A stretch of DNA of 64,000 nucleotides from a virus. The stretch spans positions 92,976-156,975 of IMG/VR virus record IMGVR_UViG_3300027976_000006. The stretch is one strand, 5' to 3'. Position 1 is the stretch's first letter. Each line of letters begins with the position of its first letter. The position numbers were made by a program, and so were the translations under genes. This document shows positions 1 through 64,000 of this stretch, one piece after another. The notes below the pieces were generated by a model. The model saw only the letters and a list, made by a program, of their open reading frames with translations, was not told the origin of the DNA and searched no databases.

Positions 1-615
1 AAGATATTACCAAATAGTTTGCAAACAAAAGGTACATTGCGTAAACGGCTGGCTTTGATGGGCGGGGCAGGTGGTGCTTTAATGGGGACAATACCGGGTT
101 TAGTCAATTGGCACGATGGCCGAGATTTTAATGACCCTGCGCTTTGGCAAGGTGGGCCAGAAGATGGGTTTGAATCTGATATCCCTACTTCTGCCAAATA
201 TAAAGAAGCCGTTGCACATTTTATTGAAAAACAAGCTGAAGCGGAGTTCGGCACTATAGGTGGTCCGTCTTTTACTGAAATGCCACTAATACGAACAAAT
301 GAGTTGGGCCAAGTGCTGTGGGGAACAAATGCTAGTCCTCAAACTACCGCCATGACTATGGGAGCGGTTTACGGGGCGGGGCAAATGTCTGATCCTAATG
401 CGAGCCCAGGTATAGTAACACCACACCAAGTTGGATTGTTTGGGATGGCGATGGGGGCGGCAGGTGGCGGGATTAAAGGCTATATTACAGGGCGTACAAT
501 CGGGTATGGTCTAGGTCTATTGACTGGAATGCCCGCAGGAACACAGAATACATTAGGGCAAACCGGGGCAACCCTAGGTGTGATTAACAGTTTAGTGCCT
601 CGACTTTTTAACTAA
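1..615 (+). CDS. Glycine-rich hydrophobic protein, 5' end outside window
   Basis: The reading frame is already open at the first base, so the start probably lies upstream; a TTG at base 19 has no ribosome binding site before it. The visible part is about 204 residues. It has three glycine/alanine-rich hydrophobic stretches: one near the visible N-terminus (GGAGGALMG), one around residue 145 (GLFGMAMGAAGGG) and one just after it (TIGYGLGLLTG). These could be membrane-inserting or tightly packed helices. The next gene follows after 12 bases, so the two are probably co-transcribed. No enzyme motif is visible. Similar glycine-zipper segments occur in other unknown proteins of this module, which suggests a virion-interior or ejected protein, but that is inference. 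Confidence 0.6.
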   Translation, partial: KILPNSLQTKGTLRKRLALMGGAGGALMGTIPGLVNWHDGRDFNDPALWQGGPEDGFESDIPTSAKYKEAVAHFIEKQAEAEFGTIGGPSFTEMPLIRTNELGQVLWGTNASPQTTAMTMGAVYGAGQMSDPNASPGIVTPHQVGLFGMAMGAAGGGIKGYITGRTIGYGLGLLTGMPAGTQNTLGQTGATLGVINSLVPRLFN

Positions 616-627
616 GGAGATAGTATT

Positions 628-1056
628 ATGTCCGTACAAGATCAACTAGACCAAGCTGTGCTTGCACTAACGACGCATTACAAGGAATACACAGCAGATG
701 GAAAATTAACTTACAAAGAAGTGCTTTCGTTGCTATGCAACGGGGCTGCTACCCTTATTCGAGTAGTGGAGATATTTGGGGGAGGTAGCCGTGAAGACAA
801 CAAAAAGTTAGTGTTAGGCGGGCTTAGCACATTTTACGATAATGTAATTGCCCCAATAGACATTGTTGGCATCCCGAATATCATTGAGCCTGCGGTAGAC
901 GCGTCCATAAAATCGCTATTACTTGTTACGGTGGAGGGGGCTGCTGATTCATTATTCAATGTATTTGAAAAGATGGGTTGGTTGCACGCAGCTACACCAC
1001 AAGCTCTGCGGTTAATGGGCGCAACCGCTAAAGCGCAACCTGTTATGCTTTTTTAA
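628..1056 (+). CDS. Unknown small phage protein (142 aa)
   Basis: The start is well supported by AAGGAGA eight to ten bases upstream. I do not recognise the family. The protein is mostly predicted alpha-helical: an N-terminal amphipathic helix, a charged GGGSREDNKK loop near residue 50, then a hydrophobic central region containing PIDIVGIPNIIEPAVD. There is no signal peptide, clear transmembrane helix or catalytic motif. It belongs to a run of small genes upstream of the RNA polymerase fusion. The position suggests a structural or accessory virion protein, and the sequence alone does not support a function. Confidence 0.7.
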   Translation: MSVQDQLDQAVLALTTHYKEYTADGKLTYKEVLSLLCNGAATLIRVVEIFGGGSREDNKKLVLGGLSTFYDNVIAPIDIVGIPNIIEPAVDASIKSLLLVTVEGAADSLFNVFEKMGWLHAATPQALRLMGATAKAQPVMLF

Positions 1057-1060
1057 ATTC

Positions 1061-1070
1061 TAGATTTTAA
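1061..1070 (+). promoter_or_regulatory. Candidate regulatory motif TAGATTTTAA
   Basis: This decamer lies in the short gap before the 132-aa gene. Near-identical copies, (T/C)AGATTTTAA, lie in the gaps before the two genes that follow at about 7.6 and 9.2 kb. Three intergenic occurrences make it a possible promoter element for the phage polymerase, but the evidence is only positional. Confidence 0.25.
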
Positions 1071-1078
1071 GGTTTGCT

Positions 1079-1477
1079 ATGACTATATTACTTGGGATGG
1101 ATCATGGAGTTGTTTTTTTTGGCCCACGGGCTAACCCAAAAGCGGTACGCTGGTGGGCAGAACGTGGACAACTGCATTGGGAGGATTCCCGCGACAATGC
1201 TTATGGCACGGTTGCGTTGCGGGAATTCCTTCTGCGTTTACAAGGTATCAATGATATGGTATCTAATGGGCGTACTAAAGAAAATGAAGGGTTTATGCAC
1301 GCAGACGAATTGGAACGTCATATGAGATTTATTGAACAAGCATTAGGATTAGTGCACAAGGCAAAAGAACAAGGTGCACCGGATGACCCTGTGGCACAGA
1401 GGCATAAGGCGATGAGTCTGCCAGTTACAGTGGCTATGCCATCGTGTTTGACTAACGATAAAAAGGCTGAACTCTAG
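1079..1477 (+). CDS. Unknown small protein (132 aa)
   Basis: ATG start 22 bases after the preceding stop. The ribosome binding site is weak (AAGG about ten bases upstream). The N-terminal half contains a tryptophan-rich stretch (AVRWWAERGQLHWED, about residues 22-36), followed by two helices rich in E, H, R and L. I do not recognise the family and see no catalytic motif or membrane segment. A 77-residue overlapping frame starting 13 bases later was judged a shadow because this frame has the better spacing and length. It probably belongs to the same transcription unit as its neighbours. Confidence 0.6.
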   Translation: MTILLGMDHGVVFFGPRANPKAVRWWAERGQLHWEDSRDNAYGTVALREFLLRLQGINDMVSNGRTKENEGFMHADELERHMRFIEQALGLVHKAKEQGAPDDPVAQRHKAMSLPVTVAMPSCLTNDKKAEL

Positions 1478-1488
1478 GAGGTTATACA

Positions 1489-1899
1489 ATGCAGGTACAG
1501 GAAGCATTTAAAATTGGTTTCTTGTCTAGATGTGTCGAAGAAGGTTTAAGCTCAGAGAACACACACAAGCTGGCTAAGATGGCTGCGACCTTATTTGAAA
1601 AGGAAGCGCTTATTAACGTTAGTCCGACGGGAGAGGCGCGTAACGCTGTTGGGATACTGAGAGATGTCGCCCCTTACCTGCTGGCTGGTTTGGCTGTCCC
1701 TCCTGCGCTCGGCGGGGCTGCGGCCTATCTGTCTAACACGGCGATGGAAACCGGTGGTGGGGCTGCCCACGGTGTTGAAAATGTTAAACGGGAAGAGTTG
1801 CAGACAACTTACGACAGGCTTACAGCTCAGCTGCAAAGACAGAAAGAATTACGAGATTACAAGTCAAAGCGTAAAAGCACTGGACGAGTTTTTCTATAG
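1489..1899 (+). CDS. Small virion-associated-type protein with N-terminal helical signature and glycine-rich hydrophobic segment
   Basis: 136 residues, start supported by AGGAGG eight bases upstream. Three parts are visible. The N-terminal helix-loop-helix contains FKIGFLSRCVEEGLS and then FEKEALI near residue 40. A hydrophobic Ala/Gly/Pro segment covers about residues 57-85 (LLAGLAVPPALGGAAAYL) and could span or insert into a membrane. The C-terminal part is a strongly charged coiled-coil rich in K, R, E and Q. I recall proteins with this layout near head genes of large phages, but I cannot name a family. The EKEA peptide resembles the EKQA/EKSA peptides in several capsid-region proteins here. 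Confidence 0.65.
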   Translation: MQVQEAFKIGFLSRCVEEGLSSENTHKLAKMAATLFEKEALINVSPTGEARNAVGILRDVAPYLLAGLAVPPALGGAAAYLSNTAMETGGGAAHGVENVKREELQTTYDRLTAQLQRQKELRDYKSKRKSTGRVFL

Positions 1900-1914
1900 G
1901 GTGAAGGAATAAAA

Positions 1915-2289
1915 ATGGCTACTAGTTTAATAAAGTTCGCAAGTCAAAAAGAAGGAAACGAGCGTGGTCGCTTGTTTTGGGACCGGGCAGACGTCGATGG
2001 TTTGCCTTTTCGAGGGCACCAAGCCCCGGCATACCGTAACGAGGAATATGAAGATAGACTTGTACGCATAGCCGATCCAAAAAATGCGACTTTCTACACA
2101 GGGGATCCTGTACAAAATCAAGCGTATTTAAAAGTTATGGATGGCGTGTCAAACTCGTGGTACCAGCTCTCCTTTATCGAGCGTTGGCGTGAAGTTAAAG
2201 ATATACATCATTACATCTACGTAGAATGGCTCGAATACTTTTTAGAAGACGGTAATCCTTGTTTAATTCCTTCTCCATCTGCTCTATAG
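1915..2289 (+). CDS. Unknown small soluble protein (124 aa)
   Basis: Start supported by GAAGGA upstream; the gap to the previous gene is 15 bases. The protein is rich in aromatic and charged residues (WDRADVDGLPFRGHQ near residue 22; WYQLSFIERWREVKD near residue 82; YIYVEWLEYFLEDG near residue 100). It has no membrane segment. The composition suggests a compact mixed alpha/beta fold. I do not recognise it. Ten bases separate it from the next gene, consistent with one operon leading to the RNA polymerase fusion. Confidence 0.65.
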   Translation: MATSLIKFASQKEGNERGRLFWDRADVDGLPFRGHQAPAYRNEEYEDRLVRIADPKNATFYTGDPVQNQAYLKVMDGVSNSWYQLSFIERWREVKDIHHYIYVEWLEYFLEDGNPCLIPSPSAL

Positions 2290-2299
2290 GGATACTCAC

Positions 2300-3100
2300 A
2301 TGAATAAGACAAATGCACAAAAATTATTAAAACGAATTCGAGCCGAAAAATCTGCTGAGTTAGGTGATTCACTTGGTGACACACTTAGGCAGCAGGTCAA
2401 TCAGCAAATGCAAAATGATGCAATTAAAACCATTCTTAAAACAGTAGCATTGTCTGCCGGAGCGGGTGCTGCATTCCGCGGAGCTATGGGATTTTCCGAC
2501 TTCTCACAAGTTAGTAAAAAAGGGCCACGAGTAGTTGAAATGCCGGTAATATACCCTAAAGAAAAAGACAAAACCTTGCCGAAACCAGAGAAAACCGCAA
2601 TAGATTCTAACGCTAGAGCAACTGCTCCGCATGGTTTGGACTATTATTTGCCTAGTTTACTTGTGGGGGCGCCGCTAGCCGCTTACGGTGGGTGGAAAGG
2701 CGTAGACTTTATTTTAAGTAACGCACGAGAGCAAGAAAGTAAAGCAAAGCTTGAAGCTTCTAAAAAGAAATACGAAGAAGCACTGCTTGGTTCGTACAAA
2801 ACAGCAACTGACGGTTATTTAGATCGTGCGTTTGTTGGATATGCTCAAAAAGTTGCGTTTGACCCAATTGGGGCTACATCTGCTGCATTCAATTCTACTT
2901 TTCCAAACGCTTCTGGGCTTGGTAAAGGTTTGGCTTTAACTTATCTGCTAGCGAGTGTTCCTGCTGGGTATTTTCTAGTAAATAAGGCTATGAAGAAAAA
3001 TAGCAGGAATAAAATACTGGAAGAGGCTGTTGCGGAAAGAGCGCGACGACAAGCGATAGCACAACCTCCTGAACTTTACGCTGTGCCGCACAGCATATAA
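2300..3100 (+). CDS. Putative membrane or internal virion protein with three hydrophobic segments
   Basis: 266 residues, ATG start 10 bases after the previous stop; GGGATACTC precedes it, so the ribosome binding site is modest. Three hydrophobic stretches are visible: about residues 42-62 (TILKTVALSAGAGAAF), 112-135 (YLPSLLVGAPLAAYGGW) and 211-232 (ALTYLLASVPAGYFLV). They are separated by highly charged regions, including a Lys/Glu coiled coil at about residues 145-160. This is the layout of phage proteins that sit in the head and are ejected into the envelope, but that is inference. The YAQKVAFDP peptide near residue 183 resembles the K-x-A peptides seen in capsid-region proteins. It lies directly before the polymerase fusion gene. 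Confidence 0.65.
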   Translation: MNKTNAQKLLKRIRAEKSAELGDSLGDTLRQQVNQQMQNDAIKTILKTVALSAGAGAAFRGAMGFSDFSQVSKKGPRVVEMPVIYPKEKDKTLPKPEKTAIDSNARATAPHGLDYYLPSLLVGAPLAAYGGWKGVDFILSNAREQESKAKLEASKKKYEEALLGSYKTATDGYLDRAFVGYAQKVAFDPIGATSAAFNSTFPNASGLGKGLALTYLLASVPAGYFLVNKAMKKNSRNKILEEAVAERARRQAIAQPPELYAVPHSI

Positions 3101-3120
3101 TTTTGGCTGGAGTTTTACAA

Positions 3121-6100
3121 ATGCTTCCGTTTTCTTCTAATTTGTTTAATCCCGACGCTATGTCCTTGTTGAGTAACGTGCCACAACCGTTGCCAGAAGC
3201 TCCCGTGGTTCCATCGTTTCCAGCGGTTCCGTCGTTTCACGAATTTCATGATACTAATAAAGTTAGATCGCTCATTTACGACAAAGTGCTGAATGCGGCG
3301 CAGCAGGTGCAGCCTATCTCCAACGATCGGCACACGCTGAGGTTATCTGATATAAATTATCGAGATGGTGACAAGTTTAGTAAGCAAGATCAAAAATCTT
3401 CCATTCTCAATGGGAGGACTCAAGGGCGTAGGCTAGAAGGAACTTGGGAGCTCTTGGATAATGCGACACAGCAAGTAATAGACTCCAAGAAGTCAGTGCT
3501 GGCGACTGTTCCGCACTTGACTGATCGTGGCACGTTTATAAATAACGGTACCGAGTATATTTTACGAAATCAACAGCGGTTATTGCCAGGAGTTTATACC
3601 CGGGCAAGGAACAATGGCGAGATTGAATCGCATGTTAATGTTATGGCAGGAAAAGGCGTTTCACACCGTTATTTTTTAGACCCAGAAAAAGGTAGATTTA
3701 AACTCAAGGTAGGCCAAGCATCGGTAGGATTAACTCCTTTGTTGAAAGCTATGGGGGTTACCTCCGAGCAAGCCAAAGAAGCGTGGGGCACGGATCTATT
3801 TGCTGCCAACTATAACTCAGATGACGCTTCCGACTATACACGGCTTAAAGGTATGTTTCTTTCGTCCAAAGAATTACAAGGGCCGGAAGATCAACAGAGA
3901 CAAGCTTTGCTTGCTAAATTTTCTAAAATGGAAATGGACCCCGAAGTAACACGGCGCACGCTGGGAAAGCCTTATGCAAATATGTCATTGGACGCTGTGC
4001 TAGACATCACGAAGAAATTAATAAGTGTTAACAAAAATGAATCAGACCCTGATGACAGGGACGCGCTTCATTTTCAGCAGTTTGTCGGGCCAGAGGATTT
4101 GTTTTCAGAGCGAATCGCACGAGATAAAGGGCAGGTACGCCGTAATTTACTATGGAAAATGTCAGGAAAAGGTAATTTAAGCTCAATGCCTTCGTCCGCA
4201 TTAGACAAGCAGTTGAAAAGTGCATTGCTTAGTAGTGGGTTAGGGCAGGCAATTGAAGAAATCAACCCGACAGACCTTTACGAAAAAACAATGTCGGTTA
4301 CCCGCGTGGGCGAGGGCGGTATTTCTTCCATGGATTCTATCCCCAAAGAATCTCGAAATGTGCAATCAAGTATGCTGGGCTATATAGACCCTGTCCGTAC
4401 TCCGGAATCTGGGCGTGTGGGTGTAGACACTTATTTGGCAAGAGGTTCTCGAAAAGGAAGCGATGGAAAGCTATACGCGCAGTTTCGAGATTTACGAACT
4501 GGTGAAATGGTGTATAAAACTCCACAAGATGTGGCAAACTTAACTGTTGGATTTCCAGGAAGTCTAGAAGGGCCAGATAAGCGGGTGCCGGCAATGCGAG
4601 ACGGCAAAATGCTTCATGTTCCTAAGGATAGTATTGATCTAGAATTACCTAATATGGAAGAGGCATTCAACCCTCTTTCTAATGTTATTCCGATGAAAAG
4701 CCAGGTAAAAGGGCAAAGATTAGTAATGGCTTCTCGTATGACTACGCAAGCTTTACCTTTAGTATCGCCCGAAGCTCCTTTAGTACAGTCGGCAGTTCCC
4801 GGTACAAACGGGAAGCAAAGCTATGAAGAGTTGTATTCGCCAGGGATGGGAGCTTTGCGGGCGACACAAGCCGGTAAAGTTATGGCGGTTACTGACGAAG
4901 GGATTAAAGTGCGTAATGCGGACGGTACCGAGGAAACGCATGAGCTTTATAATAACTTCCCTTTTAATCGAAAAACTTTCTTTCAGCAGACTTCGGTAGT
5001 TAAGCCAGGCGACACTATCCAGCCAAATCAATTGTTGGCCAGTTCTAATTACACAGACAAGGTAGGAACGATGGCTTTAGGGGTAAACGCACGTACTGCT
5101 TATATCCCGTGGCAGGGCAAGAATTTTGAAGACGCGATTGTTATTTCAGATAGTTTTGCAAAGAGAACGGCTTCGTCGCATATGTACCAGCACGAGCTGG
5201 AGATTGACGACAAAACACAATTAGGTAAAAGGCAATTTATCCAAGCATTCCCGGCGACATTTAAAAAAGAAACATTAGCGACTATAGATGATCAAGGAAT
5301 GGTTAAGCCAGGTACGGTAGTTAATTTTGGTGATCCTTTGGTTCTTGGTATTACGCAAAAAGAAAATGCATATAACAAGGTGCACAAACAAGGGCAAAAG
5401 GGATTTAATAACGCAGCCGTACTTTGGGAACATCACGATAGTGGCGTTGTCACTGATGTGGTTATGGGTAAAAAAGGTCCGGTTGTTGTTGTTAAAGCTG
5501 AATCTCCAACGCAAGTCGGCGATAAACTGTCCGGTCGCTACGGGGACAAAGGCGTCATTGCTGATATCATTCACGATAATGAAATGCCACAAGGGGCGGA
5601 CGGTCAACCTTTTGAAGTGTTGCTTAATCCTCTTGGGATAATTAGTCGAACTAATCCTGCGCAAATGTCTGAATTGTTTTTAGGAAAAATAGCGGCTAAG
5701 CGGGGAACGCCGATTAAAGTAGATGATTTTGATACTAAAAAAGACATGAGCCAATGGGTGTTGCAGGAATTAGCCAAAGAAGGTTTGTCTGACTTAGAAG
5801 ATATTGTAGACCCATCTAAAGATCAAAAAATTAACAATGTGGCAACGGGTAGTCGTTTTTTTATGAAATTGCACCACACTGCTGAATCTAAAGGGCAGGG
5901 TAGAAGTGGCGGAGCTTACACTACGGAAGATGCCCCAGCTAAAGGCGGTACGGAAGGTTCTAAGCGCATAGGTTTGATGGATGCCAACGCATTGCTTTCT
6001 CACGGGGCTACGGACACGTTACAAGACATTTTCACAATACGCAGGCAAAAAAATGACCAGTATTGGATGCAATTTATGGCTGGTTACGATCCAAAAATCA

Positions 6101-7587
6101 CTACAGTTCCTTTTGCATATCAAAAATTTGTGAATCAGCTGCGCTCGGCTGGCGTTAATGTGGTCAAGCAGGGAACGCAGACTCAGATTATGGCGATGAC
6201 GGATAAGGACATTGACAGTTTAGCTGGAGACCGTGAGTTGACTAACGCAGATGGCGTAGAGTGGGGTAACCAACTAAAAGAGATCAACGGCGGACTATTC
6301 GACAAGGCTAAGACTGGAGGGCATGGCGGGACACGCTGGTCATTCATCAAACTTCATGAACCTTTGCCCAATCCTGTGATGGAAGAACCTATTAGGTCCA
6401 TGCTTGGACTGACAAAGAAAAAGTTTGAAGGTGTAATAGCGGGTACAGAATCTTTAGACAAATACGGCAGCGGTACGGCAGCGCTGCAAAAAGCATTAGA
6501 AAATTTTAATGTAGATGCGGAAATTTCTAAAGCACGCGCAGTTATTTCCGCAGGTAGAGGCTCGCAGCGAGATGAAGCAATCCGTAAACTTAGTTATGCT
6601 AAAGCGGTGCAGAAGCTTGGGTTACAGCCTAAGGACTATATGCTGACCAAGGTACCGGTTCTTCCTCCAATGTTTCGTCCTGTTAGTCTGATGAGTAATG
6701 GTATGCCTTTGGTTAACGATGCCAACCACCTGTACAAAGAGTTGTTTGAGGCTAACCAGAATTTCAAGAGAATGCAGCAAGAAGTCGGAGAAGATGCTTC
6801 TGGGACAGAACGCCTCTCTACCTACCAAGCGTTTAAAGCGGTGACTGGGCTGGGGGATCCTATTAGTGCAAAAAGCCAAGAAAAGAATGTTCGTGGTGCA
6901 TTAAAAAATGTATTTGGAGAAAGCCCTAAGTTCGGGGTGGTGCAGCGTAAGTTGATTTCTTCCACCGTTGACAATGTAGGGCGTGCTGTTATTACCCCAA
7001 ACCCATCTTTGGATATGGACTCTGTTGGTTTACCGGAGGATAAAGCATTTAAGGTTTACGAAAAGTTCGTCACCAGAAGATTGGTGCGACAAGGTATGTC
7101 GATGCTGCAGGCTCGTACCCAACTAGAAGACAAGACGCCAGTAGCCCGTAAGTTACTGGTTGAAGAAATGGAGCATAGGCCAGTGTATATTAGTCGTGCC
7201 CCTGTGTTGCATAAATTTGGGATTATGGCAATGAAGCCAAGATTGACTAAAGGAAATACATTGCAGGTAAGCCCATTAATTGTAAAAGGGTTTGGAGCTG
7301 ACTTTGACGGGGACACTATGAATTATCATGTGCCCAGCACAGAAAAAGCTAGAAAAGAGGCTTTAGATCGTTTACTTCCCAGCCGTAACCTTTTTAGTAT
7401 AGCTGACATGAAGTCGGTAATGCACGCTCCTGCTAACGAATACATTGGCGGGTTGTTTATGGGGACAGACCCATCACGTAAATCCACGCGGCCTGTCCGG
7501 ATTTTTCAAAACATACAGGATGCGAAGCGAGCACACGAAAGTGGAACTATTTCGGTCAATGACCCTGTCCGAATTTTAAATGGTTAG
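3121..7587 (+). CDS. RNA polymerase beta subunit fused to the N-terminal half of beta'
   Basis: DNA-directed RNA polymerase polypeptide of 1488 residues. The ATG at 3121 was chosen over an in-frame TTG 18 bases earlier because TGGAG precedes it. The beta part (to about residue 1000) shows VGEGGISSMDSIPKESRN and GYIDPVRTPESG, ALGVNARTAYIPWQGKNFED, and GDKLSGRYGDKGV, whose lysines K802 and K810 match the two conserved catalytic-centre lysines of bacterial beta. It also has LLNPLGIISRTNPAQ. The beta' part begins at about residue 1070 and shows VPVLPPMFRP, RPVYISRAPVLHKFGI and GADFDGDTM, with D1394, D1396 and D1398 as the magnesium-binding triad. All key residues are intact, so it should be active. 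The chain stops about 90 residues after the triad, before the bridge helix, which is encoded by the gene at 9270. This is a natural fusion of beta and a split beta'. Confidence 0.95.
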   Translation: MLPFSSNLFNPDAMSLLSNVPQPLPEAPVVPSFPAVPSFHEFHDTNKVRSLIYDKVLNAAQQVQPISNDRHTLRLSDINYRDGDKFSKQDQKSSILNGRTQGRRLEGTWELLDNATQQVIDSKKSVLATVPHLTDRGTFINNGTEYILRNQQRLLPGVYTRARNNGEIESHVNVMAGKGVSHRYFLDPEKGRFKLKVGQASVGLTPLLKAMGVTSEQAKEAWGTDLFAANYNSDDASDYTRLKGMFLSSKELQGPEDQQRQALLAKFSKMEMDPEVTRRTLGKPYANMSLDAVLDITKKLISVNKNESDPDDRDALHFQQFVGPEDLFSERIARDKGQVRRNLLWKMSGKGNLSSMPSSALDKQLKSALLSSGLGQAIEEINPTDLYEKTMSVTRVGEGGISSMDSIPKESRNVQSSMLGYIDPVRTPESGRVGVDTYLARGSRKGSDGKLYAQFRDLRTGEMVYKTPQDVANLTVGFPGSLEGPDKRVPAMRDGKMLHVPKDSIDLELPNMEEAFNPLSNVIPMKSQVKGQRLVMASRMTTQALPLVSPEAPLVQSAVPGTNGKQSYEELYSPGMGALRATQAGKVMAVTDEGIKVRNADGTEETHELYNNFPFNRKTFFQQTSVVKPGDTIQPNQLLASSNYTDKVGTMALGVNARTAYIPWQGKNFEDAIVISDSFAKRTASSHMYQHELEIDDKTQLGKRQFIQAFPATFKKETLATIDDQGMVKPGTVVNFGDPLVLGITQKENAYNKVHKQGQKGFNNAAVLWEHHDSGVVTDVVMGKKGPVVVVKAESPTQVGDKLSGRYGDKGVIADIIHDNEMPQGADGQPFEVLLNPLGIISRTNPAQMSELFLGKIAAKRGTPIKVDDFDTKKDMSQWVLQELAKEGLSDLEDIVDPSKDQKINNVATGSRFFMKLHHTAESKGQGRSGGAYTTEDAPAKGGTEGSKRIGLMDANALLSHGATDTLQDIFTIRRQKNDQYWMQFMAGYDPKITTVPFAYQKFVNQLRSAGVNVVKQGTQTQIMAMTDKDIDSLAGDRELTNADGVEWGNQLKEINGGLFDKAKTGGHGGTRWSFIKLHEPLPNPVMEEPIRSMLGLTKKKFEGVIAGTESLDKYGSGTAALQKALENFNVDAEISKARAVISAGRGSQRDEAIRKLSYAKAVQKLGLQPKDYMLTKVPVLPPMFRPVSLMSNGMPLVNDANHLYKELFEANQNFKRMQQEVGEDASGTERLSTYQAFKAVTGLGDPISAKSQEKNVRGALKNVFGESPKFGVVQRKLISSTVDNVGRAVITPNPSLDMDSVGLPEDKAFKVYEKFVTRRLVRQGMSMLQARTQLEDKTPVARKLLVEEMEHRPVYISRAPVLHKFGIMAMKPRLTKGNTLQVSPLIVKGFGADFDGDTMNYHVPSTEKARKEALDRLLPSRNLFSIADMKSVMHAPANEYIGGLFMGTDPSRKSTRPVRIFQNIQDAKRAHESGTISVNDPVRILNG

Positions 7588-7612
7588 GAAACTAAGTAAT
7601 ATATCTCTATCG

Positions 7613-7622
7613 TAGATTTTAA
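7613..7622 (+). promoter_or_regulatory. Candidate regulatory motif TAGATTTTAA
   Basis: Second intergenic copy of the decamer, identical to the one at 1061. It sits in the 80-base gap after the polymerase fusion gene and before the glycine/proline-repeat gene. The gap is one of the longest in this part of the window. Function is unproven. Confidence 0.25.
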
Positions 7623-7667
7623 TTAGGGTTTAGAATCACAAGGTGAGATGACACAAGGAGTATGATT

Positions 7668-8414
7668 ATGGCAGTTAATTTTGAATTGTTACGAATGGCA
7701 CGACAAAGCATAGGAAAAAAACACTTATCTAAATATGCATTCGTTGCAGCGGGTGACCCGGCTATGGGTGCTCCCCCGATGGACCCTTCTATGGGCGGTG
7801 GCGGTGCTCCCCCGATGGACCCTTATATGGGCGGTGGTGGTGCTCCCCCGATGGACCCTTCTATGGGCGGTGGCGGTGCTCCCCCGATGGACCCTTATAT
7901 GGGCGGTGGCGGTGCTCCCCCGATGGACCCTTATATGGGTGGTGGCGGTGCTCCGCCCCCAGCCGACCCGATGGCTGCAATAATGCCGATGATTCAGCAA
8001 GCGGTACAGCAGGCAATGTCCGCCAACGGCGGAGGACAAGCACAAGCAACGCCGTCTGGGCTCAGACCTAAAATCGATATCAATGTCGAAATTGTACAAA
8101 TTAAGAAAATGCTTGCCAAAATTATTGACTCACTTGGTATTCACGTGCCTGTGTCTGATATGGTGGTAACACCTGAAGATTTAAATCAAATTGCGCAAGG
8201 TGGCCCTGGCTATGCGGCGGCAACGCCCGACCAGCCGGCGGGCGGGGGTGGGCTTGGGCAGATTCAGCCTGTTTCTCCCATGAAAGCGGCAGAGGCCTGG
8301 GAAAGTGGTGCAGCTTTCAGTTTACCTTCTGATTATTACCCAGCGCAAACAGCGCATAAAAGTAAAAGTGTAGCGGAGTTGGCTACTGCTCTTTTAATGC
8401 GAAAATCTATGTAA
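7668..8414 (+). CDS. Gly/Pro/Met repeat protein encoded between the polymerase genes
   Basis: 248 residues. Of two in-frame ATGs six bases apart, the second was chosen because GGAG lies seven bases before it and only one base before the first. Residues 1-30 are a basic N-terminal helix. Residues 34-97 are a low-complexity tract with a 12-residue period (GGGGAPPMDPYM or SM). After an Ala/Gln-rich helix, a globular-looking part at about residues 128-165 (IDINVEIVQIKKMLAKIIDS) is followed by another glycine-rich linker and a C-terminal helix. I do not recognise it. Its place between two polymerase subunits suggests it may bind the polymerase or help package it, but this is inference. Confidence 0.65.
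   Translation: MAVNFELLRMARQSIGKKHLSKYAFVAAGDPAMGAPPMDPSMGGGGAPPMDPYMGGGGAPPMDPSMGGGGAPPMDPYMGGGGAPPMDPYMGGGGAPPPADPMAAIMPMIQQAVQQAMSANGGGQAQATPSGLRPKIDINVEIVQIKKMLAKIIDSLGIHVPVSDMVVTPEDLNQIAQGGPGYAAATPDQPAGGGGLGQIQPVSPMKAAEAWESGAAFSLPSDYYPAQTAHKSKSVAELATALLMRKSM
7767..7958 (+). repeat. 36-bp in-frame tandem repeat
   Basis: About five copies of a 36-base unit start at 7767, 7803, 7839, 7875 and 7911, with a diverging sixth at 7947. Each encodes GAPPMDP(S/Y)MGGG. Copies differ mainly by TCT/TAT (Ser/Tyr) and single synonymous changes, so the array is recent or kept uniform by recombination. Because the unit is a multiple of three, copy-number change would alter protein length without breaking the frame. 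Confidence 0.9.
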
Positions 8415-8426
8415 GGAGTTTATGTT

Positions 8427-8651
8427 ATGTTCATTGTGGAGGTTCTTACTACCGTAGGGAAACCTCCACTTAGGCTTCCTGCTTCTCAAGTTGTAGTGCG
8501 TATGCCGGATGGCACTCCAATTAGCGTGGCGGCTTTGTTCGGCGGGGTTACTAGCGTTTTGGTATCGCATTGTGAAGACTCTAGCTTCAATGACAATTTA
8601 CGTAAGTTAGGCATTAACGAAACCGTTATTTCTACAAAGGTACAAGTGTAA
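8427..8651 (+). CDS. Unknown small protein (74 aa)
   Basis: The start is preceded by AAGGAG about nine bases upstream. The protein looks like a small beta-rich domain: FIVEVLTTVG, then a VVVRMPDGTPISVAALF stretch that could form a beta hairpin, then an acidic/hydrophobic C-terminus ending in ISTKVQV. It has no membrane segment or motif I recognise. It lies between the two polymerase subunit genes, one base from the next gene, so the two are probably translated together. Confidence 0.65.
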   Translation: MFIVEVLTTVGKPPLRLPASQVVVRMPDGTPISVAALFGGVTSVLVSHCEDSSFNDNLRKLGINETVISTKVQV

Positions 8652-8652
8652 T

Positions 8653-9228
8653 ATGGACAATTCTTTGCGCTCTTCCGACATATATTACAGAGATAGGCAA
8701 CCAATAGTTGTGCCTAAGCCTGTGCCGATGCCGACTTATCGGCAATCTTCTAACGAAAGTTTTTCCAATAATAAATATTATGCGGAGATGTCAACACCGG
8801 CTGGCACAGACGACATAGTTAAAATGCAACTGCGACCAAAAAAAGAATCGGAATTGGAGTTAGCGGATAACTGGGACGGTATAGCAACTTTTCAGAATGA
8901 ATTTAAAGAAGGTGCCACTTCTATCGTGGTAAAATCAACTGAAGCTGTAATCCTGCAGTTACAAGTTGCTGTGGATATGGCAGTCGGGCGTAACGAGTTG
9001 ACGAGAGAGCAGGTAGACTCTATAACTTTTGTAGCAACAGCTCGTGCCCCGATTTTTGCGGTACCAAAAGTGCCTCCGATTAAAGAAACAACTGTTTCTC
9101 CCAAGAGCACACCCGAGGCAGCCGATATCCTAAACGCCCCGACTAAACCGGGCAATAAAAAGGCAAAGCGGGGCATTACCCTGAAAGACATTGCAGCTGT
9201 GTTTGATGTCGACGATAGCGACGCTTAA
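8653..9228 (+). CDS. Unknown protein with a peptide shared with the polymerase fusion N-terminus
   Basis: 191 residues; the start lies one base after the previous stop, so translation is likely coupled. Residues 5-14 read LRSSDIYYRD. The polymerase fusion has LRLSDINYRD at its residues 73-82, a match of eight in ten. The middle is a mixed alpha/beta region with VVKSTEAVILQLQVAVDMA. The C-terminal third is Pro/Lys-rich and ends in an acidic tail. No family is recognised. The shared peptide and the position between polymerase genes make a polymerase-associated role possible, which is inference. Confidence 0.65.
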   Translation: MDNSLRSSDIYYRDRQPIVVPKPVPMPTYRQSSNESFSNNKYYAEMSTPAGTDDIVKMQLRPKKESELELADNWDGIATFQNEFKEGATSIVVKSTEAVILQLQVAVDMAVGRNELTREQVDSITFVATARAPIFAVPKVPPIKETTVSPKSTPEAADILNAPTKPGNKKAKRGITLKDIAAVFDVDDSDA

Positions 9229-9232
9229 AATC

Positions 9233-9242
9233 CAGATTTTAA
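9233..9242 (+). promoter_or_regulatory. Candidate regulatory motif CAGATTTTAA
   Basis: Third copy of the intergenic decamer, one base different from the other two. It lies in the 41-base gap directly before the beta'-C gene. Function is unproven. Confidence 0.25.
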
Positions 9243-9269
9243 ATAATTTGTTCAGGGCAAAACTATTTT

Positions 9270-12200
9270 ATGTTGAACACAACCGTTGGGCAATTGTTGA
9301 TTAATGATGTACTCCCCGAAGAGATGAGAGACTCGCACCGTGTGTTAGATAAGAAGGGGTTGCAATCTTTATTACAACAAGTGGCGCAACAATACCCAGA
9401 ACGCTATCGAGATATTTCTTTTCAGCTAAGCCAGCTAGGTCAAAGCATGGCGCAGCAGCAGGGTGGTATGTCGTTTGGTCTGCGACATCTGCAAGTAAGT
9501 AAAGCGGCTATGGCATCTCGGCAGAAAGTTAAAGTTTCACTTGCTAATATACTAGCGGACGACACATTGACGGACCGCCAACGAAATGACCAGATTATTC
9601 TTGCTGTTGGCAAGGAAAGTCCCGAGCAACAAAAGCAAGTTCTGGCAGAAGCATTAAAAGACAAAAACCCGCTTGGGCTGCAGGTGATGTCGGGAACCCG
9701 CGGTAAGTCGATGAACCTAACTAGTCTGCTGGGTTCGGATATGTTGTATTCTGACCAGCGTGACGAAGTGATTCCGATTCCTGTATTGCACAGTTATAGC
9801 GAGGGGTTGTCACCTGCGGAATATTGGGCTGGAACTTACGGGGCGCGCAAAGGGATTATGGCAACTAAGTTTGCCACACAAGAAGCTGGTTTTTTTAACA
9901 AGCAGCTAAACCAAACTAGTCATCGTCTTGTGGTTACGGGAGAGGATGCCGAGGAGGACAAAGACGCACCTATTCGTGGCTTGGTGGTAGACACCGAAGA
10001 TGCGGATAACGAAGGTGCTTTATTGGCCCGTGACGCAGGTCCTTACGCACGCAATACCCCACTTACCCCGAAAATACTAAACCATTTACAACGGCTAGGG
10101 CACCCTAGAATTTTGGTACGCTCCCCGCTAGTTGGTGGTTCTCCCGAGGGTGGTGTTTATTCTAGAGATGTAGGTATTAGGGAAACAGGAAGGTTGCCGG
10201 GTATTGGGGAGCAAGTTGGGTTGCAGGCTGCACACGCTCTAAGTGAACCGATCAGCCAAGGGCAACTATCTGCAAAGCATTCTGGTGGGGTTGCGGGGCA
10301 AGAAAAAGCTGTAAGCGGGTTTCAATATTTAAACCAATTAGTGCAGGTTCCTAAGAAAATGCAAGGCGGGGCAGCCCATTCCCTTACAGATGGCACGGTG
10401 CAGCGGATTGAGGCAGCTCCAGCGGGTGGTAGCTATGTGACCATCGGGGATAAAAGACATTATGTAGGAGTAGGGTATGAGCTTAAAGTTAAAAAAGGAG
10501 ACGAAGTAGAAGCTGGTGATGTAATTAGTACGGGGATTCCTAACCCCGCAACTATTACAGAGCATAAAGGAATTGGGGAAGGTCGGCGATATTTCGTTAA
10601 CGAATTTCGTAAGGCTATGGGTGACAGCGGAATGTTCGGACATCGGCGTAATGTTGAAGTGTTGGCAAGGGGGCTTATCAACCACGTAAGGTTGACGGAA
10701 GAAACTGACGATAACGTTCCTGATGATATTGTACCTTATTCAACGCTTGAGCACACTTATAAGCCGCGGGCAGACTATCAGCGATTAACGCCCAAGCGTG
10801 CGTTAGGTCAATATCTTGAACGACCTGTGCTGCATTACACCATAGGCACCAAGATTCAACCCTCGATGCTTAAGAATTTTGAAGAATTTAAAGTTAATGA
10901 AATTCCAGTGCACAAGAACCCTCCTCCATTTGTGCCACAGATGGTACGTGGGTTGTATCAAATGCAGCACGACCCCGATTGGATGACACAAATGTATGGG
11001 TCTGGGCTGAAGAAAAGTTTTTTAGACTCGGTTACGCATGGTGCAGTTAGCGAAGAGCGAGGTACAAGCTTTGTGCCGAGTTTGGCCTTGGGGCTTAATT
11101 TTGGTGAAGGCAGTGATCGTGCCGTAATAAAGCCGAAGTCTGGGGCAACTCCTCCTTTTTTTGGTGGCAGTTTTACTCCGGGTCAAACTAAATTTGCAGC
11201 AGATACTCCGAATGTCTCTGCCCCGCCTTCTGCTTCTAAACCGCCTGCTGTTTCTACCCCACCTAGAACTTTAGCTCCGGGCACAAACATTATGCCGACA
11301 GCACCGACACCTGTAAAAGCACCTACACCTGCTCCGACATACTCGAACTCTAACGCAAATCAATTTAGTAATTTAATGCATAGTAATTCTCCCTTTGCTC
11401 AACAAACCGGGCAGGCGTTGAATCAAATGAATCCATTACACGCAATGATGATGTTGGGGGGGATGGCTAATAATAATAATAATAATAATATGTCTAGTAA
11501 TATAATGAATGGGTTTGGCGGGCAAAATAATGGTGGAATGTTTAATATGTTTAATGGGGGGCAAAATAATAACGGGCAAAATAGCGGAGGAATGTTCAAT
11601 AATATGTTTAATATGCCCAGCTCGTACGATTCGGAATCTAACATGCCTGCTGAGCCTGTAACTGAAAGCCCATATGTCTCGGCTCAAGGTCCAGTAAGTA
11701 ATACTGCCTCTGGTGCTGCGTATGACACCGCAGCAAAGGGGGTAGGTGCGGGATATTCAGCAGTAGCAAATAAATTTTCAAGTCCTCCTATCTCATCTAA
11801 TATTATGCCTCCGCCGTTGCCTAGAACACCTCCTCCGATACCCGCTAAGCTTCCTCCGATACCCGGAATGACTCCTCCTCCGATACCAGGAATGACTCCT
11901 CTTCCGCTGCCTGGGGTTAAACCTCTGGCTGGTATGCTCAGTAAAGCCACTTCAATAGGTGGTACAGGTTTAAAGTTAGTAAGTAAAGCGGCACTGCCAC
12001 TATCTGTGGCTCTGGACACAATAAACGTCGGGCAAGACATATACAACAAAGGTTGGGATAATACAACTAACGACGCAGCACAAAAATGGCGAGATATACT
12101 TTCGGCCAAGGATGGGCTACATACCTTGTATCAAGCTCCATTACAAGTTCTAAACCCTGTGGCTAATGCACAATTAATTGCTGGCGGGGCAACACAGACT

Positions 12201-12890
12201 GCCCAGATGGTAGGAGAAAAAGCACAAGAAGGGCTAACCCATGCGTATGACAAAGTAACGGGTACGGATACTCGTTCTCGTAATTTTGCAGAGGACAAGA
12301 CACAAGTTAAAAACATGGAGTTAGAAAATCAAAGAGATTTAGAAGGACAAAGAGCACTAAATAAGCCGAATCCAAATCTACCCCCAGATAGGTTAGCTTT
12401 AAATACGCAAGAAAATGCCCGTCTTGATGCTAAAATACAAGATTCTAAAACGAGGCAAGGAAATACGGCGGATGAAACTGCAAACTGGAGGCTAGGCCAG
12501 CAAAATTGGTTTGGCAGTGGTGGCCACAAATTTAGGGATGCTATGCAAAATTCGATTACTAATTCAGCTGCCGAATTGCAGGGTTTAAATAACGGAGGCA
12601 CACTAGATGCAGGGCAGCAGGCTAGGAAAGAACAGTTAGAAAACGGACAAGCACAGCGTAAACAAATGATCGGTACTTACGATCGGGAGGGCGGGGCATC
12701 TGGTAAAGGTTTGTTTAGTACAGATATGCGCAACCGGGTTAGCAGTCTTAAGGAAAATATTGTGCAGGTCGGTTCACAACTTAGAGACCCCAACCTTCCT
12801 CCGGACCAAAAAGCAAAATTAGAGGCACAATTAAAAAATAATAATGAAATGTTAGAAGAATATCGAGGATGGGCAGAAAGTTCTAAATAA
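9270..12890 (+). CDS. RNA polymerase beta' C-terminal part with a long extra C-terminal region
   Basis: 1206 residues. The first roughly 570 complete the beta' subunit begun by the fusion at 3121. They include the bridge helix and trigger-loop start (residues 179-195, GLSPAEYWAGTYGARKG), then FATQEAGFFNKQLNQ and LVVTGED as in bacterial beta'. VGLQAAHALSEPISQGQLS (from about residue 316) matches the conserved C-terminal motif AAQSIGEPGTQL. RRYFVNEFRKAMGDSG near residue 449 follows the family pattern. After this come about 600 residues not found in normal beta': a Pro/Ser/Thr linker, an Asn/Gly tract, proline-rich PPIPGMTP repeats, a hydrophobic stretch near residue 905 and a Gln/Asn/Lys-rich coiled-coil tail. 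The extension may tether the enzyme in the virion (inference). The ribosome binding site is weak. Confidence 0.92.
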   Translation: MLNTTVGQLLINDVLPEEMRDSHRVLDKKGLQSLLQQVAQQYPERYRDISFQLSQLGQSMAQQQGGMSFGLRHLQVSKAAMASRQKVKVSLANILADDTLTDRQRNDQIILAVGKESPEQQKQVLAEALKDKNPLGLQVMSGTRGKSMNLTSLLGSDMLYSDQRDEVIPIPVLHSYSEGLSPAEYWAGTYGARKGIMATKFATQEAGFFNKQLNQTSHRLVVTGEDAEEDKDAPIRGLVVDTEDADNEGALLARDAGPYARNTPLTPKILNHLQRLGHPRILVRSPLVGGSPEGGVYSRDVGIRETGRLPGIGEQVGLQAAHALSEPISQGQLSAKHSGGVAGQEKAVSGFQYLNQLVQVPKKMQGGAAHSLTDGTVQRIEAAPAGGSYVTIGDKRHYVGVGYELKVKKGDEVEAGDVISTGIPNPATITEHKGIGEGRRYFVNEFRKAMGDSGMFGHRRNVEVLARGLINHVRLTEETDDNVPDDIVPYSTLEHTYKPRADYQRLTPKRALGQYLERPVLHYTIGTKIQPSMLKNFEEFKVNEIPVHKNPPPFVPQMVRGLYQMQHDPDWMTQMYGSGLKKSFLDSVTHGAVSEERGTSFVPSLALGLNFGEGSDRAVIKPKSGATPPFFGGSFTPGQTKFAADTPNVSAPPSASKPPAVSTPPRTLAPGTNIMPTAPTPVKAPTPAPTYSNSNANQFSNLMHSNSPFAQQTGQALNQMNPLHAMMMLGGMANNNNNNNMSSNIMNGFGGQNNGGMFNMFNGGQNNNGQNSGGMFNNMFNMPSSYDSESNMPAEPVTESPYVSAQGPVSNTASGAAYDTAAKGVGAGYSAVANKFSSPPISSNIMPPPLPRTPPPIPAKLPPIPGMTPPPIPGMTPLPLPGVKPLAGMLSKATSIGGTGLKLVSKAALPLSVALDTINVGQDIYNKGWDNTTNDAAQKWRDILSAKDGLHTLYQAPLQVLNPVANAQLIAGGATQTAQMVGEKAQEGLTHAYDKVTGTDTRSRNFAEDKTQVKNMELENQRDLEGQRALNKPNPNLPPDRLALNTQENARLDAKIQDSKTRQGNTADETANWRLGQQNWFGSGGHKFRDAMQNSITNSAAELQGLNNGGTLDAGQQARKEQLENGQAQRKQMIGTYDREGGASGKGLFSTDMRNRVSSLKENIVQVGSQLRDPNLPPDQKAKLEAQLKNNNEMLEEYRGWAESSK
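11469..11489 (+). repeat. (AAT)7 trinucleotide repeat
   Basis: Seven perfect AAT units in frame encode seven asparagines (residues 734-740) in the extra region of the beta'-C protein. Slippage here would change the Asn count but keep the frame. Confidence 0.95.
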
Positions 12891-12980
12891 TATTAATAAG
12901 GTGTTTGTATTGCGGTATAAGCCACTATATGGCTAAACTACTTTAATAACTTTAAGCTTCAGATAACTTAGGAGGACTCT

Positions 12981-13250
12981 ATGGGGAATAAACCGCTGCT
13001 TGGCGGGCTTGACATAAAGTATGCTGCCGCATATCTGCTGCCCCCATCTACCTCGGAGTTCGGTGAAGATAAAAAGAAAAAGAAAAAGAAAATACAAGCA
13101 GAGGACGAGGGTGCTGCTGTGGAGAAAATGGCAGCCACCTACGGGGATGCCATTGTTGGCGCACGCTTATCCTTGGTTAGACAGCAGATGCGTTCTGGCG
13201 ATCTAGGCGGCGGGTGGCATCCAGATAATCAAATTAATCCGATTAAGTAG
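12981..13250 (+). CDS. Unknown small lysine-rich protein (89 aa)
   Basis: The start has a strong AGGAGG eight bases upstream and follows a 90-base gap in which I see no gene. The protein has a run of seven lysines at about residues 31-37 followed by an acidic stretch, then a helix with VEKMAATYGDAIVGARLS and a C-terminal GGGWHPDNQ. The lysine run could bind nucleic acid. The EKMAA peptide resembles the K-x-A peptides of neighbouring capsid-region proteins. I do not recognise a family. Confidence 0.6.
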   Translation: MGNKPLLGGLDIKYAAAYLLPPSTSEFGEDKKKKKKKIQAEDEGAAVEKMAATYGDAIVGARLSLVRQQMRSGDLGGGWHPDNQINPIK

Positions 13251-13270
13251 CACAATCAAGGAATGTCCTT

Positions 13271-15745
13271 ATGGAAATGCCTAAGCAGAGTAATTCAATA
13301 AAGAACGCCAGCATAGGCGGTAAAGGCGGGGAGACGGAATTTGCCCAGGCTTTTTCCAGCTTAGCCTATGCATACCTAAAAGACAAGGCACCACGACTTC
13401 TTGACTATATGTTGGGTTTTCAGCTAATTGATCGCAATGAAGATAATACTAAAGCAGTTGGTGTTTTTGGTTTCCAGCTCGACAAACAGTGGCTTTATGC
13501 CCCTGTATTTTTTTTAAACGGCGATTTAAAAGGGCATGAGTTGCTATACGTAAAAAACAATGATTCATTTGTTCCGATGAAAGAAAACTGGATTAACTAT
13601 CTGATGAGTCGAAAGCCTCATATTTTAGGCGAACCTTCAGTAAACAAATTGCAAGAGCTTGGTGGGATTGCTCCTGACATTAATTCGTTGTCCTTGTCAC
13701 CTACCGGCAACAAGAACGCAAGTGACATATATTGGCTTCGTCCAGTGCTACCCATGCTGGCAGCTTTTAAAGTAAAACTTGCTAACTCCTTGTATCGAGG
13801 AGCGGGCAATCGGCAGCTTGATCAAAAGGCGATTGTTCGATCGCCATTTACGGCTGCATTAGCCAAGACTGCTTCAAATCTGGATTTTAACCAAGTTCTG
13901 CCTAAAAGTCTCTTACTGCTTGAAGCTGCCTATGACTTAGCCGAGCGGTACCCTGCCATCAAAAAAGCTACTTGTGATTTTTACGGAGCTAACTGTTTTT
14001 CACGCTGGGGGAAAGAATTTAGAAGCAATACGATCAAGCAAGCTAGCAGCATTCTTTATTCACCTACCACGGTCACACTTACATCTACTAATTTGTTAAG
14101 CGGGGCAGCACAATCGAGGCCTACCATCGATCACATTAAAGAAGGCAAGCTACAAGTCGTTACTTCCGTAACTTCGGATCAAGGCGGGCTGGATACTAAA
14201 GACCAAGAGAACTTATTGCAGGGCAAGATAGTTATTAAGGATAGGCGAGAAGATGCAGAAGTAAGTAAAGTCTATGCAACAGAAAACGAGATTAGACTTT
14301 TCAATCCTTCTGAAACCGAACTGTACTCTGTACTGGAGAAGTCTGGAGAATTTAGCAAAATGCTGGTGGTGTTAAACGGGATTAGCAGCCGCGGCGCTGA
14401 ATATATGACCACAGTAATACGCATAGACGATAAGGATAGTCAGAACAAAAGTTGGTTAAACGCAGACAATACGGCAGTTTTTGCTACGCAAGTTTCCATG
14501 GACAAAAATGATTGGAAAGATTGGTTCGATGGTTTATCCTCCGAGACTGACTTAGCCGAGGAGGCTGAATATATTGCGATAAACGCCACCCATTCCGCCA
14601 CTGCTCCTTTTCATGTACTCACCGATATGGGAGATGGGCAATATAAAGTAGATTTTCGCATAAGTAAAGATTATCTATCTTCTCGTGACTCGCTGCTGCC
14701 ACAGGTACAATCGCGCTACGCTAGCGGGGGCGACAACCGCACTCGCGGTGTGACTCTAATTGTGGGTAAACAGGATAAACCAGGGCTTAGACTTCGACCC
14801 CTGTCCAGCGAACTGTGCGTGCCTGCATCTTTTAAATTTATTAAACTGTCTGATGGTTCTTCCTCTGGCTTTTTTGGTAGTTGCGGTTGTTCTCCTTTGG
14901 ACGAAGATTCAAACCCAATTAAGTTAGGTAGCTTAAGCGACATTCAACGATTGCTGGTTGAAAAAACAGCCAGGCTTAAAGTGTTCAATAACGGAACTGA
15001 CGTCTACCTGGATTCGGTTATTGGCTCTGTGCAGTTAAGTAAAAAGGCAGCATTATGCCAGCTGGTCGCCACACATGGCCTACGCGAAAAAGCAGCCATG
15101 GACATGCTGAAAAAAGCGGAGCAGAAAGGACATGCTGTTTATCGTGTTCGATATGCCCCAGGTTATGGGGCCGAAAAGCAAGCTGCTCCAAATACCAGTG
15201 TGCTAGCTGGTGGCCCTACTTTCCCGCTTGATACTGAATCAAATAACGATGGTAGTGAGACTTATGGCCCTAGCACTTCTGTCCGAACCCAGACTAGTAC
15301 GGAAAAAACTTCGCCCATACCTTCATTAAGCGGGCGTAACACAAATAGGTCCAAGTGGGACAACTGGCAAAACTTCGAGGCTAAGGATTTTAAGCAAAAT
15401 CTGCAGGCGGCACAAGTCGCGGGCAAGGAAGGGCAGAAAGAAGTGTTTGATGTTTCGATGATGGCTGGTATGTTAAAAACAGTGCGACAAGATTCAATTG
15501 TAGACCGCCACTTAGGTGATTTAATGTCGGCGTTAGATTCGCTAGGTCGTTTGATAATGAATTTCTACTGGCACCAGGAAGAATTTGAAGATCGGTATGG
15601 CAAAAGTGATCTTCCGGAGTTGGAAGATAGTTTGCGTAACGCTTTTGAATCTCTTGGGGATATCACACTTTTCTTAAAAGAAAAAACCATAGAATCGTCG
15701 GCGGATAAAGGTGATATTAACTTAGATGAAGTTTCAAGGAACTAA
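13271..15745 (+). CDS. Large virion-type protein of unknown function (824 aa)
   Basis: The start at 13271 follows AAGGA by eight bases; a second ATG two codons later is possible. The N-terminal 150 residues look globular (VFGFQLDKQWLYAPVFFL), the middle is mixed alpha/beta, a Gly/Ser/Cys patch lies near residue 540 (SGFFGSCGCSP), then a flexible Ser/Thr/Asn-rich linker, and the C-terminus is helical (FEDRYGKSDLPELEDSLR). The peptide GAEKQAAP near residue 637 matches the EKQA signature of the capsid proteins. It could occupy the place of a portal in the gene order, but I see no portal motif and do not claim it. A large head or internal structural protein is the most likely role. Confidence 0.75.
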   Translation: MEMPKQSNSIKNASIGGKGGETEFAQAFSSLAYAYLKDKAPRLLDYMLGFQLIDRNEDNTKAVGVFGFQLDKQWLYAPVFFLNGDLKGHELLYVKNNDSFVPMKENWINYLMSRKPHILGEPSVNKLQELGGIAPDINSLSLSPTGNKNASDIYWLRPVLPMLAAFKVKLANSLYRGAGNRQLDQKAIVRSPFTAALAKTASNLDFNQVLPKSLLLLEAAYDLAERYPAIKKATCDFYGANCFSRWGKEFRSNTIKQASSILYSPTTVTLTSTNLLSGAAQSRPTIDHIKEGKLQVVTSVTSDQGGLDTKDQENLLQGKIVIKDRREDAEVSKVYATENEIRLFNPSETELYSVLEKSGEFSKMLVVLNGISSRGAEYMTTVIRIDDKDSQNKSWLNADNTAVFATQVSMDKNDWKDWFDGLSSETDLAEEAEYIAINATHSATAPFHVLTDMGDGQYKVDFRISKDYLSSRDSLLPQVQSRYASGGDNRTRGVTLIVGKQDKPGLRLRPLSSELCVPASFKFIKLSDGSSSGFFGSCGCSPLDEDSNPIKLGSLSDIQRLLVEKTARLKVFNNGTDVYLDSVIGSVQLSKKAALCQLVATHGLREKAAMDMLKKAEQKGHAVYRVRYAPGYGAEKQAAPNTSVLAGGPTFPLDTESNNDGSETYGPSTSVRTQTSTEKTSPIPSLSGRNTNRSKWDNWQNFEAKDFKQNLQAAQVAGKEGQKEVFDVSMMAGMLKTVRQDSIVDRHLGDLMSALDSLGRLIMNFYWHQEEFEDRYGKSDLPELEDSLRNAFESLGDITLFLKEKTIESSADKGDINLDEVSRN

Positions 15746-15748
15746 ACT

Positions 15749-16432
15749 ATGTCTTCAGAATATTCTCGTGTTGTTGCGTTTTACGGTAGCTCCGCTGCCG
15801 TTACAAGCCTAGAACTTCCTGCTTTTACGAATGGATCGCTGGAGCGTGTTATTATTATTCAAACTAATCCTTCGGTGGCGGTTGGATCTGGTTCTTTTAA
15901 AATCTATGACCGCAAAGCTGCTTGTATAGGCTTGACTGATCTAAATGTAAAAGCTTCGGGGACTGTTTCGAGTGTATCGACTAGCTCTACCGGTGTAATC
16001 ACTTTAGTGTCTAACATTTCGCATAATTTAGGCATAGCTGATACATTTTTTATTAAGGATTGTGCAGATCCCGCATACAACCTTGACTATCAAGTTACGG
16101 CTATAAACTCCAACACTTCAGTGACGATTTCTCCTGTAGGGGGGACACCAGCTAATTCTTCGACAGCTAGTAGCGGAGTTTGGCAAACATACCCGTTCGA
16201 TGCCCGAACTTCTCCGGCTACTAACTTAATTTATTCTGGAACGATAACCGCTGGAGTTACTTTTCAACAGTTCAGCTTAGGGCGAGCTTATGAAAATAAA
16301 GATAACCAAGACATTAACCTACGGTGTCGGCACACGGGTCTTTGGTTGGAATTCACGCCCGCGACTCTATCGCCCGTAGCCACATTAAACTGGGAAATCG
16401 CTTACACCTGCAAAAAAAATAATGTCGATTAG
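15749..16432 (+). CDS. Beta-rich structural protein, unknown role (227 aa)
   Basis: Starts three bases after the previous stop with AAGGA upstream. The sequence alternates Thr, Ser, Val and Gly as in beta-sandwich or Ig-like virion proteins (VSSVSTSSTGVITLVSN; VTAINSNTSVTISPVGG). It has no long helices, signal peptide or catalytic residues. One possibility is a head decoration or appendage protein; another is a component that contacts the large protein encoded just upstream. I do not recognise the family. Confidence 0.65.
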   Translation: MSSEYSRVVAFYGSSAAVTSLELPAFTNGSLERVIIIQTNPSVAVGSGSFKIYDRKAACIGLTDLNVKASGTVSSVSTSSTGVITLVSNISHNLGIADTFFIKDCADPAYNLDYQVTAINSNTSVTISPVGGTPANSSTASSGVWQTYPFDARTSPATNLIYSGTITAGVTFQQFSLGRAYENKDNQDINLRCRHTGLWLEFTPATLSPVATLNWEIAYTCKKNNVD

Positions 16433-16441
16433 GAGTCATTG

Positions 16442-17461
16442 TTGAAAAGTTACAAGGATGTGCGTCTAGCTGACCCGTTTCTTCGCCCTTACTGGAGGCA
16501 CGAGCGTGTACTTCGCATGCTTCGCAGCGTTCCACCGGAGCGTTGTAAACGATTTGATGATCGCTGGATTCAAGAATATAAAAAGTTTTTGTTTTTTTGG
16601 AATAAAGGCGAAGCCCAGCGGGAACGACTTCTCTATGAAAATCCAGGCTTGTACTTCGCCTATAATTTATACGACAGGCTGGCGATTGAACCCGAGCTGA
16701 CCTTGATGATTGAAGCCAGGCTGTTAGCTGGGTCTTCTGTCCAAAGCATTGCTAATGACTGCAAGACCATACCAGAAACCATTGAATGGTACGAACGACT
16801 ATTTTTTAATGTGTCTGATTTCTTGACTCACCACGATTGGATCGTAAAAAATGTATTGTTGCCCGCGTCTGACCGTTTTGTAGAACAACTACCTCCGGAC
16901 AGTGCTGGGTCAACGCAGCCGGCTATGTCTTCTGGGCTAATGCGCACACAATTAGATTTACCTTTGAAATTCTTTGCGTATTTTGGTGGTCCTTTAGTTT
17001 GCGATGTCATGATTAGCGGGTTTCGACGCAACAATCATGTATTAACCTCAGATAATTTGTCTGAATTTTTTAACAATCAATTTGCACTTCAAGTGCAGCG
17101 GCGCAGTGCGCAAGCCGCAGGACAGTTTGAGGTCAACAAGTATAATGTATTGGAACTTCTTAACACGCATATCAGGTTGATGGAATTGCATAAATCCGGC
17201 AAGAGTCAAGAAGTGCGACATAACGAATTTGAAAAAAATGTAAGTGCAATGATGCTGGAAATTCCTTGGAGTGTAGGTAAAAACGGAGAACAGCTATATC
17301 AAGGAACCGCTGTTGGTAGGTACGATAAAGGGCCAGTTGAGTTGAATTCAGAAGAAGCTATTTTAATCGCCGCTGGAACTAACTTACCCGTACTGGAACA
17401 TGACGAAGGTATCGATGTTTACAAACGGGGGGAGACGGATACACATGCAACCATTGAATAA
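16442..17461 (+). CDS. Putative helix-turn-helix protein of the head module
   Basis: 339 residues. There is no ATG; two adjacent TTG codons follow AGGAG, and the second was preferred for its six-base spacing, so the start is uncertain by one residue. A helix-turn-helix-like region is visible at about residues 92-120 (LLAGSSVQSIANDCKTIPET, then IEWYERLFFNV). The rest is mostly helical with many aromatic and basic residues. DNA-binding plus position near the head genes could fit a small terminase-like or packaging accessory protein, but no terminase large subunit is visible nearby, so this is only a suggestion. The gene overlaps the next by 17 bases. Confidence 0.6.
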   Translation: MKSYKDVRLADPFLRPYWRHERVLRMLRSVPPERCKRFDDRWIQEYKKFLFFWNKGEAQRERLLYENPGLYFAYNLYDRLAIEPELTLMIEARLLAGSSVQSIANDCKTIPETIEWYERLFFNVSDFLTHHDWIVKNVLLPASDRFVEQLPPDSAGSTQPAMSSGLMRTQLDLPLKFFAYFGGPLVCDVMISGFRRNNHVLTSDNLSEFFNNQFALQVQRRSAQAAGQFEVNKYNVLELLNTHIRLMELHKSGKSQEVRHNEFEKNVSAMMLEIPWSVGKNGEQLYQGTAVGRYDKGPVELNSEEAILIAAGTNLPVLEHDEGIDVYKRGETDTHATIE

Positions 17462-18824
17462 GGCAGATGAACAGCAGCTACTAGCTGGCGTAAAAAAGGC
17501 TGTGGACTTGGTTGATAACCAAAACATAGATCCTACCGATGCCATGTATCAAGTAGCAAAATCTATGCAGTTTTCTCCCGGATTTTTAAAAGCAGCTTGC
17601 AACGCTTTTAACACAGGGAGACAGCTCGCCCAGTGGAACGCTAATGATTCTGCGCTGGATAAGCTGGCTAGTTTTACTTTGGCAGATTACTCGACAGTAC
17701 ACGACAGAATCTGGGGACAAAAAGTAGAAAAAGTTGCTTCAGTATCTAATTTTTTACCTGTCTTTGATTCTTACGAAGAACAAGCAAGACAGCAGTTTCT
17801 CCGCGCGGATTTAACTACGCTGGAAAAATCGGCAGCTGAAGTGCAACAGCACCCGTTAGCGCTGGAAGAGTACGCTGGAAACAAAGTCACAAAAAACTAC
17901 TCAAACTACGACTATTGCCGGCGTATGGCCGAAGAAGCTAGGCGAGAAAAATCAGCAAACGAAGACAGATTAAACCTTAAGCTACATCTGCTGGAAAATT
18001 ATTTCCGTAAGTTTGCCCAGGATCGGGTGCCGTTGGCACAAGTAGAACATGCTGTTTCAGTTTGTCGTGGCGCGGTGGGTAAGACACTTATGGACCACGT
18101 GGCGGGGAAATTTCAAAAAGAAAAAAGAGCAGCAGATCACAAAGCTAGCTGGGTAGGTTTTCAGCAAGAAGTCGACTGGAAAAAAGAACCTTACACATTA
18201 ATCGATGCCACAATAAAACAAGCTAGAGATTACTACAAGTCTGCGCTGGCACTGCAAAATCTAGAGATTAAAGCGGCAGAAGCTAAAGAAATTACTACTT
18301 CTTTTTATCGCCCTTATGTACCCAGCTATCCGGATAGCCGGCCTCCTTCTGTTAATCTTATGGAAGAAAAACGAGGGGCGGCACTTGCAAGCGGATTAGG
18401 GGGAGGACTAGGATTAGGATTAGCAAGCAGCATCGCTGGTTTGGCACGGGATTCCCACGACAAACTAGTAGACAAACAAATAAGGGAGTTAGATGCCCCT
18501 GACCATTTAAACGAGTTGCGAAAAATCAGGGCACAGACGGTACTCACTCAACTAATGAGTGATCCTGAAAATCCTTTAAGCCAATACGATCCAGAGGAAG
18601 TACTGGGTAAATACAATGAAATGGTGCAATTATCCCCAAGACTTGCAGATCAATCTGCAAGCATTGGACCTTTGTTAAACAAACGAATGCTTGGTAATAC
18701 GGAACCTTTTGAAATTTCTGAGCTGTTGAAAATGGAAGAAAGTGCCAAGAAAACTCAGACTTCACCTTCTCGTGACGATAACCAAATAGGAAACGCGCAA
18801 AATGGCAGCATTATCGCTAAGTAG
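17445..18824 (+). CDS. Capsid-region protein rich in K-x-A peptides (459 aa)
   Basis: The ATG at 17445 was chosen over one 45 bases earlier because a GGGGGGAG stretch precedes it. The N-terminal domain (residues 1-60) contains DPTDAMYQVAKSMQFSPGFL and CNAFNTGRQLAQW. Repeated peptides of the type LDKLASF, VEKVASV and LEKSAAEV follow. A glycine-rich segment (GLGGGLGLGLASSIAG) lies near residue 325 and could insert into a membrane or pack in the capsid. The C-terminus is charged and helical. The EKSA peptide matches the EKQA peptides of the capsid protein and may be a prohead-protease site. I infer a head structural or internal protein. Confidence 0.7.
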   Translation: MQPLNKADEQQLLAGVKKAVDLVDNQNIDPTDAMYQVAKSMQFSPGFLKAACNAFNTGRQLAQWNANDSALDKLASFTLADYSTVHDRIWGQKVEKVASVSNFLPVFDSYEEQARQQFLRADLTTLEKSAAEVQQHPLALEEYAGNKVTKNYSNYDYCRRMAEEARREKSANEDRLNLKLHLLENYFRKFAQDRVPLAQVEHAVSVCRGAVGKTLMDHVAGKFQKEKRAADHKASWVGFQQEVDWKKEPYTLIDATIKQARDYYKSALALQNLEIKAAEAKEITTSFYRPYVPSYPDSRPPSVNLMEEKRGAALASGLGGGLGLGLASSIAGLARDSHDKLVDKQIRELDAPDHLNELRKIRAQTVLTQLMSDPENPLSQYDPEEVLGKYNEMVQLSPRLADQSASIGPLLNKRMLGNTEPFEISELLKMEESAKKTQTSPSRDDNQIGNAQNGSIIAK

Positions 18825-19923
18825 TATTACTTATGAGCAAGGGTTGCAGTTACTGGCGGCTCGAAAGCAGGCTTTTGACTCGGGGCGTATCCGTCGTATG
18901 TCTAAAGAGGCAATGGCTACTTCCTTTTATTTGCGCGACATCGGTACAGATTTTTTAGGGAAGGTAGCAGAATCTGGTTTGCTCGATTCTTTAAAATCCG
19001 GATTTGGAAGTTTAGGATCTATGGATGCTTCTACGCGTAATGTGCTGTTATCGGGGTTAGCCGGTGCTGGCGTTGGGGCAGGCACAAATGCGGCATCCTC
19101 CCTACTGAAAGGCGAAGAAGGGGTAGGCTGGAAAGCGTTAACTGGTGGGTTGGCCGGTGGGGCTGTTGGGGGCGGGATTGGTTTGGCGCTTAACCCGGAT
19201 ATACTAAGCAAATTTGTTGACAAAAATCAAAACGGGCCACCCGATTCTACCCCTCCAAATAGAAATTCGCAAGTAGCTGCGGCTATAAAAAGCAGATCCC
19301 CAGCAGAACAGTTAGCGGAAATAGACAAGTTACAAGGTGTGGCAGACAGCAGTATGCCAGAAATTAAAAGCTACGCGGCACATGGGGCAAACGTGGCGGC
19401 GGGTGGCGCTGCTGGTGCCTATGTGGCAACTAGAGCTACATATAATCCTGATGACATTGCACATAAGCTACGCACCGAGCTACACATGGCAGACCCTAGC
19501 AACACTCACACCTACGAGCGGTTTCATCGTGGAATGACAGCCCCAGACCTCGGCGTAATTGACGACGTAGCCCGCGCCAAACTTAGAGATGACATGCTTA
19601 AAATGACTCGCGATCAGTTTAGAGATGCATATGTGCCTAAATCTCGGTTTGGGCGTATTCCTTCTACTTTTGCGAGTAATTTACATACAGCTGCCCCTAA
19701 CATGGCTGATGCGATTCTTAAAAACAATACTGTAACTGGCGGTATGTTTACTGGTGCGGGCAAAATACGATCGGGCAAGGCAGGTATACTGGCGGCACTA
19801 GCCGGACTCGTTGCGGCAGGGGCTGGGACTATACGCCACAACTACAATCAAAATAATGCAGAACGCAGCAATGCACAAGAAACATTAAAATCGTTAGCTG
19901 GTCTTACTAAGCAACAGCAGTAA
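18802..19923 (+). CDS. Glycine-zipper head-region protein (373 aa)
   Basis: Overlaps the previous gene by 23 bases, with AGGAA upstream of the ATG. The N-terminus is basic and helical (SGRIRRMSKEAMATSFYLRD, about residues 29-48). Two glycine-zipper hydrophobic stretches at about residues 75-130 (LLSGLAGAGVGAGTNA and ALTGGLAGGAVGGGIGLAL) could insert into a membrane. A third, GILAALAGLVAAGAG, lies near the C-terminus. No enzyme motif is seen. It sits directly before the prohead protease gene. An ejected or capsid-interior protein is plausible, but the family is not recognised. Confidence 0.7.
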   Translation: MAALSLSSITYEQGLQLLAARKQAFDSGRIRRMSKEAMATSFYLRDIGTDFLGKVAESGLLDSLKSGFGSLGSMDASTRNVLLSGLAGAGVGAGTNAASSLLKGEEGVGWKALTGGLAGGAVGGGIGLALNPDILSKFVDKNQNGPPDSTPPNRNSQVAAAIKSRSPAEQLAEIDKLQGVADSSMPEIKSYAAHGANVAAGGAAGAYVATRATYNPDDIAHKLRTELHMADPSNTHTYERFHRGMTAPDLGVIDDVARAKLRDDMLKMTRDQFRDAYVPKSRFGRIPSTFASNLHTAAPNMADAILKNNTVTGGMFTGAGKIRSGKAGILAALAGLVAAGAGTIRHNYNQNNAERSNAQETLKSLAGLTKQQQ

Positions 19924-19935
19924 AGGAGCAAAGCC

Positions 19936-21414
19936 ATGGCGTTAATTAAACTTGTTTCTCCTGCTGGTTGGGACTTTGATCAGCAAATTGTTTCTCCGAT
20001 TAAAGTGAGTAGCCGTGGATTGATTGGTAACGATCGTCAAGAGTTTTTAAAACGGGCTAGTCATTCTTTTTTGGACCAGTTAGATAATGTTAAATTTGCC
20101 TCAGACGAAGTTCCTGTGCATTTAATCGCATTAGGTGCAAGTGAAGCTTATGGCCCCAATAGAAACGGTGATGGGTTTAAAGAAGCCACTTGTCGCGAGC
20201 ATCATGACACCTTTGTTAAATTTGCCAAATTTTTTCGCAATCATAAAAACAAGGCCGAGCGAGGCGATCCTTTCTATGGTGTGGTTAAAGCTTCTGCTTA
20301 TAACGAAGATATGCGACGGGTAGAATTGCTTTGTGCTTTAAACGCAAGCAAAGCAGCCGCGGATCGGAATGGTGGTTTTATTGCAGATACCGAGTTAGAA
20401 AAGATTGCGAAAGGCGAAGACATAGGCGTAAGCATGGCGTGCCGTGTTTCCCATGACGTTTGTTCTTTTTGCAAGCACGCAGCTAAAACACGAGACGAAT
20501 ACTGTACAAGAGAAAAGTGTGCAGCGGGTGGGTGCAAGGAAAATCTCACTAAGCTAGTAAAAGTCGGTAATGATGTGCATCATTTGCATGTCGACAATCC
20601 CAACCCAGTTTGGTTTGACATCAGCCGAGTTTTTCGCCCCGCGGATCGTATTGCTTATGGCACCCGTGCAGATTACCTAACCAAAGCAGCCGCAGATTCC
20701 GGCATATTCGAACTGCAGGATTACATCAAATTAGCTTCGGCTTCTACTGCTCCTCTGGCTGTCATTTTGTACCAAGCGGGGCACCACGGTTTATGGTCGG
20801 AAAAAAATACTGCCCAAGTTAAATTAGGATATGGGCTTGCTGCTCTTGAAAAATTTGCAGAAATGCTGGATGCTAATACTTACCGAGCCGTAGTAACCTC
20901 TGCTTTTCCTATAGAAAGGCTGGCAAAATTAGGTTCGGCACACTGTGATAAGCAGTTAGCCGCGTTGGCAGATAATAAAATATTTTTAACATTGTATGAT
21001 TATGCACGATTGGCAGGACAAGAAAAGTACATGAAAGCTGCAGCCGCGATACTCCCCGAAATATATACGCTAATGGCCGAGGATGAATCCTTGCCTTTAG
21101 CAATTGAGCGCGGGGTCGGCTCAATTGGCGATAAAACAGCTAATGAAAGTGCTAGGGCGTTTGCTGCCACGTTGACGGCGAGTCATTCGTTTCACCGAGT
21201 GGCAGCGGAAGACCGAAACCTTTTGAGCTGTATACGTGGGCAGGCTGCTCCTACGATCTGGCAAAAGGCAGCTGCATATAATTTGGAAGGCGAAAGCCTA
21301 GCCAAGGAGTATGCAATGTATAAGCTAGCAGGGTTATGGCGATTGGCTGCACTAGACAACGACTTTACTTCAACAGTCAAGTTAAGTCTTAAGCAGAATA
21401 GAATATTTAACTAG
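19936..21414 (+). CDS. Prohead (capsid maturation) protease with cysteine-rich insert
   Basis: 492 residues with AAGGAG before the ATG. The first roughly 230 residues match the phage prohead serine protease pattern: LIALGASEAYGPNRNGDGF, then FFRNHKNK with candidate catalytic H103, GVVKASAYNEDMRRVELL, and EDIGVSMACRVSHD with candidate catalytic S166. A cysteine cluster follows at once (VCSFCKHAAKTRDEYC and KCAAGGC), probably binding zinc. The C-terminal half is helical and carries many K-x-A peptides (FLKRASH, YIKLASA, LEKFAEM, WQKAAAY). The role is cutting scaffold and capsid proteins inside the prohead. Its place directly before the scaffold and capsid genes agrees. The assignment rests on motif pattern and order. 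Confidence 0.85.
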   Translation: MALIKLVSPAGWDFDQQIVSPIKVSSRGLIGNDRQEFLKRASHSFLDQLDNVKFASDEVPVHLIALGASEAYGPNRNGDGFKEATCREHHDTFVKFAKFFRNHKNKAERGDPFYGVVKASAYNEDMRRVELLCALNASKAAADRNGGFIADTELEKIAKGEDIGVSMACRVSHDVCSFCKHAAKTRDEYCTREKCAAGGCKENLTKLVKVGNDVHHLHVDNPNPVWFDISRVFRPADRIAYGTRADYLTKAAADSGIFELQDYIKLASASTAPLAVILYQAGHHGLWSEKNTAQVKLGYGLAALEKFAEMLDANTYRAVVTSAFPIERLAKLGSAHCDKQLAALADNKIFLTLYDYARLAGQEKYMKAAAAILPEIYTLMAEDESLPLAIERGVGSIGDKTANESARAFAATLTASHSFHRVAAEDRNLLSCIRGQAAPTIWQKAAAYNLEGESLAKEYAMYKLAGLWRLAALDNDFTSTVKLSLKQNRIFN

Positions 21415-21454
21415 GTCATCGGAACTCGGTGCCGTTTTCAAGGAGTACATCTAA

Positions 21455-22708
21455 ATGGCGACAACAGTTAAGACTCAAATAGACTCTATTGATCGATTTC
21501 TAAAAGCCGTAGGCTATTCTGAAAAGAATGCCGAGGCGAACACAGAGGCAGGTTCAATTGGTGGAGACACCACCCATCCTATTAAAGATGTGGATGATTC
21601 CACAGAAGACGCAACAGAAGGTTTCCGTTCTACCGAAAACACAGCAGATGTTAAGGCCGACCAAGGTCCTGCTTCTGTTGAAAATGCTAAAAAGGCTGCA
21701 GCTAGAAAACGTGCTTCGGTGCGTAAACGAGCCGATGAACACGATCCTAACGGGTCGGCCTCGGATGATCAAATACAGATTGGTACTAACAAAAAACCAA
21801 CAGGGGAAGATCCTTCAGTGGAAACTTCCTCAGTAAAATCAGAAAAAGAAGATACCGACACGGCACATCCGGCTAGCACTGACAATAGTGAATTAGACGG
21901 CAACAAGTATGCCTCTATGTCAACGGCACAGCTTTACAAGATTTCAAATGATCTTGGGAATCGTGTTCTTGTTGCGCTGACAAAATTTGCCGACAAGGCC
22001 GATTTTATGGATGATGACGACTCTGACCGCAACGACTCTGAATCTGAATCTGACTCTGAAGTCACAGAAGAAAAAGATGCAGTAGACCTTGCTGGGCAAG
22101 CTGGTTGGGAACTTGCAGGTTTGTTAAGCGGTAAGTTTGACAAACGTGCTGCCGACTCGCTTGTATATTCAACTTTAAGCGAAATTATCAAGACTGCTAA
22201 CGACGATGCAGATAAAGCTGCAGTTTACTTGCAGAGCTATCACACTGAATTGCGTAAGCAAGCTGAGGGAGAGGAAGAAGCCGCTTTAGCCGCCATGGGC
22301 GGTGGTGGCGGTGACGAGGCTGCTTTAGCACAAGCTATGATGGATGGTGGCGGTATGGGCGATGGCGGTATGGGCGATGTCGGTATGGGCGATGGTGGTG
22401 GTGCTGGCGGTATGGGTGACGGCGGCGGCGACGGTGCTGACGGTGGTGGTGATGTAGAACAATTAGCCGCTATCTTAGATCAACTTGGCATTTCTCCTGA
22501 AGAGTTAGAGGCTGCTATGTCTGAGCATGGCTCCGAAGGTGCTGGTGCTGGGCAGCCAGACGCAATGGCTTCTGCCCCGCCTTCTCCTGATGAAGAACCT
22601 AAAATGGAGGTTGAAGCGGCACATAAACAAGCAGTAGCTAAAAAGGGGGCGGCGTCTAAAAATGTGCGGGATTACATTCAGGAAGTTCTGGAGCGTTCCC
22701 GCCGTTAA
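21455..22708 (+). CDS. Acidic scaffold protein (putative)
   Basis: 417 residues with AAGGAG upstream. It lies between protease and major capsid genes, the usual place for the scaffold. The composition fits: very acidic, with DDDDSDRNDSESESDSEV near residue 190, a Gly/Met/Asp low-complexity region at about residues 275-335 (MGDGGMGDVGMGDGGG), and a basic C-terminal helix (VRDYIQEVLERSRR) that could bind the capsid protein. AHKQAVAKKGAAS near residue 390 resembles the suspected protease sites. Scaffolds build the prohead and are then removed or cleaved. No homology can be shown from sequence alone, so the call rests on position and composition. Confidence 0.7.
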   Translation: MATTVKTQIDSIDRFLKAVGYSEKNAEANTEAGSIGGDTTHPIKDVDDSTEDATEGFRSTENTADVKADQGPASVENAKKAAARKRASVRKRADEHDPNGSASDDQIQIGTNKKPTGEDPSVETSSVKSEKEDTDTAHPASTDNSELDGNKYASMSTAQLYKISNDLGNRVLVALTKFADKADFMDDDDSDRNDSESESDSEVTEEKDAVDLAGQAGWELAGLLSGKFDKRAADSLVYSTLSEIIKTANDDADKAAVYLQSYHTELRKQAEGEEEAALAAMGGGGGDEAALAQAMMDGGGMGDGGMGDVGMGDGGGAGGMGDGGGDGADGGGDVEQLAAILDQLGISPEELEAAMSEHGSEGAGAGQPDAMASAPPSPDEEPKMEVEAAHKQAVAKKGAASKNVRDYIQEVLERSRR

Positions 22709-22719
22709 TTTTTTTTTTT
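22709..22719 (+). other. Poly-T run after the scaffold gene
   Basis: Eleven consecutive T bases follow the scaffold stop codon at once. Only a weak stem (GGAA/TTCC) precedes it, so it may be a poor terminator or simply a homopolymer tract. A run this long is also prone to polymerase slippage or sequencing error. Confidence 0.4.
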
Positions 22720-22750
22720 GTTTGAATCTTATTTTTGGAGGATTTGCACA

Positions 22751-23191
22751 GTGAACACAAAAACCGCGGCCATGCTTGTCGAATACATTGCCTCTGCCTC
22801 GACATTAACCGAACGTTTGTTAAAACAAGCACACATACAATATGAACACAACAAGCAGGCTGCCTCCAGGCGGAGTGCTGTTCTTGCTCGACTAGAGCAG
22901 ACTGGGTGTATTGCCCCGCATCAAAAACAGGCAGCTGCTGCGATGCTGGATAATCATGCCCATAGTTTAGACTTATTAAGCAATGCCATTGATAAGGTGC
23001 AGCAACTTAAAACTGCTGTAGAAAAAACCGGCACTGACCTCGGACAAGCTGTTTCGGACAGAGAAGCAGGCATTAAGCCCGCTAACAAAGGCCGTAACAG
23101 TTTAAATGACCCATATGTGGGCCGACGTACTTCTGAAAAGAAGGCATCGGATATAGCGATTTGGGCGGTTATGGACGCCCCTGGTTATTAA
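22751..23191 (+). CDS. Helical capsid-region protein (146 aa)
   Basis: The GTG at 22751 was chosen because GGAGG lies about ten bases upstream; an in-frame TTG 33 bases earlier has none. The protein is almost entirely helical. It contains NKQAASRRS and QKQAAAAML near residues 33 and 58, again the K-x-A peptide type, and a leucine-heptad region (LDLLSNAIDKVQQLKTAVEK, about residues 75-94) that may form a coiled coil. It lies between scaffold and decoration candidates, so a head assembly or internal protein is likely. I do not recognise a family. Confidence 0.65.
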   Translation: MNTKTAAMLVEYIASASTLTERLLKQAHIQYEHNKQAASRRSAVLARLEQTGCIAPHQKQAAAAMLDNHAHSLDLLSNAIDKVQQLKTAVEKTGTDLGQAVSDREAGIKPANKGRNSLNDPYVGRRTSEKKASDIAIWAVMDAPGY

Positions 23192-23245
23192 TTTTAACAC
23201 TAAAGACTCGTTTGAGTCTTAAACACAAGTCTTAGGAGGACGATT

Positions 23246-23776
23246 ATGGCTGCTCCACGGCAAATGACTGCCAACACCCTTAACGCGTTAAAGGGTTGGC
23301 CCCAGATGAACGCAGTAGACTACGCAACATCAATTGATGCGTCTGTAACTACTGTTGTCCCAGCTGGTTCGGTGGTTTCGTTAAATTCATCTGGTAAATT
23401 CATTCTTGGTGTAGGCAATCTTAAAGTAATGCCTATGTTTCTTTTTGCCAATTCGGATGATCCAGATATTACCAATGACGGTGGAGATGCCTCCACTGTT
23501 AAAGGCGTATTTATTCCGATAGGCCCAACTGGACAAGCTTTGGCTCTGGTAGCAACTGGGGCATACGAGTTGGTAAGTACCACTTATGTCTCTGGTTCTT
23601 ACGCTCCAAACGCTGCCTTAACTTCTGCGACGACTGGTGCAAATGCCGGTAAACTTGCAGCAGGCACGATGTATACCAATATGATTGTTGGTATAGTTTC
23701 CCGCGGTGTTGTAGACAATGGTTACGGCAAGAATGCTTTAGCATTTTGGCCTTGCCCCGTGTTCCCTACTGCTTAA
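23246..23776 (+). CDS. Putative head decoration protein (176 aa)
   Basis: Start supported by AGGAGG eight bases upstream. The protein is beta-rich with many Gly, Thr, Val and Pro residues: VTTVVPAGSVVSLNSSGKF near residue 34, GVFIPIGPTGQALALVATG near 88 and a small C-terminal domain ending WPCPVFPTA. Decoration proteins that cement capsids are often encoded directly before the major capsid gene and have this size and composition. A head fibre is the alternative. The assignment is by position and composition. A strong upstream binding site suggests high expression. Confidence 0.55.
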   Translation: MAAPRQMTANTLNALKGWPQMNAVDYATSIDASVTTVVPAGSVVSLNSSGKFILGVGNLKVMPMFLFANSDDPDITNDGGDASTVKGVFIPIGPTGQALALVATGAYELVSTTYVSGSYAPNAALTSATTGANAGKLAAGTMYTNMIVGIVSRGVVDNGYGKNALAFWPCPVFPTA

Positions 23777-23838
23777 TTTTTAAATATTAACTCAATCTAA
23801 CCACAAGTTTGATTGATACCACAAGGAGGTTTTTACGC

Positions 23839-24786
23839 ATGTCTAATTCCAATACTATGACTCAAGAAGAAAGCAAACTTCTTAGTCAGACAATTTTTGA
23901 AAAGTTGGCTTCTAGGGACTCTGGTCTTGAAAAGCAAGCCGTTGACGCCGTTAACGACTTTACTAGAACTAAGATGCGCGAAGATGGATTTTATCGTAGG
24001 ATTATGCCGCCGATTCCATTAAGCAACGATGATCTTGATCGCCAAGTCGATACGGACAAACCTGTAAAGATTGTGGACAAGGAACCTGATAGTCCAGCGG
24101 CTATCTCAATTCCTTTTGCCACGCTTCCCACTAACCTGTACATTCGTGGTGACAGGTACAAAGTTACTTTTGACCGCATCGTGACCCCTAAATTCACGAA
24201 AGATGTGGACGAACTTCGTACTTGGCACATGGACATCCGCCAAATTTTGTCGGACAATGCCATTAAGGATATGCTAGCGGAAGAAGATGGAAAATTTATT
24301 TCTGCGGTCAACACCGCTCTAGTTGGTGCAGAAACAATTGTTCCTACCTCTGGCGTAATCCAGTACAAGCAGCTTGGTGGTGGCGTCACCCGTGGCAACT
24401 TGTGGGATAGCTTCAAGATTATGCCAAGCACGCCTTCTAATCTGGAAGTTCACTCTGTCCTGCTTAATAACATCACGATTAAAGAAGTTGCAAAACTTAA
24501 TCGTACTGAGATGGGCGGCGACCTTAGCGAAGAGATTATGCGTAATGGTTGGACTTACAGTGAATTCATGGGAGTTCAGTGGATCATCACAATTAAGAAG
24601 GGACTTGTCCCGACTAACACGATGTATCATTTCGCAGACCCTAAATTTATTGGCAAGAGCTATATGATAGAAGACACTACGATGTATATCCGTCGTGAAG
24701 CGTATTTTATCGAATTTTTTGCCTATGAAACTTTGGGTGGCACCATTGGGCATACCTCCGGTCTTGCTCGGGTTGACTTTACCTAA
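23839..24786 (+). CDS. Major capsid protein (putative HK97 fold)
   Basis: 315 residues. The ATG at 23839 was preferred to an in-frame TTG 30 bases earlier because AAGGAGG lies nine bases before it. The protein follows the protease and scaffold genes and is followed by a strong terminator, as expected for the most abundant virion protein. Residues 1-40 form a charged helical leader ending in GLEKQAVDAV, a possible maturation site. The rest is mixed alpha/beta with PPIPLSNDDLD, FATLPTNLYIRGDRYKVTF and a long C-terminal beta region (EAYFIEFFAYETLGGTIG). These agree with a compact HK97-type capsid fold, though I cannot prove the fold by eye. Confidence 0.8.
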   Translation: MSNSNTMTQEESKLLSQTIFEKLASRDSGLEKQAVDAVNDFTRTKMREDGFYRRIMPPIPLSNDDLDRQVDTDKPVKIVDKEPDSPAAISIPFATLPTNLYIRGDRYKVTFDRIVTPKFTKDVDELRTWHMDIRQILSDNAIKDMLAEEDGKFISAVNTALVGAETIVPTSGVIQYKQLGGGVTRGNLWDSFKIMPSTPSNLEVHSVLLNNITIKEVAKLNRTEMGGDLSEEIMRNGWTYSEFMGVQWIITIKKGLVPTNTMYHFADPKFIGKSYMIEDTTMYIRREAYFIEFFAYETLGGTIGHTSGLARVDFT

Positions 24787-24794
24787 TCACAAGT

Positions 24795-24832
24795 CTAAGT
24801 TAGCCCTGGACTGCTGGGGCTAACTTAGTTTT
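24795..24832 (+). terminator. Rho-independent terminator after the major capsid gene
   Basis: A perfect 12-bp stem, CTAAGTTAGCCC with GGGCTAACTTAG, has a nine-base loop and is followed by TTTT. It lies eight bases after the capsid stop codon. Confidence 0.92.
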
Positions 24833-24858
24833 AAAATCCAGAATTGGAGTAATGAATT

Positions 24859-25242
24859 ATGTCTAAGCTTCCTAATCCTACTGACGCTTACAACTATTTG
24901 TTTAACAAGGTGCATGCTCAAGTATTTTTGAACAAATTAGCCAGTTACGGTATTACCCCTAGTACCGAACAGGAAGTTTCAGATTTATTTGAACTTGCCG
25001 GACAACTGCGACATATCGAAAGCCCCGAAAAGCAAGCTGCAGAGGGTAGCCGTTTTGGCTCCGCCGTAGCTGGACTTAACGAGGCTATAAATGCGACCCC
25101 TCAAGGTCAATGGCAGCAAGCAGTATATGAAGATTCCGCAGTAAAGCAGGCAACTTATGATTTAGCAAATGACCCTGCTATCTATGCTTCCATCCTTTCG
25201 TTGAAAGCGCACGAAGCCGCTGTTTTGGCTGGTAACAGCTAA
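24859..25242 (+). CDS. Small helical protein following the capsid gene (127 aa)
   Basis: ATG with GGAG nine bases upstream. The gene is bracketed by two terminators, so it may be expressed from readthrough or its own promoter. The protein is helical: YNYLFNKVHAQVFLNKLAS near the N-terminus, a second helix with SDLFELAGQL, and SPEKQAAEGS near residue 60, another EKQA peptide like that in the capsid protein. The C-terminal half is Ala-rich. A minor capsid component or assembly factor is plausible. I do not recognise the family. Confidence 0.65.
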   Translation: MSKLPNPTDAYNYLFNKVHAQVFLNKLASYGITPSTEQEVSDLFELAGQLRHIESPEKQAAEGSRFGSAVAGLNEAINATPQGQWQQAVYEDSAVKQATYDLANDPAIYASILSLKAHEAAVLAGNS

Positions 25243-25286
25243 GCCAGTTACTTCAAAAAACTTTCTATAAAAGTATGCAATTTAAG

Positions 25287-25319
25287 ATCGACTGGTTACA
25301 ATAAACCGGTCGATTTTTT
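25287..25319 (+). terminator. Rho-independent terminator
   Basis: An 11-bp stem, ATCGACTGGTT with AACCGGTCGAT (one G-T type pair), has a six-base loop and ends in a run of seven T bases. It separates the capsid region from the glycosyltransferase gene. Confidence 0.92.
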
Positions 25320-25338
25320 ATTTTAGAAAGTAGTGCTT

Positions 25339-26559
25339 ATGAAATTAAGTCTGTTCACTCCTACGCATAAACCCACTTACCTAGTTAAAGCGTATGACTC
25401 GTTGAAAGCACAGACGCTTACTGATTGGGAATGGGTTATTCTACCCAACGGCCCAGATGCTAAAATCCCCGAAATTATACAGAATGATGTAAGGGTAAAG
25501 ATAATAACTACTGGCGATAATTCACACAACATAGGGGCGCTAAAGCGGGCTGTGTGTGATGCGGCAACAGGCGATGCGTTTATTGAGTTTGACCACGATG
25601 ATTTGCTAGTGCCGGGAGAAAGTCTGCAAAAAATCCATGACAAATTCGAGGAGGGTGCCGGTTTTGTTTATTCAGATGCCGCCGTATTTAAGCACAAAGG
25701 TAATTCGGAATTTAATCCATTTACTTATTCTGCCCAATACGGCTGGCAAGATTACGAAATTAATGCGTATGGGCATAACCTGCGGGCTAGCCGTTGCTTT
25801 CCTGTGTCTCCTCGTTCTTTAGCTGAGATTTATTATTGTCCAGACCATGTGCGATGTTGGTCCCGTGCTGCTTATTACAAGGCTGGCGGGCATAACCCTG
25901 ATTTGTCTGTTTGTGACGATCACGAGTTGATGATTAAAACCTACATAAGCGGGGCTAACTTTGAACACACCGGCGGATGTCATTACTTGTACCGAATGTT
26001 TGAGCATAATACAGTGTGGGCTAGGAACAACTTAATTCAAGAAACCACGTTAAAATTACGACAGCAATATGTACAGCAGTTAATTCAGTCTTGGTTAACC
26101 CGGAATAACTTGCCTTCACTGGACATCACGCAGCTACGCACTGAAGGGTGGAAAGCAGATACGCAATTGTTACAAGGGTTTGGTCATAATATGTATGGGC
26201 ACATAGTAGCTGACACCGAGTTACAGTGGTGGGCAGGCCGACAAGTAAGGGAATTCATGAACGTGGCTTATGCTGCTTTAATCCCAGGTGGCTATCTAAC
26301 GATTACAGTACCAGAGGTAAAGTCTGGAATGGGTTATGGCGACGTGGAGTGGCAATCGTATTTCAGCAACACAAGTATGTGCCCATACACGCGCAGTAAC
26401 TTTGCGAAAAGTAATGGGAATATCACTTGCAGATTTCAGCAAATTAATTGTTTGGAAGTTTTTCCTTCAGATTGGCACAAAGAGAATAAGTTTAAATTTT
26501 TACGCTTCGAGCTTGTGGCTTTAAAAGGGCAAAGACACCCGGGATTACAACATATTTAA
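25339..26559 (+). CDS. Family 2 glycosyltransferase fused to a methyltransferase-like domain
   Basis: 406 residues. The ATG at 25339 was chosen over a GTG two codons earlier; the ribosome binding site is weak. The N-terminal domain (residues 1-220) is a GT-A glycosyltransferase: MKLSLFTPTHKPTYL, SLKAQTLTDWEWVILPNG, the metal-binding DHDD at residues 85-88, and a late CDDHELMIK typical of the family. The C-terminal part (from about residue 290) resembles the end of class I methyltransferases (AALIPGGYLTITVPEV), but I see no glycine-rich SAM-binding loop, so this domain may be inactive. It lies just after a terminator, between capsid and neck genes, like an accessory cargo gene. It may modify virion or host surface sugars; the substrate is unknown. 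Confidence 0.85.
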   Translation: MKLSLFTPTHKPTYLVKAYDSLKAQTLTDWEWVILPNGPDAKIPEIIQNDVRVKIITTGDNSHNIGALKRAVCDAATGDAFIEFDHDDLLVPGESLQKIHDKFEEGAGFVYSDAAVFKHKGNSEFNPFTYSAQYGWQDYEINAYGHNLRASRCFPVSPRSLAEIYYCPDHVRCWSRAAYYKAGGHNPDLSVCDDHELMIKTYISGANFEHTGGCHYLYRMFEHNTVWARNNLIQETTLKLRQQYVQQLIQSWLTRNNLPSLDITQLRTEGWKADTQLLQGFGHNMYGHIVADTELQWWAGRQVREFMNVAYAALIPGGYLTITVPEVKSGMGYGDVEWQSYFSNTSMCPYTRSNFAKSNGNITCRFQQINCLEVFPSDWHKENKFKFLRFELVALKGQRHPGLQHI

Positions 26560-26620
26560 GCTACTACTATTTAGATTTCTTGTTTAACCGCTTACAATAT
26601 TTTAAAAGGAGTATGCGAAT

Positions 26621-27571
26621 ATGCCAAATGAAAGCACTAATCAAAACAGCCTTACGCCAAAACAAACTTTGGTAGACGGTTGTCCTGTGCTGGCCAAAAT
26701 CCAGTGTCACGAAATCCAAATGGGTCAATACGCTCGTTTGTTGTGGAATTTAAAAACTCCGCAGGGAACTCTTGTCGATTTAGCTGGGGTTGCTGGCTGC
26801 TCAGATAGCTTAGCAATTAGCCAAGCTGGTGTTTCTTTCGATGCCGTCGGTAACCCTCCTTGTGGAGTTACGCTGCGTATGCGGGAGTTGACCGGAATTG
26901 ATCCGGTTAACGATTTGATTTATTCCATAGATACCACCATTATCAATCCCGCTACCGGATTGGTTCGAGCTGCGCCGCTACCTGATGCCATTGTTCGAAA
27001 TCCTGGAGTTTATCTGGAAGAGTGGGCAGTATTTGATTTTAACGGCAACATGCTGTTTAGTAACCAAAGCTGTGCCTTCGTACGCCGTGGATTATTCGGT
27101 GTCGATGCAGATATGACAAAGCGAATTCTCGGGCCCCCTACGATTGAAGAAATAAGATTGTCTATGCGGGACAACGGGCCAGCGGATAACTCACTGTTAG
27201 ACGATGTGGAGTTTGATGCGGCTGAAATCACGCAAGCTGTTTTGCGCCCAATTATGTACTGGAATGAAACACCACCTCCTATCCAGCCTTTGCTTACCAC
27301 TAAAACATTTCCTTTTCGAGAGATGTGGATGGTAGGTATTCAATCTTATCTGTTTGATATGGTGTCTAGCCATTATCGCCGTAATCAACTTGCTTATAAC
27401 GCAGGCGGTCTATCTATTGACGACAAAAATAAAGAGCAGCAATATAGAGCAGCCAGCAACCAACTCACTCAGCAGTTTCGCGAAATGTTACGAGCCAAGA
27501 AAATGGAAATTAATATTGGATTGTTTTCTGGGTCATTAAATTCAAGTTATTCTGGTGTGTTTTATTCTTAG
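26621..27571 (+). CDS. Putative neck/connector protein (316 aa)
   Basis: Good AAAAGGAG start. The first half is beta-rich, with a probable Ig-like module (YARLLWNLKTPQGTLVDLAG near residue 37; FDFNGNMLFSNQSCAFVRRG near residue 140). The second half is helical, with ILGPPTIEEIRLSMRD, DDVEFDAAEITQAVLRPIMYWNE and PFREMWMVGIQSYLFDMVSSHYRRN. Genes between capsid and sheath in contractile phages generally encode head-tail connector proteins, so I infer a neck or completion role. I have seen similar patterns in large phages but cannot name a family. It overlaps no neighbour and ends 16 bases before the next start. Confidence 0.65.
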   Translation: MPNESTNQNSLTPKQTLVDGCPVLAKIQCHEIQMGQYARLLWNLKTPQGTLVDLAGVAGCSDSLAISQAGVSFDAVGNPPCGVTLRMRELTGIDPVNDLIYSIDTTIINPATGLVRAAPLPDAIVRNPGVYLEEWAVFDFNGNMLFSNQSCAFVRRGLFGVDADMTKRILGPPTIEEIRLSMRDNGPADNSLLDDVEFDAAEITQAVLRPIMYWNETPPPIQPLLTTKTFPFREMWMVGIQSYLFDMVSSHYRRNQLAYNAGGLSIDDKNKEQQYRAASNQLTQQFREMLRAKKMEINIGLFSGSLNSSYSGVFYS

Positions 27572-27587
27572 CATAGGGGCACCCAAT

Positions 27588-28457
27588 ATGCGTGATAACT
27601 GCGAAACAAATCAATGTCCTCCGTCAGATTGCTACAATGTTTTTGATATGGTACATGTCTCGTATTTGATACGAGGTGGTAGCCGTGTCATGTGGACATT
27701 GGTTGATACTTTTACAGATCCGACTCCTTGGGTATTTCAATTACAAGTCGGGCACGGTGGAACACAAACCGCCGACGACTGGGAAAATGTTGGTCTTCCT
27801 ATTACAAATTCTGTCTACGCCGTTGACCCAGGACAGGAAAATTACAGTACCGTATCATTACCCTTTTATTACCGTGTTAAGCTGACTACCTCTGTGGGGG
27901 TTTACTATTCTGACCCGACTATAAAAACTGGTATTCTTTCCGTTAAAGATTGGCGAATAGCAAAGGAAATTGTGCGGAAAGAAAAGTTACGCTTTAAGCA
28001 TACTTCACAAGATGGTTATCTGTTGAAACGACGAGCAATGGGAGCAGATTGCCCTATATGCCTAGATTTTCAAACACTGGAAACTACCAACCCCTATTGC
28101 CCGCAATGCTGGGGCACCGGCAAAGAGTGTGGTTATTTTTATCCAGTTGGCTGCATCTGGGCGGATCTTTCTCCGCAATCGCAGAATATGAACATAGATA
28201 ACCAAGGCATGCGGGGTACGGTGCAAGATATTAAAATAACAGCACGGATGTTAATGCTGCCTTTAATCGGAGAGCAAGATGTTTGGGTCAGTCGCAAGAC
28301 AGACGATCGCTATTATATTCACGCCATACAGCATACTACCGAAATCAGAGGCGTGCCTTTGGTGGCTACTGTAGAGTTACGCCCTGCCCCGTTTTCAGAT
28401 GTGGTTTACAGAATTGCGATACCGCAGCAAGACGAATGGCTGCAATCTTTAGTCTAG
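27588..28457 (+). CDS. Putative neck protein with an Ig-like part and a zinc-ribbon pattern
   Basis: 289 residues. The ATG at 27588 was preferred over an in-frame TTG 33 bases earlier because AGGGGC precedes it. The N-terminus has cysteines (CETNQCPPSDC), then a beta domain (SRVMWTLVDTFTDPTPWVFQ). Around residues 150-185 is CPICLDFQTLETTNPYCPQC, a Cys-x2-Cys...Cys-x2-Cys zinc ribbon spaced 14 residues apart. The C-terminal domain is beta-rich (VPLVATVELRPAPFSD). It lies between connector and tail-completion candidates, so it is probably a structural neck protein whose zinc stabilises the fold. The role is inferred. Confidence 0.65.
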   Translation: MRDNCETNQCPPSDCYNVFDMVHVSYLIRGGSRVMWTLVDTFTDPTPWVFQLQVGHGGTQTADDWENVGLPITNSVYAVDPGQENYSTVSLPFYYRVKLTTSVGVYYSDPTIKTGILSVKDWRIAKEIVRKEKLRFKHTSQDGYLLKRRAMGADCPICLDFQTLETTNPYCPQCWGTGKECGYFYPVGCIWADLSPQSQNMNIDNQGMRGTVQDIKITARMLMLPLIGEQDVWVSRKTDDRYYIHAIQHTTEIRGVPLVATVELRPAPFSDVVYRIAIPQQDEWLQSLV

Positions 28458-28464
28458 GACACTT

Positions 28465-28728
28465 ATGCCATATATTCCAAGATCGCCAGCTGCCGCCCTT
28501 CCTAACTTAGAAAGCGTGCCTCGTGCCCCTTCTCGTGCAACTTCAGGAAAGCCTTCAGTCCCTTATGCTGAAACTTCTAACACGAATAAAGCTAATCCTT
28601 TAGTAGGTCGGTTAAGTATGTTAAAATTCGATGTGCCGGCTCTTAGCATTTTAAATCACATAACAGGTAAGGAGTTTAAAGTCGATGGATACAACAGACT
28701 GGTGCCCCCCGAGCGTACCTCCTCCTGA
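28465..28728 (+). CDS. Small proline-rich protein (87 aa)
   Basis: The ATG follows AGGA by about eight bases, seven bases after the previous stop. The N-terminal half is Pro/Ser/Ala-rich and probably disordered; the C-terminal half has VGRLSMLKFDVPALSILNHI and a basic end. It overlaps the next gene by 44 bases in another frame, which is larger than most overlaps here, but both genes have good start signals. A small neck or tail-assembly accessory protein is possible; I do not recognise a family. Confidence 0.55.
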   Translation: MPYIPRSPAAALPNLESVPRAPSRATSGKPSVPYAETSNTNKANPLVGRLSMLKFDVPALSILNHITGKEFKVDGYNRLVPPERTSS

Positions 28729-29416
28729 ACGAGATGCACCAAAAGTACAAAGTACGATTGATATCAGTTACTTGTGCGACAACGGGTGGCAACCTCTTCT
28801 TATTACTGGATTTATTCGGGATTTGCTTATCAGACAGTGGGCTAACCCACATAATATTATTAGTCCGGAAATGAAACAATATGGCTGGCAGGAACAAGTA
28901 AGCTCTGGTATACTTATCGAAAGTGTGTATCGTTATAGATCTGATCTTGTTGAAAAACGACCAGCTATAATGATAAAAAGAAATGCTTTTAAAGATATGC
29001 CACTTGGCTTAGGCGGTGGTTTTATCTTTGGAGGCGGTCTTGACGCATACGAAACCGAAAAGGGTGCAATTAGTCGGCACGCAACTGTATTTGTCGGTTC
29101 GCACACTCTTTTCTGCATCCATAAAACGGGTGCTTCAACGGAGATTCTTGCTGCGGAGGTCCTAGGGCATCTGGTTGCCTGCATGTGGCCGATTCGCCAG
29201 AATCTTGGATTGAGAAATTTCTCAGTCACCGATGTAGGGGCTATTCAAGAACTTGAAGAGTCCACCGAGAATTATGTGATTCCTATAACTGTTGGGTGGG
29301 CTTACGAGCACACTTGGGAGCTTAAACAAGAATCACTGCCCGTGCAAGGTTTTTCGTTTACTGGTGTACTGGATGGAGACGACATTAGTTTGAACTCTCC
29401 ATATCAAGGCCCATAA
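28685..29416 (+). CDS. Putative tail completion/neck protein (243 aa)
   Basis: The ATG is preceded by AAGGAG inside the previous gene. The protein contains ITGFIRDLLIRQWANPHNI near residue 39, then a glycine-rich stretch (GLGGGFIFGGGLD), then a long alpha/beta region with FVGSHTLFCIHKTGASTEIL and AEVLGHLVACMWPIRQNLGL. The end is beta-rich. Tail completion proteins lie just before the sheath gene in contractile phages and have this size; the call is made on position and general form. It ends 31 bases before the sheath start. Confidence 0.6.
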   Translation: MDTTDWCPPSVPPPERDAPKVQSTIDISYLCDNGWQPLLITGFIRDLLIRQWANPHNIISPEMKQYGWQEQVSSGILIESVYRYRSDLVEKRPAIMIKRNAFKDMPLGLGGGFIFGGGLDAYETEKGAISRHATVFVGSHTLFCIHKTGASTEILAAEVLGHLVACMWPIRQNLGLRNFSVTDVGAIQELEESTENYVIPITVGWAYEHTWELKQESLPVQGFSFTGVLDGDDISLNSPYQGP

Positions 29417-29447
29417 CTCTTATACATTCTTAGGCAGGAGGCCACCA

Positions 29448-32255
29448 ATGGCAACTTATGTTCTTCCGCAAGTTCTTGTTTTCCAGGATTTTACCATACA
29501 GCCATCCGTGGCTGCTAACCCTTTGTCCGCACACATATCGGGCGGGCATGCCAAGCTTGTTCGTTGGAGCGAGGAATCCGAACGAGAATTTGGTAATTTA
29601 GGTTTTTATGACAATGGTACTTCGTTAGTTTCGGCTTGGCCACATCGACCAGCTGGTGCGGTAATGGATACCAGCTACACTAAACTGTTTATAAAAGACG
29701 CATTGTTGAAGTATTTTACCGAGGCAACCAGCGGTGGTTCTAATATTAGTGTGGTTTCTAGCTACCGCAATAGAATTACATCTGATTCGGTAAACTTCAC
29801 TTCTAGTGGTGCGTATGTGCGTGCCTCCGCTTTAGGTAACCGAGATGCAAAAATTGGTGATGTTATCCGCATACGCGGTGTTGCTGAAGGAACTAATGCC
29901 ACGGCTGATGTCCTCACTTTATGGACTTACATTCGTGGATTTATCGCGGAGACAGTTGCTTCTTCCGTCGCTGCCCCGCTATCAGCTTCTAGCAATAAAG
30001 TAACTCAAGCCGCAGCTTCAGTTGCAACTCGGACTAGCGGGGTGGCTAACTCCATCACCATCACACCTGCGGGCACCTACAATGGGTTGCCTTCCGGCAT
30101 AATTACTGAAGTTTACACTCTTACCGTGGTGGACGGGTCAATCAATGGTGATTTGACTACCGCTCGTTTGCGTGTTACTTCAGCAAGCGGAACGGATAAT
30201 GTGGCTGCCTTGTTTCCTGCTGCAGGCGTCGCCGTAGGTGCACGCGGGTTGCTCGTGACTTTTGGTAGCACTCCTACCTCAGATACTGCGGCTACTTCTA
30301 CGGATGCTGGTGTTAGCGATGTAGATTTGTTAGTTGGGCAAGTGTTTACTATGACCGTTTCCCAGACATTTGACGCACCTGTCAAAGCAACAAGCGGAAC
30401 ATACACAAACACTGCTGACACTAACTATATTGTTACAGTCACTAAAGGCGGGGCATGGTCAGCTCACCCTGAGATTTCTGTTTCTACGGCAGACGGGATT
30501 GATCAAAGCGGCCCCACCATTATAAATACGACTGTCGCTACTTCTATTGGTAACTATGGCGTTTTAATCGAGCTAACCAGTACAGCTGGCTTGTGCAAAG
30601 GCGATCGCTTTTACATTCAGGCTACTGGCATCGGTGAAGGTGCAGTCCGAACCCTCGTGCTTGGACATAACTTAGACCAAACTTTTGGGGGTGGCGAGAA
30701 TATCGGAATTGACCTTTACATCCGCAAGCCACTTCTTGAAGTGACTCAGAATCGTACAGGTATGGCTCCGTTGACTAACTGGGATCAGTCTTCCCTTGAG
30801 TTTACGGTAAATTCTGGCATTGTTGCTTACGACGCTGAGGTAGGTATCGCAACTGCGTTGGATGTTTATTCTTCTGCCGCCCTTGGCTACGGTGAGTTAT
30901 ATGCTGAGTATCGTGCGTGGTTACCTGATTTGGCGGGCAAAGTTAACAGCATTATCGATGTTGGCAACATTGACGATATCTCGGGTTCATTAACTCCTGA
31001 CAATCCGCTTAAATGGGGCGTATTTAAAGCGTTATCCAACAACAACGGCACTCCCGTGCTGTACACTGCGGTTAACGATCCCAATGATATCAATTACTGG
31101 GATGAAGTGATAGAAGTGTTGTTAGGGAGAGATGACGCTTATAATTTGGTACCCTTGACCTACGACGCGACAGTGATTGGGCTGTTTCAAGCTCACATCA
31201 ATAGTGCGTCATCCGCATCTGAAGGAGCTTGGTGTGTGCTTTGGGCGAACTTGCAAGGCGTGCCTGAAATTCCTCTTGTTGCGGCTGCGTCTACTATTGC
31301 CAATCACATGGAAGCCACCAGCACAAATGGAGAAATTGTTTTGGCGAATTTTGAAGAAAATTCTGCCACAGATGCAACAGATTACACAATTTGTTATGTT
31401 CCCTCCGGCAACGCTGGGTTTGAGCACAACGGTGTAAGGCCCGGGGACATTGTTCGGGCACTGTACACTGGAGATGGTTTTGGCAACTTTACCTACAGCG
31501 AATTTGTTGTAGACGAAGTGCTGTCCGAAGACCAGCTCCGTGTCAAGACGGGACCTTCCATAGCACAGCTAGTTCCTTCCAAAATAGAAGTTTGGAGGAC
31601 ATTATCCGCCAGTGAAGAAGCTGTTGAAATTGGTAAAAATGCAGCTGCTTATGGGAATCGGCGCGTTAGAGCCACTTGGCCCGACCGCATTGAATCCTCC
31701 GGTACAATTCAACTAGGTTACTTTTTGAACTGTGCTCTCGCTGGTTTAGCCTCGGCAGTACTTCCTCAGCAAGGTTTGACCAATGTAGAGGTTGTCGGAT
31801 TTTCTAGTACACAACGCACAAACGATAAGTTTAATAAGCCACAACTAAATATTATGGCTACTGCTGGTGTGTGGGTTGTACAGCAGTCTGCTACTGGAAA
31901 CATACATACCAGACATTCGGTAACAACTGGCGATTATATTGATATTAACCAGCGAGAAGAAATGCTGACGCGTAATGTAGACAGCATCAGCTACCGGTTT
32001 AAGGATTACTTTGCTCCGTTTATTGGCGTTACTAACGTAACTCCAACAATGAACGACATCATTCTTGGGGGTATTGAAAAGCTAATTCGCACTTTGCGAG
32101 TAGAGCGGGCTACCCCTCAACTTGGCGGACAGCTGATTGGTGCAACTGTTGAACGTTTCGATGTGTCAGAAGTGTTTAAAGATCGCTATGTTGCTTTCAT
32201 TAGTTTGCAAGTACCATATGCACTTAACAACATTGAATTACACCTTGTAGTTTAA
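29448..32255 (+). CDS. Contractile tail sheath protein
   Basis: 935 residues with AGGAGG upstream. The sheath wraps the tail tube and contracts to drive it through the host envelope. The C-terminal region carries the most typical pattern: NVDSISYRFKDYFAPFIGV, then NVTPTMNDIILGGIEKLI and VAFISLQVPYALNNIELHL, which correspond to the conserved end of sheath proteins. It is followed by the tail tube gene. The protein is much longer than common sheaths because of Thr/Ser/Val-rich, beta-sandwich-like domains at about residues 150-420 (ITPAGTYNGLPSGIITEVY; YIVTVTKGGAWSAHPEIS). These probably decorate the tail surface. A strong terminator follows. Confidence 0.88.
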   Translation: MATYVLPQVLVFQDFTIQPSVAANPLSAHISGGHAKLVRWSEESEREFGNLGFYDNGTSLVSAWPHRPAGAVMDTSYTKLFIKDALLKYFTEATSGGSNISVVSSYRNRITSDSVNFTSSGAYVRASALGNRDAKIGDVIRIRGVAEGTNATADVLTLWTYIRGFIAETVASSVAAPLSASSNKVTQAAASVATRTSGVANSITITPAGTYNGLPSGIITEVYTLTVVDGSINGDLTTARLRVTSASGTDNVAALFPAAGVAVGARGLLVTFGSTPTSDTAATSTDAGVSDVDLLVGQVFTMTVSQTFDAPVKATSGTYTNTADTNYIVTVTKGGAWSAHPEISVSTADGIDQSGPTIINTTVATSIGNYGVLIELTSTAGLCKGDRFYIQATGIGEGAVRTLVLGHNLDQTFGGGENIGIDLYIRKPLLEVTQNRTGMAPLTNWDQSSLEFTVNSGIVAYDAEVGIATALDVYSSAALGYGELYAEYRAWLPDLAGKVNSIIDVGNIDDISGSLTPDNPLKWGVFKALSNNNGTPVLYTAVNDPNDINYWDEVIEVLLGRDDAYNLVPLTYDATVIGLFQAHINSASSASEGAWCVLWANLQGVPEIPLVAAASTIANHMEATSTNGEIVLANFEENSATDATDYTICYVPSGNAGFEHNGVRPGDIVRALYTGDGFGNFTYSEFVVDEVLSEDQLRVKTGPSIAQLVPSKIEVWRTLSASEEAVEIGKNAAAYGNRRVRATWPDRIESSGTIQLGYFLNCALAGLASAVLPQQGLTNVEVVGFSSTQRTNDKFNKPQLNIMATAGVWVVQQSATGNIHTRHSVTTGDYIDINQREEMLTRNVDSISYRFKDYFAPFIGVTNVTPTMNDIILGGIEKLIRTLRVERATPQLGGQLIGATVERFDVSEVFKDRYVAFISLQVPYALNNIELHLVV

Positions 32256-32267
32256 TGTAGCCTTTCT

Positions 32268-32295
32268 AGGGGGCTAGCCAGCCCCTTGGATTTTT
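32268..32295 (+). terminator. Rho-independent terminator after the sheath gene
   Basis: The stem GGGGCT/AGCCCC, extended by two further pairs, has a four-base loop and is followed by TTTTT a few bases downstream. It lies just after the sheath stop codon. Confidence 0.85.
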
Positions 32296-32353
32296 CTTAG
32301 TGACTAACCGCCGTAGTGGCAGCACGGCTTTATAACTTCAAGGAGTAATTAAC

Positions 32354-32914
32354 ATGGCAGACATCTATTCACGACAAAAAACGCAATTTGCCGGAGCTTT
32401 TGCTTCGGATGTTGCGGCTTTAACGCTTGCGGGGGCTACTACTGGTCTTGGTATAGTACAGAATGTTCAAGTGACATATGCGCAGCAAGTTGCTCGCATT
32501 TATGATGTTTCAAATGGCGGTCTTGGCGGAGGTGCCGCAGCCGGTATCGTTCCTGTATTCTACGTGGGCGGGCGTACTCAAGGGCAAGGAACGATTGCAC
32601 GAGTTCTTGGACCAAAATCTGGAGCTCTTTGCGACTTCTATAACAGCATGGGTAATGTTTGTTCCCCTCAAGATCTAACATTTACATTTGGCGGAGGTTG
32701 CGGGGTATCGGGTGCCTCAGGCAAAAATCCATCTAAAGTCGCAGCAATAACAAATAATGCGGGTAGCAACACTTTTAATAAAGTGGCGTACACACTAACA
32801 GGTGCACTAATGACCAACATTGGTGTTACCGTGGGCTCGCAAGATATGCTTGTAAATGAGAGTATTACACTCATGTTTGCAAACATGGAGTGCAGCGACG
32901 CTTCTGGTAAATAA
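32354..32914 (+). CDS. Tail tube protein
   Basis: 186 residues, AAGGAG upstream, directly after the sheath gene as in most contractile phages. Tube proteins form stacked hexameric rings inside the sheath. The sequence fits a beta-barrel: MADIYSRQKTQFAGAFASDV at the start, VQNVQVTYAQQVARIYDV near residue 36, and VNESITLMFANMECSD at the end. Such short beta proteins with an N-terminal segment and a Gly-rich middle are typical. The call relies on order and general form. A terminator follows and a strong binding site suggests high expression. Confidence 0.8.
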   Translation: MADIYSRQKTQFAGAFASDVAALTLAGATTGLGIVQNVQVTYAQQVARIYDVSNGGLGGGAAAGIVPVFYVGGRTQGQGTIARVLGPKSGALCDFYNSMGNVCSPQDLTFTFGGGCGVSGASGKNPSKVAAITNNAGSNTFNKVAYTLTGALMTNIGVTVGSQDMLVNESITLMFANMECSDASGK

Positions 32915-32937
32915 GTTAAATTCCGTATTTTAAACTC

Positions 32938-32968
32938 GCTGGCTCGACTTAGGTTGAGCCAGCATTTT
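32938..32968 (+). terminator. Rho-independent terminator after the tail tube gene
   Basis: The stem GCTGGCTCGAC with GTTGAGCCAGC (one G-T pair) has a four-base loop and is followed by ATTTT. ACTC and GAGT outside the stem can extend it. Confidence 0.88.
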
Positions 32969-33007
32969 GAGTTTTAAACTCCAAACGCACCATGAGGTGA
33001 GACACAT

Positions 33008-35812
33008 ATGACATACAGTTCGGGATCGTCTGTTGACAGTAAACCTGCAGTATACAACAAGGATTCTACTGGAGTAACTGATGGTATTCCTCTGCGCCTG
33101 GTTAACGGTATACAAGGAAAATTAGATTCAGCTTCTCCTTGGAATCAATTCAATACCGGCGGTCAAGTTGGTGACTCAAGAAACAATGCAGCCATTCATT
33201 CAGCTCCGCTAGCTAGCGACACGCCGTTGCGTGTAGGCCGTGTGCTTTTAGCTCTTCCTTATGTCCATTGCTACAAAGTTCAATTAACAGGGCGACAAGG
33301 TACCTGTATAGCTACTGCTGCCTCCAATCATTCGCATACCCCGCTGGGCGTACGCTCTGGCGAGGTAATCCCGCCTAATTCTAATGTGTTAATCTGGAAA
33401 CCAGCAACCGCGGAACTCGCTTATATTTTAGCGGTACTTCCGTCGCCTGTGTTGCACGATAATTTTAACGCTTCAGACCACATCCAGCAGGGTGGTAATT
33501 CTGGGCCTAAAAAAGTAGAAGCTTATCGCAACATCCCCAAGACGGTAGCAAAAGGGCATGGCTGGGTTTCCCAGTCTTGTGGACGACCAATGGACGGCAC
33601 TATTGGCGAATACGTGAGGATGTCCGAAACAGGTATTGGACTTTTGATTGATTCTTTTCAAACTTATTTACGTGTAAATGAAACTTGCGGGCTGTGGTTA
33701 AACTATTTTGACAGCTACACTAAGCTAGCAGGTCTGTCTTTAACTATTATGTCGTACTGTACGCACAACATGCAGTATTACGATGAGGGCGAAAACTTTT
33801 CTATGCTGGGGCATATAACTTACCCCTGGGAAGCCGCTGGGATGTATGCCCCCAATACAAAGTTTTCTGAAACTAACGACATAGAAAAAGTTCAGTTGGA
33901 TAAGCAATTTCCATTCGGTTTAGAGGATTTACAGGATCAGAGCCAAACTCCAATTTATAGAGTAACCGATTATACGGGTTATCTCGGGCAAGGGTTTAAT
34001 CGGACACTAATGAAGCCGGCCAAAGACAGCGGCAAACGATTAATGGTAGAGACAGACAAAGATGTCGGCTTGTTTCAAGAATTAACCGCATTGGACGGGG
34101 GATACTCACTACGGTCGGCTAAGCATATTATGCTGGCCAAGTATCCGTTAATACCCAATCCCAGACGCATCCGCGCGCCAGAGGATGCTAAAGGCGACGA
34201 TTTACTAGAAAGGCCGGGTAAAGGAGAATATAAATTCAGCGGTAAATTTGGAGAAGGGCCAGAGCATAAAGTTCGAGATTGGAAAGACGACAAAGTTTCT
34301 TCAATTCCGAATATGCTGCGTCCTGCGGGTATTATGGATTTGTTAACCCACCATTATAATTGGAAATCCACTCACCCATTCTTCTACCATAAAAAAGATT
34401 ATGATTACCCTGAAGAAGGAGACAGCACTAGTCCGCTTAAAGCAATTAAATTTTATCGTGGAAAAATGGCTGAATCTTATGTCGAGATCAGACCTAAACG
34501 TTTAAAAATTGACGATCGGTACCAAGATGTAAATTACTACAACACGGCATCGTTTATTACACTGGCAGAAGACGGAAGTATTATTATTGCGGATGGTTAC
34601 GGCTCTCAGCTATTATTGGGGGGAGGTCAAATTAGGCTGGAGGCGGGCGGTGACATAATGTTAATGTCAGGTTCGCGCGTGGTAACCTTGGCAAAAGAAG
34701 CAATAATCAGGGCTAAAGAGAATGTAGATATATCCGCAACGGTACACGATGTTAGGATTAAAGCAGAACGAAATATGCAGTTGCTTGCTGGAAATGCAGG
34801 GTCCGGTGGGATGCTTTTAGAATCCAAAGGAAAAGGATCAACCCAAGCATACGAAGGTAGGATTGGAACTGAAGTTGCGGGGTCGGGTATAACGCTGCTA
34901 AGCCGAGGTGGCTCTGTAAACACTATGTCAAAAACTGCGTACATTCGCACAGGAGTAGACGAAGGTAATCCAGAAAGCAGCGGAGATTTGATCATTGATT
35001 GTGCTAATGGTCGTTCCAGCTTAGTGGCTTATGCTAAGTCCTTTGACTTTTTTAGCTCAGGCGGGCTGGGGCTATGGCATCAGCCGGTAGGCCAAGGTGC
35101 TGCATCCATGTCGCAATCTCATTATTTCAGCAGTAATTTTTCTAAAATACGAGGTGGACTAGTTATAGAAGGGGATGTGGCGATTGTTAAAAAAGGAGAA
35201 CTCGGGGTGGCCGGTGGTGTATATGCTATGGGGGTTATTGGTTGTGCTAAAGGAATGGCTTGTTTAAAAGGGGCAGCAAATATTGGGGATAGCTCGATAG
35301 GGAATTTTGTACCAAGCATTGCTAAGTTTATTGAAGAATTTGAAATTGAGGGAGACAAGTTAACCCGGGCTGGCGATCCTATTTTTGCTGGATTTTATCC
35401 TAATTTTATCTGGAAAAATGCACAGCCAGGCAATAGCAATTTACTCGGTAACCAAATTGGTTTTTCGTACCGAGATTTATCGGCAAGGGGTAATGCTTAC
35501 GATTACACTGCAAATAAGTTTTTCTTGCTGGAAACTCGATGGCAGCAGCTAGGGCGTATGGGTGTGTTACAGTCAGAAGGCGAGACTTGGACGGAAAAAC
35601 TAGTGCATTACCAAGGGCAAGAATTATATCCATGGCCTGGCAAACTGAACTGGTTGACTGAAGAAACATTTTTAGGCTACAACGACGAAGACAAATTTAA
35701 ACTATTTGGGACTAACGCAGCAAAAAGTCGTAAAGATAATACAAAAGATTACGAAGAGCCTAGCTTTCCTGACTGGAAAAAACGAGTTTGTGACGGAAAT
35801 TATTCAATGTAA
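33008..35812 (+). CDS. Baseplate central spike protein, gp5/VgrG-like
   Basis: 934 residues. The likely role is the puncturing spike at the tail tip. An OB-fold-like region lies at about residues 70-140 (TPLRVGRVLLALPYVHCYKV; SGEVIPPNSNVLIWKP). The large middle part (about residues 150-480) is not recognised. From about residue 520 there are repeated short strands typical of gp5/VgrG beta-helices: GDIMLMSGSRVVTLAKEAII, ENVDISATVHDVRIKAERNM, LLESKGKG and ITLLSRGGSVNTMSKTAYI. The last 200 residues form a further domain of unknown kind. Gene order (after the tube, before the tape measure chaperones) is slightly unusual for a spike but common in large phages. No lysozyme domain was found. Confidence 0.8.
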   Translation: MTYSSGSSVDSKPAVYNKDSTGVTDGIPLRLVNGIQGKLDSASPWNQFNTGGQVGDSRNNAAIHSAPLASDTPLRVGRVLLALPYVHCYKVQLTGRQGTCIATAASNHSHTPLGVRSGEVIPPNSNVLIWKPATAELAYILAVLPSPVLHDNFNASDHIQQGGNSGPKKVEAYRNIPKTVAKGHGWVSQSCGRPMDGTIGEYVRMSETGIGLLIDSFQTYLRVNETCGLWLNYFDSYTKLAGLSLTIMSYCTHNMQYYDEGENFSMLGHITYPWEAAGMYAPNTKFSETNDIEKVQLDKQFPFGLEDLQDQSQTPIYRVTDYTGYLGQGFNRTLMKPAKDSGKRLMVETDKDVGLFQELTALDGGYSLRSAKHIMLAKYPLIPNPRRIRAPEDAKGDDLLERPGKGEYKFSGKFGEGPEHKVRDWKDDKVSSIPNMLRPAGIMDLLTHHYNWKSTHPFFYHKKDYDYPEEGDSTSPLKAIKFYRGKMAESYVEIRPKRLKIDDRYQDVNYYNTASFITLAEDGSIIIADGYGSQLLLGGGQIRLEAGGDIMLMSGSRVVTLAKEAIIRAKENVDISATVHDVRIKAERNMQLLAGNAGSGGMLLESKGKGSTQAYEGRIGTEVAGSGITLLSRGGSVNTMSKTAYIRTGVDEGNPESSGDLIIDCANGRSSLVAYAKSFDFFSSGGLGLWHQPVGQGAASMSQSHYFSSNFSKIRGGLVIEGDVAIVKKGELGVAGGVYAMGVIGCAKGMACLKGAANIGDSSIGNFVPSIAKFIEEFEIEGDKLTRAGDPIFAGFYPNFIWKNAQPGNSNLLGNQIGFSYRDLSARGNAYDYTANKFFLLETRWQQLGRMGVLQSEGETWTEKLVHYQGQELYPWPGKLNWLTEETFLGYNDEDKFKLFGTNAAKSRKDNTKDYEEPSFPDWKKRVCDGNYSM

Positions 35813-35821
35813 GGAGTGACG

Positions 35822-36769
35822 ATGATTGATTTGACTAATATGCCTGAAGATGAACGACGTTTGCTGGAAGAAGTGGCTAAAGCCAAAGGGCAGACTTTAG
35901 AAGAAGCGCTAGTCTCACTTGGGCATATTCTACCGCCGAAGCAAGATATGAAGGTGGAATTTGTAGGTATAGCCGCCGTAGACGACAAGGCTGAAACGAC
36001 TCCGGTGATATTAGAACCACCTTTAAAAATAAAAGCGGAGACTAGCACACCAATTGAAGAAGTAATCCCTAGCTTACCTAGCGATTTTGCTGTAGACGCA
36101 CCCCCGCCCGCCGCGGAAACAGAAGCAGAAGAAGAATCTGGCAAAAAAGAAGACGAAGAACTAGGTTCTGCTTTACACATGTGCCCTCAATGTGGCTGGG
36201 ATCAGCATATGCCGGTTATTCCAGAACCAAGCCAGTTTGAAAAGCTTGGGTTTTTACAGATGCTGTTAGGGCAAAAAGTATTTTCTAAAAAATATTTGCT
36301 GTACTCTGGTCATTTACGCCTAACCCTTCGCTCGTTAACTCTTCGAGAAATTGATGCGCTATACGAGGAAACATTTAGAGCCAAGAGAATGGGTATCATC
36401 GCGACAGACAATGATTTTTATGAGTACCTAAATAGGTTGAGGCTTAATCTTCAAATCGTCAGTTTATCTGCGCAGAACAGCGCTTTACATATTACATTAC
36501 CAAACGGGTTGAGTAAAGAGACTCATCCCAATGCCGAATCATTCTGGGATGTTTTTTTAGCCGAAAAGAATCGAGCCAAGAAAGCAACAGAAAATAGCCT
36601 AACCCTCGTGGAGCAGATAAGAGATTACATACTTTCTGATGTACTACCTACGGAACATTTGCATCGTATTGCTTCGCATACTTGCAACAAATTTAATCGC
36701 TTGGTCGTCAAGATGGAGGTATGCGTTGACGACCCAAATTTTATGAACGAGATCGAGCAGCCAGCTTAA
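35822..36769 (+). CDS. Putative tail assembly chaperone, upstream frame
   Basis: 315 residues; the ATG at 35822 has AAGGAG five bases upstream. Residues 1-30 are helical, 40-110 acidic and proline-rich, then a CPQCGWDQH half zinc motif near residue 120. The rest is helical with KYLLYSGHLRLTLRSLTLRE and LHRIASHTCNKFNRLV. The gene lies between tube/spike genes and the tape measure, where tail assembly chaperones that bind the tape measure normally lie. Those chaperones are classically made as a short and a -1 frameshifted long form; a slippery sequence sits in the last 40 bases of this gene (see next entries). The chaperone identity is inferred from position and this arrangement. Confidence 0.72.
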   Translation: MIDLTNMPEDERRLLEEVAKAKGQTLEEALVSLGHILPPKQDMKVEFVGIAAVDDKAETTPVILEPPLKIKAETSTPIEEVIPSLPSDFAVDAPPPAAETEAEEESGKKEDEELGSALHMCPQCGWDQHMPVIPEPSQFEKLGFLQMLLGQKVFSKKYLLYSGHLRLTLRSLTLREIDALYEETFRAKRMGIIATDNDFYEYLNRLRLNLQIVSLSAQNSALHITLPNGLSKETHPNAESFWDVFLAEKNRAKKATENSLTLVEQIRDYILSDVLPTEHLHRIASHTCNKFNRLVVKMEVCVDDPNFMNEIEQPA

Positions 36770-37278
36770 CTATTCGATCTGCGTTAAAGGGGGTTATTGA
36801 TTACAGTAAAGCAGATTTGCATAGCAGTATGTGGTGGACTCGCTGGAAATATTTGATTCATGCCATGGAAGAGATGGACCGAGAAAAACTTTTGCATTAT
36901 GCTTATGACTTTCAACTAGCATTAGTCTCCAGCTCCAAACTTTCTTCCGAGGATTTTTCTAAGCTACAAAGAGAATGTAAAGTACTTTTTGCGGATTTAG
37001 AAGGAAGTTTGCGTCCTTGGCTTGGCCGTTCTTCGGAAGATCGTCATACTAAGGATGTAACTGACTTTAAAGAACAATGGAAGGCGTTAATCGGTTTCGA
37101 TCTTGACGATACTGAAGCTAAAGCAAAATGGGAAAAGGAGATAACGGAAGTATCTTCAAATGTAGCCCGTAAGGTTAATGAGGCGCAGGCTAAAGAATCG
37201 GCTCAAGAAACTAACTTCTATGCTACATTGGAAAATGTACGGTTAAAACGGATGAGACAGCAAGGACGCATAAAATGA
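36730..37278 (+). CDS. Downstream frame of the tail assembly chaperone, read by -1 frameshift
   Basis: This frame is open from 36730 and overlaps the end of the upstream gene by 40 bases. It is -1 relative to it. It has no ATG with a ribosome binding site: the first ATG (36829) and a TTG (36817) lack one. A -1 slip at the CCCAAAT/AAATTTT sequence (0-frame CCA AAT TTT) would join the frames to a protein of about 485 residues. The encoded part is helical and charged (WTRWKYLIHAMEEMDREKLL; LHYAYDFQLALVSSSKL). It ends in an ATGA overlap with the tape measure gene. The long form probably contacts the tape measure and tube during tail assembly. Confidence 0.7.
   Translation, partial: RPKFYERDRAASLTIRSALKGVIDYSKADLHSSMWWTRWKYLIHAMEEMDREKLLHYAYDFQLALVSSSKLSSEDFSKLQRECKVLFADLEGSLRPWLGRSSEDRHTKDVTDFKEQWKALIGFDLDDTEAKAKWEKEITEVSSNVARKVNEAQAKESAQETNFYATLENVRLKRMRQQGRIK
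36733..36742 (+). promoter_or_regulatory. Putative -1 programmed frameshift slippery site
   Basis: CCCAAATTTT contains two overlapping heptamers that fit X-XXY-YYZ in the upstream frame: C-CCA-AAT and A-AAT-TTT. It is followed by a possible structure-forming region and by the stop of the upstream frame 25 bases later. Confidence 0.65.
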
Positions 37279-40200
37279 GCATGGATCCGACACAATTATC
37301 GTGGATGCAGGACGCCGGCATGGGGCTAGGCGCTGGTGGATTTTTTGCTCCCCACCCAGCCGGAGGTGCCGGCTATTTGTCCCAATTAGCACAAGGTTAC
37401 ACTTCTCCCATCCAAGGGCATGCGTTACCGGACACTTCTCCGCTAGCCCAACTTAATTTACAGCAATATGGCCTACCTGGGATGGTGGCGGGTATGGCCG
37501 GTAATGCTTATATGTCAAATAGAATGCAGCAGCAAGGCTTGCTGCCTATGGGTAACGCTGGCTCATATATGCAAGCGCACCGCACACGCGAACATTTAAG
37601 AATGAAAAACGAAGTTAGCTCAGGAGTAGCTAAACAAGACGAGGAGGGCATCTACCAATCGTTCAGAGGGGCTGCCGCCTTAGCCGGAATTCCTTTTAAC
37701 CGAGAACAGCGGGATGCTGCCCGAAGTATGTCCGAGACTGTTGCTTCTTTTGGCCCGGCTTTGGCTATGCTAGCCCCTGATTTGATGGACGCAATGTCGG
37801 GAGAAAAAGGCAGTGTGCAGGCGATGGCTGGGCAGATGATGGACGCAAATCGTTACCGGGCTGACCCTATCACAGGAAAAATGGGATACAGCACAGAATC
37901 CAATAAAAACCTAGTAAACAATGTTTTTGACAACTTATTCTCTAAAGATAACATGGCACAGATGAATGGTATGCGCGCAGGAGATATGGGGCAAGCGTAC
38001 CGGCAGCTATCTGCGGAAGGCTTGGTTGGCCCGACTGGAAGTTTACGTGATCGCACCATTCAGTCTCTTCAGCAAGCTCGGGAAGGGGGGATGGATCTAA
38101 GTAAAATAGATGGGGATATTAAAGAAAATACTAATCTTGCCACCTTGCCTAATGATGTACTAGCTAAACTTCGAAAAGATCCCGGCGTAGCCGCTAAGAT
38201 GAGCAAGGACGATGCTAGTCAAATATCAGATCAGCTTCAAAGTTATGTTGGATCTCTCTCTGCAATTCGTGAAGTATTTGGCGAAAACGGTGATGCTAAT
38301 GCACCTATGCCAAAATTAATAAATGCACTTAAAGCAATGACTTCAGGGCAGATGCAGAAATTTGATCCAGGCCAGCTTAAAGCTATGGTACGCGACATGC
38401 AGTCTATGTCGCAGCTTTCTGGTAAAAGCATAGATCAGTTAGTCGCAATGAACCAGTACGCTAACACGCAAAACTCACAGGTTATGGGTAATTATGGTGT
38501 TCATTTTAACCCTGCTTCAACCAAAGTGGGAGTGACCACAGGTATGGCATTTGCGGAGCACGGCGGGACTACGGGATTCGGAGCACTAAACCGAGAGCAG
38601 GCAGAGCAAGCGTCCATGGGTATGTTTTCTCGTGGGATGGGTTCTCAGATGTCTAATGCTTTAGGTGCCTTGACTCGAATTGAAGAAGCTGGCGGGTTTG
38701 CTCAAAACGGAGCCGGTAATGAAATGCGTGCAGCATTAGCCGCTGCCGATTCCGGGGCACACACCTACACATTTGTGGACGATAAGGGTGCTTCACAAAC
38801 GAGAAACACTCCGACTAAAGAAAGCCAATTTAGAACAATGGTTGGGCAGGGTGCTGTAACTGGCATGGGAGCCTCTGACTTTAATATGATGCTGGGAGAT
38901 CGAACTTCTAATCTGCGTGCCCTGTCCACCAACGAAGATAGACAGCAGGCTGCAATGCGGCAGCAGCCCGCAGAGATGGCTAGATTAATTTCTAGAAACA
39001 CGGGTAATCGTTTAGCTTCTAGCGAAGTATTAAAACAAATTGCTGACCCCAAGCAACGTGCATTAGTGGCTGCAGAGTTAGGCAAGGCGGCTACAGCGGC
39101 TACAGATGATCTAACTATGGAGCAGTTACAAGACCCGGCACAAAGAAATCAAGCAATTGCCGAAAGAATACAACTAGAAGGAAGGAATCATGGTTTAGAC
39201 ATAAAAGACGAGCAAGCTAAGCTTATGGCAGTCACTTCCTTCGGACAAAGGGAGTCTACGCTTCAGTCTAGGATAGGAATGGACGCAACCTCTTATGCAC
39301 AAGTACACGGCAAAGCAGTACGTGCAAGTCGAGACGACAAGCAGTCAGAAGTAAAGGCTCGCTCTGGCTTGAATGAAGCAATGTCGGGGTTAGGGCCAAA
39401 AGGTAGTCTCTTACAGCGGTTTTCTACCTCGGTACAGAAGCAAGGTGATAAAGGGGAGGATGCTAACTTAGACACACTAATGGGAGATATGTTTGCTGGT
39501 GATATAGATGAAGCCAAAGATAGGTTAAACAAACCATTGGAAGCTGTTCGAGATAGCAAAGAAAAAATTGACAATTTGATGAGCCGGCTGGAAGGAGCAA
39601 CTCCAGAAGGCAAAAAAAATATTAATATAGATATAGCAGCAGAAACAGTACTATTAAAGAAGCACGTTACGGCAGCAAGGGAAGCCTCAGATATGCTCGG
39701 GATGACCGATAAAGAAGGAGTGTTTAATCAAGCAGATGTTAAGAGGGGTAGAGAAGCGGGACGAGAACTAGACCATTTTAACCGTATGGACCAAGTGAGG
39801 ATAAGCGGAAGTACCGCCAATGTAACGGCCGCAGACAGAGCCGAGGCTAAGACTACTAAACTTACGGATGACGATTTATACGTAATGGCAGAAAAGGATC
39901 GAAGTAAAAAACTAGAAGAGGCAGATAAGCAATCGGAGCAGTACTGGTTGCCAGCAGGAGCCAAGGAAGTTTATAACAAAGCAATAGCTAACGGGGCTAC
40001 CGCAGAAGTGGCTAAAAAAGCGGCAAAAGATCATTTACGCAGTAATGTAATTTCGGTCGAAGACAGAGCTAGAGAGTTAAGAACTACGCTGGGGGCAGAT
40101 GCAACAGTTAACTCAATACAAGATAAAAACACACAAGATGCTATTATTCAAGGGCGGCGGGGTTCGGAGGACACACGACCTACAGTTAAAGCAGTAGATA

Positions 40201-42467
40201 CTCGTACAGAAGAAATGAGAAAAGCAGAAGGAGGGCAGGAGAAAAAAACCAAAGATGAGGTGGATAAGCTTACTACCGAAGATCGTAAAACTTACAACAC
40301 TAAGGAGAGGCAGTTAAAACAAAAAGCGGAAGATCAGCTGATTGCCGAAAATCAGTTACGCAGTCTTGGCATACTTAAGGCAGACGAAAGTTTAAATGCC
40401 AAAGGTAAAGATATTGCAAACTATACAGGTTTGAGCGGGGACAAGACAAGTCTACGCAAAGAATTGGTTGCGGCTAAAGCAGAAGACAGAGCTGCAATCG
40501 TTAACAAATATTTGGATAGCCAGCAAGTTCAACAGTTCTACGGTACCGCCGCCGAAGTTGCAAAGAAAAGAGATGCAGCAAATGCTTATGCCGCTTCCGA
40601 CGCAGGAAAACAGGCGGCTAAGAAGACTGAATCCAGCCTAGACAGTCTCTCTGAGGTGCGCCGAGAATTCTTATCTGACTCTAAAGCCGTTAGCCGTGGC
40701 GGGGCTAGGGGTGTGATTGCGGCCAAGCAAAGTCAGGAGGCGGAAGAAGAACTGCAGACTCTGGCTAATAAGTATCATGGCGGTGATGTAGGCAAGATGG
40801 TGAGCAGCGGTGGCACTGCCTTAGATAAAAAAGGTGAGGCTGAACTTAAAAAGGATTTTGGCAAATTATCCGCCGAAGAAAAAACCAAAATAACTGAGCG
40901 TTTGGCTGCGTCCGGTAATGCCCTAGGTTCCTATTTCGCTGGGTTTGGTACTGCAAATCTTACCGAACAAAATTATGCTGCTTATGTTTCTCTTCAAGCC
41001 AAAGACGCAGTTGCAAAGATGAAGGAGTCAGTAGATGGGATGTCAGGCGGTGCCAGCCAGACTTATGCAGATTTGCTCAAGCCGACATCTGCAACCAAAG
41101 CAGCGGCAAAAGAGATGTTTGGAGGTAAAGCAAATGAAGGTCAAGAAAAAGGGCTGCAGGCTTTAAGTTCTGCCGCAGCTTTAAAAAATACAGATTTGAA
41201 AAAACTTTTCAGCACGCCAGCGGATCAAGCGCAACTAAAGGAGATTACTAAGCAAATTGCGCTAGGAGAAAAAGGTAACGTGAATACCTCTAACTTGACA
41301 AAAGATCAAGAAGCAGTAGTCAAGGCAGCCCAGGATATGGGCAGTTTAACAGGCTTAAACAAGGATCAGATTAAATCGTTAGATGTATTGGCTAAGTCAA
41401 ATGCAAAAGACGACAGCAAGGAAGCCGCCGCACTAGGTATGACGCAAGAAGAGTACAAAGCAGCTGTTCAAGGAGAAGCTATCGACCCAAAACTTAAACT
41501 GTTTAAGGATGACTCGTCAAAAGGTACAGCTAAAGAACAGTTACAAAAAGCCCGACAAGATGAATCAGCCTTGGCAACCAACAAGACGAAGTTAGCGTCG
41601 GCACAGGCGGTGTTGGCTAGAAATAAAAGCTCAGAAGGGGCACAGAGAGATGTAGCTAGGTTAGAAGAACTTGTTGCGAAACAAACTGGTTCAAAAGATG
41701 AGCGGATAAAGGCAGCCGGATTAGATCCAACTAAAAAAGAAGATGTTCAAAAATACGAGAAACTTTTAGTGAATCAAGGAGGAGTAGCACAGCTTGAAAA
41801 GCGCAAAGCTGAGTATACGGCGGAAAGAAAAAAGCTTGCGGATGCAGGTATGTCCGAAGCGGATATTAATAAAAAACTGGGTACTATGACAGATTTAGAA
41901 AAAGACAGTCAAAAAATCGCTAAAGATTTAAAAGATAAAGACTTAGGCAGCGATGCGATGAATACTTTAGCGGACTCGTTTGGTAAAACAAGCGTAGACG
42001 AGCGTAAAAAATTCAAAGACGACATGGGTAAAGGTGGCGGTGCTACAGATAAAAACCGCCAAATGGTTGCCAATGTTTTAAAGGATGTAGGCAAACTAAA
42101 GGGTATTACCGGAGCTGCCGACGGCGACTCAGCCATTAAGAAACTAGATATGCTTACAGATGAATACGAAGCGGCTAAAACGCCAGAAGCTAAGAAGAAA
42201 CTTGCCGAAAAATACAAAATGAAGGGAGAAGAATTGGACAGCATAATGAACAAGACCGAATTTTTAAAGATGAAAGACAATAAGAAGGACTATACAGAGA
42301 AAAACATGCACGACGCCATGAGCAAAGTTGGTGGAAAAGATATTGCGGCTGAAGTTAAAAAAGAAGCAGAGCGCACTATGAAACTAACTGGTACGCTATT
42401 ACTTAAAGGAGCGGTTAACGGTGAAGGTAATTTGCACAATGGTACAGCCGTAGGTGGTTCATCCTAA
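37275..42467 (+). CDS. Tail tape measure protein
   Basis: 1730 residues; the ATG overlaps the previous stop (ATGA). Tape measures set the tail length and pass into the host. The protein is almost all helical and low in cysteine. It has an N-terminal Gly/Met/Gln-rich part (MVAGMAGNAYMSNRMQQQG near residue 75), then long charged coiled-coil stretches rich in K, E, A and Q, for example EDRARELRTTLGADATVN, and a C-terminus ending NGEGNLHNGTAVGGSS. At the usual 1.5 angstrom per residue it predicts a tail of up to about 260 nm. No hydrolase domain was recognised in it. Chaperone genes directly upstream support the call. Confidence 0.9.
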   Translation: MSMDPTQLSWMQDAGMGLGAGGFFAPHPAGGAGYLSQLAQGYTSPIQGHALPDTSPLAQLNLQQYGLPGMVAGMAGNAYMSNRMQQQGLLPMGNAGSYMQAHRTREHLRMKNEVSSGVAKQDEEGIYQSFRGAAALAGIPFNREQRDAARSMSETVASFGPALAMLAPDLMDAMSGEKGSVQAMAGQMMDANRYRADPITGKMGYSTESNKNLVNNVFDNLFSKDNMAQMNGMRAGDMGQAYRQLSAEGLVGPTGSLRDRTIQSLQQAREGGMDLSKIDGDIKENTNLATLPNDVLAKLRKDPGVAAKMSKDDASQISDQLQSYVGSLSAIREVFGENGDANAPMPKLINALKAMTSGQMQKFDPGQLKAMVRDMQSMSQLSGKSIDQLVAMNQYANTQNSQVMGNYGVHFNPASTKVGVTTGMAFAEHGGTTGFGALNREQAEQASMGMFSRGMGSQMSNALGALTRIEEAGGFAQNGAGNEMRAALAAADSGAHTYTFVDDKGASQTRNTPTKESQFRTMVGQGAVTGMGASDFNMMLGDRTSNLRALSTNEDRQQAAMRQQPAEMARLISRNTGNRLASSEVLKQIADPKQRALVAAELGKAATAATDDLTMEQLQDPAQRNQAIAERIQLEGRNHGLDIKDEQAKLMAVTSFGQRESTLQSRIGMDATSYAQVHGKAVRASRDDKQSEVKARSGLNEAMSGLGPKGSLLQRFSTSVQKQGDKGEDANLDTLMGDMFAGDIDEAKDRLNKPLEAVRDSKEKIDNLMSRLEGATPEGKKNINIDIAAETVLLKKHVTAAREASDMLGMTDKEGVFNQADVKRGREAGRELDHFNRMDQVRISGSTANVTAADRAEAKTTKLTDDDLYVMAEKDRSKKLEEADKQSEQYWLPAGAKEVYNKAIANGATAEVAKKAAKDHLRSNVISVEDRARELRTTLGADATVNSIQDKNTQDAIIQGRRGSEDTRPTVKAVDTRTEEMRKAEGGQEKKTKDEVDKLTTEDRKTYNTKERQLKQKAEDQLIAENQLRSLGILKADESLNAKGKDIANYTGLSGDKTSLRKELVAAKAEDRAAIVNKYLDSQQVQQFYGTAAEVAKKRDAANAYAASDAGKQAAKKTESSLDSLSEVRREFLSDSKAVSRGGARGVIAAKQSQEAEEELQTLANKYHGGDVGKMVSSGGTALDKKGEAELKKDFGKLSAEEKTKITERLAASGNALGSYFAGFGTANLTEQNYAAYVSLQAKDAVAKMKESVDGMSGGASQTYADLLKPTSATKAAAKEMFGGKANEGQEKGLQALSSAAALKNTDLKKLFSTPADQAQLKEITKQIALGEKGNVNTSNLTKDQEAVVKAAQDMGSLTGLNKDQIKSLDVLAKSNAKDDSKEAAALGMTQEEYKAAVQGEAIDPKLKLFKDDSSKGTAKEQLQKARQDESALATNKTKLASAQAVLARNKSSEGAQRDVARLEELVAKQTGSKDERIKAAGLDPTKKEDVQKYEKLLVNQGGVAQLEKRKAEYTAERKKLADAGMSEADINKKLGTMTDLEKDSQKIAKDLKDKDLGSDAMNTLADSFGKTSVDERKKFKDDMGKGGGATDKNRQMVANVLKDVGKLKGITGAADGDSAIKKLDMLTDEYEAAKTPEAKKKLAEKYKMKGEELDSIMNKTEFLKMKDNKKDYTEKNMHDAMSKVGGKDIAAEVKKEAERTMKLTGTLLLKGAVNGEGNLHNGTAVGGSS

Positions 42468-42478
42468 AGGAGTAAGCT

Positions 42479-42970
42479 ATGCCGGTCGTTTTCTCAAAAA
42501 ATACTGGTCGAGTATTTATGCTCAGCGATGCAGTCGCCGAAGGTGCAATATCCATGGGAGGGGTAGTTGGCACCGCGCCCATCACTTATACGCAACACAC
42601 GACTATCATCACACGCATTGGCGTTGCCGCTTCAGCAAATTTTCAATTTTTACACACAATTGGTAATGATGTTTATATCTATGTTTTTGGGGATAGAATG
42701 GGGCAGGTAGACCTGCATGGTATAAGCTTTGCGCAGCCGTGCGCCCAAGTTGGCCGCTTTGATAACACAGAAGAACACGGGTTTGAAAAAATGTTTAAAT
42801 GGTACGAGGCTAACCGAATTTCGGCACGTCGTGAGCCTGTAACTGTAACTATCGGGGTTAAAAAATCTTTTCAAGGTTTTGTTACTTCGTTAACTGGAGA
42901 CGCGCAAGACGCACAATACCGGACTATTAATTTTCAATTAACTATTTCTTTATTGCCCCCAACACCATAA
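42479..42970 (+). CDS. Baseplate or tail-tip protein (163 aa)
   Basis: The ATG has AAAGGAG eight bases upstream; a 70-residue overlapping frame was treated as a shadow. The protein is beta-rich and contains FLHTIGNDVYIYVFGDRMGQ near residue 58, a cysteine (AQPCAQVG), then EEHGFEKMFKWYEANRISAR and VTVTIGVKKSFQGFV near the C-terminus. It is the first gene after the tape measure, so a tail hub or distal tail component is likely. I have seen the GDRMGQ-type pattern in other phage baseplate proteins but cannot name a family. Eight bases separate it from the next gene. Confidence 0.65.
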   Translation: MPVVFSKNTGRVFMLSDAVAEGAISMGGVVGTAPITYTQHTTIITRIGVAASANFQFLHTIGNDVYIYVFGDRMGQVDLHGISFAQPCAQVGRFDNTEEHGFEKMFKWYEANRISARREPVTVTIGVKKSFQGFVTSLTGDAQDAQYRTINFQLTISLLPPTP

Positions 42971-42978
42971 GGTTAGCC

Positions 42979-43794
42979 ATGTTTAATCACGCACGAACTC
43001 TGCTTTTAAACCTAGACGGTGATCAAGGGTATTTCCCTAATTGCCCGGGGGAAGAATTGATCCCTCAAAATTATAAAAAGTTAGAATTTCCTACTTATCT
43101 GGATGTGTTTCGTTCCCGTTTCTTTGGTGCTGACCCTGACAGAGCTATGCTGAATTACCGTGCGTGGCAGCTACTCCAGTTGCTTGAATCGACGGAACTG
43201 CAGGCACATATTCTAACGCTAGATCCGCGGATTACATACGATCTAAAAAGCAATAAACTTAGTTTGCACGATACATTTTTGCCCAAGATTACACAGCAAG
43301 GTGGCACTTCGGCACAGAGGCTTACTGTCATAGGTTCCCCGATTAACCCAGCTGCCACGGGAAGAACTACTTTTGATTACCGCATTAGTATAATCGGACC
43401 AAATATTCAGATAATTAGGCTTAGCCCTCCCTTAATGGAGGTACAACATCTACTAACTTTGACGGCAGGACTTAGCGAATATTTTTCACTTCCTCTGTCG
43501 GGATATAGATTCTGCGTGAATACGACAGATCCAGAAGTATCTTGGCAAGTGCAGGGATACCTTAGACCGCAAACAAGCTTGTCCGAAATTGAGCAAGGTT
43601 TACACAGTATAGGCGAGCCTTACTTAATTCAGCTATTTGGGACAGCTGCCGATGAGCCTTACACTACGTTTAGAAATTGCTGGAAAAAGCATCCTGAATT
43701 TGCTTATAGGCTGGGCAGTGCAACAGCGGCAATGGTCTACCGCATGGAAGAAGAACGCAGTAAAGTAAGAACGAGCATTAACTCTAATACTTAA
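42979..43794 (+). CDS. Baseplate-region structural protein (271 aa)
   Basis: Follows the previous gene by eight bases; a modest AAGG site precedes the ATG. The N-terminal third is mixed, with FPTYLDVFRSRFFGADPDRA and helical repeats; the middle is beta-rich (RTTFDYRISIIGPNIQIIRL, about residues 130-150); the C-terminal third is helical. No enzyme motif is seen. It lies between tape measure and sigma-factor genes, in the run of baseplate hub genes. I infer a hub or wedge component without naming a family. Confidence 0.6.
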   Translation: MFNHARTLLLNLDGDQGYFPNCPGEELIPQNYKKLEFPTYLDVFRSRFFGADPDRAMLNYRAWQLLQLLESTELQAHILTLDPRITYDLKSNKLSLHDTFLPKITQQGGTSAQRLTVIGSPINPAATGRTTFDYRISIIGPNIQIIRLSPPLMEVQHLLTLTAGLSEYFSLPLSGYRFCVNTTDPEVSWQVQGYLRPQTSLSEIEQGLHSIGEPYLIQLFGTAADEPYTTFRNCWKKHPEFAYRLGSATAAMVYRMEEERSKVRTSINSNT

Positions 43795-43803
43795 AGAGGA
43801 GCC

Positions 43804-45831
43804 ATGGCGGATAAATCAAATAATTGGGCAATGGTGGATTTGTCTGCACAACCAGGCGGGGCACAGTTAGTGCTACGCGTGTCAGGTGCCGATATTCCCG
43901 TAGCCCAATTTAGCATGAGTTACGGCTTAAACGACATTCCAAAGGCTACAGCATTAATTGCACTTGGGCGCGACGCAAGGACGGGCGAGCCATCCGCTAT
44001 TTACGCCCAGATAAAGACGATTAAACAAATGGCCAGAGCTCGTGTATTTATCGTAGGTAATCTGGGCGACTGGTCTCCCCGTGGTGCAAACGGGGTTAAA
44101 GAATATTTTCCAACGAGTACCAACACATCTATATTTATTGGTTATGTGGCAGGAACAAGCTACCGCAGGTCATCAGGGCAAATCAGCTTAGTGTTAAATT
44201 TAGTAAGTAAATTAGTGGATTTAGCCCTGTCTTCTGGCGGCAGCAAAGATGTAGTACCTGGCTCGCCTAACGATTTGATGTTGCCAACATTAACTGAGGG
44301 TTCAGGTGTCAGCGGAGAAGCATCAAATAAATTTACAGACCAGTTAGAGCAAGATTTAATTATTGATTTTAGTGAGGCAATTTTAAAAGTACTAATGAAG
44401 GTGTCTGAAGAAAGTCAAATTCAAACACACGAGGCGGATTTTTGGTGTGGTGGCTTAGCACCCGCAGGTTCCCCGATTTCGGATAGGGCAGGTAACGGAA
44501 GGGCGGCAGCTGTAATTAAACCGGGCGCCGGGGATAGATGGCAAGGTATTAGTAATCTTGCCACAGGTACAGATGTGGACAAGTTTCTTACAAAGTATCC
44601 GCTTAAGGTGGGCTCAGCTTGTATACCAAAAGCGTGCTCTTTTATCGGAGGTCAAGTTTCGGCTTCACTTGCTAGCACCAGTATGTGGGGGATGCTGATT
44701 GGTTCAATTTTGCCTAACTTTGGCTGCGGTATTATCCCGTGGGCATCTGGAGCAATTATAGCTCCTATTCTTGACATGGCACGGGATGCTCAAATAACAA
44801 TTAAAGCAGATGAATATGCAGATTTTGATTTAACCACTCAGTCCCAGCGCCCATTGTACGGAGTTGGGGTGATGGGTAACTTCGAGATGGGTACTCTTCC
44901 TCAATCTGAGGAGCCAAAGCTCTGTACTGGAGCTGTCTTTGTCGCTAAAAACGAGGATGGTAGTGATTTAAATGACGGTATGTGGTTATTTGTAAACACC
45001 CCGGGGTGGACTGATAATTGGACTAATAGCGAGCCGGGAACAGCAGATGGAGAGAGTAATCCAGATATTGTTAAAACACTAACTGAACCAAGTCACGATG
45101 CTGCTGGGATTGCAGTTGTAGCCATAGACCGCAAGCCAGAGGAGCAGCTGATACCAGTTAATGACGCAATGCAACAATATGCTAAAATGATGTATGCTAG
45201 TAACGCCTTACGCGGGCGAGAGGGTTCTATCGTGGGTAAGCTTCGGTTTGACGTCGCACCAGGTACTACTATATTAGTGCAAGCTAGAGGGGATAATTAC
45301 TTGTCTGCAGGTGTGGATACCTTGGCCACGGATATGTATGCATTTGTGGCTAAAGTTCACATATCCATTAACGCGGAGAACGCCTCTGCTACTACATCTT
45401 TTGAAGTAACTAATTTACGCACTGCAGCTGAGAATAACTCCGGTTCAGAAAGATTCTCGATGCTTGAGCACCCATTCTTTGCAGAAAACTATTTTAAATA
45501 TGTTCCTTTGGTTCCTATGCTTTCTGTTCCCAGTAAAGGCTACTGGGACCCGCCTAGTAATCCACCGCTTACGGCGGTGGCAGGGGAGGTCGACCAAACG
45601 CTTACGGCGGTGGCAGGGGAGGTCGACCAACCGCTTACGGCGGTAATAACTACCGCGTTGCCTCCAGCTATCTCGGGTAATGCTGATTTAACTCCTACGG
45701 CTGAAACGTCAGGGGCGACCAATTTTCTGCCCCCGATAGACGCACCTATTCGAAGTAATCCTGTCGTACTAACGGCCCGCCTGAGCTCCGTTAGTGATTC
45801 TGGAGAAGCAGGGCAAACAACAGCACAATAA
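43804..45831 (+). CDS. Large baseplate hub-type protein with C-terminal repeats (675 aa)
   Basis: Strong GAGGAG start. The N-terminal 160 residues resemble a tail-hub beta domain (QLVLRVSGADIPVAQFSMSY; SIFIGYVAGTSYRRSSGQIS). The middle is globular with a few cysteines (IPKACSFIGGQVSASL). Near residue 525 there is RFSMLEHPFFAENYFKYVPL, and the C-terminal 80 residues are low complexity with repeats of LTAVAGEVDQ encoded by a 33-bp tandem repeat. Tail-hub proteins of this kind connect the tube to the spike. The C-terminal repeats probably form a flexible tail. It lies directly before the sigma-factor gene. Confidence 0.65.
   Translation: MADKSNNWAMVDLSAQPGGAQLVLRVSGADIPVAQFSMSYGLNDIPKATALIALGRDARTGEPSAIYAQIKTIKQMARARVFIVGNLGDWSPRGANGVKEYFPTSTNTSIFIGYVAGTSYRRSSGQISLVLNLVSKLVDLALSSGGSKDVVPGSPNDLMLPTLTEGSGVSGEASNKFTDQLEQDLIIDFSEAILKVLMKVSEESQIQTHEADFWCGGLAPAGSPISDRAGNGRAAAVIKPGAGDRWQGISNLATGTDVDKFLTKYPLKVGSACIPKACSFIGGQVSASLASTSMWGMLIGSILPNFGCGIIPWASGAIIAPILDMARDAQITIKADEYADFDLTTQSQRPLYGVGVMGNFEMGTLPQSEEPKLCTGAVFVAKNEDGSDLNDGMWLFVNTPGWTDNWTNSEPGTADGESNPDIVKTLTEPSHDAAGIAVVAIDRKPEEQLIPVNDAMQQYAKMMYASNALRGREGSIVGKLRFDVAPGTTILVQARGDNYLSAGVDTLATDMYAFVAKVHISINAENASATTSFEVTNLRTAAENNSGSERFSMLEHPFFAENYFKYVPLVPMLSVPSKGYWDPPSNPPLTAVAGEVDQTLTAVAGEVDQPLTAVITTALPPAISGNADLTPTAETSGATNFLPPIDAPIRSNPVVLTARLSSVSDSGEAGQTTAQ
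45566..45644 (+). repeat. 33-bp in-frame tandem repeat
   Basis: Copies of the 33-base unit start at 45566 and 45599, with a partial third at 45632. They encode LTAVAGEVDQT/P. The near-identity of the copies suggests recent duplication. The repeat unit is a multiple of three, so protein frame is maintained. Confidence 0.9.
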
Positions 45832-45853
45832 GTTTAACAAGGAGTACTTAGTT

Positions 45854-46594
45854 ATGATGGACGATTACTTAGAAGACGAATACAAACCAGCATTTCAAAG
45901 TTGGCAGCAAAATCAATCACCGGAAGGCAATGCTGCCTTACTTAAAGCCCTTGACCCTGTAGTGCAAAAGGGAATCAAAATGTACGGGTCTGACAGCCCG
46001 TTAACCACAAGTAGAGCTAAGCTGTTAACATTAGATGCAGTGCGAAAGTATGATCCTAAAAGGGCACGACTTCAGTCTCATGTGTTAAACCAGATGCAAG
46101 GACTTCGCCGAATCAACCAACAACAACAACAAGTTATCAGCGTTCCAGAGCGCGTGTTGTTAGAAAACCAACGGCTACATGGTTACACACAAGAACTATC
46201 AGACGAGCTAGGGAGAGACCCAACAGACGCAGAATTGTCGGATAAACTGGGCGTGTCTATGTCACGGTTTAAAAAAATTAGAAGTTATCAGCCAGGCGTT
46301 AATACGGGAAGACTAGATGCGGTTAACCCATTAACGGGGGGTACCGCTAGTTCAATCCCTAACCAACAACAGGACAGCTCCGATCTTTGGAGCGAGGTCG
46401 TATACCAAGGGCTTGGTCCTTTAGACCAGCGAGTTATGGAATTAACTTTAGGAATGCGAGGGCATAAAAAATTGTCGAATCAAGAAATTGCTAGTAAGCT
46501 TAGTCGCAGCCCCGGGGCAATTACTCAGCGTAAGACTAAAATACAGCAACTGTTAGACCGAGAACAAGCTTTGTCTCCTTTTATTGCGAGGTAG
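45854..46594 (+). CDS. RNA polymerase sigma-70-family factor, phage-encoded
   Basis: 246 residues; AAGGAG lies nine to ten bases before the ATG, 22 bases after the previous stop. Sigma factors direct RNA polymerase to promoters. A divergent region 2-like part (about residues 50-90, KLLTLDAVRKYDPKRARLQS) is followed by a region 3-like segment with SDELGRDPTDAELSDKLGVS (residues 116-135). The C-terminal region 4 contains a helix-turn-helix: LSNQEIASKLSRSPGAITQR at about residues 205-225. The protein is short and lacks a recognisable region 1. It lies inside the baseplate genes of a phage that also encodes its own polymerase, so it probably partners that enzyme. Whether it is packaged is unknown. 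Confidence 0.85.
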   Translation: MMDDYLEDEYKPAFQSWQQNQSPEGNAALLKALDPVVQKGIKMYGSDSPLTTSRAKLLTLDAVRKYDPKRARLQSHVLNQMQGLRRINQQQQQVISVPERVLLENQRLHGYTQELSDELGRDPTDAELSDKLGVSMSRFKKIRSYQPGVNTGRLDAVNPLTGGTASSIPNQQQDSSDLWSEVVYQGLGPLDQRVMELTLGMRGHKKLSNQEIASKLSRSPGAITQRKTKIQQLLDREQALSPFIAR

Positions 46595-46597
46595 GCT

Positions 46598-47347
46598 ATG
46601 CCACAAAAAGCTATTATTGATTATAATCTTGAACTCACCTTAAAGAAGTTCGCTAAAGCAAAAGGGGCAGCAGCTTCTAGCCGCGTTGAAAACGAGGCCA
46701 TAGGTTGGTTCCGCCCCGAAGTTGGTAGACTAGTAGAACTTACAACTACTGACAGTACTTCGACTGTAGGTGCGTTCCCTCCTTCGACGACGCTGCAAGT
46801 GTGGGTAACTAATCCCAATGCAAAAGGAAAAGCTTCGGCCACCATTACAACTACTCCTGACGGCAAGATTGGTAAGATAACGATAAACGATGAAGCGCGT
46901 GGATCAGGATTTCTCTTAGATGACACTCTCCATATTAGCCCAGTAGACCCGACAATTGCCCGAGATTATCCCGGCATAAGAGATGTAGGGGCAGTCCCTG
47001 CCAAATTAACATGGGAAGGGTTTTTATTGCAGAAAGAAGATTTAATTCACATTCACAGTGCGTTCGCGACAGACGAAGCAGAAAAAAAGTTGATTGAAGC
47101 TTACACTGTAAACGATGCTGGAAATTCATCTGATGGTATTGTGCTGTCTTTGCAAATCGACTATTTAGCACAGGCAGAAAGAGCATACAGGGCGCGGGCG
47201 ACTCAAAATTTTCCTCGCATGCTTACGCATCTTGCGTCCAGAGAAAAAGGACACGGGCAGCCTACCGGTGTTTTCTTAGGGCAAGCTTTAGACTATTTTA
47301 TACTACTTTTAAAGCAAGGCGCAGATGCCTCCGGAGGATCAGTGTGA
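46598..47347 (+). CDS. Baseplate-region protein (249 aa)
   Basis: Starts three bases after the sigma gene stop. The first 130 residues are beta-rich with TTTDSTSTVGAFPPSTTLQV and ATITTTPDGKIGKITINDEA, an Ig-like or beta-sandwich pattern. The C-terminal 100 residues are helical with DYLAQAERAYRARATQNFPR. The end overlaps the next gene by four bases (GTGA). Neighbours are a sigma factor and a gp25-like wedge protein, so a wedge-associated structural role is likely. I do not recognise a family. Confidence 0.6.
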   Translation: MPQKAIIDYNLELTLKKFAKAKGAAASSRVENEAIGWFRPEVGRLVELTTTDSTSTVGAFPPSTTLQVWVTNPNAKGKASATITTTPDGKIGKITINDEARGSGFLLDDTLHISPVDPTIARDYPGIRDVGAVPAKLTWEGFLLQKEDLIHIHSAFATDEAEKKLIEAYTVNDAGNSSDGIVLSLQIDYLAQAERAYRARATQNFPRMLTHLASREKGHGQPTGVFLGQALDYFILLLKQGADASGGSV

Positions 47348-47832
47348 TACAATTATCTGGAACGGTAGCACAATACGGCGGGCGCACTGTTGATTTCCTT
47401 GCATTTGACGGGATGAAAGTTAAAGGGGATACCCAGTTAACTCAAGCTCTGGTATTACCAGGGCAAGCCGGAGCACTGATTACCGGCATCGAAAAATTAG
47501 TTCAAAGAGTTCTATTGGAATTACTTACTGAGCGTGGTTCTTTAATCTACGACCCAACTCGTGGTACGCTTTTTTTAACTAAAATTCGTGCGGGGATGGT
47601 CGGCACATCTCAGGCTTTGTTTGCTGCTTTTAATGCGGCAGAATTGGAGTTGCGTAATACTCTAAAAATGGAAGAGGATAAACTGGTTGATCCTGCGGAT
47701 GAGCGTTACAGTCAGATGAATCTTTTATCCGCTTCGTTATTTGGGGATGTTGCCACACTCTCCATACAAGTGCAGAGTATGGCTGCAGAATCTAGTACTG
47801 TTATTTACCCGCTCCGCATTTTAGCTAACTGA
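47344..47832 (+). CDS. Baseplate wedge protein, gp25/W-like
   Basis: 162 residues. The start is a GTG with GGAGG eight bases upstream that overlaps the previous stop. The conserved gp25/W pattern is visible at about residues 49-80: GIEKLVQRVLLELLTERGS then YDPTRGTLFLTKIRAG. The C-terminal half is helical and beta (LSIQVQSMAAESSTVIYPL). In T4-like and P2-like phages this protein forms part of the inner baseplate wedge. The next gene encodes the J-like protein, the usual neighbour. The motif and position together make the call firm. Confidence 0.85.
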   Translation: MIQLSGTVAQYGGRTVDFLAFDGMKVKGDTQLTQALVLPGQAGALITGIEKLVQRVLLELLTERGSLIYDPTRGTLFLTKIRAGMVGTSQALFAAFNAAELELRNTLKMEEDKLVDPADERYSQMNLLSASLFGDVATLSIQVQSMAAESSTVIYPLRILAN

Positions 47833-47842
47833 GGATGACAAG

Positions 47843-49504
47843 ATGACATTAAATTTTTCTAATGCAGATTTATTTAGTTTAACGGCGTTAAACGCAGCAG
47901 ATGTACAGCAGCTGGTAGACCGAATTGTCACACAACTGCAAGAACTAAACCCCAGTTTAGATTTAAAGCGAGGGGTATTCAAGGACACCGTAGCTTATTA
48001 CCATGCAGTGCTGGAGGCCTCAATCCGTACTAGCTTAAGAAGGTACCAGTCAGCCAGAAGTCTACAGCAAATTCGGAACAACCCGGAGCTGGCCGACACC
48101 GCAGTAGTGGACGATGTTCTTTCCAATTGGGGTATAGCCCGTAAAAGCGGGACTAAGGCTATCGGCTCTATTACTATTGAGTTAAGTCAGGCACGCTCCG
48201 TTAATATTCCAACTGGTTTTTCATTTCAAGCGGCAGGTAAACGTTATTTTGCTACAAAAACATTTGTTGCCAGGTCGGCAGAATCGCAGTTATCCTTGAC
48301 AACTGACCGGCTATTGTCCCATTTAAGTAACGGCAATTACGCATTTACTATTGAAGTAGCAGCTGAAAACGTCGGAGCTGCCTATAAGTTAAACGCAGGC
48401 GACTCTGTTGTTCCAGTTCGTTCTATCGCCGGCTATGTGACTAGTTATGCCACCTCTAGCTTTTTAGACGGGTTAGGAGAAGAAACCAACGAAGAGCTGT
48501 TGCAACAACTTCAGTTAGGTATAGCAGCAAAGACTTTATCTAACCGAACTAATATGCGATCGTTTCTTAGATCTATTCCTGCTTTTGCCTCGGTAACTAA
48601 TCAATCTATTGTCGGGTATGGTGACGCAGAGATGTTGCGGGATCGGCATACAATATTTCCTGTCAGCTACGGTGGCAGGGTAGACTGGTATGTTCGAGGA
48701 CAATTTCCATTACAACGGACACTCTTAACCGTTTCAGCAATATGCGTGGAGGTTGCTTCAACTACAAGTACTTGGCAATTTTCATTGGCTAAAAACAGTA
48801 TTCCAGGGTTTTACGAAGTCAACAAAATCAGAACGGCGGCAGACGCAGGTTTAAATTCTGGATTTGAACCAAGCAGCGATACGAGGTCTACCGATCTAAC
48901 GGGAGATGGGTTTTTACCTGACATTGCCACCGTGGCGGAAGGTGCTTATTCTGCATTTCAAACTTCGGTTATTCGTTTTGCAGACACATTTACTTCTACG
49001 GCTACTCTATCGGTGGGGCAAATTTCACAATACCTTTGCGAAGTCACTGGAACACCGTTTATCCGAGAGATACAAGAGCTAGTCGCAAGCCGGGATGTGC
49101 GAAGCTATGCCGCGGATGTGTTAGTCAAAGCCCCTGTTCCTTGCTTCGTAGATGTCACATTAACCGTCAATAAAACGGCAAGTGATGTTGTACCTCCAAT
49201 CGATGCAATTAAGGCTGCTATTGTAGCTGTAGTCAACAGTACGGATTTTATCGGGAGGCTGGACGGTTCTATTATTATCAAGGAAGTACATAAGCTTTTG
49301 CAGAATAGTTTAAGTGTGACAAATTTAGATTTGTTTGGGCGGATACGCAATCCAGATGGAACAATCCAGTACCTCAGAAATTCAGATTCTTTGATAGTGC
49401 CAAACCAGCCGGATAAAATGGTTACGGCTAAAACCGTACAATTTTTTACCGAAATTTCCAAGATAACAGTTAATGTTGCTTCTACCCTCTATACTGCAAA
49501 TTAA
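47843..49504 (+). CDS. Baseplate J-like (gp6-type) wedge protein
   Basis: 553 residues, AGGATGACAAG upstream of the ATG. It follows the gp25-like gene, as in many contractile phages. The baseplate J pattern is visible near residue 110-150: GSITIELSQARSVNIPTGFS and FQAAGKRYFATKTF, a beta domain in which a sentence of Thr, Pro and Gly surrounds a turn. A helical part with GLGEETNEELLQQLQLGIAA follows near residue 210. The C-terminal part holds a further beta-rich domain. This protein makes the ring that joins baseplate wedges. The call rests on motif and order. Confidence 0.82.
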   Translation: MTLNFSNADLFSLTALNAADVQQLVDRIVTQLQELNPSLDLKRGVFKDTVAYYHAVLEASIRTSLRRYQSARSLQQIRNNPELADTAVVDDVLSNWGIARKSGTKAIGSITIELSQARSVNIPTGFSFQAAGKRYFATKTFVARSAESQLSLTTDRLLSHLSNGNYAFTIEVAAENVGAAYKLNAGDSVVPVRSIAGYVTSYATSSFLDGLGEETNEELLQQLQLGIAAKTLSNRTNMRSFLRSIPAFASVTNQSIVGYGDAEMLRDRHTIFPVSYGGRVDWYVRGQFPLQRTLLTVSAICVEVASTTSTWQFSLAKNSIPGFYEVNKIRTAADAGLNSGFEPSSDTRSTDLTGDGFLPDIATVAEGAYSAFQTSVIRFADTFTSTATLSVGQISQYLCEVTGTPFIREIQELVASRDVRSYAADVLVKAPVPCFVDVTLTVNKTASDVVPPIDAIKAAIVAVVNSTDFIGRLDGSIIIKEVHKLLQNSLSVTNLDLFGRIRNPDGTIQYLRNSDSLIVPNQPDKMVTAKTVQFFTEISKITVNVASTLYTAN

Positions 49505-49518
49505 ATAGGAGTCGAGCT

Positions 49519-50421
49519 ATGTCGCGAGAACACAAAGGCCGAATTGAAGCTATACGCTTGTTTAAGAAAAACGGAAATAATCAAAATTCACCACAAAAAA
49601 TGAGTTTTGCGTTGGATTACTTAACCTTTTTTGGGTATGTCGCTGTTGAGCTTTTGCATAACATCGATTACTCCAAGCTTGAAGAAGCGGTAAAATCATT
49701 TCAAAGTTTGTTTAATCTGAAAGTAGATGGTGTTATTGGGCCTAAAACATTAAGAGCCATGGAAACGCCGCGTTGTGGCTGCCCGGACAAAATTGACCCT
49801 AAAAACAAACACCATATTCAATTTATGCAGGCACAGGCTGTTGCTGCCAAACAGCGTAGCCGCTGGAATAAGCAGGGGCTTACTTACGCAGTACAGCAAT
49901 ATGTCGTAGGTTTACCTAAACTAGCCCAAGATAAAATATTTTCTACCGCCTTTCGTGCATGGGATGATGTCTGTGGTTTAAACATTACGCGCGTTAAAGG
50001 CACAAAAAAAGCAGATATTGTGCTTGCCACCGGGAAAGGAATACAGCATAATTTTGATGGTAGCGGTGGTACTCTGGCTTGGGCTTACATGCCCAAGGGG
50101 AATGACCAGCAGCTGTCGATGGAATTTGATTTAGATGAAACTTGGATTTCTCAACCCACGGATCGTGGAATTATGCTGCTTAATGTTGCTTGCCACGAAT
50201 TTGGTCATCTTCTTGGTTTAGACCATTCAAAAAATGCCGGCGCGCTGATGGCTCCTTACTACAATCCATTCATAAGCGGACCTCAAGAAAATGACGACAT
50301 TAAACGCATTCAAACACTCTACGGATTAAATCAAAATGTAAAAGCGGTTAAAAAAGAAACAAAAAGCATATTAGTCGTAGAGTTAAAAAAGGGTCAAAAA
50401 CTGGTTGTTACCCGTACTTAA
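49519..50421 (+). CDS. Matrix metalloproteinase-like zinc protease (matrixin) with cysteine-switch propeptide
   Basis: 300 residues with AGGAG upstream. Residues 25-82 look like a peptidoglycan-binding-type propeptide domain (AVKSFQSLFNLKVDGVIGPK). PRCGCPD at residues 84-90 matches the matrix metalloproteinase cysteine switch PRCGVPD, which keeps the enzyme latent. The catalytic domain shows FDGSGGTLAWAYMP and the zinc site HEFGHLLGLDH with H226, E227, H230 and H236. ALMAPYYNP supplies the Met-turn. In typical matrixins LAHA and AHFD histidines bind a structural zinc; here they are W and M/E, so that site seems lost. No hydrophobic signal peptide is visible. It opens a seven-gene cassette between baseplate and tail genes. 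I infer a virion or lysis role; the substrate is unknown. Confidence 0.93.
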   Translation: MSREHKGRIEAIRLFKKNGNNQNSPQKMSFALDYLTFFGYVAVELLHNIDYSKLEEAVKSFQSLFNLKVDGVIGPKTLRAMETPRCGCPDKIDPKNKHHIQFMQAQAVAAKQRSRWNKQGLTYAVQQYVVGLPKLAQDKIFSTAFRAWDDVCGLNITRVKGTKKADIVLATGKGIQHNFDGSGGTLAWAYMPKGNDQQLSMEFDLDETWISQPTDRGIMLLNVACHEFGHLLGLDHSKNAGALMAPYYNPFISGPQENDDIKRIQTLYGLNQNVKAVKKETKSILVVELKKGQKLVVTRT

Positions 50422-50433
50422 AGGAGTAATGTT

Positions 50434-50814
50434 ATGGTAATAGATTTGGCGGCGACAGTTACTTGGATCAAGCCTGTACTAATTATTCTGCTAATGACAA
50501 TTGGAATAGTTTTTTTTGCCGTTCCTTGGCTGAAGGAAATGATAGGCAAGCTTCCTTCTAAGCCAGCGGAAACACCACAACCTTCCCCCAGCGCTAAGCC
50601 TAAACAACGAAGCAGCGACGCCACGCCACCGGCTGGAACTGCAGAATATCTGCATATTGTCGAGACAACTGCCCCTAATGCCGACCCTACCGTATGGTGG
50701 GAGTACGCAAAAGCTGAAATGACAGAAGCCGAAGTAGCAATTGCCGAGGCTAGATTAGCTCAGCATGCTCCAGCTACTTCCGCTAATATCAACAAAGAAG
50801 AAATAAAAAACTAA
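50434..50814 (+). CDS. Small single-pass membrane protein (126 aa)
   Basis: AAGGAG precedes the ATG, 12 bases after the matrixin gene. A hydrophobic stretch at about residues 8-32 (VLIILLMTIGIVFFAVPWL) is a likely transmembrane or signal-anchor helix. A Pro/Lys/Ser-rich linker follows (SKPAETPQPSPSAKPKQR), then a helical C-terminal part with VAIAEARLAQHAP. Possible roles are a holin-type or membrane-anchoring protein for the neighbouring peptidases; the sequence does not decide. I do not recognise a family. Confidence 0.65.
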   Translation: MVIDLAATVTWIKPVLIILLMTIGIVFFAVPWLKEMIGKLPSKPAETPQPSPSAKPKQRSSDATPPAGTAEYLHIVETTAPNADPTVWWEYAKAEMTEAEVAIAEARLAQHAPATSANINKEEIKN

Positions 50815-50830
50815 CCGTAGGAGAATCATT

Positions 50831-51187
50831 ATGTCTTTGCGACACATAGGTCTATTGAGTGGAATTCTTGGTTTGTTATTGTTGGTCTTACCTTTGTCTA
50901 ATGACTCGGTCGCGATCGAACCAGCTACAACTACGGCCTCACCTAAACAAGTATTTGCCACTTACGAGAAGTTATGGAGAGCGCATGCTAAAGCCGCAGC
51001 AGACAAGCTCGCTTCTACTGAAATTAAAACGGAAAAGGAAATTTGGGAATTCATTGCGGCGGGGCAAGAGCCAGCACGAAAGGCAGCTTTTATGGATTTA
51101 GCAAAAAGCGAACAGGACTATTTTGACAAGCAAGGTGGTTGGTCGGCGAAAGCCCATGAAAAACTATTAAGGAGTTATGCAAAATGA
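50831..51187 (+). CDS. Small exported or membrane-anchored helical protein (118 aa)
   Basis: AGGAG precedes the ATG. A hydrophobic N-terminus at residues 5-22 (GLLSGILGLLLLVLPLS) looks like a signal peptide or anchor, followed by a helical mature part with FATYEKLWRAHAKAAADKLA and DFAKSEQ-like charged helices ending in KLLRSYAK. There is no lipobox cysteine. The stop overlaps the start of the papain-like gene (ATGA), so the two are translated together. It may be a periplasmic partner of the peptidase or a spanin-like protein. The family is not recognised. Confidence 0.62.
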   Translation: MSLRHIGLLSGILGLLLLVLPLSNDSVAIEPATTTASPKQVFATYEKLWRAHAKAAADKLASTEIKTEKEIWEFIAAGQEPARKAAFMDLAKSEQDYFDKQGGWSAKAHEKLLRSYAK

Positions 51188-52008
51188 GTGAAACACAAAT
51201 GTCTGGCAACTGGAAAAAAGAAAAAGAAGACTACAGCTTTATTCGTAATCTTTCTAAAGCTCCTATGACTACAACCGCATGGAAAGAATTCGTTAGGCCC
51301 GTTGAAGTTGACATCAAGTGGCATCGCACCGAAGATCAAGGGCAGATTGGAAGTTGCCAAGGGCATTCACTTACTTCGGCGCTAGAACGCTTAGCTTTTG
51401 TACGTGGTGAGTCTGTGCAATTGTCTGAAATTTTTGCTTATCTTGCTTCTCAAAAACTAGATAATCTTCTAGGTGCGGATAAGGGTTCTACTATTTCCGG
51501 AGGTTGTCAAGTTGGACTTGAGTATGGTTGTCCTCCTGAGGCGCTTACAGGTTACCCTAAAAGCTATCCCGGCAGGGCGGACCGTGCCGCGATACTAAGT
51601 ACAGCCAACTACGAAGCTGCCCTGCCTTATAGAGCATTATCCCTGTGGGAAGTGCCCGATGATCACGAAAAAGTTCTAGATTTTATTGGCGGGGGCGGTG
51701 CAATAAATTTTGGTATCGATTATTATGATGGCTTAATCCCTGCGGATAGAGTTGTACGCACTTACAGCCCACCACGCCACCCCGACGGGGGGCATGCCAT
51801 GTGTGCCCTAGGCTACGATAAAGACGGAAATCTGCGTGCCGCCAACTCTTGGGCAGATGGCGGTTATTTGATTACTCCCGGAGCTTGGAAGCAGATAGTA
51901 GAGCACCGAGATACGGCAGCAATTGGGTTAATGGGCAACAAGGAAGCCACCCCAGTTGATTGGTATCATAATTCACCTTACTACAAATTGAGGCTAAAAC
52001 CAGAATGA
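51184..52008 (+). CDS. Papain-like (C1-type) cysteine peptidase
   Basis: 274 residues; the start overlaps the previous stop and AGGAG precedes it. The conserved C1 residues are in order: Q52 (oxyanion hole) and C58 in EDQGQIGSCQGHS, H204 in GGHAMCALGYD, and N221 in AANSWADGGY. The spacing from Q to C equals that of papain. There is no propeptide or signal peptide visible, unlike most secreted papain-like enzymes. The next gene overlaps by four bases. It lies two genes from a matrixin, so the cassette holds two unrelated peptidases. The substrate could be host envelope proteins or virion proteins; this is inference. Confidence 0.88.
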   Translation: MSETQMSGNWKKEKEDYSFIRNLSKAPMTTTAWKEFVRPVEVDIKWHRTEDQGQIGSCQGHSLTSALERLAFVRGESVQLSEIFAYLASQKLDNLLGADKGSTISGGCQVGLEYGCPPEALTGYPKSYPGRADRAAILSTANYEAALPYRALSLWEVPDDHEKVLDFIGGGGAINFGIDYYDGLIPADRVVRTYSPPRHPDGGHAMCALGYDKDGNLRAANSWADGGYLITPGAWKQIVEHRDTAAIGLMGNKEATPVDWYHNSPYYKLRLKPE

Positions 52009-52394
52009 AAAATACATTAACAATCGTGCTTAACACATTTGTGTTTGGACTGGTGTGTCTTATGGTCTTTATAGCTTTACGCCCGACAGATTCAGCTAGC
52101 ATAGCTGCCTCGCCTGAATTGGCAGAAAGCGTGTTAGCTAATTTTAACCGGCATGTAAGTGAAGTACTTGCCGGCAACCAAAAAGTCCAGTTAGACACGC
52201 TGATTGAACAAAAGAAAATACTACAAAAGATTGACGCAAATGTAGATAAACTGATCGGCAATACTACTTCCGACCCTGCTGTTACCGAAGAAAAAAGGAA
52301 TGTACAAATTGAAGTAATGCCGCCTACTACCTACCGTGGGATATTTCGTCGAGGTGCCTCAATTCGGACACCAGCAGCCGGAACGGGCAAGTGA
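52005..52394 (+). CDS. Small single-pass membrane protein (129 aa)
   Basis: The ATG overlaps the stop of the papain-like gene; the ribosome binding site is poor, suggesting coupling. Residues 3-26 (TLTIVLNTFVFGLVCLMVFI) form a likely transmembrane helix. The next part is a helical coiled-coil-like region (VLANFNRHVSEVLAGNQKVQ; LIEQKKILQKIDANVDKL), then a Pro/Arg-rich tail. The layout is anchor plus extracytoplasmic or cytoplasmic coiled coil, like spanin or anchoring proteins, but no spanin signature is certain. The family is not recognised. Confidence 0.62.
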   Translation: MKNTLTIVLNTFVFGLVCLMVFIALRPTDSASIAASPELAESVLANFNRHVSEVLAGNQKVQLDTLIEQKKILQKIDANVDKLIGNTTSDPAVTEEKRNVQIEVMPPTTYRGIFRRGASIRTPAAGTGK

Positions 52395-52436
52395 AGCTAA
52401 ACTCTAAAGAACCAGTTAGGTTCTACTGGAATAAAC

Positions 52437-52718
52437 ATGAATTACCCAATCAAAATTTCACCATTTGCCTATGACTTGCTGTGTGGCTTACTGCAGCGAG
52501 GCGTGGTAGAACACGAAGGTAAGCGGTTAGATTTTTCGGAAGTCCAGAACATTTCAATTCAACACGGGGTTATGACTTTTCAGCCACCGGCTAAAGTAAG
52601 CGTCGCAGTGGGCCCTATAAAAATAAAGACTACCATGTCCTCTCTTACAGTTTGTGCCGACGGAGTTGAAGTTGAAATTGATTATTCGCCTATTAACATC
52701 AAGGTAATACCCCAATGA
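52437..52718 (+). CDS. Small beta-rich protein (93 aa)
   Basis: The ATG follows GGA by about seven bases after a 42-base gap. The protein looks like a beta domain: SPFAYDLLCGLLQRGVVEHE near the N-terminus, then alternating strands VMTFQPPAKVSVAVGPIKIK and VEVEIDYSPINIKVI. There is no signal peptide or catalytic motif. The stop overlaps the next start (ATGA). It belongs to the peptidase/membrane cassette but its role is not visible. Confidence 0.58.
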   Translation: MNYPIKISPFAYDLLCGLLQRGVVEHEGKRLDFSEVQNISIQHGVMTFQPPAKVSVAVGPIKIKTTMSSLTVCADGVEVEIDYSPINIKVIPQ

Positions 52719-53047
52719 ACTGGATAGCATTAACAGAAGAATGCTGCGGTACACAAGGTTGTTCGTTATCCGCAATTCCCAAAACAACCCTAACTACTAC
52801 TTCCAGACGAGTTGCACAGGGGGTGCTAAAAAAACGAGAGAATATTAGCAGGGTGGCACTTGCGGTACAAAAGGCATACGAAGCTAACCCCGCCGGAACC
52901 AGAGAACAAACGCAAGAGCAAGCTACTAAATTTATTGTAAGTAGTTTTATTTTTTTCTTTATCGGAAGTCTGCTGTTAAACAAAGTAATGAGTATCGCAT
53001 TAACGTGGTTTTTAGATTATTTATTTAGACCAGAAAAGAATGAGTAA
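52715..53047 (+). CDS. Small membrane protein with a C-terminal hydrophobic segment (110 aa)
   Basis: The start overlaps the previous stop. The N-terminus has cysteines (LTEECCGTQGCSLS), the middle is a basic helix (RRVAQGVLKKRENISRVALA), and residues 73-103 are strongly hydrophobic (FIVSSFIFFFIGSLLLNKVM; ALTWFLDYLF), forming one or two membrane helices. The gene overlaps the next by one base (TAATG). A tail-anchored or holin-like role is possible. The family is not recognised. Confidence 0.6.
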   Translation: MNWIALTEECCGTQGCSLSAIPKTTLTTTSRRVAQGVLKKRENISRVALAVQKAYEANPAGTREQTQEQATKFIVSSFIFFFIGSLLLNKVMSIALTWFLDYLFRPEKNE

Positions 53048-54603
53048 TGACTTACCGCTACCCGCAGAATGATTTTGATGACACAGATTTACTTTTAAAT
53101 CTTCTAGGAAGTTTCTGGGCAACAACCTATCAAGGAAATGAATTAATTTCAAACTTATCTGGCGTAGCCGGGCAAATGGCACAACAGACGTATATGCAGC
53201 TGATGGAACTCGTAAACAGTATTTCTAGATTTAATGTTCCATTGTTCCACCAAAACAACTGGTATGCCTTGAATTTGCGCGAAACGCAGCTAAACCTAGA
53301 TTTAAACTTATTACCTAAATATGCCACGCAGACCAATCAGACTTACACCTCGGATAATCCCTTAGGCTATGGACAAGCAATACATTCAGCTTATTTTGTA
53401 TACACCAAGCCGCAAGGTTTAACCGACGTAAAGCTTATGTTTAACCGGTTGACTTCCCCTACCGTGGCGTTGGTGCAGGGGGTAGACTACTGGCTAGAAG
53501 ACACGATTATTGTTTTTCGAGCTGACCCCTTTAAGAACGATTTAATCGCAAAACGAGATTTACTAAACGATAAAGGCGAACTCGCAGATAAAGAAATAGT
53601 ATTGTGGCTGTATCAAGGAAAATGGGAATGGTACACAACTTATAAACAATTTGGATATGCGCTTGGGTTGCAGTTGAAATCAAGCGAAGGATATAAGCAG
53701 TTTATTAACGCGATATTTGACGCTTTTGTAAGTGGCACAAGTATTCGCACACAAAAGCTGGCCCTAGCTGCAGCTTTCGGTGTGCCTTTAGTTATAGAAG
53801 CAAAAGAAACTGTTGAAAAAATAATTAAAGACGCAGATAAACTTAACATCATTACAGATCAACATGCCTATCGGTTTCCACTAACTGCAACACCCCTCGT
53901 ACAGGAACAACAACAAGTAACCGCCGGAGATGGGCTTACCGATCTTCTGCAAGTATTTGAGTTTACTCAGGGTAAACAAATTAACCCACAAGACATACCT
54001 GCTCTTTCCGTAGGCGTTGGGCTAATACCTTACGGGTTTCAAGGTGAATTAATTTTTGAAAATATTGAAACTCCTTTACTTGTCGAGCTTGAAGTTGCCG
54101 GGTTTACTAAGGTATCTTGGAAAATTGGTGGCTACCCTTTTGACGCAGACAAATTTTGGGAGGATGTGCATACGGCAGGGATAGCCAAAAATCAAACAAT
54201 TGCAATGCTTCTGGATCTACGGGGCACACGTATAGGTCAGCCGACTGCTGCAATGCTCCCTAGTAAGATAAATCCATTACAATTTCTTACCGATAATATT
54301 TTACGCAATAACGCTTATGTCGTGAAGGTTAAAGCTGGGGTTTCTCGGGCAGCCCGCCTCCCTTTTGTACCCACCGAACAATTGCGTAAAATTCAACCAC
54401 CGCACACTTTGATGTTATTAAATGTGGAATTGGTCTACGCTGATAATTATGTTAGTATGGAATCCGCAGGTACTGAAACGGACGTAGGCTGTGCAGAAAA
54501 TTTATCTTTTTTTCCGTGCACAGTAAACACAGAAGCCATGGCGGCATCGGCATACATGACTGAACAGGTAAATATTACTACGATTGGCGGTCGTTGTATT
54601 TAA
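53047..54603 (+). CDS. Tail/baseplate structural protein (518 aa)
   Basis: The start overlaps the previous stop by one base. Gene order after the J-like gene suggests the gpI or gp7-like wedge position, though the peptidase cassette intervenes. The N-terminus is helical (LLLNLLGSFWATTYQGNELI), the middle contains GVDYWLEDTIIVFRADPFKN and a helix with AFGVPLVIEAKETVEKII, and the C-terminal part is mixed. Several short cysteines occur near the end (CAENLSFFPC). I do not recognise a family, so the wedge idea is inference. Confidence 0.58.
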   Translation: MTYRYPQNDFDDTDLLLNLLGSFWATTYQGNELISNLSGVAGQMAQQTYMQLMELVNSISRFNVPLFHQNNWYALNLRETQLNLDLNLLPKYATQTNQTYTSDNPLGYGQAIHSAYFVYTKPQGLTDVKLMFNRLTSPTVALVQGVDYWLEDTIIVFRADPFKNDLIAKRDLLNDKGELADKEIVLWLYQGKWEWYTTYKQFGYALGLQLKSSEGYKQFINAIFDAFVSGTSIRTQKLALAAAFGVPLVIEAKETVEKIIKDADKLNIITDQHAYRFPLTATPLVQEQQQVTAGDGLTDLLQVFEFTQGKQINPQDIPALSVGVGLIPYGFQGELIFENIETPLLVELEVAGFTKVSWKIGGYPFDADKFWEDVHTAGIAKNQTIAMLLDLRGTRIGQPTAAMLPSKINPLQFLTDNILRNNAYVVKVKAGVSRAARLPFVPTEQLRKIQPPHTLMLLNVELVYADNYVSMESAGTETDVGCAENLSFFPCTVNTEAMAASAYMTEQVNITTIGGRCI

Positions 54604-54621
54604 AATACAGTAAGGATTTAT

Positions 54622-55206
54622 ATGCAAAATTGTTTAAATGGCAGCGAAAACATTATCGGAAAAGTACGAGTTTACAGCGTGACAGACAACAGCTGGACTG
54701 CGGTTACAGAGTACAACCATAACCTTGTACTGTACCAGTGGGCAGAAATTGCCTCAAAATTATTAACGACAGGCGACAGCCGGTTTCGTATTGGCGGGTT
54801 GTACTTAGAGTTTGCGAATACAGTTAGCCCTGGCGACGCGGTGGCAATGCCTTCGCTGGATCGCTCCCGAAATGTAGAGTATTACAACGCTCTATCCGGA
54901 AGTGCCACTAAAGACTATTTACGCGTGCCTTTAACGGCTAGCCCTATATCTTCGCAAGGAACAGGATTAAGCAATAATCAAATAACTTTTTTTGCACGAA
55001 GTGGTGGGATAGCTGGAGTACACGGTAAGCCTTTCTCTTATGCTTCTAACTCTGTTATTATCGGCGCTTCCCTTGTGGCATTCGTCGATGCAACGGACGC
55101 CACTCGTGATTTGTTATTCAGCAGCTTCTATTTTGCAGAAGAAGATCAGCAACAAAAAACTGCGACTAGCCAAGTTGGTATTGAATGGGTGCTGACCCTA
55201 CAATAA
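54622..55206 (+). CDS. Virion structural or fibre protein (194 aa)
   Basis: AAGGAT precedes the ATG by about six bases. The protein is beta-rich with a helical patch: IIGKVRVYSVTDNSWTAVTE near residue 11, LVLYQWAEIASKLL near residue 34, a beta region with FRIGGLYLEFANTVSPGDAV, and an end reading SQVGIEWVLTLQ. No catalytic residues or membrane segment are seen. It is the first of the appendage-type genes at the 3' end of the module. The family is not recognised. Confidence 0.6.
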   Translation: MQNCLNGSENIIGKVRVYSVTDNSWTAVTEYNHNLVLYQWAEIASKLLTTGDSRFRIGGLYLEFANTVSPGDAVAMPSLDRSRNVEYYNALSGSATKDYLRVPLTASPISSQGTGLSNNQITFFARSGGIAGVHGKPFSYASNSVIIGASLVAFVDATDATRDLLFSSFYFAEEDQQQKTATSQVGIEWVLTLQ

Positions 55207-55236
55207 CCACGGCTCGCTTAAATGGAGAACGAAGGG

Positions 55237-57057
55237 ATGAGCCTAGAACGTTTTATCAAATTTATTAGCGAAGGTGAGCCAGTCTCCCCCGGTACAGCTA
55301 ATCGCCCGCTGCAGCAACTAGACCAAAATATTCAGTATCTGTGGGATGTTATTCAAGCTGCTGCTTTAGGTTCTACGGTTTATGCACGGGCACAAACAAT
55401 CGAAACTACTTTAAAAGTGGGGCAACCTGTTTATTTTAATCCAACTTCCAGCCGATTTGAGGCAGCCTTTGCCTCCACGGAATCGGATACTGTTACAGGT
55501 TATCTGACCGTTTCAGACCAAGCACAAGTCTGGGGTATCGTAGCTGAAAAACACAATGCGACGCTGGCTGATATTTTGTTGTTCGGGTATGCCCAGCTAG
55601 ATATTCGAGAAGCACTTGATACAGTAGTAGCCACCGGAGAAAATGTCCCAGCCGCGACTTGGTATCTGTCTGGGATGAGTGTCGGTACTCTCACGAGACA
55701 ACTGCCTCCTGTTACCATCCCTGTGTGTAAAACTAACAACAGTGGTGGCGTTTACGTGAATCCAAGTTTTGTGGATTTTTTAGAAAATCACAGGCATTAT
55801 GCTTTTTCGCTGACAATGCTTCCTGCGGGGGAGGTAACCCCGCCTGCTGTAAATGCTTCCCATGTAATTACAAATCCGGATTTTAACTTATCTGGTTGGT
55901 TACCAGCCGACAACTCCGTTTTTGAAGGAAAAGCACCGGCTGGGGCTAAGTTCGGCTACAACTTATCTAAAGATTTACCCCTTAAAAATTTATACCCTCC
56001 TGTACCTTTACAATCTGCTTGCATTCAGATGCAGCGTCCTAGCGTCTGGGATACTTCAACAGAACATCGCTGGTATGGGCAGCAGCTAATGGACGATTTA
56101 GCTGTAATCGACAGAAATGGTATTTGGTGGATGAGCGACTGTTACGATGAAGTTCCCTGGCCCACTGATCTCGCCACTGATAGTTCGGTCAGCACTAGTT
56201 ATGGTGCGTGTGCCCCGCTTGGTCGAGAATATGTTTTAAAGCTGTACTACACTCGGGTTGGTTTTGCTACCGACATATCCACAGTAACTAGTCTTAAATC
56301 GCTAGATTCTCGCCTAATTATCAACTGTGCCGGCAAAGATGTTCCTGGAACTACAGGAGATTTAGACATTGATCTAAATCTGGCTTTTATGGTTGGAAGC
56401 CAGAACTTGACCGGCTATCGTGTTTTTAAAGCATTTGATCCAGTAACTAACACTTTTAATGCTGGACCCGTAGCCGAAGGTGTTTACGCAAATTCTGCTA
56501 ATGTGTTATTGTCTAGCCCGCACACTACTGTTGATGCGCTGAACCGTACCATTTATCACGGACCAATTGGTCTTGGAGTAATAAGCCAGCCAACGCAGGA
56601 ATTAGCTAGCCAACTTGTTCGATTAGATGGGGTAACTGAAGAAAGTTATCCTGTGCTATATCTTGGAATGCCGAATGATATAACTACAAGCTATATTGTA
56701 AAATTTGAAGTCCCTTCCGATGCGCCTACAAATTCTAATTTTAAACTGAGGTTAAGGTTGCTTGGTAAGGTAGCAAGTACATTACCGCAGCTAACCGTTT
56801 CTTACTATACCTCTGTACGGCCTTCGGCAGGTTTGACAACTCCCGTAACTGTAACTCAGAGTTACACTGCTTTGACAATTAATACAGTAGCGGTAGTTGG
56901 AGCTAATCAAGCGGTAGAAGCGGAAAGCTCCGCAATTAGTCTAGCTGCTGGTACTATTATTTACATTAAAGTGCAGCGTACTCCTAGCGATGTTGCGGAT
57001 AATTACGCAGGTGAAGTGGGAATTATGCAACAAACAGGGATATTGACAGCAATATAA
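55237..57057 (+). CDS. Putative tail fibre or appendage protein (606 aa)
   Basis: Two in-frame ATGs lie 15 bases apart; the second was chosen because GGAG lies ten bases before it, though the first is possible. The N-terminal region is helical, with RPLQQLDQNIQYLWDVIQAA near residue 24, which may trimerise or attach to the baseplate. Then follow beta-rich domains (GQPVYFNPTSSRFEAAFAST; ATWYLSGMSVGTLTRQLPPV). The C-terminus is also beta-rich and ends with MQQTGILTAI. Such a fibre would carry host contacts. Assignment is by position and composition. Confidence 0.6.
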   Translation: MSLERFIKFISEGEPVSPGTANRPLQQLDQNIQYLWDVIQAAALGSTVYARAQTIETTLKVGQPVYFNPTSSRFEAAFASTESDTVTGYLTVSDQAQVWGIVAEKHNATLADILLFGYAQLDIREALDTVVATGENVPAATWYLSGMSVGTLTRQLPPVTIPVCKTNNSGGVYVNPSFVDFLENHRHYAFSLTMLPAGEVTPPAVNASHVITNPDFNLSGWLPADNSVFEGKAPAGAKFGYNLSKDLPLKNLYPPVPLQSACIQMQRPSVWDTSTEHRWYGQQLMDDLAVIDRNGIWWMSDCYDEVPWPTDLATDSSVSTSYGACAPLGREYVLKLYYTRVGFATDISTVTSLKSLDSRLIINCAGKDVPGTTGDLDIDLNLAFMVGSQNLTGYRVFKAFDPVTNTFNAGPVAEGVYANSANVLLSSPHTTVDALNRTIYHGPIGLGVISQPTQELASQLVRLDGVTEESYPVLYLGMPNDITTSYIVKFEVPSDAPTNSNFKLRLRLLGKVASTLPQLTVSYYTSVRPSAGLTTPVTVTQSYTALTINTVAVVGANQAVEAESSAISLAAGTIIYIKVQRTPSDVADNYAGEVGIMQQTGILTAI

Positions 57058-57069
57058 TGGAGGGCAAGG

Positions 57070-58023
57070 ATGCCATTATCTCAGTGGAATTTAGATTTTC
57101 TAAACCATAATGCGCAGCGTAGTTATCCGTTGACTGCGGAATCAACTAAGCAAGATGTTACAATGTCGTTTGAAATTCCAACCGATTTTCTTGTAGGGTT
57201 AGATTTGTCTGTGTCTCCCGCTATGGATATGGAGACTGGGCGATTTTTCATTAGACAACTTGGTCTATTTGCTTCTGGCATTCAATTAATCATAGCTTAC
57301 GACACAGGGTTCAGCCTCGTAGATGTAGCCACTGGTTTAATACCTACTACCACCACTATTAGAAACAAAGTCTTTGCACTTAATGGCATAGGCGTTTACA
57401 CAGACATAAGCGGTAAAGTGATTATCGGGCGAGTAGATACTATCCAAGAGCAGCCTAGCGGTCTGTTTACTTTTGCTCTGGAAGATACTCGCATCGAACC
57501 GCAGGCTATTCGCCCCATGATTAAAGGTATATCTGCAATACGGGTGTCCTCCGGCGTAGGCGGAGTCAGCCAAAATTTGTATGGCGATATTGAGTTAGTA
57601 GCTGGCACTAACATTCAAATTTCTACTGCAATAATCGGGTCAGAAACAAAGATTATTATAAGTGCATTAGCCGGTGAAGGCACTATCGAACAATGCGTCT
57701 GCGAGGGAGAAGCTGCTGCTATACCCTGCATTAAAACTATTAACGGAATCGGCCCAACTACTGGCGGTAACTTTAATTTTATCGGTGATGACTGTTTACA
57801 TTTTACTCCGGCTGTCAATGGGCTTAAAGTTACAGATTCTTGCTGCACTCCTTGTTGCGGGTGTGCGGAATTAGAAATTATTACTAGAGATTTAGAGCGT
57901 TTTGCAACGCAGCGCAACGCTTTAGACTTATTTGTTAACCAGTTATCGGCAGAAACAGCTACTTTCGACATGACCGTGCTCGGTGCACGCCTTGGGGATC
58001 GGCGCTGTTTGACCTGCACATAA
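57070..58023 (+). CDS. Tail appendage protein, first of four sharing an N-terminal signature
   Basis: 317 residues with GGAGGG and AAGG before the ATG. The N-terminus is LDFLNHNAQRSYPLTAE, then FEIPTDFLVGLDLSVS. Three later genes begin with the same type of segment. Near residue 222 is TINGIGPTTGGNFNFIGDDC, a beta-turn motif that recurs in the family. The C-terminus is Cys-rich (SCCTPCCGC) followed by a helical stretch. Beta-rich composition, position and tandem copies suggest baseplate-attached tail fibres or spikes. Host binding is likely but unproven. Confidence 0.65.
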   Translation: MPLSQWNLDFLNHNAQRSYPLTAESTKQDVTMSFEIPTDFLVGLDLSVSPAMDMETGRFFIRQLGLFASGIQLIIAYDTGFSLVDVATGLIPTTTTIRNKVFALNGIGVYTDISGKVIIGRVDTIQEQPSGLFTFALEDTRIEPQAIRPMIKGISAIRVSSGVGGVSQNLYGDIELVAGTNIQISTAIIGSETKIIISALAGEGTIEQCVCEGEAAAIPCIKTINGIGPTTGGNFNFIGDDCLHFTPAVNGLKVTDSCCTPCCGCAELEIITRDLERFATQRNALDLFVNQLSAETATFDMTVLGARLGDRRCLTCT

Positions 58024-58027
58024 AATT

Positions 58028-59710
58028 ATGAGTAATACACGAGGGCGACAACCAGTTGGCTTAAACCAGCCCCCAAGTGGCGGGTCTGCCTATCCGTTTG
58101 TATCTCCTTCGGTTGATATTTTGAATTTATTGGCTGACTTCTTTGTGTCGTTCGATGACCTTTCTGACACGTTTGTTTATCCTCTATATGTAGCTTGGAT
58201 GCACGGATTTGGCACTGTGACTACGGCACCACCCGTGGGCTGGCCTGCTCCTGCCCACACTCACGATCTTGTGGTAAGGGATGCTAATGATGCAATAGTA
58301 TTTAACTCTACCACTGCAATTCGTTTTACTACGGAAGTATGGGACAACCGCTTATTAATACTTGAATGGACAACTGAACACAACATATGTCGTTGTGCTG
58401 TGCACACAGATTGGACAGATGCAGACATCAGTGACTTACAGTCTCGAAGCTATACTACATACATTGTTCCAGAACGGGGCGAGTTACAGGCAGACACCTG
58501 GTATAAAATGCCTAAACGAGTATTGTCACTTAGTGTCGGGCTTACCTACATTACAAAAAGCAATATAACCTTAGCTGAAGGTTACAATGTGCAAATTTCT
58601 CAAATTGCGGCCACCCCTGCTTTAACCCTGGCTAACTTTAATCCGCTAGAAGACCAAACAACCAAACCTTTAGTGGAAGGCACTAGGAACACGCAACAAA
58701 TTTTGTTAGAGGCCATCCCATTAGCCGGATTGGGCGTATTTCCGGGCTGCGTTGATCAAGAAAAAGTAATTCGCACAATCAACGCAGTCCGCAGTAACCA
58801 GCATCAAAACTTTTTATACGACAGCGAAGGTTGCATAAGAGTACAACGCCCTGTTGTGCTTAATTCTTCTTCGCCCCGTATTTTTCACTACGGTACCGCT
58901 AGCTTACCCGCTGCGACGGAGGCTGCTGCCGCTATTCTTGTCAGCAATGATTGCAAAAATTGTTGTGACTGCACCTATTTTGCTCAAACTTACCAAGGGT
59001 TAAAGCGCCAATGGAATTTATTTAAAAGTACGGCAGAAAATGCAGAAAAAGTCCGAGACAGATACGCTCAAAATAAAGAACGATGGTTGGTGCAGAAACA
59101 AATACGGGAAGCAGATATATTGCGAGTGCGCATCTCGTTGGACGGTAAATGTAAAATACGGTGGGGGATAGCTTTCTGTAACGCCAGTAAATGTTGCTTG
59201 AGCAATGTTACAGTATATTTAACTTGGCTTCAGTACCTCAATGGTGTTTTACAAACACCTGTCCTCCCTCAATTTGATTGCCCTCCAACTATGTTAGACG
59301 GGGACGAGCAATGTGATGGGCCTATCCCCATTGTGGCAGCCCAAATAAATGCGTTAGGTAACGCTTCTAAACTCACATGGGGTTACAGCAACCCACAGAC
59401 TGTTACAACTTTATACGGGAGACACTGTATGCCGGATTGCGGCAGTCATCCCGATGGGGCTTTAAAATTTAAACTTCATGTTTGCATAACATGGGAAGCC
59501 GCACTTAAAAATCCAGCAACTGGCGAAGCCTGCGTGTTTCCCTCCGTGCAGTATTCTGCAATTCCAGACGCAGTTCAAAGTATTTGGGGAGCTTCTGGGA
59601 TGGTTTTACCTGCAAACATTAAAGACGAAAAAATAACTCCTTTAACCGTAACCGATAAATCGAACCCCTTCTGTAGGCGCTGTAGCTGCGTAGAAGAATT
59701 AACTATTTAA
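58028..59710 (+). CDS. Cysteine-rich virion protein (560 aa)
   Basis: The ribosome binding site is weak; the start is four bases after the previous stop. The N-terminal 150 residues look globular with a possible adhesion domain (PAPAHTHDLVVRDANDAIVF). From about residue 240 the protein has roughly 25 cysteines in clusters: CKNCCDC, FCNASKCC, MPDCGSH and FCRRCSC near the C-terminus. A helical section with RYAQNKERWLVQKQIREADI lies near residue 345. So many cysteines suggest disulfide or metal cross-links. Unusual for a phage tail protein. The family is not recognised. Confidence 0.65.
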   Translation: MSNTRGRQPVGLNQPPSGGSAYPFVSPSVDILNLLADFFVSFDDLSDTFVYPLYVAWMHGFGTVTTAPPVGWPAPAHTHDLVVRDANDAIVFNSTTAIRFTTEVWDNRLLILEWTTEHNICRCAVHTDWTDADISDLQSRSYTTYIVPERGELQADTWYKMPKRVLSLSVGLTYITKSNITLAEGYNVQISQIAATPALTLANFNPLEDQTTKPLVEGTRNTQQILLEAIPLAGLGVFPGCVDQEKVIRTINAVRSNQHQNFLYDSEGCIRVQRPVVLNSSSPRIFHYGTASLPAATEAAAAILVSNDCKNCCDCTYFAQTYQGLKRQWNLFKSTAENAEKVRDRYAQNKERWLVQKQIREADILRVRISLDGKCKIRWGIAFCNASKCCLSNVTVYLTWLQYLNGVLQTPVLPQFDCPPTMLDGDEQCDGPIPIVAAQINALGNASKLTWGYSNPQTVTTLYGRHCMPDCGSHPDGALKFKLHVCITWEAALKNPATGEACVFPSVQYSAIPDAVQSIWGASGMVLPANIKDEKITPLTVTDKSNPFCRRCSCVEELTI

Positions 59711-59722
59711 TGGAATGTTAGT

Positions 59723-61468
59723 ATGCCGATTCGCAATAACCATTGGTACAACCTTAACGAACAGCGCTTTTATCCGCTGGACGATACTGCGTCAGCTCGC
59801 TCGGACAATGGCGACTTGCTACCAAATTCTTTAATCGCCGACTTACGCTTATGCTGGCCTAGAGAATACGGCGAACATGCTTTCATTAGTGCAGCCACAA
59901 GTACGCCTGGTTTAGTTACTGTACTTATTGAAGTCGCAACCACACTAGAAAACAATCCGAGTGATTCCGTATTAATAGCAGGTGTAACTCTTCCTAAGAC
60001 AGAATTAACCAACGGCAGAACTTATGCCTTAACCACGTTTAAACCAGGGGTTGGCGGATTTATTGTGTTGGGTACAAACTTAGAGCAGGCATACTCCGGT
60101 CGTTTTAGTTCTCCTTCTCAATCTTTGTTAACTCCTAGGGCTGCCCGTCCTAATCGTGCACCTCCTGTGCCTACAATCAAAGTAAGCGATGCAGCCACAG
60201 CTCTATCCGGATTAGTTAAACTAACTGCAACACCTCCTTTATATCTAGAAAAAGAAACACGCATTATCTACGGGGTAGAATACTCTAATGTTATTGTTTT
60301 TCGACTAAAGGAGGGCAGGCAGAACGCAGGAATAGTGGCCCTAAATGACTCAGTTTTTGCCACTTTCTCTGGGCCTTGTGGCAAGCGAGCAGGCTCGAAA
60401 ACTTGCAGTGACCCGCAACCTGTGCAATTTATTAACGGCGTTGCCCCGGACTGTGCCGGAATACTTACTTTAGATTTTCAAGGATGTGCGGTTGTCGGTA
60501 AAAATACAAAAGATTGTGGAATTATTCTAGACTGTTCCTTAGGTTTATCCGCTAGCTGTACCCCTCCGTACTTGCCAGTATTGCTTACAGGAAAATTACC
60601 AAGCGAATCTCCGCGAGTTGTAATTCCTCCAGTACAGCCTCCTATGCCCCCTGCTGTGTCGACTGTAAGCATCAGCGATGTGGTAGAAACCATATTAAAT
60701 CTACCTTACTGTGATACTTTTGATGAAATGATTGCCGTCGGATTTTATCCGGTAGGTGACTCGCTTTTTAATTTTGTTTCTGACGACAGCCCGGGAGAAA
60801 ACGATTGTTGCGTAACTGCTTCTACATCGCATGGTTGCGATATGTCTATATCCGTATCCCACGCATATTCCGTCTCCTATTCCAACTCCCACCGTAATTC
60901 CTATTCATTGTCTTACGATAAAGTGTTAGAAGCTATAGAAATTGCAAGCAGTTACGCCACAATACATCCAAATGCACAAGCACGCACCAACATTTCTATT
61001 TGGACAATGGATATTCAAGCACTGTACCGCAAGTATACAACAGATGTCAAAATCATCAACGGACAACCGGGGAGTAAAAAAAATGCAGGAATTATTTTAA
61101 ACTACAGACAAGTGTTACCAAATGTATTCAATTACTTAGTTGCGCTATTAGATGTCGAAACAAGCACTTTTGGAATCTACTTTTTTAACGGGTTACTTCT
61201 TGCACCTTTCAGCACAACAGTGGTCCCAGAGCTTAAAACAAACGACTGGTACCGCATTAGTTTTTCAGCACTTCCGGACAGCATAACGCAAACTAGCGTG
61301 CAGCTAATTGCTGATTTAACCGGCATTACAAACCCAGCGGTGACTGCAACGCTTTCTACCTCGATATCTTCCAATCTGTGGCAAACAGACGCAGGCAATG
61401 CCGGCGTGTACGCCAAACGCTCGTGCAGCTATTTTTCATTCTGGCGCGTGGAGGAAGTTGGAGTATGA
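59723..61468 (+). CDS. Tail appendage protein with N-terminal signature and jelly-roll-like end (581 aa)
   Basis: The second gene with the shared N-terminus: NLNEQRFYPLDDTASARSDN, then LLPNSLIADLRLCWP. A long beta region follows with TYALTTFKPGVGGFIVLGTN. FINGVAPDCAGILTLDFQGC near residue 235 matches the turn motif of the family. A proline-rich linker (PPVQPPMPPA) lies near residue 302. The C-terminal 200 residues look like a concanavalin/LamG-type sandwich (YRQVLPNVFNYLVALLDVET; YRISFSALPDSITQTSVQLI). Carbohydrate or surface binding is plausible for such a domain. The stop overlaps the next start by four bases. Confidence 0.65.
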   Translation: MPIRNNHWYNLNEQRFYPLDDTASARSDNGDLLPNSLIADLRLCWPREYGEHAFISAATSTPGLVTVLIEVATTLENNPSDSVLIAGVTLPKTELTNGRTYALTTFKPGVGGFIVLGTNLEQAYSGRFSSPSQSLLTPRAARPNRAPPVPTIKVSDAATALSGLVKLTATPPLYLEKETRIIYGVEYSNVIVFRLKEGRQNAGIVALNDSVFATFSGPCGKRAGSKTCSDPQPVQFINGVAPDCAGILTLDFQGCAVVGKNTKDCGIILDCSLGLSASCTPPYLPVLLTGKLPSESPRVVIPPVQPPMPPAVSTVSISDVVETILNLPYCDTFDEMIAVGFYPVGDSLFNFVSDDSPGENDCCVTASTSHGCDMSISVSHAYSVSYSNSHRNSYSLSYDKVLEAIEIASSYATIHPNAQARTNISIWTMDIQALYRKYTTDVKIINGQPGSKKNAGIILNYRQVLPNVFNYLVALLDVETSTFGIYFFNGLLLAPFSTTVVPELKTNDWYRISFSALPDSITQTSVQLIADLTGITNPAVTATLSTSISSNLWQTDAGNAGVYAKRSCSYFSFWRVEEVGV

Positions 61469-62262
61469 CAGCTATTCGTTTTCCGGAGTTCTTGGACTCA
61501 CTAGAAAATACTAAATATCCATTTACACCTACAGCTGCTTTAAGCAACGGTAAAGTTTCATTCTTAGAAGGTACTTTTCTAGACGCGCATGTCTACGCCA
61601 CGACAAGTTTTTTTAGATATTACATTTCAGCCGTAGTAGTAGAATCCGGCAAATTTACAATTCATATAGGGGATGAGGCAGCACCTAGAAGTTTATACGG
61701 GGAGATTGATCTACCTATAGCGATTAAAAATGTGCAGCTACAGGATGATTACGGTAGACCTGCGGGCATACTTGTTTCAAACCCTGACCGTTTGGCCGTA
61801 TTGGCTACTTGGGGGATCGGTACCCATACATTTGAAAGAGGGCAGACAGAGTTTTGTGTTACTTGTCAGATGCCCATACCTAATCCGGGCGTATCTGGGT
61901 TTCTGCTGGAAACTGGGGAAATACTAAGTGGTAAAGTTTGGTTCGTAGGTGACGATGGCGTTGTTGTTTCTATTGCTACAGCGATTAATTCACAAAATAA
62001 TTTAGTAAGCTCATTACAAGTAAACGCAATAGGCGACCCACTTTACTTGCAAAGATTATGCAACCCGTCTAACATATTTACTCCGGTTAACCCTGTGCGT
62101 ATACTCAGAGTGGTAAATGGCGAAAACACATACGATTGTTTGCCGGACGTTCAGGGAAACTTTAATTTGCAGATGAATGATGACATGGCACCAGATGCAG
62201 CTTTGCGAATTCGTACGACTGCTGAAGGAATAATAATAAATGTAGAAGGGTCTACTACGTAG
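61465..62262 (+). CDS. Tail appendage protein, third of the N-terminal family (265 aa)
   Basis: The ATG overlaps the previous stop (ATGA) and has TTGGAG upstream; an in-frame earlier start was rejected as it lies inside the previous gene without a binding site. The N-terminus FLDSLENTKYPFTPTAALSN resembles the family start. The middle is beta-rich (SFFRYYISAVVVESGKFTIH). Near residue 210-245 is RVVNGENTYDCLPDVQGNFN, another copy of the turn motif. The protein lacks the long C-terminal domains of its neighbours, so it may be a short accessory spike. Function inferred from the family. Confidence 0.62.
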   Translation: MTAIRFPEFLDSLENTKYPFTPTAALSNGKVSFLEGTFLDAHVYATTSFFRYYISAVVVESGKFTIHIGDEAAPRSLYGEIDLPIAIKNVQLQDDYGRPAGILVSNPDRLAVLATWGIGTHTFERGQTEFCVTCQMPIPNPGVSGFLLETGEILSGKVWFVGDDGVVVSIATAINSQNNLVSSLQVNAIGDPLYLQRLCNPSNIFTPVNPVRILRVVNGENTYDCLPDVQGNFNLQMNDDMAPDAALRIRTTAEGIIINVEGSTT

Positions 62263-62278
62263 ATAATTGTGAGATAAT

Positions 62279-63295
62279 ATGGCGATACCTAATTTTTTCA
62301 ACGAAAACATTAACCGTAGTTTTCCATTTCAACGAGCAACAGTAGGGGTAGGTACGCCTACTAGTGGTTCCGTAACGATGAGACAACTGCCGGATAACTT
62401 TATTGCAGATTGTGGCTTTATTTTAGGCCCTGAATCTGGTTTTATTGACGGGATTCATTCTGTCTTTCTACACAAAATTTCGCGTGTCAGCGAATCGTTA
62501 ATTGAATACGAATTCCATTCAAATGCACCTAATTTGCTGGATAGTTTTTTAATATTCAGAAGGGATATTGCTGACCCGATTTACAGCACCGAGTTTGTGG
62601 AAAGCGATGCCCCGTTTTACGCCCCAGTTAGCCATTCTCTTTCTTTATCCATATCAGTCCCTTCTGTGACTTGTGGAGAACCTTTCTGGTCTGGTTATCT
62701 TGTAACTGGGCCTCTCGTTGCTGTTACGTCTCGCTTATCCAACGGGGAGGTAATTGTCCGTGTTGAAAACGACGAGACATTGGTTGAACCTGCATTACTC
62801 CAGAATTTAAACCAAAGTCAGCTTGTGTCGTTAAATATTGCAAACGCGGACAGAACTAGAGCAATACGCCCAGATAATTGCCCAGCGAACTCTTGGACTT
62901 TTCCGACTGGTCGTATTTATGTGGTACAAGAATGCATGCAAGGAAATTTACGGCTGCAGCCTGGTTATAATATGGAAATAAACCAAAATTCACTTACTAA
63001 CACAATTGAGTTTGCAGCAAAAGTAAAAGCAGGATTAGGAGAACCCTGTGAAGAATTTAAGTTATTTCCGCAAGAAACTGTACCGGCTGGGGCAAGTAAC
63101 AATTTATTTGCGGGAGATTATTATTGTAATGAAACATTAAGATCAATAAACGGGCTACAAGGCCCTAATTTGACATTAATTGCTGGCGTAGGTGTATCTA
63201 TCTTACCTGACAACGCCAACAGTACTGTAACTATAAACATTAACTTAAACGATTTACAAACATGTTCTTACGCCACAGTATCTGAATCTATTTAA
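62279..63295 (+). CDS. Tail appendage protein, fourth of the N-terminal family (338 aa)
   Basis: The ribosome binding site is weak (GTGAGA). The N-terminus [18 protein letters not shown] and [19 protein letters not shown] correspond to segments in the three earlier genes. The body is beta-rich; [20 protein letters not shown] lies near residue 125. Near residue 295 is [20 protein letters not shown], the family turn motif. It ends directly before the collagen-like gene. A virion appendage is likely. Sequence divergence among the four copies is large, so the duplications are old. Confidence 0.62.
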
Positions 63296-63308
63296 TAGGA
63301 GAGAAAGG

Positions 63309-64000
63309 ATGGGGCACAAAGCATACGCGGCACAAGGACCACAAGGACCAGTATTTGACATTATCAAATGCGATGTTCCTAGTATCTTTCCTATTTCAGC
63401 CGACGATTGGTTAGCTAATCCTCAAGTGCCACAAGCACCTGCGGATATCGCAGATTGCCCTGTAACTTTAATCCCAATTTTAGAACCGGAGCCACTGTGC
63501 CCCCAATTAACATTTCAAAAAGGTTCCCAAGGTTACGCTACTACTCGTATTGTGCCGGCTGGTCAACAATGTGCATTTTTTAAAATTACAAAAAACGAAT
63601 GTTGCGAATTTGATATTAGTGTGGATTTATGTTTTCCACAGGGGCCACAGGGGCCACAGGGGCCACAGGGGCCACAAGGACCACAGGGGCCACAAGGACC
63701 ACAGGGGCCACAAGGACCACAGGGGCCACAAGGACCTCAGGGGCCACAAAGCCCACGAGGACCTCAGGGGCCACAGGGGCCACAGGGGCCACAAGGACCA
63801 CAGGGGCCACAAGGACCACAGGGGCCACAGGGGCCACAAGGACCTCAGGGGCCACAAAGCCCACGAGGACCTCAGGGGCCACAAGGACCTCAGGGGCCAC
63901 AAAGCCCACAAGGACCTCAGGGGCCACAAGGACCACAAGGACCTCAGGGGCCACAAGGACCACAAAGCCCACAAGGACCACAGGGGCCACAAGGACCACA
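63309..64000 (+). CDS. Collagen-like fibre protein, 3' end outside window
   Basis: The ATG at 63309 has AGGAGAGAAAGG upstream and the frame runs off the window (230 codons visible). Residues 1-109 form a head domain with some cysteines ([20 protein letters not shown]), preceded by [11 protein letters not shown]. From residue 110 it is nearly perfect collagen-like triplets, Pro-Gln-Gly, broken where Ser replaces Gly (QSPRG twice, QSPQG at least twice). Collagen-like repeats in phage tails form trimeric rods that carry receptor-binding tips. The tip must lie in the missing part. The rod adjoins the tandem appendage genes and may attach to them. Confidence 0.8.
63636..64000 (+). repeat. Collagen-like 9-bp repeat array
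   Basis: Roughly 40 copies of CCACAGGGG or CCACAAGGA type 9-mers encode Pro-Gln-Gly. AGC replaces the Gly codon at regular places within larger repeat blocks of about 90 bases (the block with AAAGCCCACGAGGACCT recurs at about 63749 and 63857). The array continues past the window. Long frames on the opposite strand here are artefacts of the repeat. Confidence 0.95.

Follow-up and report, generated by a model that had tools for sequence, protein, structure and literature searches.

We find that a large bacterial virus encodes a matrixin with the zymogen-type architecture of the pro-matrix metalloproteinases (pro-MMPs), an assignment that is well supported, and that this protein has at least about 80 relatives, all from bacterial viruses known only from environmental DNA. 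The gene lies in a 64,000-nucleotide stretch (hereafter the window) that forms the final 64 kb of a 156,975-base IMG/VR record. For the animal matrix metalloproteinases (MMPs), cysteine-switch latency is textbook knowledge: the enzyme remains latent until the cysteine leaves the zinc. The features of the phage gene, in window coordinates, are as follows:

49519..50421, + strand: pro-matrixin gene, 300 aa, ATG start, no signal peptide or transmembrane (TM) segment
49507..49511, + strand: AGGAG ribosome-binding site, 7 nt 5' of the ATG
49618..49761, + strand: PG_binding_1-like propeptide domain, aa 34-81 (Pfam 1.1e-9)
49768..49788, + strand: cysteine-switch motif PRCGCPD, aa 84-90 (C86 invariant in 49/49)
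49861..50325, + strand: Peptidase_M10 catalytic domain, aa 115-269 (Pfam 1.3e-35)
50191..50226, + strand: C225 and the zinc-binding motif HEFGHLLGLDH, aa 225-236 (from sequence alignment)
50248..50250, + strand: Met-turn methionine M244, in ALMAP (from homologue comparison)

A preliminary description of this DNA had proposed a peptidoglycan-binding-like propeptide ahead of an M10 domain, with switch, zinc-binding motif and Met-turn in the order seen in MMPs. Pfam bears this out, the Peptidase_M10 match reaching 123 bits against a cut-off of 24 and the PG_binding_1 match also exceeding its curated cut-off, and residues 30-269 align with human pro-MMP-9 (8e-32, phmmer against the PDB) with PRCG in register. 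Both signatures of a matrixin (HExxHxxGxxH and the Met-turn) are present, as is the propeptide with the PRCGxPD switch that marks M10A zymogens, and the residues singled out earlier (C86, H226, H230 and H236) were correctly identified. The structural-zinc histidines, described as apparently replaced, are indeed absent from the window protein (the His of LAH and of xHFD): the MMP sequence LAHA...AHFD reads LAWA...MEFD, the second ligand position also being a residue other than His. These histidines are common in MMPs, yet dispensable for catalysis. No hydrophobic N-terminus that could serve as a secretion signal was present in the window protein.

An AF2 model computed on an alignment of 49 family members (mean pLDDT 80, pTM 0.76) is confident in the propeptide core and the catalytic core, and not in the linker (approximately aa 91-113) or the specificity and metal-site loops. 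Zinc was not part of the model, and AF2 may be biased towards MMP-like structures; read with these points in mind, a Foldseek comparison to the PDB returned pro-enzymes as all of its top 18 matches (pro-MMP-3, -9, -1 and -10), with alignments spanning 243-257 columns and a TM-score of about 0.8 by target length for truncated pro-enzymes. MMP structures limited to the catalytic domain ranked lower. Because pro-enzymes rank first, the propeptide appears to be modelled in its latent-MMP position. The earlier claim of a phage gene with zymogen architecture is supported. By analogy with these enzymes, the switch cysteine would ligate the zinc and keep the phage pro-matrixin latent.

Relatives were encoded in 115 matching IMG/VR stretches, from which 79 loci were retained; the possibility that the pro-matrixin is an isolated oddity was rejected in view of this large phage family. 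In two records with an unchanged order of genes, the encoded proteins are 81% identical to that of the window, and both retain the switch and the active site letter for letter. Across 49 non-redundant members, aligned down to about 30% identity, seven residues never vary (R85, C86, H226, E227, H230, H236 and M244), and G87 and D90 are nearly invariant. Estimates of dN/dS were about 0.05 (range about 0.04-0.06), with 0.04 for the pair whose dS is unsaturated and about 0.06 for the window protein compared to that of L136, where dS is saturated. The retention of the motif in the 81%-identity homologues, the low dN/dS and the invariance across 49 homologues argue that it did not arise by chance.

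Two groups matter within the family: group A, to which the window belongs (switch PRCGCPD, records of about 60-235 kb), and group B (switch xRCGLPD, with many of the records near 200 kb). When one matrixin from each group was used as a tblastn query against the 50,697 phage records of INPHARED, no isolate matched at E ≤ 1e-3; at relaxed limits there were weak matches to Lactobacillus phage 3-521, Acinetobacter MD-2021a contigs and a Microcystis phage (probably spurious). One locus, L156, carries tandem matrixins (8252-9595 and 9950-10717), one of the cysteine-switch type and the other joined to a secreted domain that has relatives among the proteins of L145, L148 and L154.

The phage proteins differ from their cellular relatives around the active site. 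Tryptophan occupies a structural-zinc histidine position (W188) in 48 of 49 phage proteins, and a cysteine immediately precedes HExxH in 45 of 49, compared to none of 33 cellular relatives. Two further cysteines stand at fixed columns in group B (31/31), and C152 and C225, examined as a possible disulfide, co-occur in 40 of 41 sequences, not exclusively. In proteins that have no signal peptide, such fixed cysteines would be compatible with a final location outside the cytoplasm. Bacterial proteins that combine PG_binding_1 with Peptidase_M10 (from Nannocystis, L216; Arthrobacter castelli, L220; and a Chlorobiaceae MAG, L215) share the propeptide and PRCGxPD, with a best identity of about 38%, but all three lack the cysteine at position -1, and L215 and L216 retain the structural-zinc pattern LAH...GDxHFD. 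Most phage sequences separate from cellular ones in a tree; since its deep support is weak and some joins involve long branches, we claim a distinct subtype for the phage matrixins and not a proven single origin.

A papain-like protease and small membrane proteins usually accompany the phage matrixins, a further difference from the cellular proteins. In the window, the matrixin gene belongs to a cassette that lies between a baseplate gene and a conserved gene of the tail region:

47843..49504, + strand: baseplate J-like protein, left cassette border (PF04865 3.2e-13, phrog_6 2.4e-22)
50434..50814, + strand: 126-aa protein with one N-terminal TM segment (F46)
50831..51187, + strand: 118-aa protein with an N-terminal TM segment or signal (F49)
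51184..52008, + strand: papain-like (C1, xylellain-type) cysteine protease (F47; profile match to 3ois, 6.7e-17)
52005..52394, + strand: 129-aa protein with an N-terminal TM segment (F76; a different TM or signal protein, F59, in related phages)
52437..52718, + strand: 93-aa conserved cassette ORF (F53)
52715..53047, + strand: 110-aa protein with a C-terminal TM segment (F43)
53047..54603, + strand: conserved tail-region gene F25, right border (directly after baseplate J in several related phages)

The F47 protease shows the papain-like C1 fold and triad, and its C58, H204 and N221 are invariant in seven homologues. TM proteins within the 21-kb neighbourhood in the window are confined to the cassette genes, and the F59 protein of L140 has a possible lipobox (LVGC), read by eye. 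A sigma-factor-like gene (45794-46594; phrog_351, 1.5e-9) also lies within the tail operon, and a 675-aa protein encoded at 43804-45831 contains short near-identical repeats (LTAVAGEVDQ...) near its C-terminus (window 45445-45722).

Group B phages place the matrixin elsewhere, about 45 kb from baseplate J, and surround it with other genes of similar character: the small TM proteins F17 (two TM segments) and F8, the matrixin, then F19, F18 and F20, which carry N-terminal hydrophobic segments, and finally the papain-like protease F3. This protease belongs to a family other than F47, the two not being clearly related by profile comparison, and its AF2 model matches xylellain 3ois at 2e-8. Where the record includes upstream DNA, every F3 match of at least 63% identity is preceded by a matrixin gene in the same orientation, and in one phage of the window type (L138) an F3-type protease replaces F47. 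No matrixin was seen near more distant F3 and F47 relatives in the DNA that their records cover; because both papain families occur in phages without a nearby matrixin, the partnership is not obligatory, and the idea of a fixed papain-matrixin pair was rejected. A constant position of the matrixin beside the baseplate was likewise rejected, given the group B arrangement and the related phages in which the baseplate slot is empty. Group B phages also encode an actin-like protein of the Volactin family (L160:3642-4673, 7e-63; F5, 46 loci).

Other companions were seen at individual loci. In L144 (10951-12717), L146 (10843-12414), L149-L153 and L214, the matrixin adjoins or lies near a protein with one invariant CxxCH haem-c motif and a usually hydrophobic N-terminus, and small cytochrome c-like proteins also occur nearby. 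These CxxCH proteins had no Pfam or PDB sequence match; their family was found in 3 of 199 Planctomycetota genomes and another cassette protein in none, which is suggestive of a Planctomycetota host link for the CxxCH-bearing phages only. A third type of companion protease, secreted and trypsin-like, is encoded directly upstream of the matrixin in L150 (1862-2548) and L153 (9247-10044).

We scanned 129 entries, covering almost every larger protein of the record (in a few cases as pieces), against Pfam and PHROGs, considering the best 25 of 33 Pfam families for large proteins and the best 25 of 26 PHROGs for smaller proteins only. The matches listed for these entries include a tubulin/FtsZ-like protein, RNA polymerase subunits and a terminase, and no recognisable peptidoglycan hydrolase; since the record is possibly incomplete (relatives are 172-205 kb) and 25 of 33 Pfam families were considered, the scans may have overlooked a normal endolysin. 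Holin, spanin and endolysin all lacked a confident match, and phrog_565 (E 0.03, in group B) gave the best hint of a holin. The tubulin/FtsZ-like protein (1.4e-10; G000 record, a member of alignment A8) has counterparts in some large phages. The multisubunit RNA polymerase is encoded at 3103-7587 and 9270-12890 of the window, where a 1494-aa chain joins beta to part of beta' and the second gene encodes the remainder of beta'; its nearest isolates are Salmonella phage Arash and Vibrio phages D69, D181 and D148, at about 30% identity.

Together, these observations lead us to favour, at about an even chance, the view that the matrixin is a zymogen acting within an accessory envelope-breaching module, most likely one for lysis. 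This reading draws on the papain-like companion, which recurs in two phage groups although the genome position differs, the small TM proteins around the matrixin in both, the zymogen architecture, the purifying selection, the lack of a peptidoglycan hydrolase among the scan matches listed, and the precedent of the metzincin Mtz in Listeria (PMC8235301). The pro-matrixin, which has no signal peptide, would be synthesised in the host cytoplasm, and its propeptide, packed on the catalytic domain with C86 on the zinc, would keep it inactive during virion assembly as in MMPs. Late in infection it may reach the envelope through lesions made by the small membrane proteins of the module, where the switch thiol could be lost through oxidation, binding of the propeptide to the wall, or cleavage of the linker (aa 91-113), for which the papain-like partner is a candidate. 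The active enzyme would then degrade envelope or periplasmic proteins and so aid progeny release. Envelope contact or lysis had been put forward earlier as the setting for activation; this is a plausible setting, given the small single-TM proteins and the papain-like protease encoded around the matrixin.

The main rival to lysis is entry: the enzyme would be carried latent on the baseplate, be activated by host contact, and digest an S-layer or outer-membrane protein for passage of the tail. We regard this as possible, if on the doubtful side. The cassette of the window clade lies in a tail operon, a location that would fit a virion protein as well and counts against a lysis module; moreover, the matrixin is directly downstream of baseplate J in that clade, L144 and L146, its propeptide resembles wall-binding modules, and a virion protein requires no signal peptide. 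However, the group B matrixin is remote from baseplate J, and small TM neighbours are unusual for virion parts. A comparison of loci with related baseplate J genes also weighs against entry. Where baseplate J was at least 59% identical, all eight loci carried the matrixin and a papain-like protease; at 41-45% identity, four loci carried the matrixin and a secreted CxxCH protein. The papain-like protease stands alone in the slot in L415 and L418-L420 (that of L423 looks papain-like by eye), and in L421, L424, L427, L428, L436 and L437 an F25-like gene directly follows baseplate J and the slot is empty. Because the slot is empty or differently filled in related phages, the cassette is accessory and interchangeable, and it is not a tail component needed by every such phage. 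In L415, the cassette with the papain-like protease and without a matrixin is headed by a 71-aa small membrane protein that looks holin-like (11687-11899).

An intracellular role, in which the enzyme processes phage proteins or attacks host proteins and the switch senses redox state within the cell, is improbable. The missing signal peptide and TM segment would suit it, as would the unusual lifestyle of a phage that encodes a multisubunit RNA polymerase of its own and a tubulin/FtsZ-like protein, but a cysteine switch stays closed in a reducing cytoplasm, and the companions are membrane or exported proteins, including the secreted CxxCH neighbours in other phages. Quite improbable, too, is a propeptide that serves only for peptidoglycan targeting, with the cysteine motif an ancestral relic and the enzyme constitutively active or acting on the wall: PG_binding_1 is common in endolysins and the architecture is already present in cellular relatives, but the invariance of R85 and C86 (49/49) and near-invariance of G87 and D90 at 30-80% identity, under strong purifying selection, speak against a relic.

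Within the favoured reading of an envelope-breaching module, a more specific and rather speculative proposal is that two cytoplasm-stored proteases constitute a protease-based form of lysis in large uncultured phages, supplementing or replacing a peptidoglycan endolysin. One of the two would be locked by the cysteine switch and would carry a second, phage-specific cysteine beside the zinc site as a possible thiol/disulfide trigger, and the system would open once it leaves the reducing cytoplasm and enters the oxidising envelope. If the lysis role is true, these phages would time host-cell rupture in a different way and would offer switchable proteases. Strong purifying selection preserves the MMP-type lock in this large phage family, a distinct subtype coupled to a second protease and membrane proteins; this widens the known spread of the cysteine switch and allows the switch to be tested as a cytoplasm-to-envelope redox sensor.

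The nearest functional precedent is Mtz/Tim of Listeria, a phage-derived metzincin with a TIMP-like lipoprotein that sensitises cells to phage lysis and to other wall-targeting agents (PMC8235301). The likeness lies in a phage-associated metzincin that has a small envelope partner and enhances phage lysis; Mtz, however, is Sec-secreted, whereas the window pro-matrixin has no signal peptide, and that work mentions no cysteine switch and reports no papain-like partner. The earlier description was not aware of a phage system using such a latent protease; phage metzincins with a role in lysis have been described, although the Listeria work does not mention a cysteine switch (PMC8235301). In the literature searched, which gave partial coverage, no description of a phage cysteine-switch matrixin was found.

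Among other known systems, the matrixins of insect viruses (granuloviruses, entomopoxviruses and ascoviruses) share a virus-borne M10-like fold, but they come from eukaryotic viruses and are distant in sequence (about 20-27% identity). The annotated metalloproteases of Lactobacillus phage 3-521 and Maribacter phage Colly_1 share an M10-like catalytic fold or the name, with weak matches mostly to the catalytic domain. Xylellain-type papain-like proteases share the Cys/His/Asn triad and fold of the partner, which differs in being phage-encoded and paired with a matrixin. Vertebrate pro-MMPs of family M10A (pro-MMP-9, -3 and -1) share the propeptide, PRCGxPD, HExxHxxGxxH and Met-turn and match over the full length in sequence and fold; unlike them, the phage protein lacks a secretion signal, a hemopexin domain and structural-zinc ligands, has an extra cysteine before HExxH, and is borne by a phage. 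Catalytically, the enzyme belongs to peptidase family M10 and is built as a pro-MMP-like zymogen, and what is new here is that it is phage-borne, lacks a secretion signal and structural-zinc ligands, carries an extra cysteine at the active-site helix, and belongs to a protease/membrane-protein cassette.
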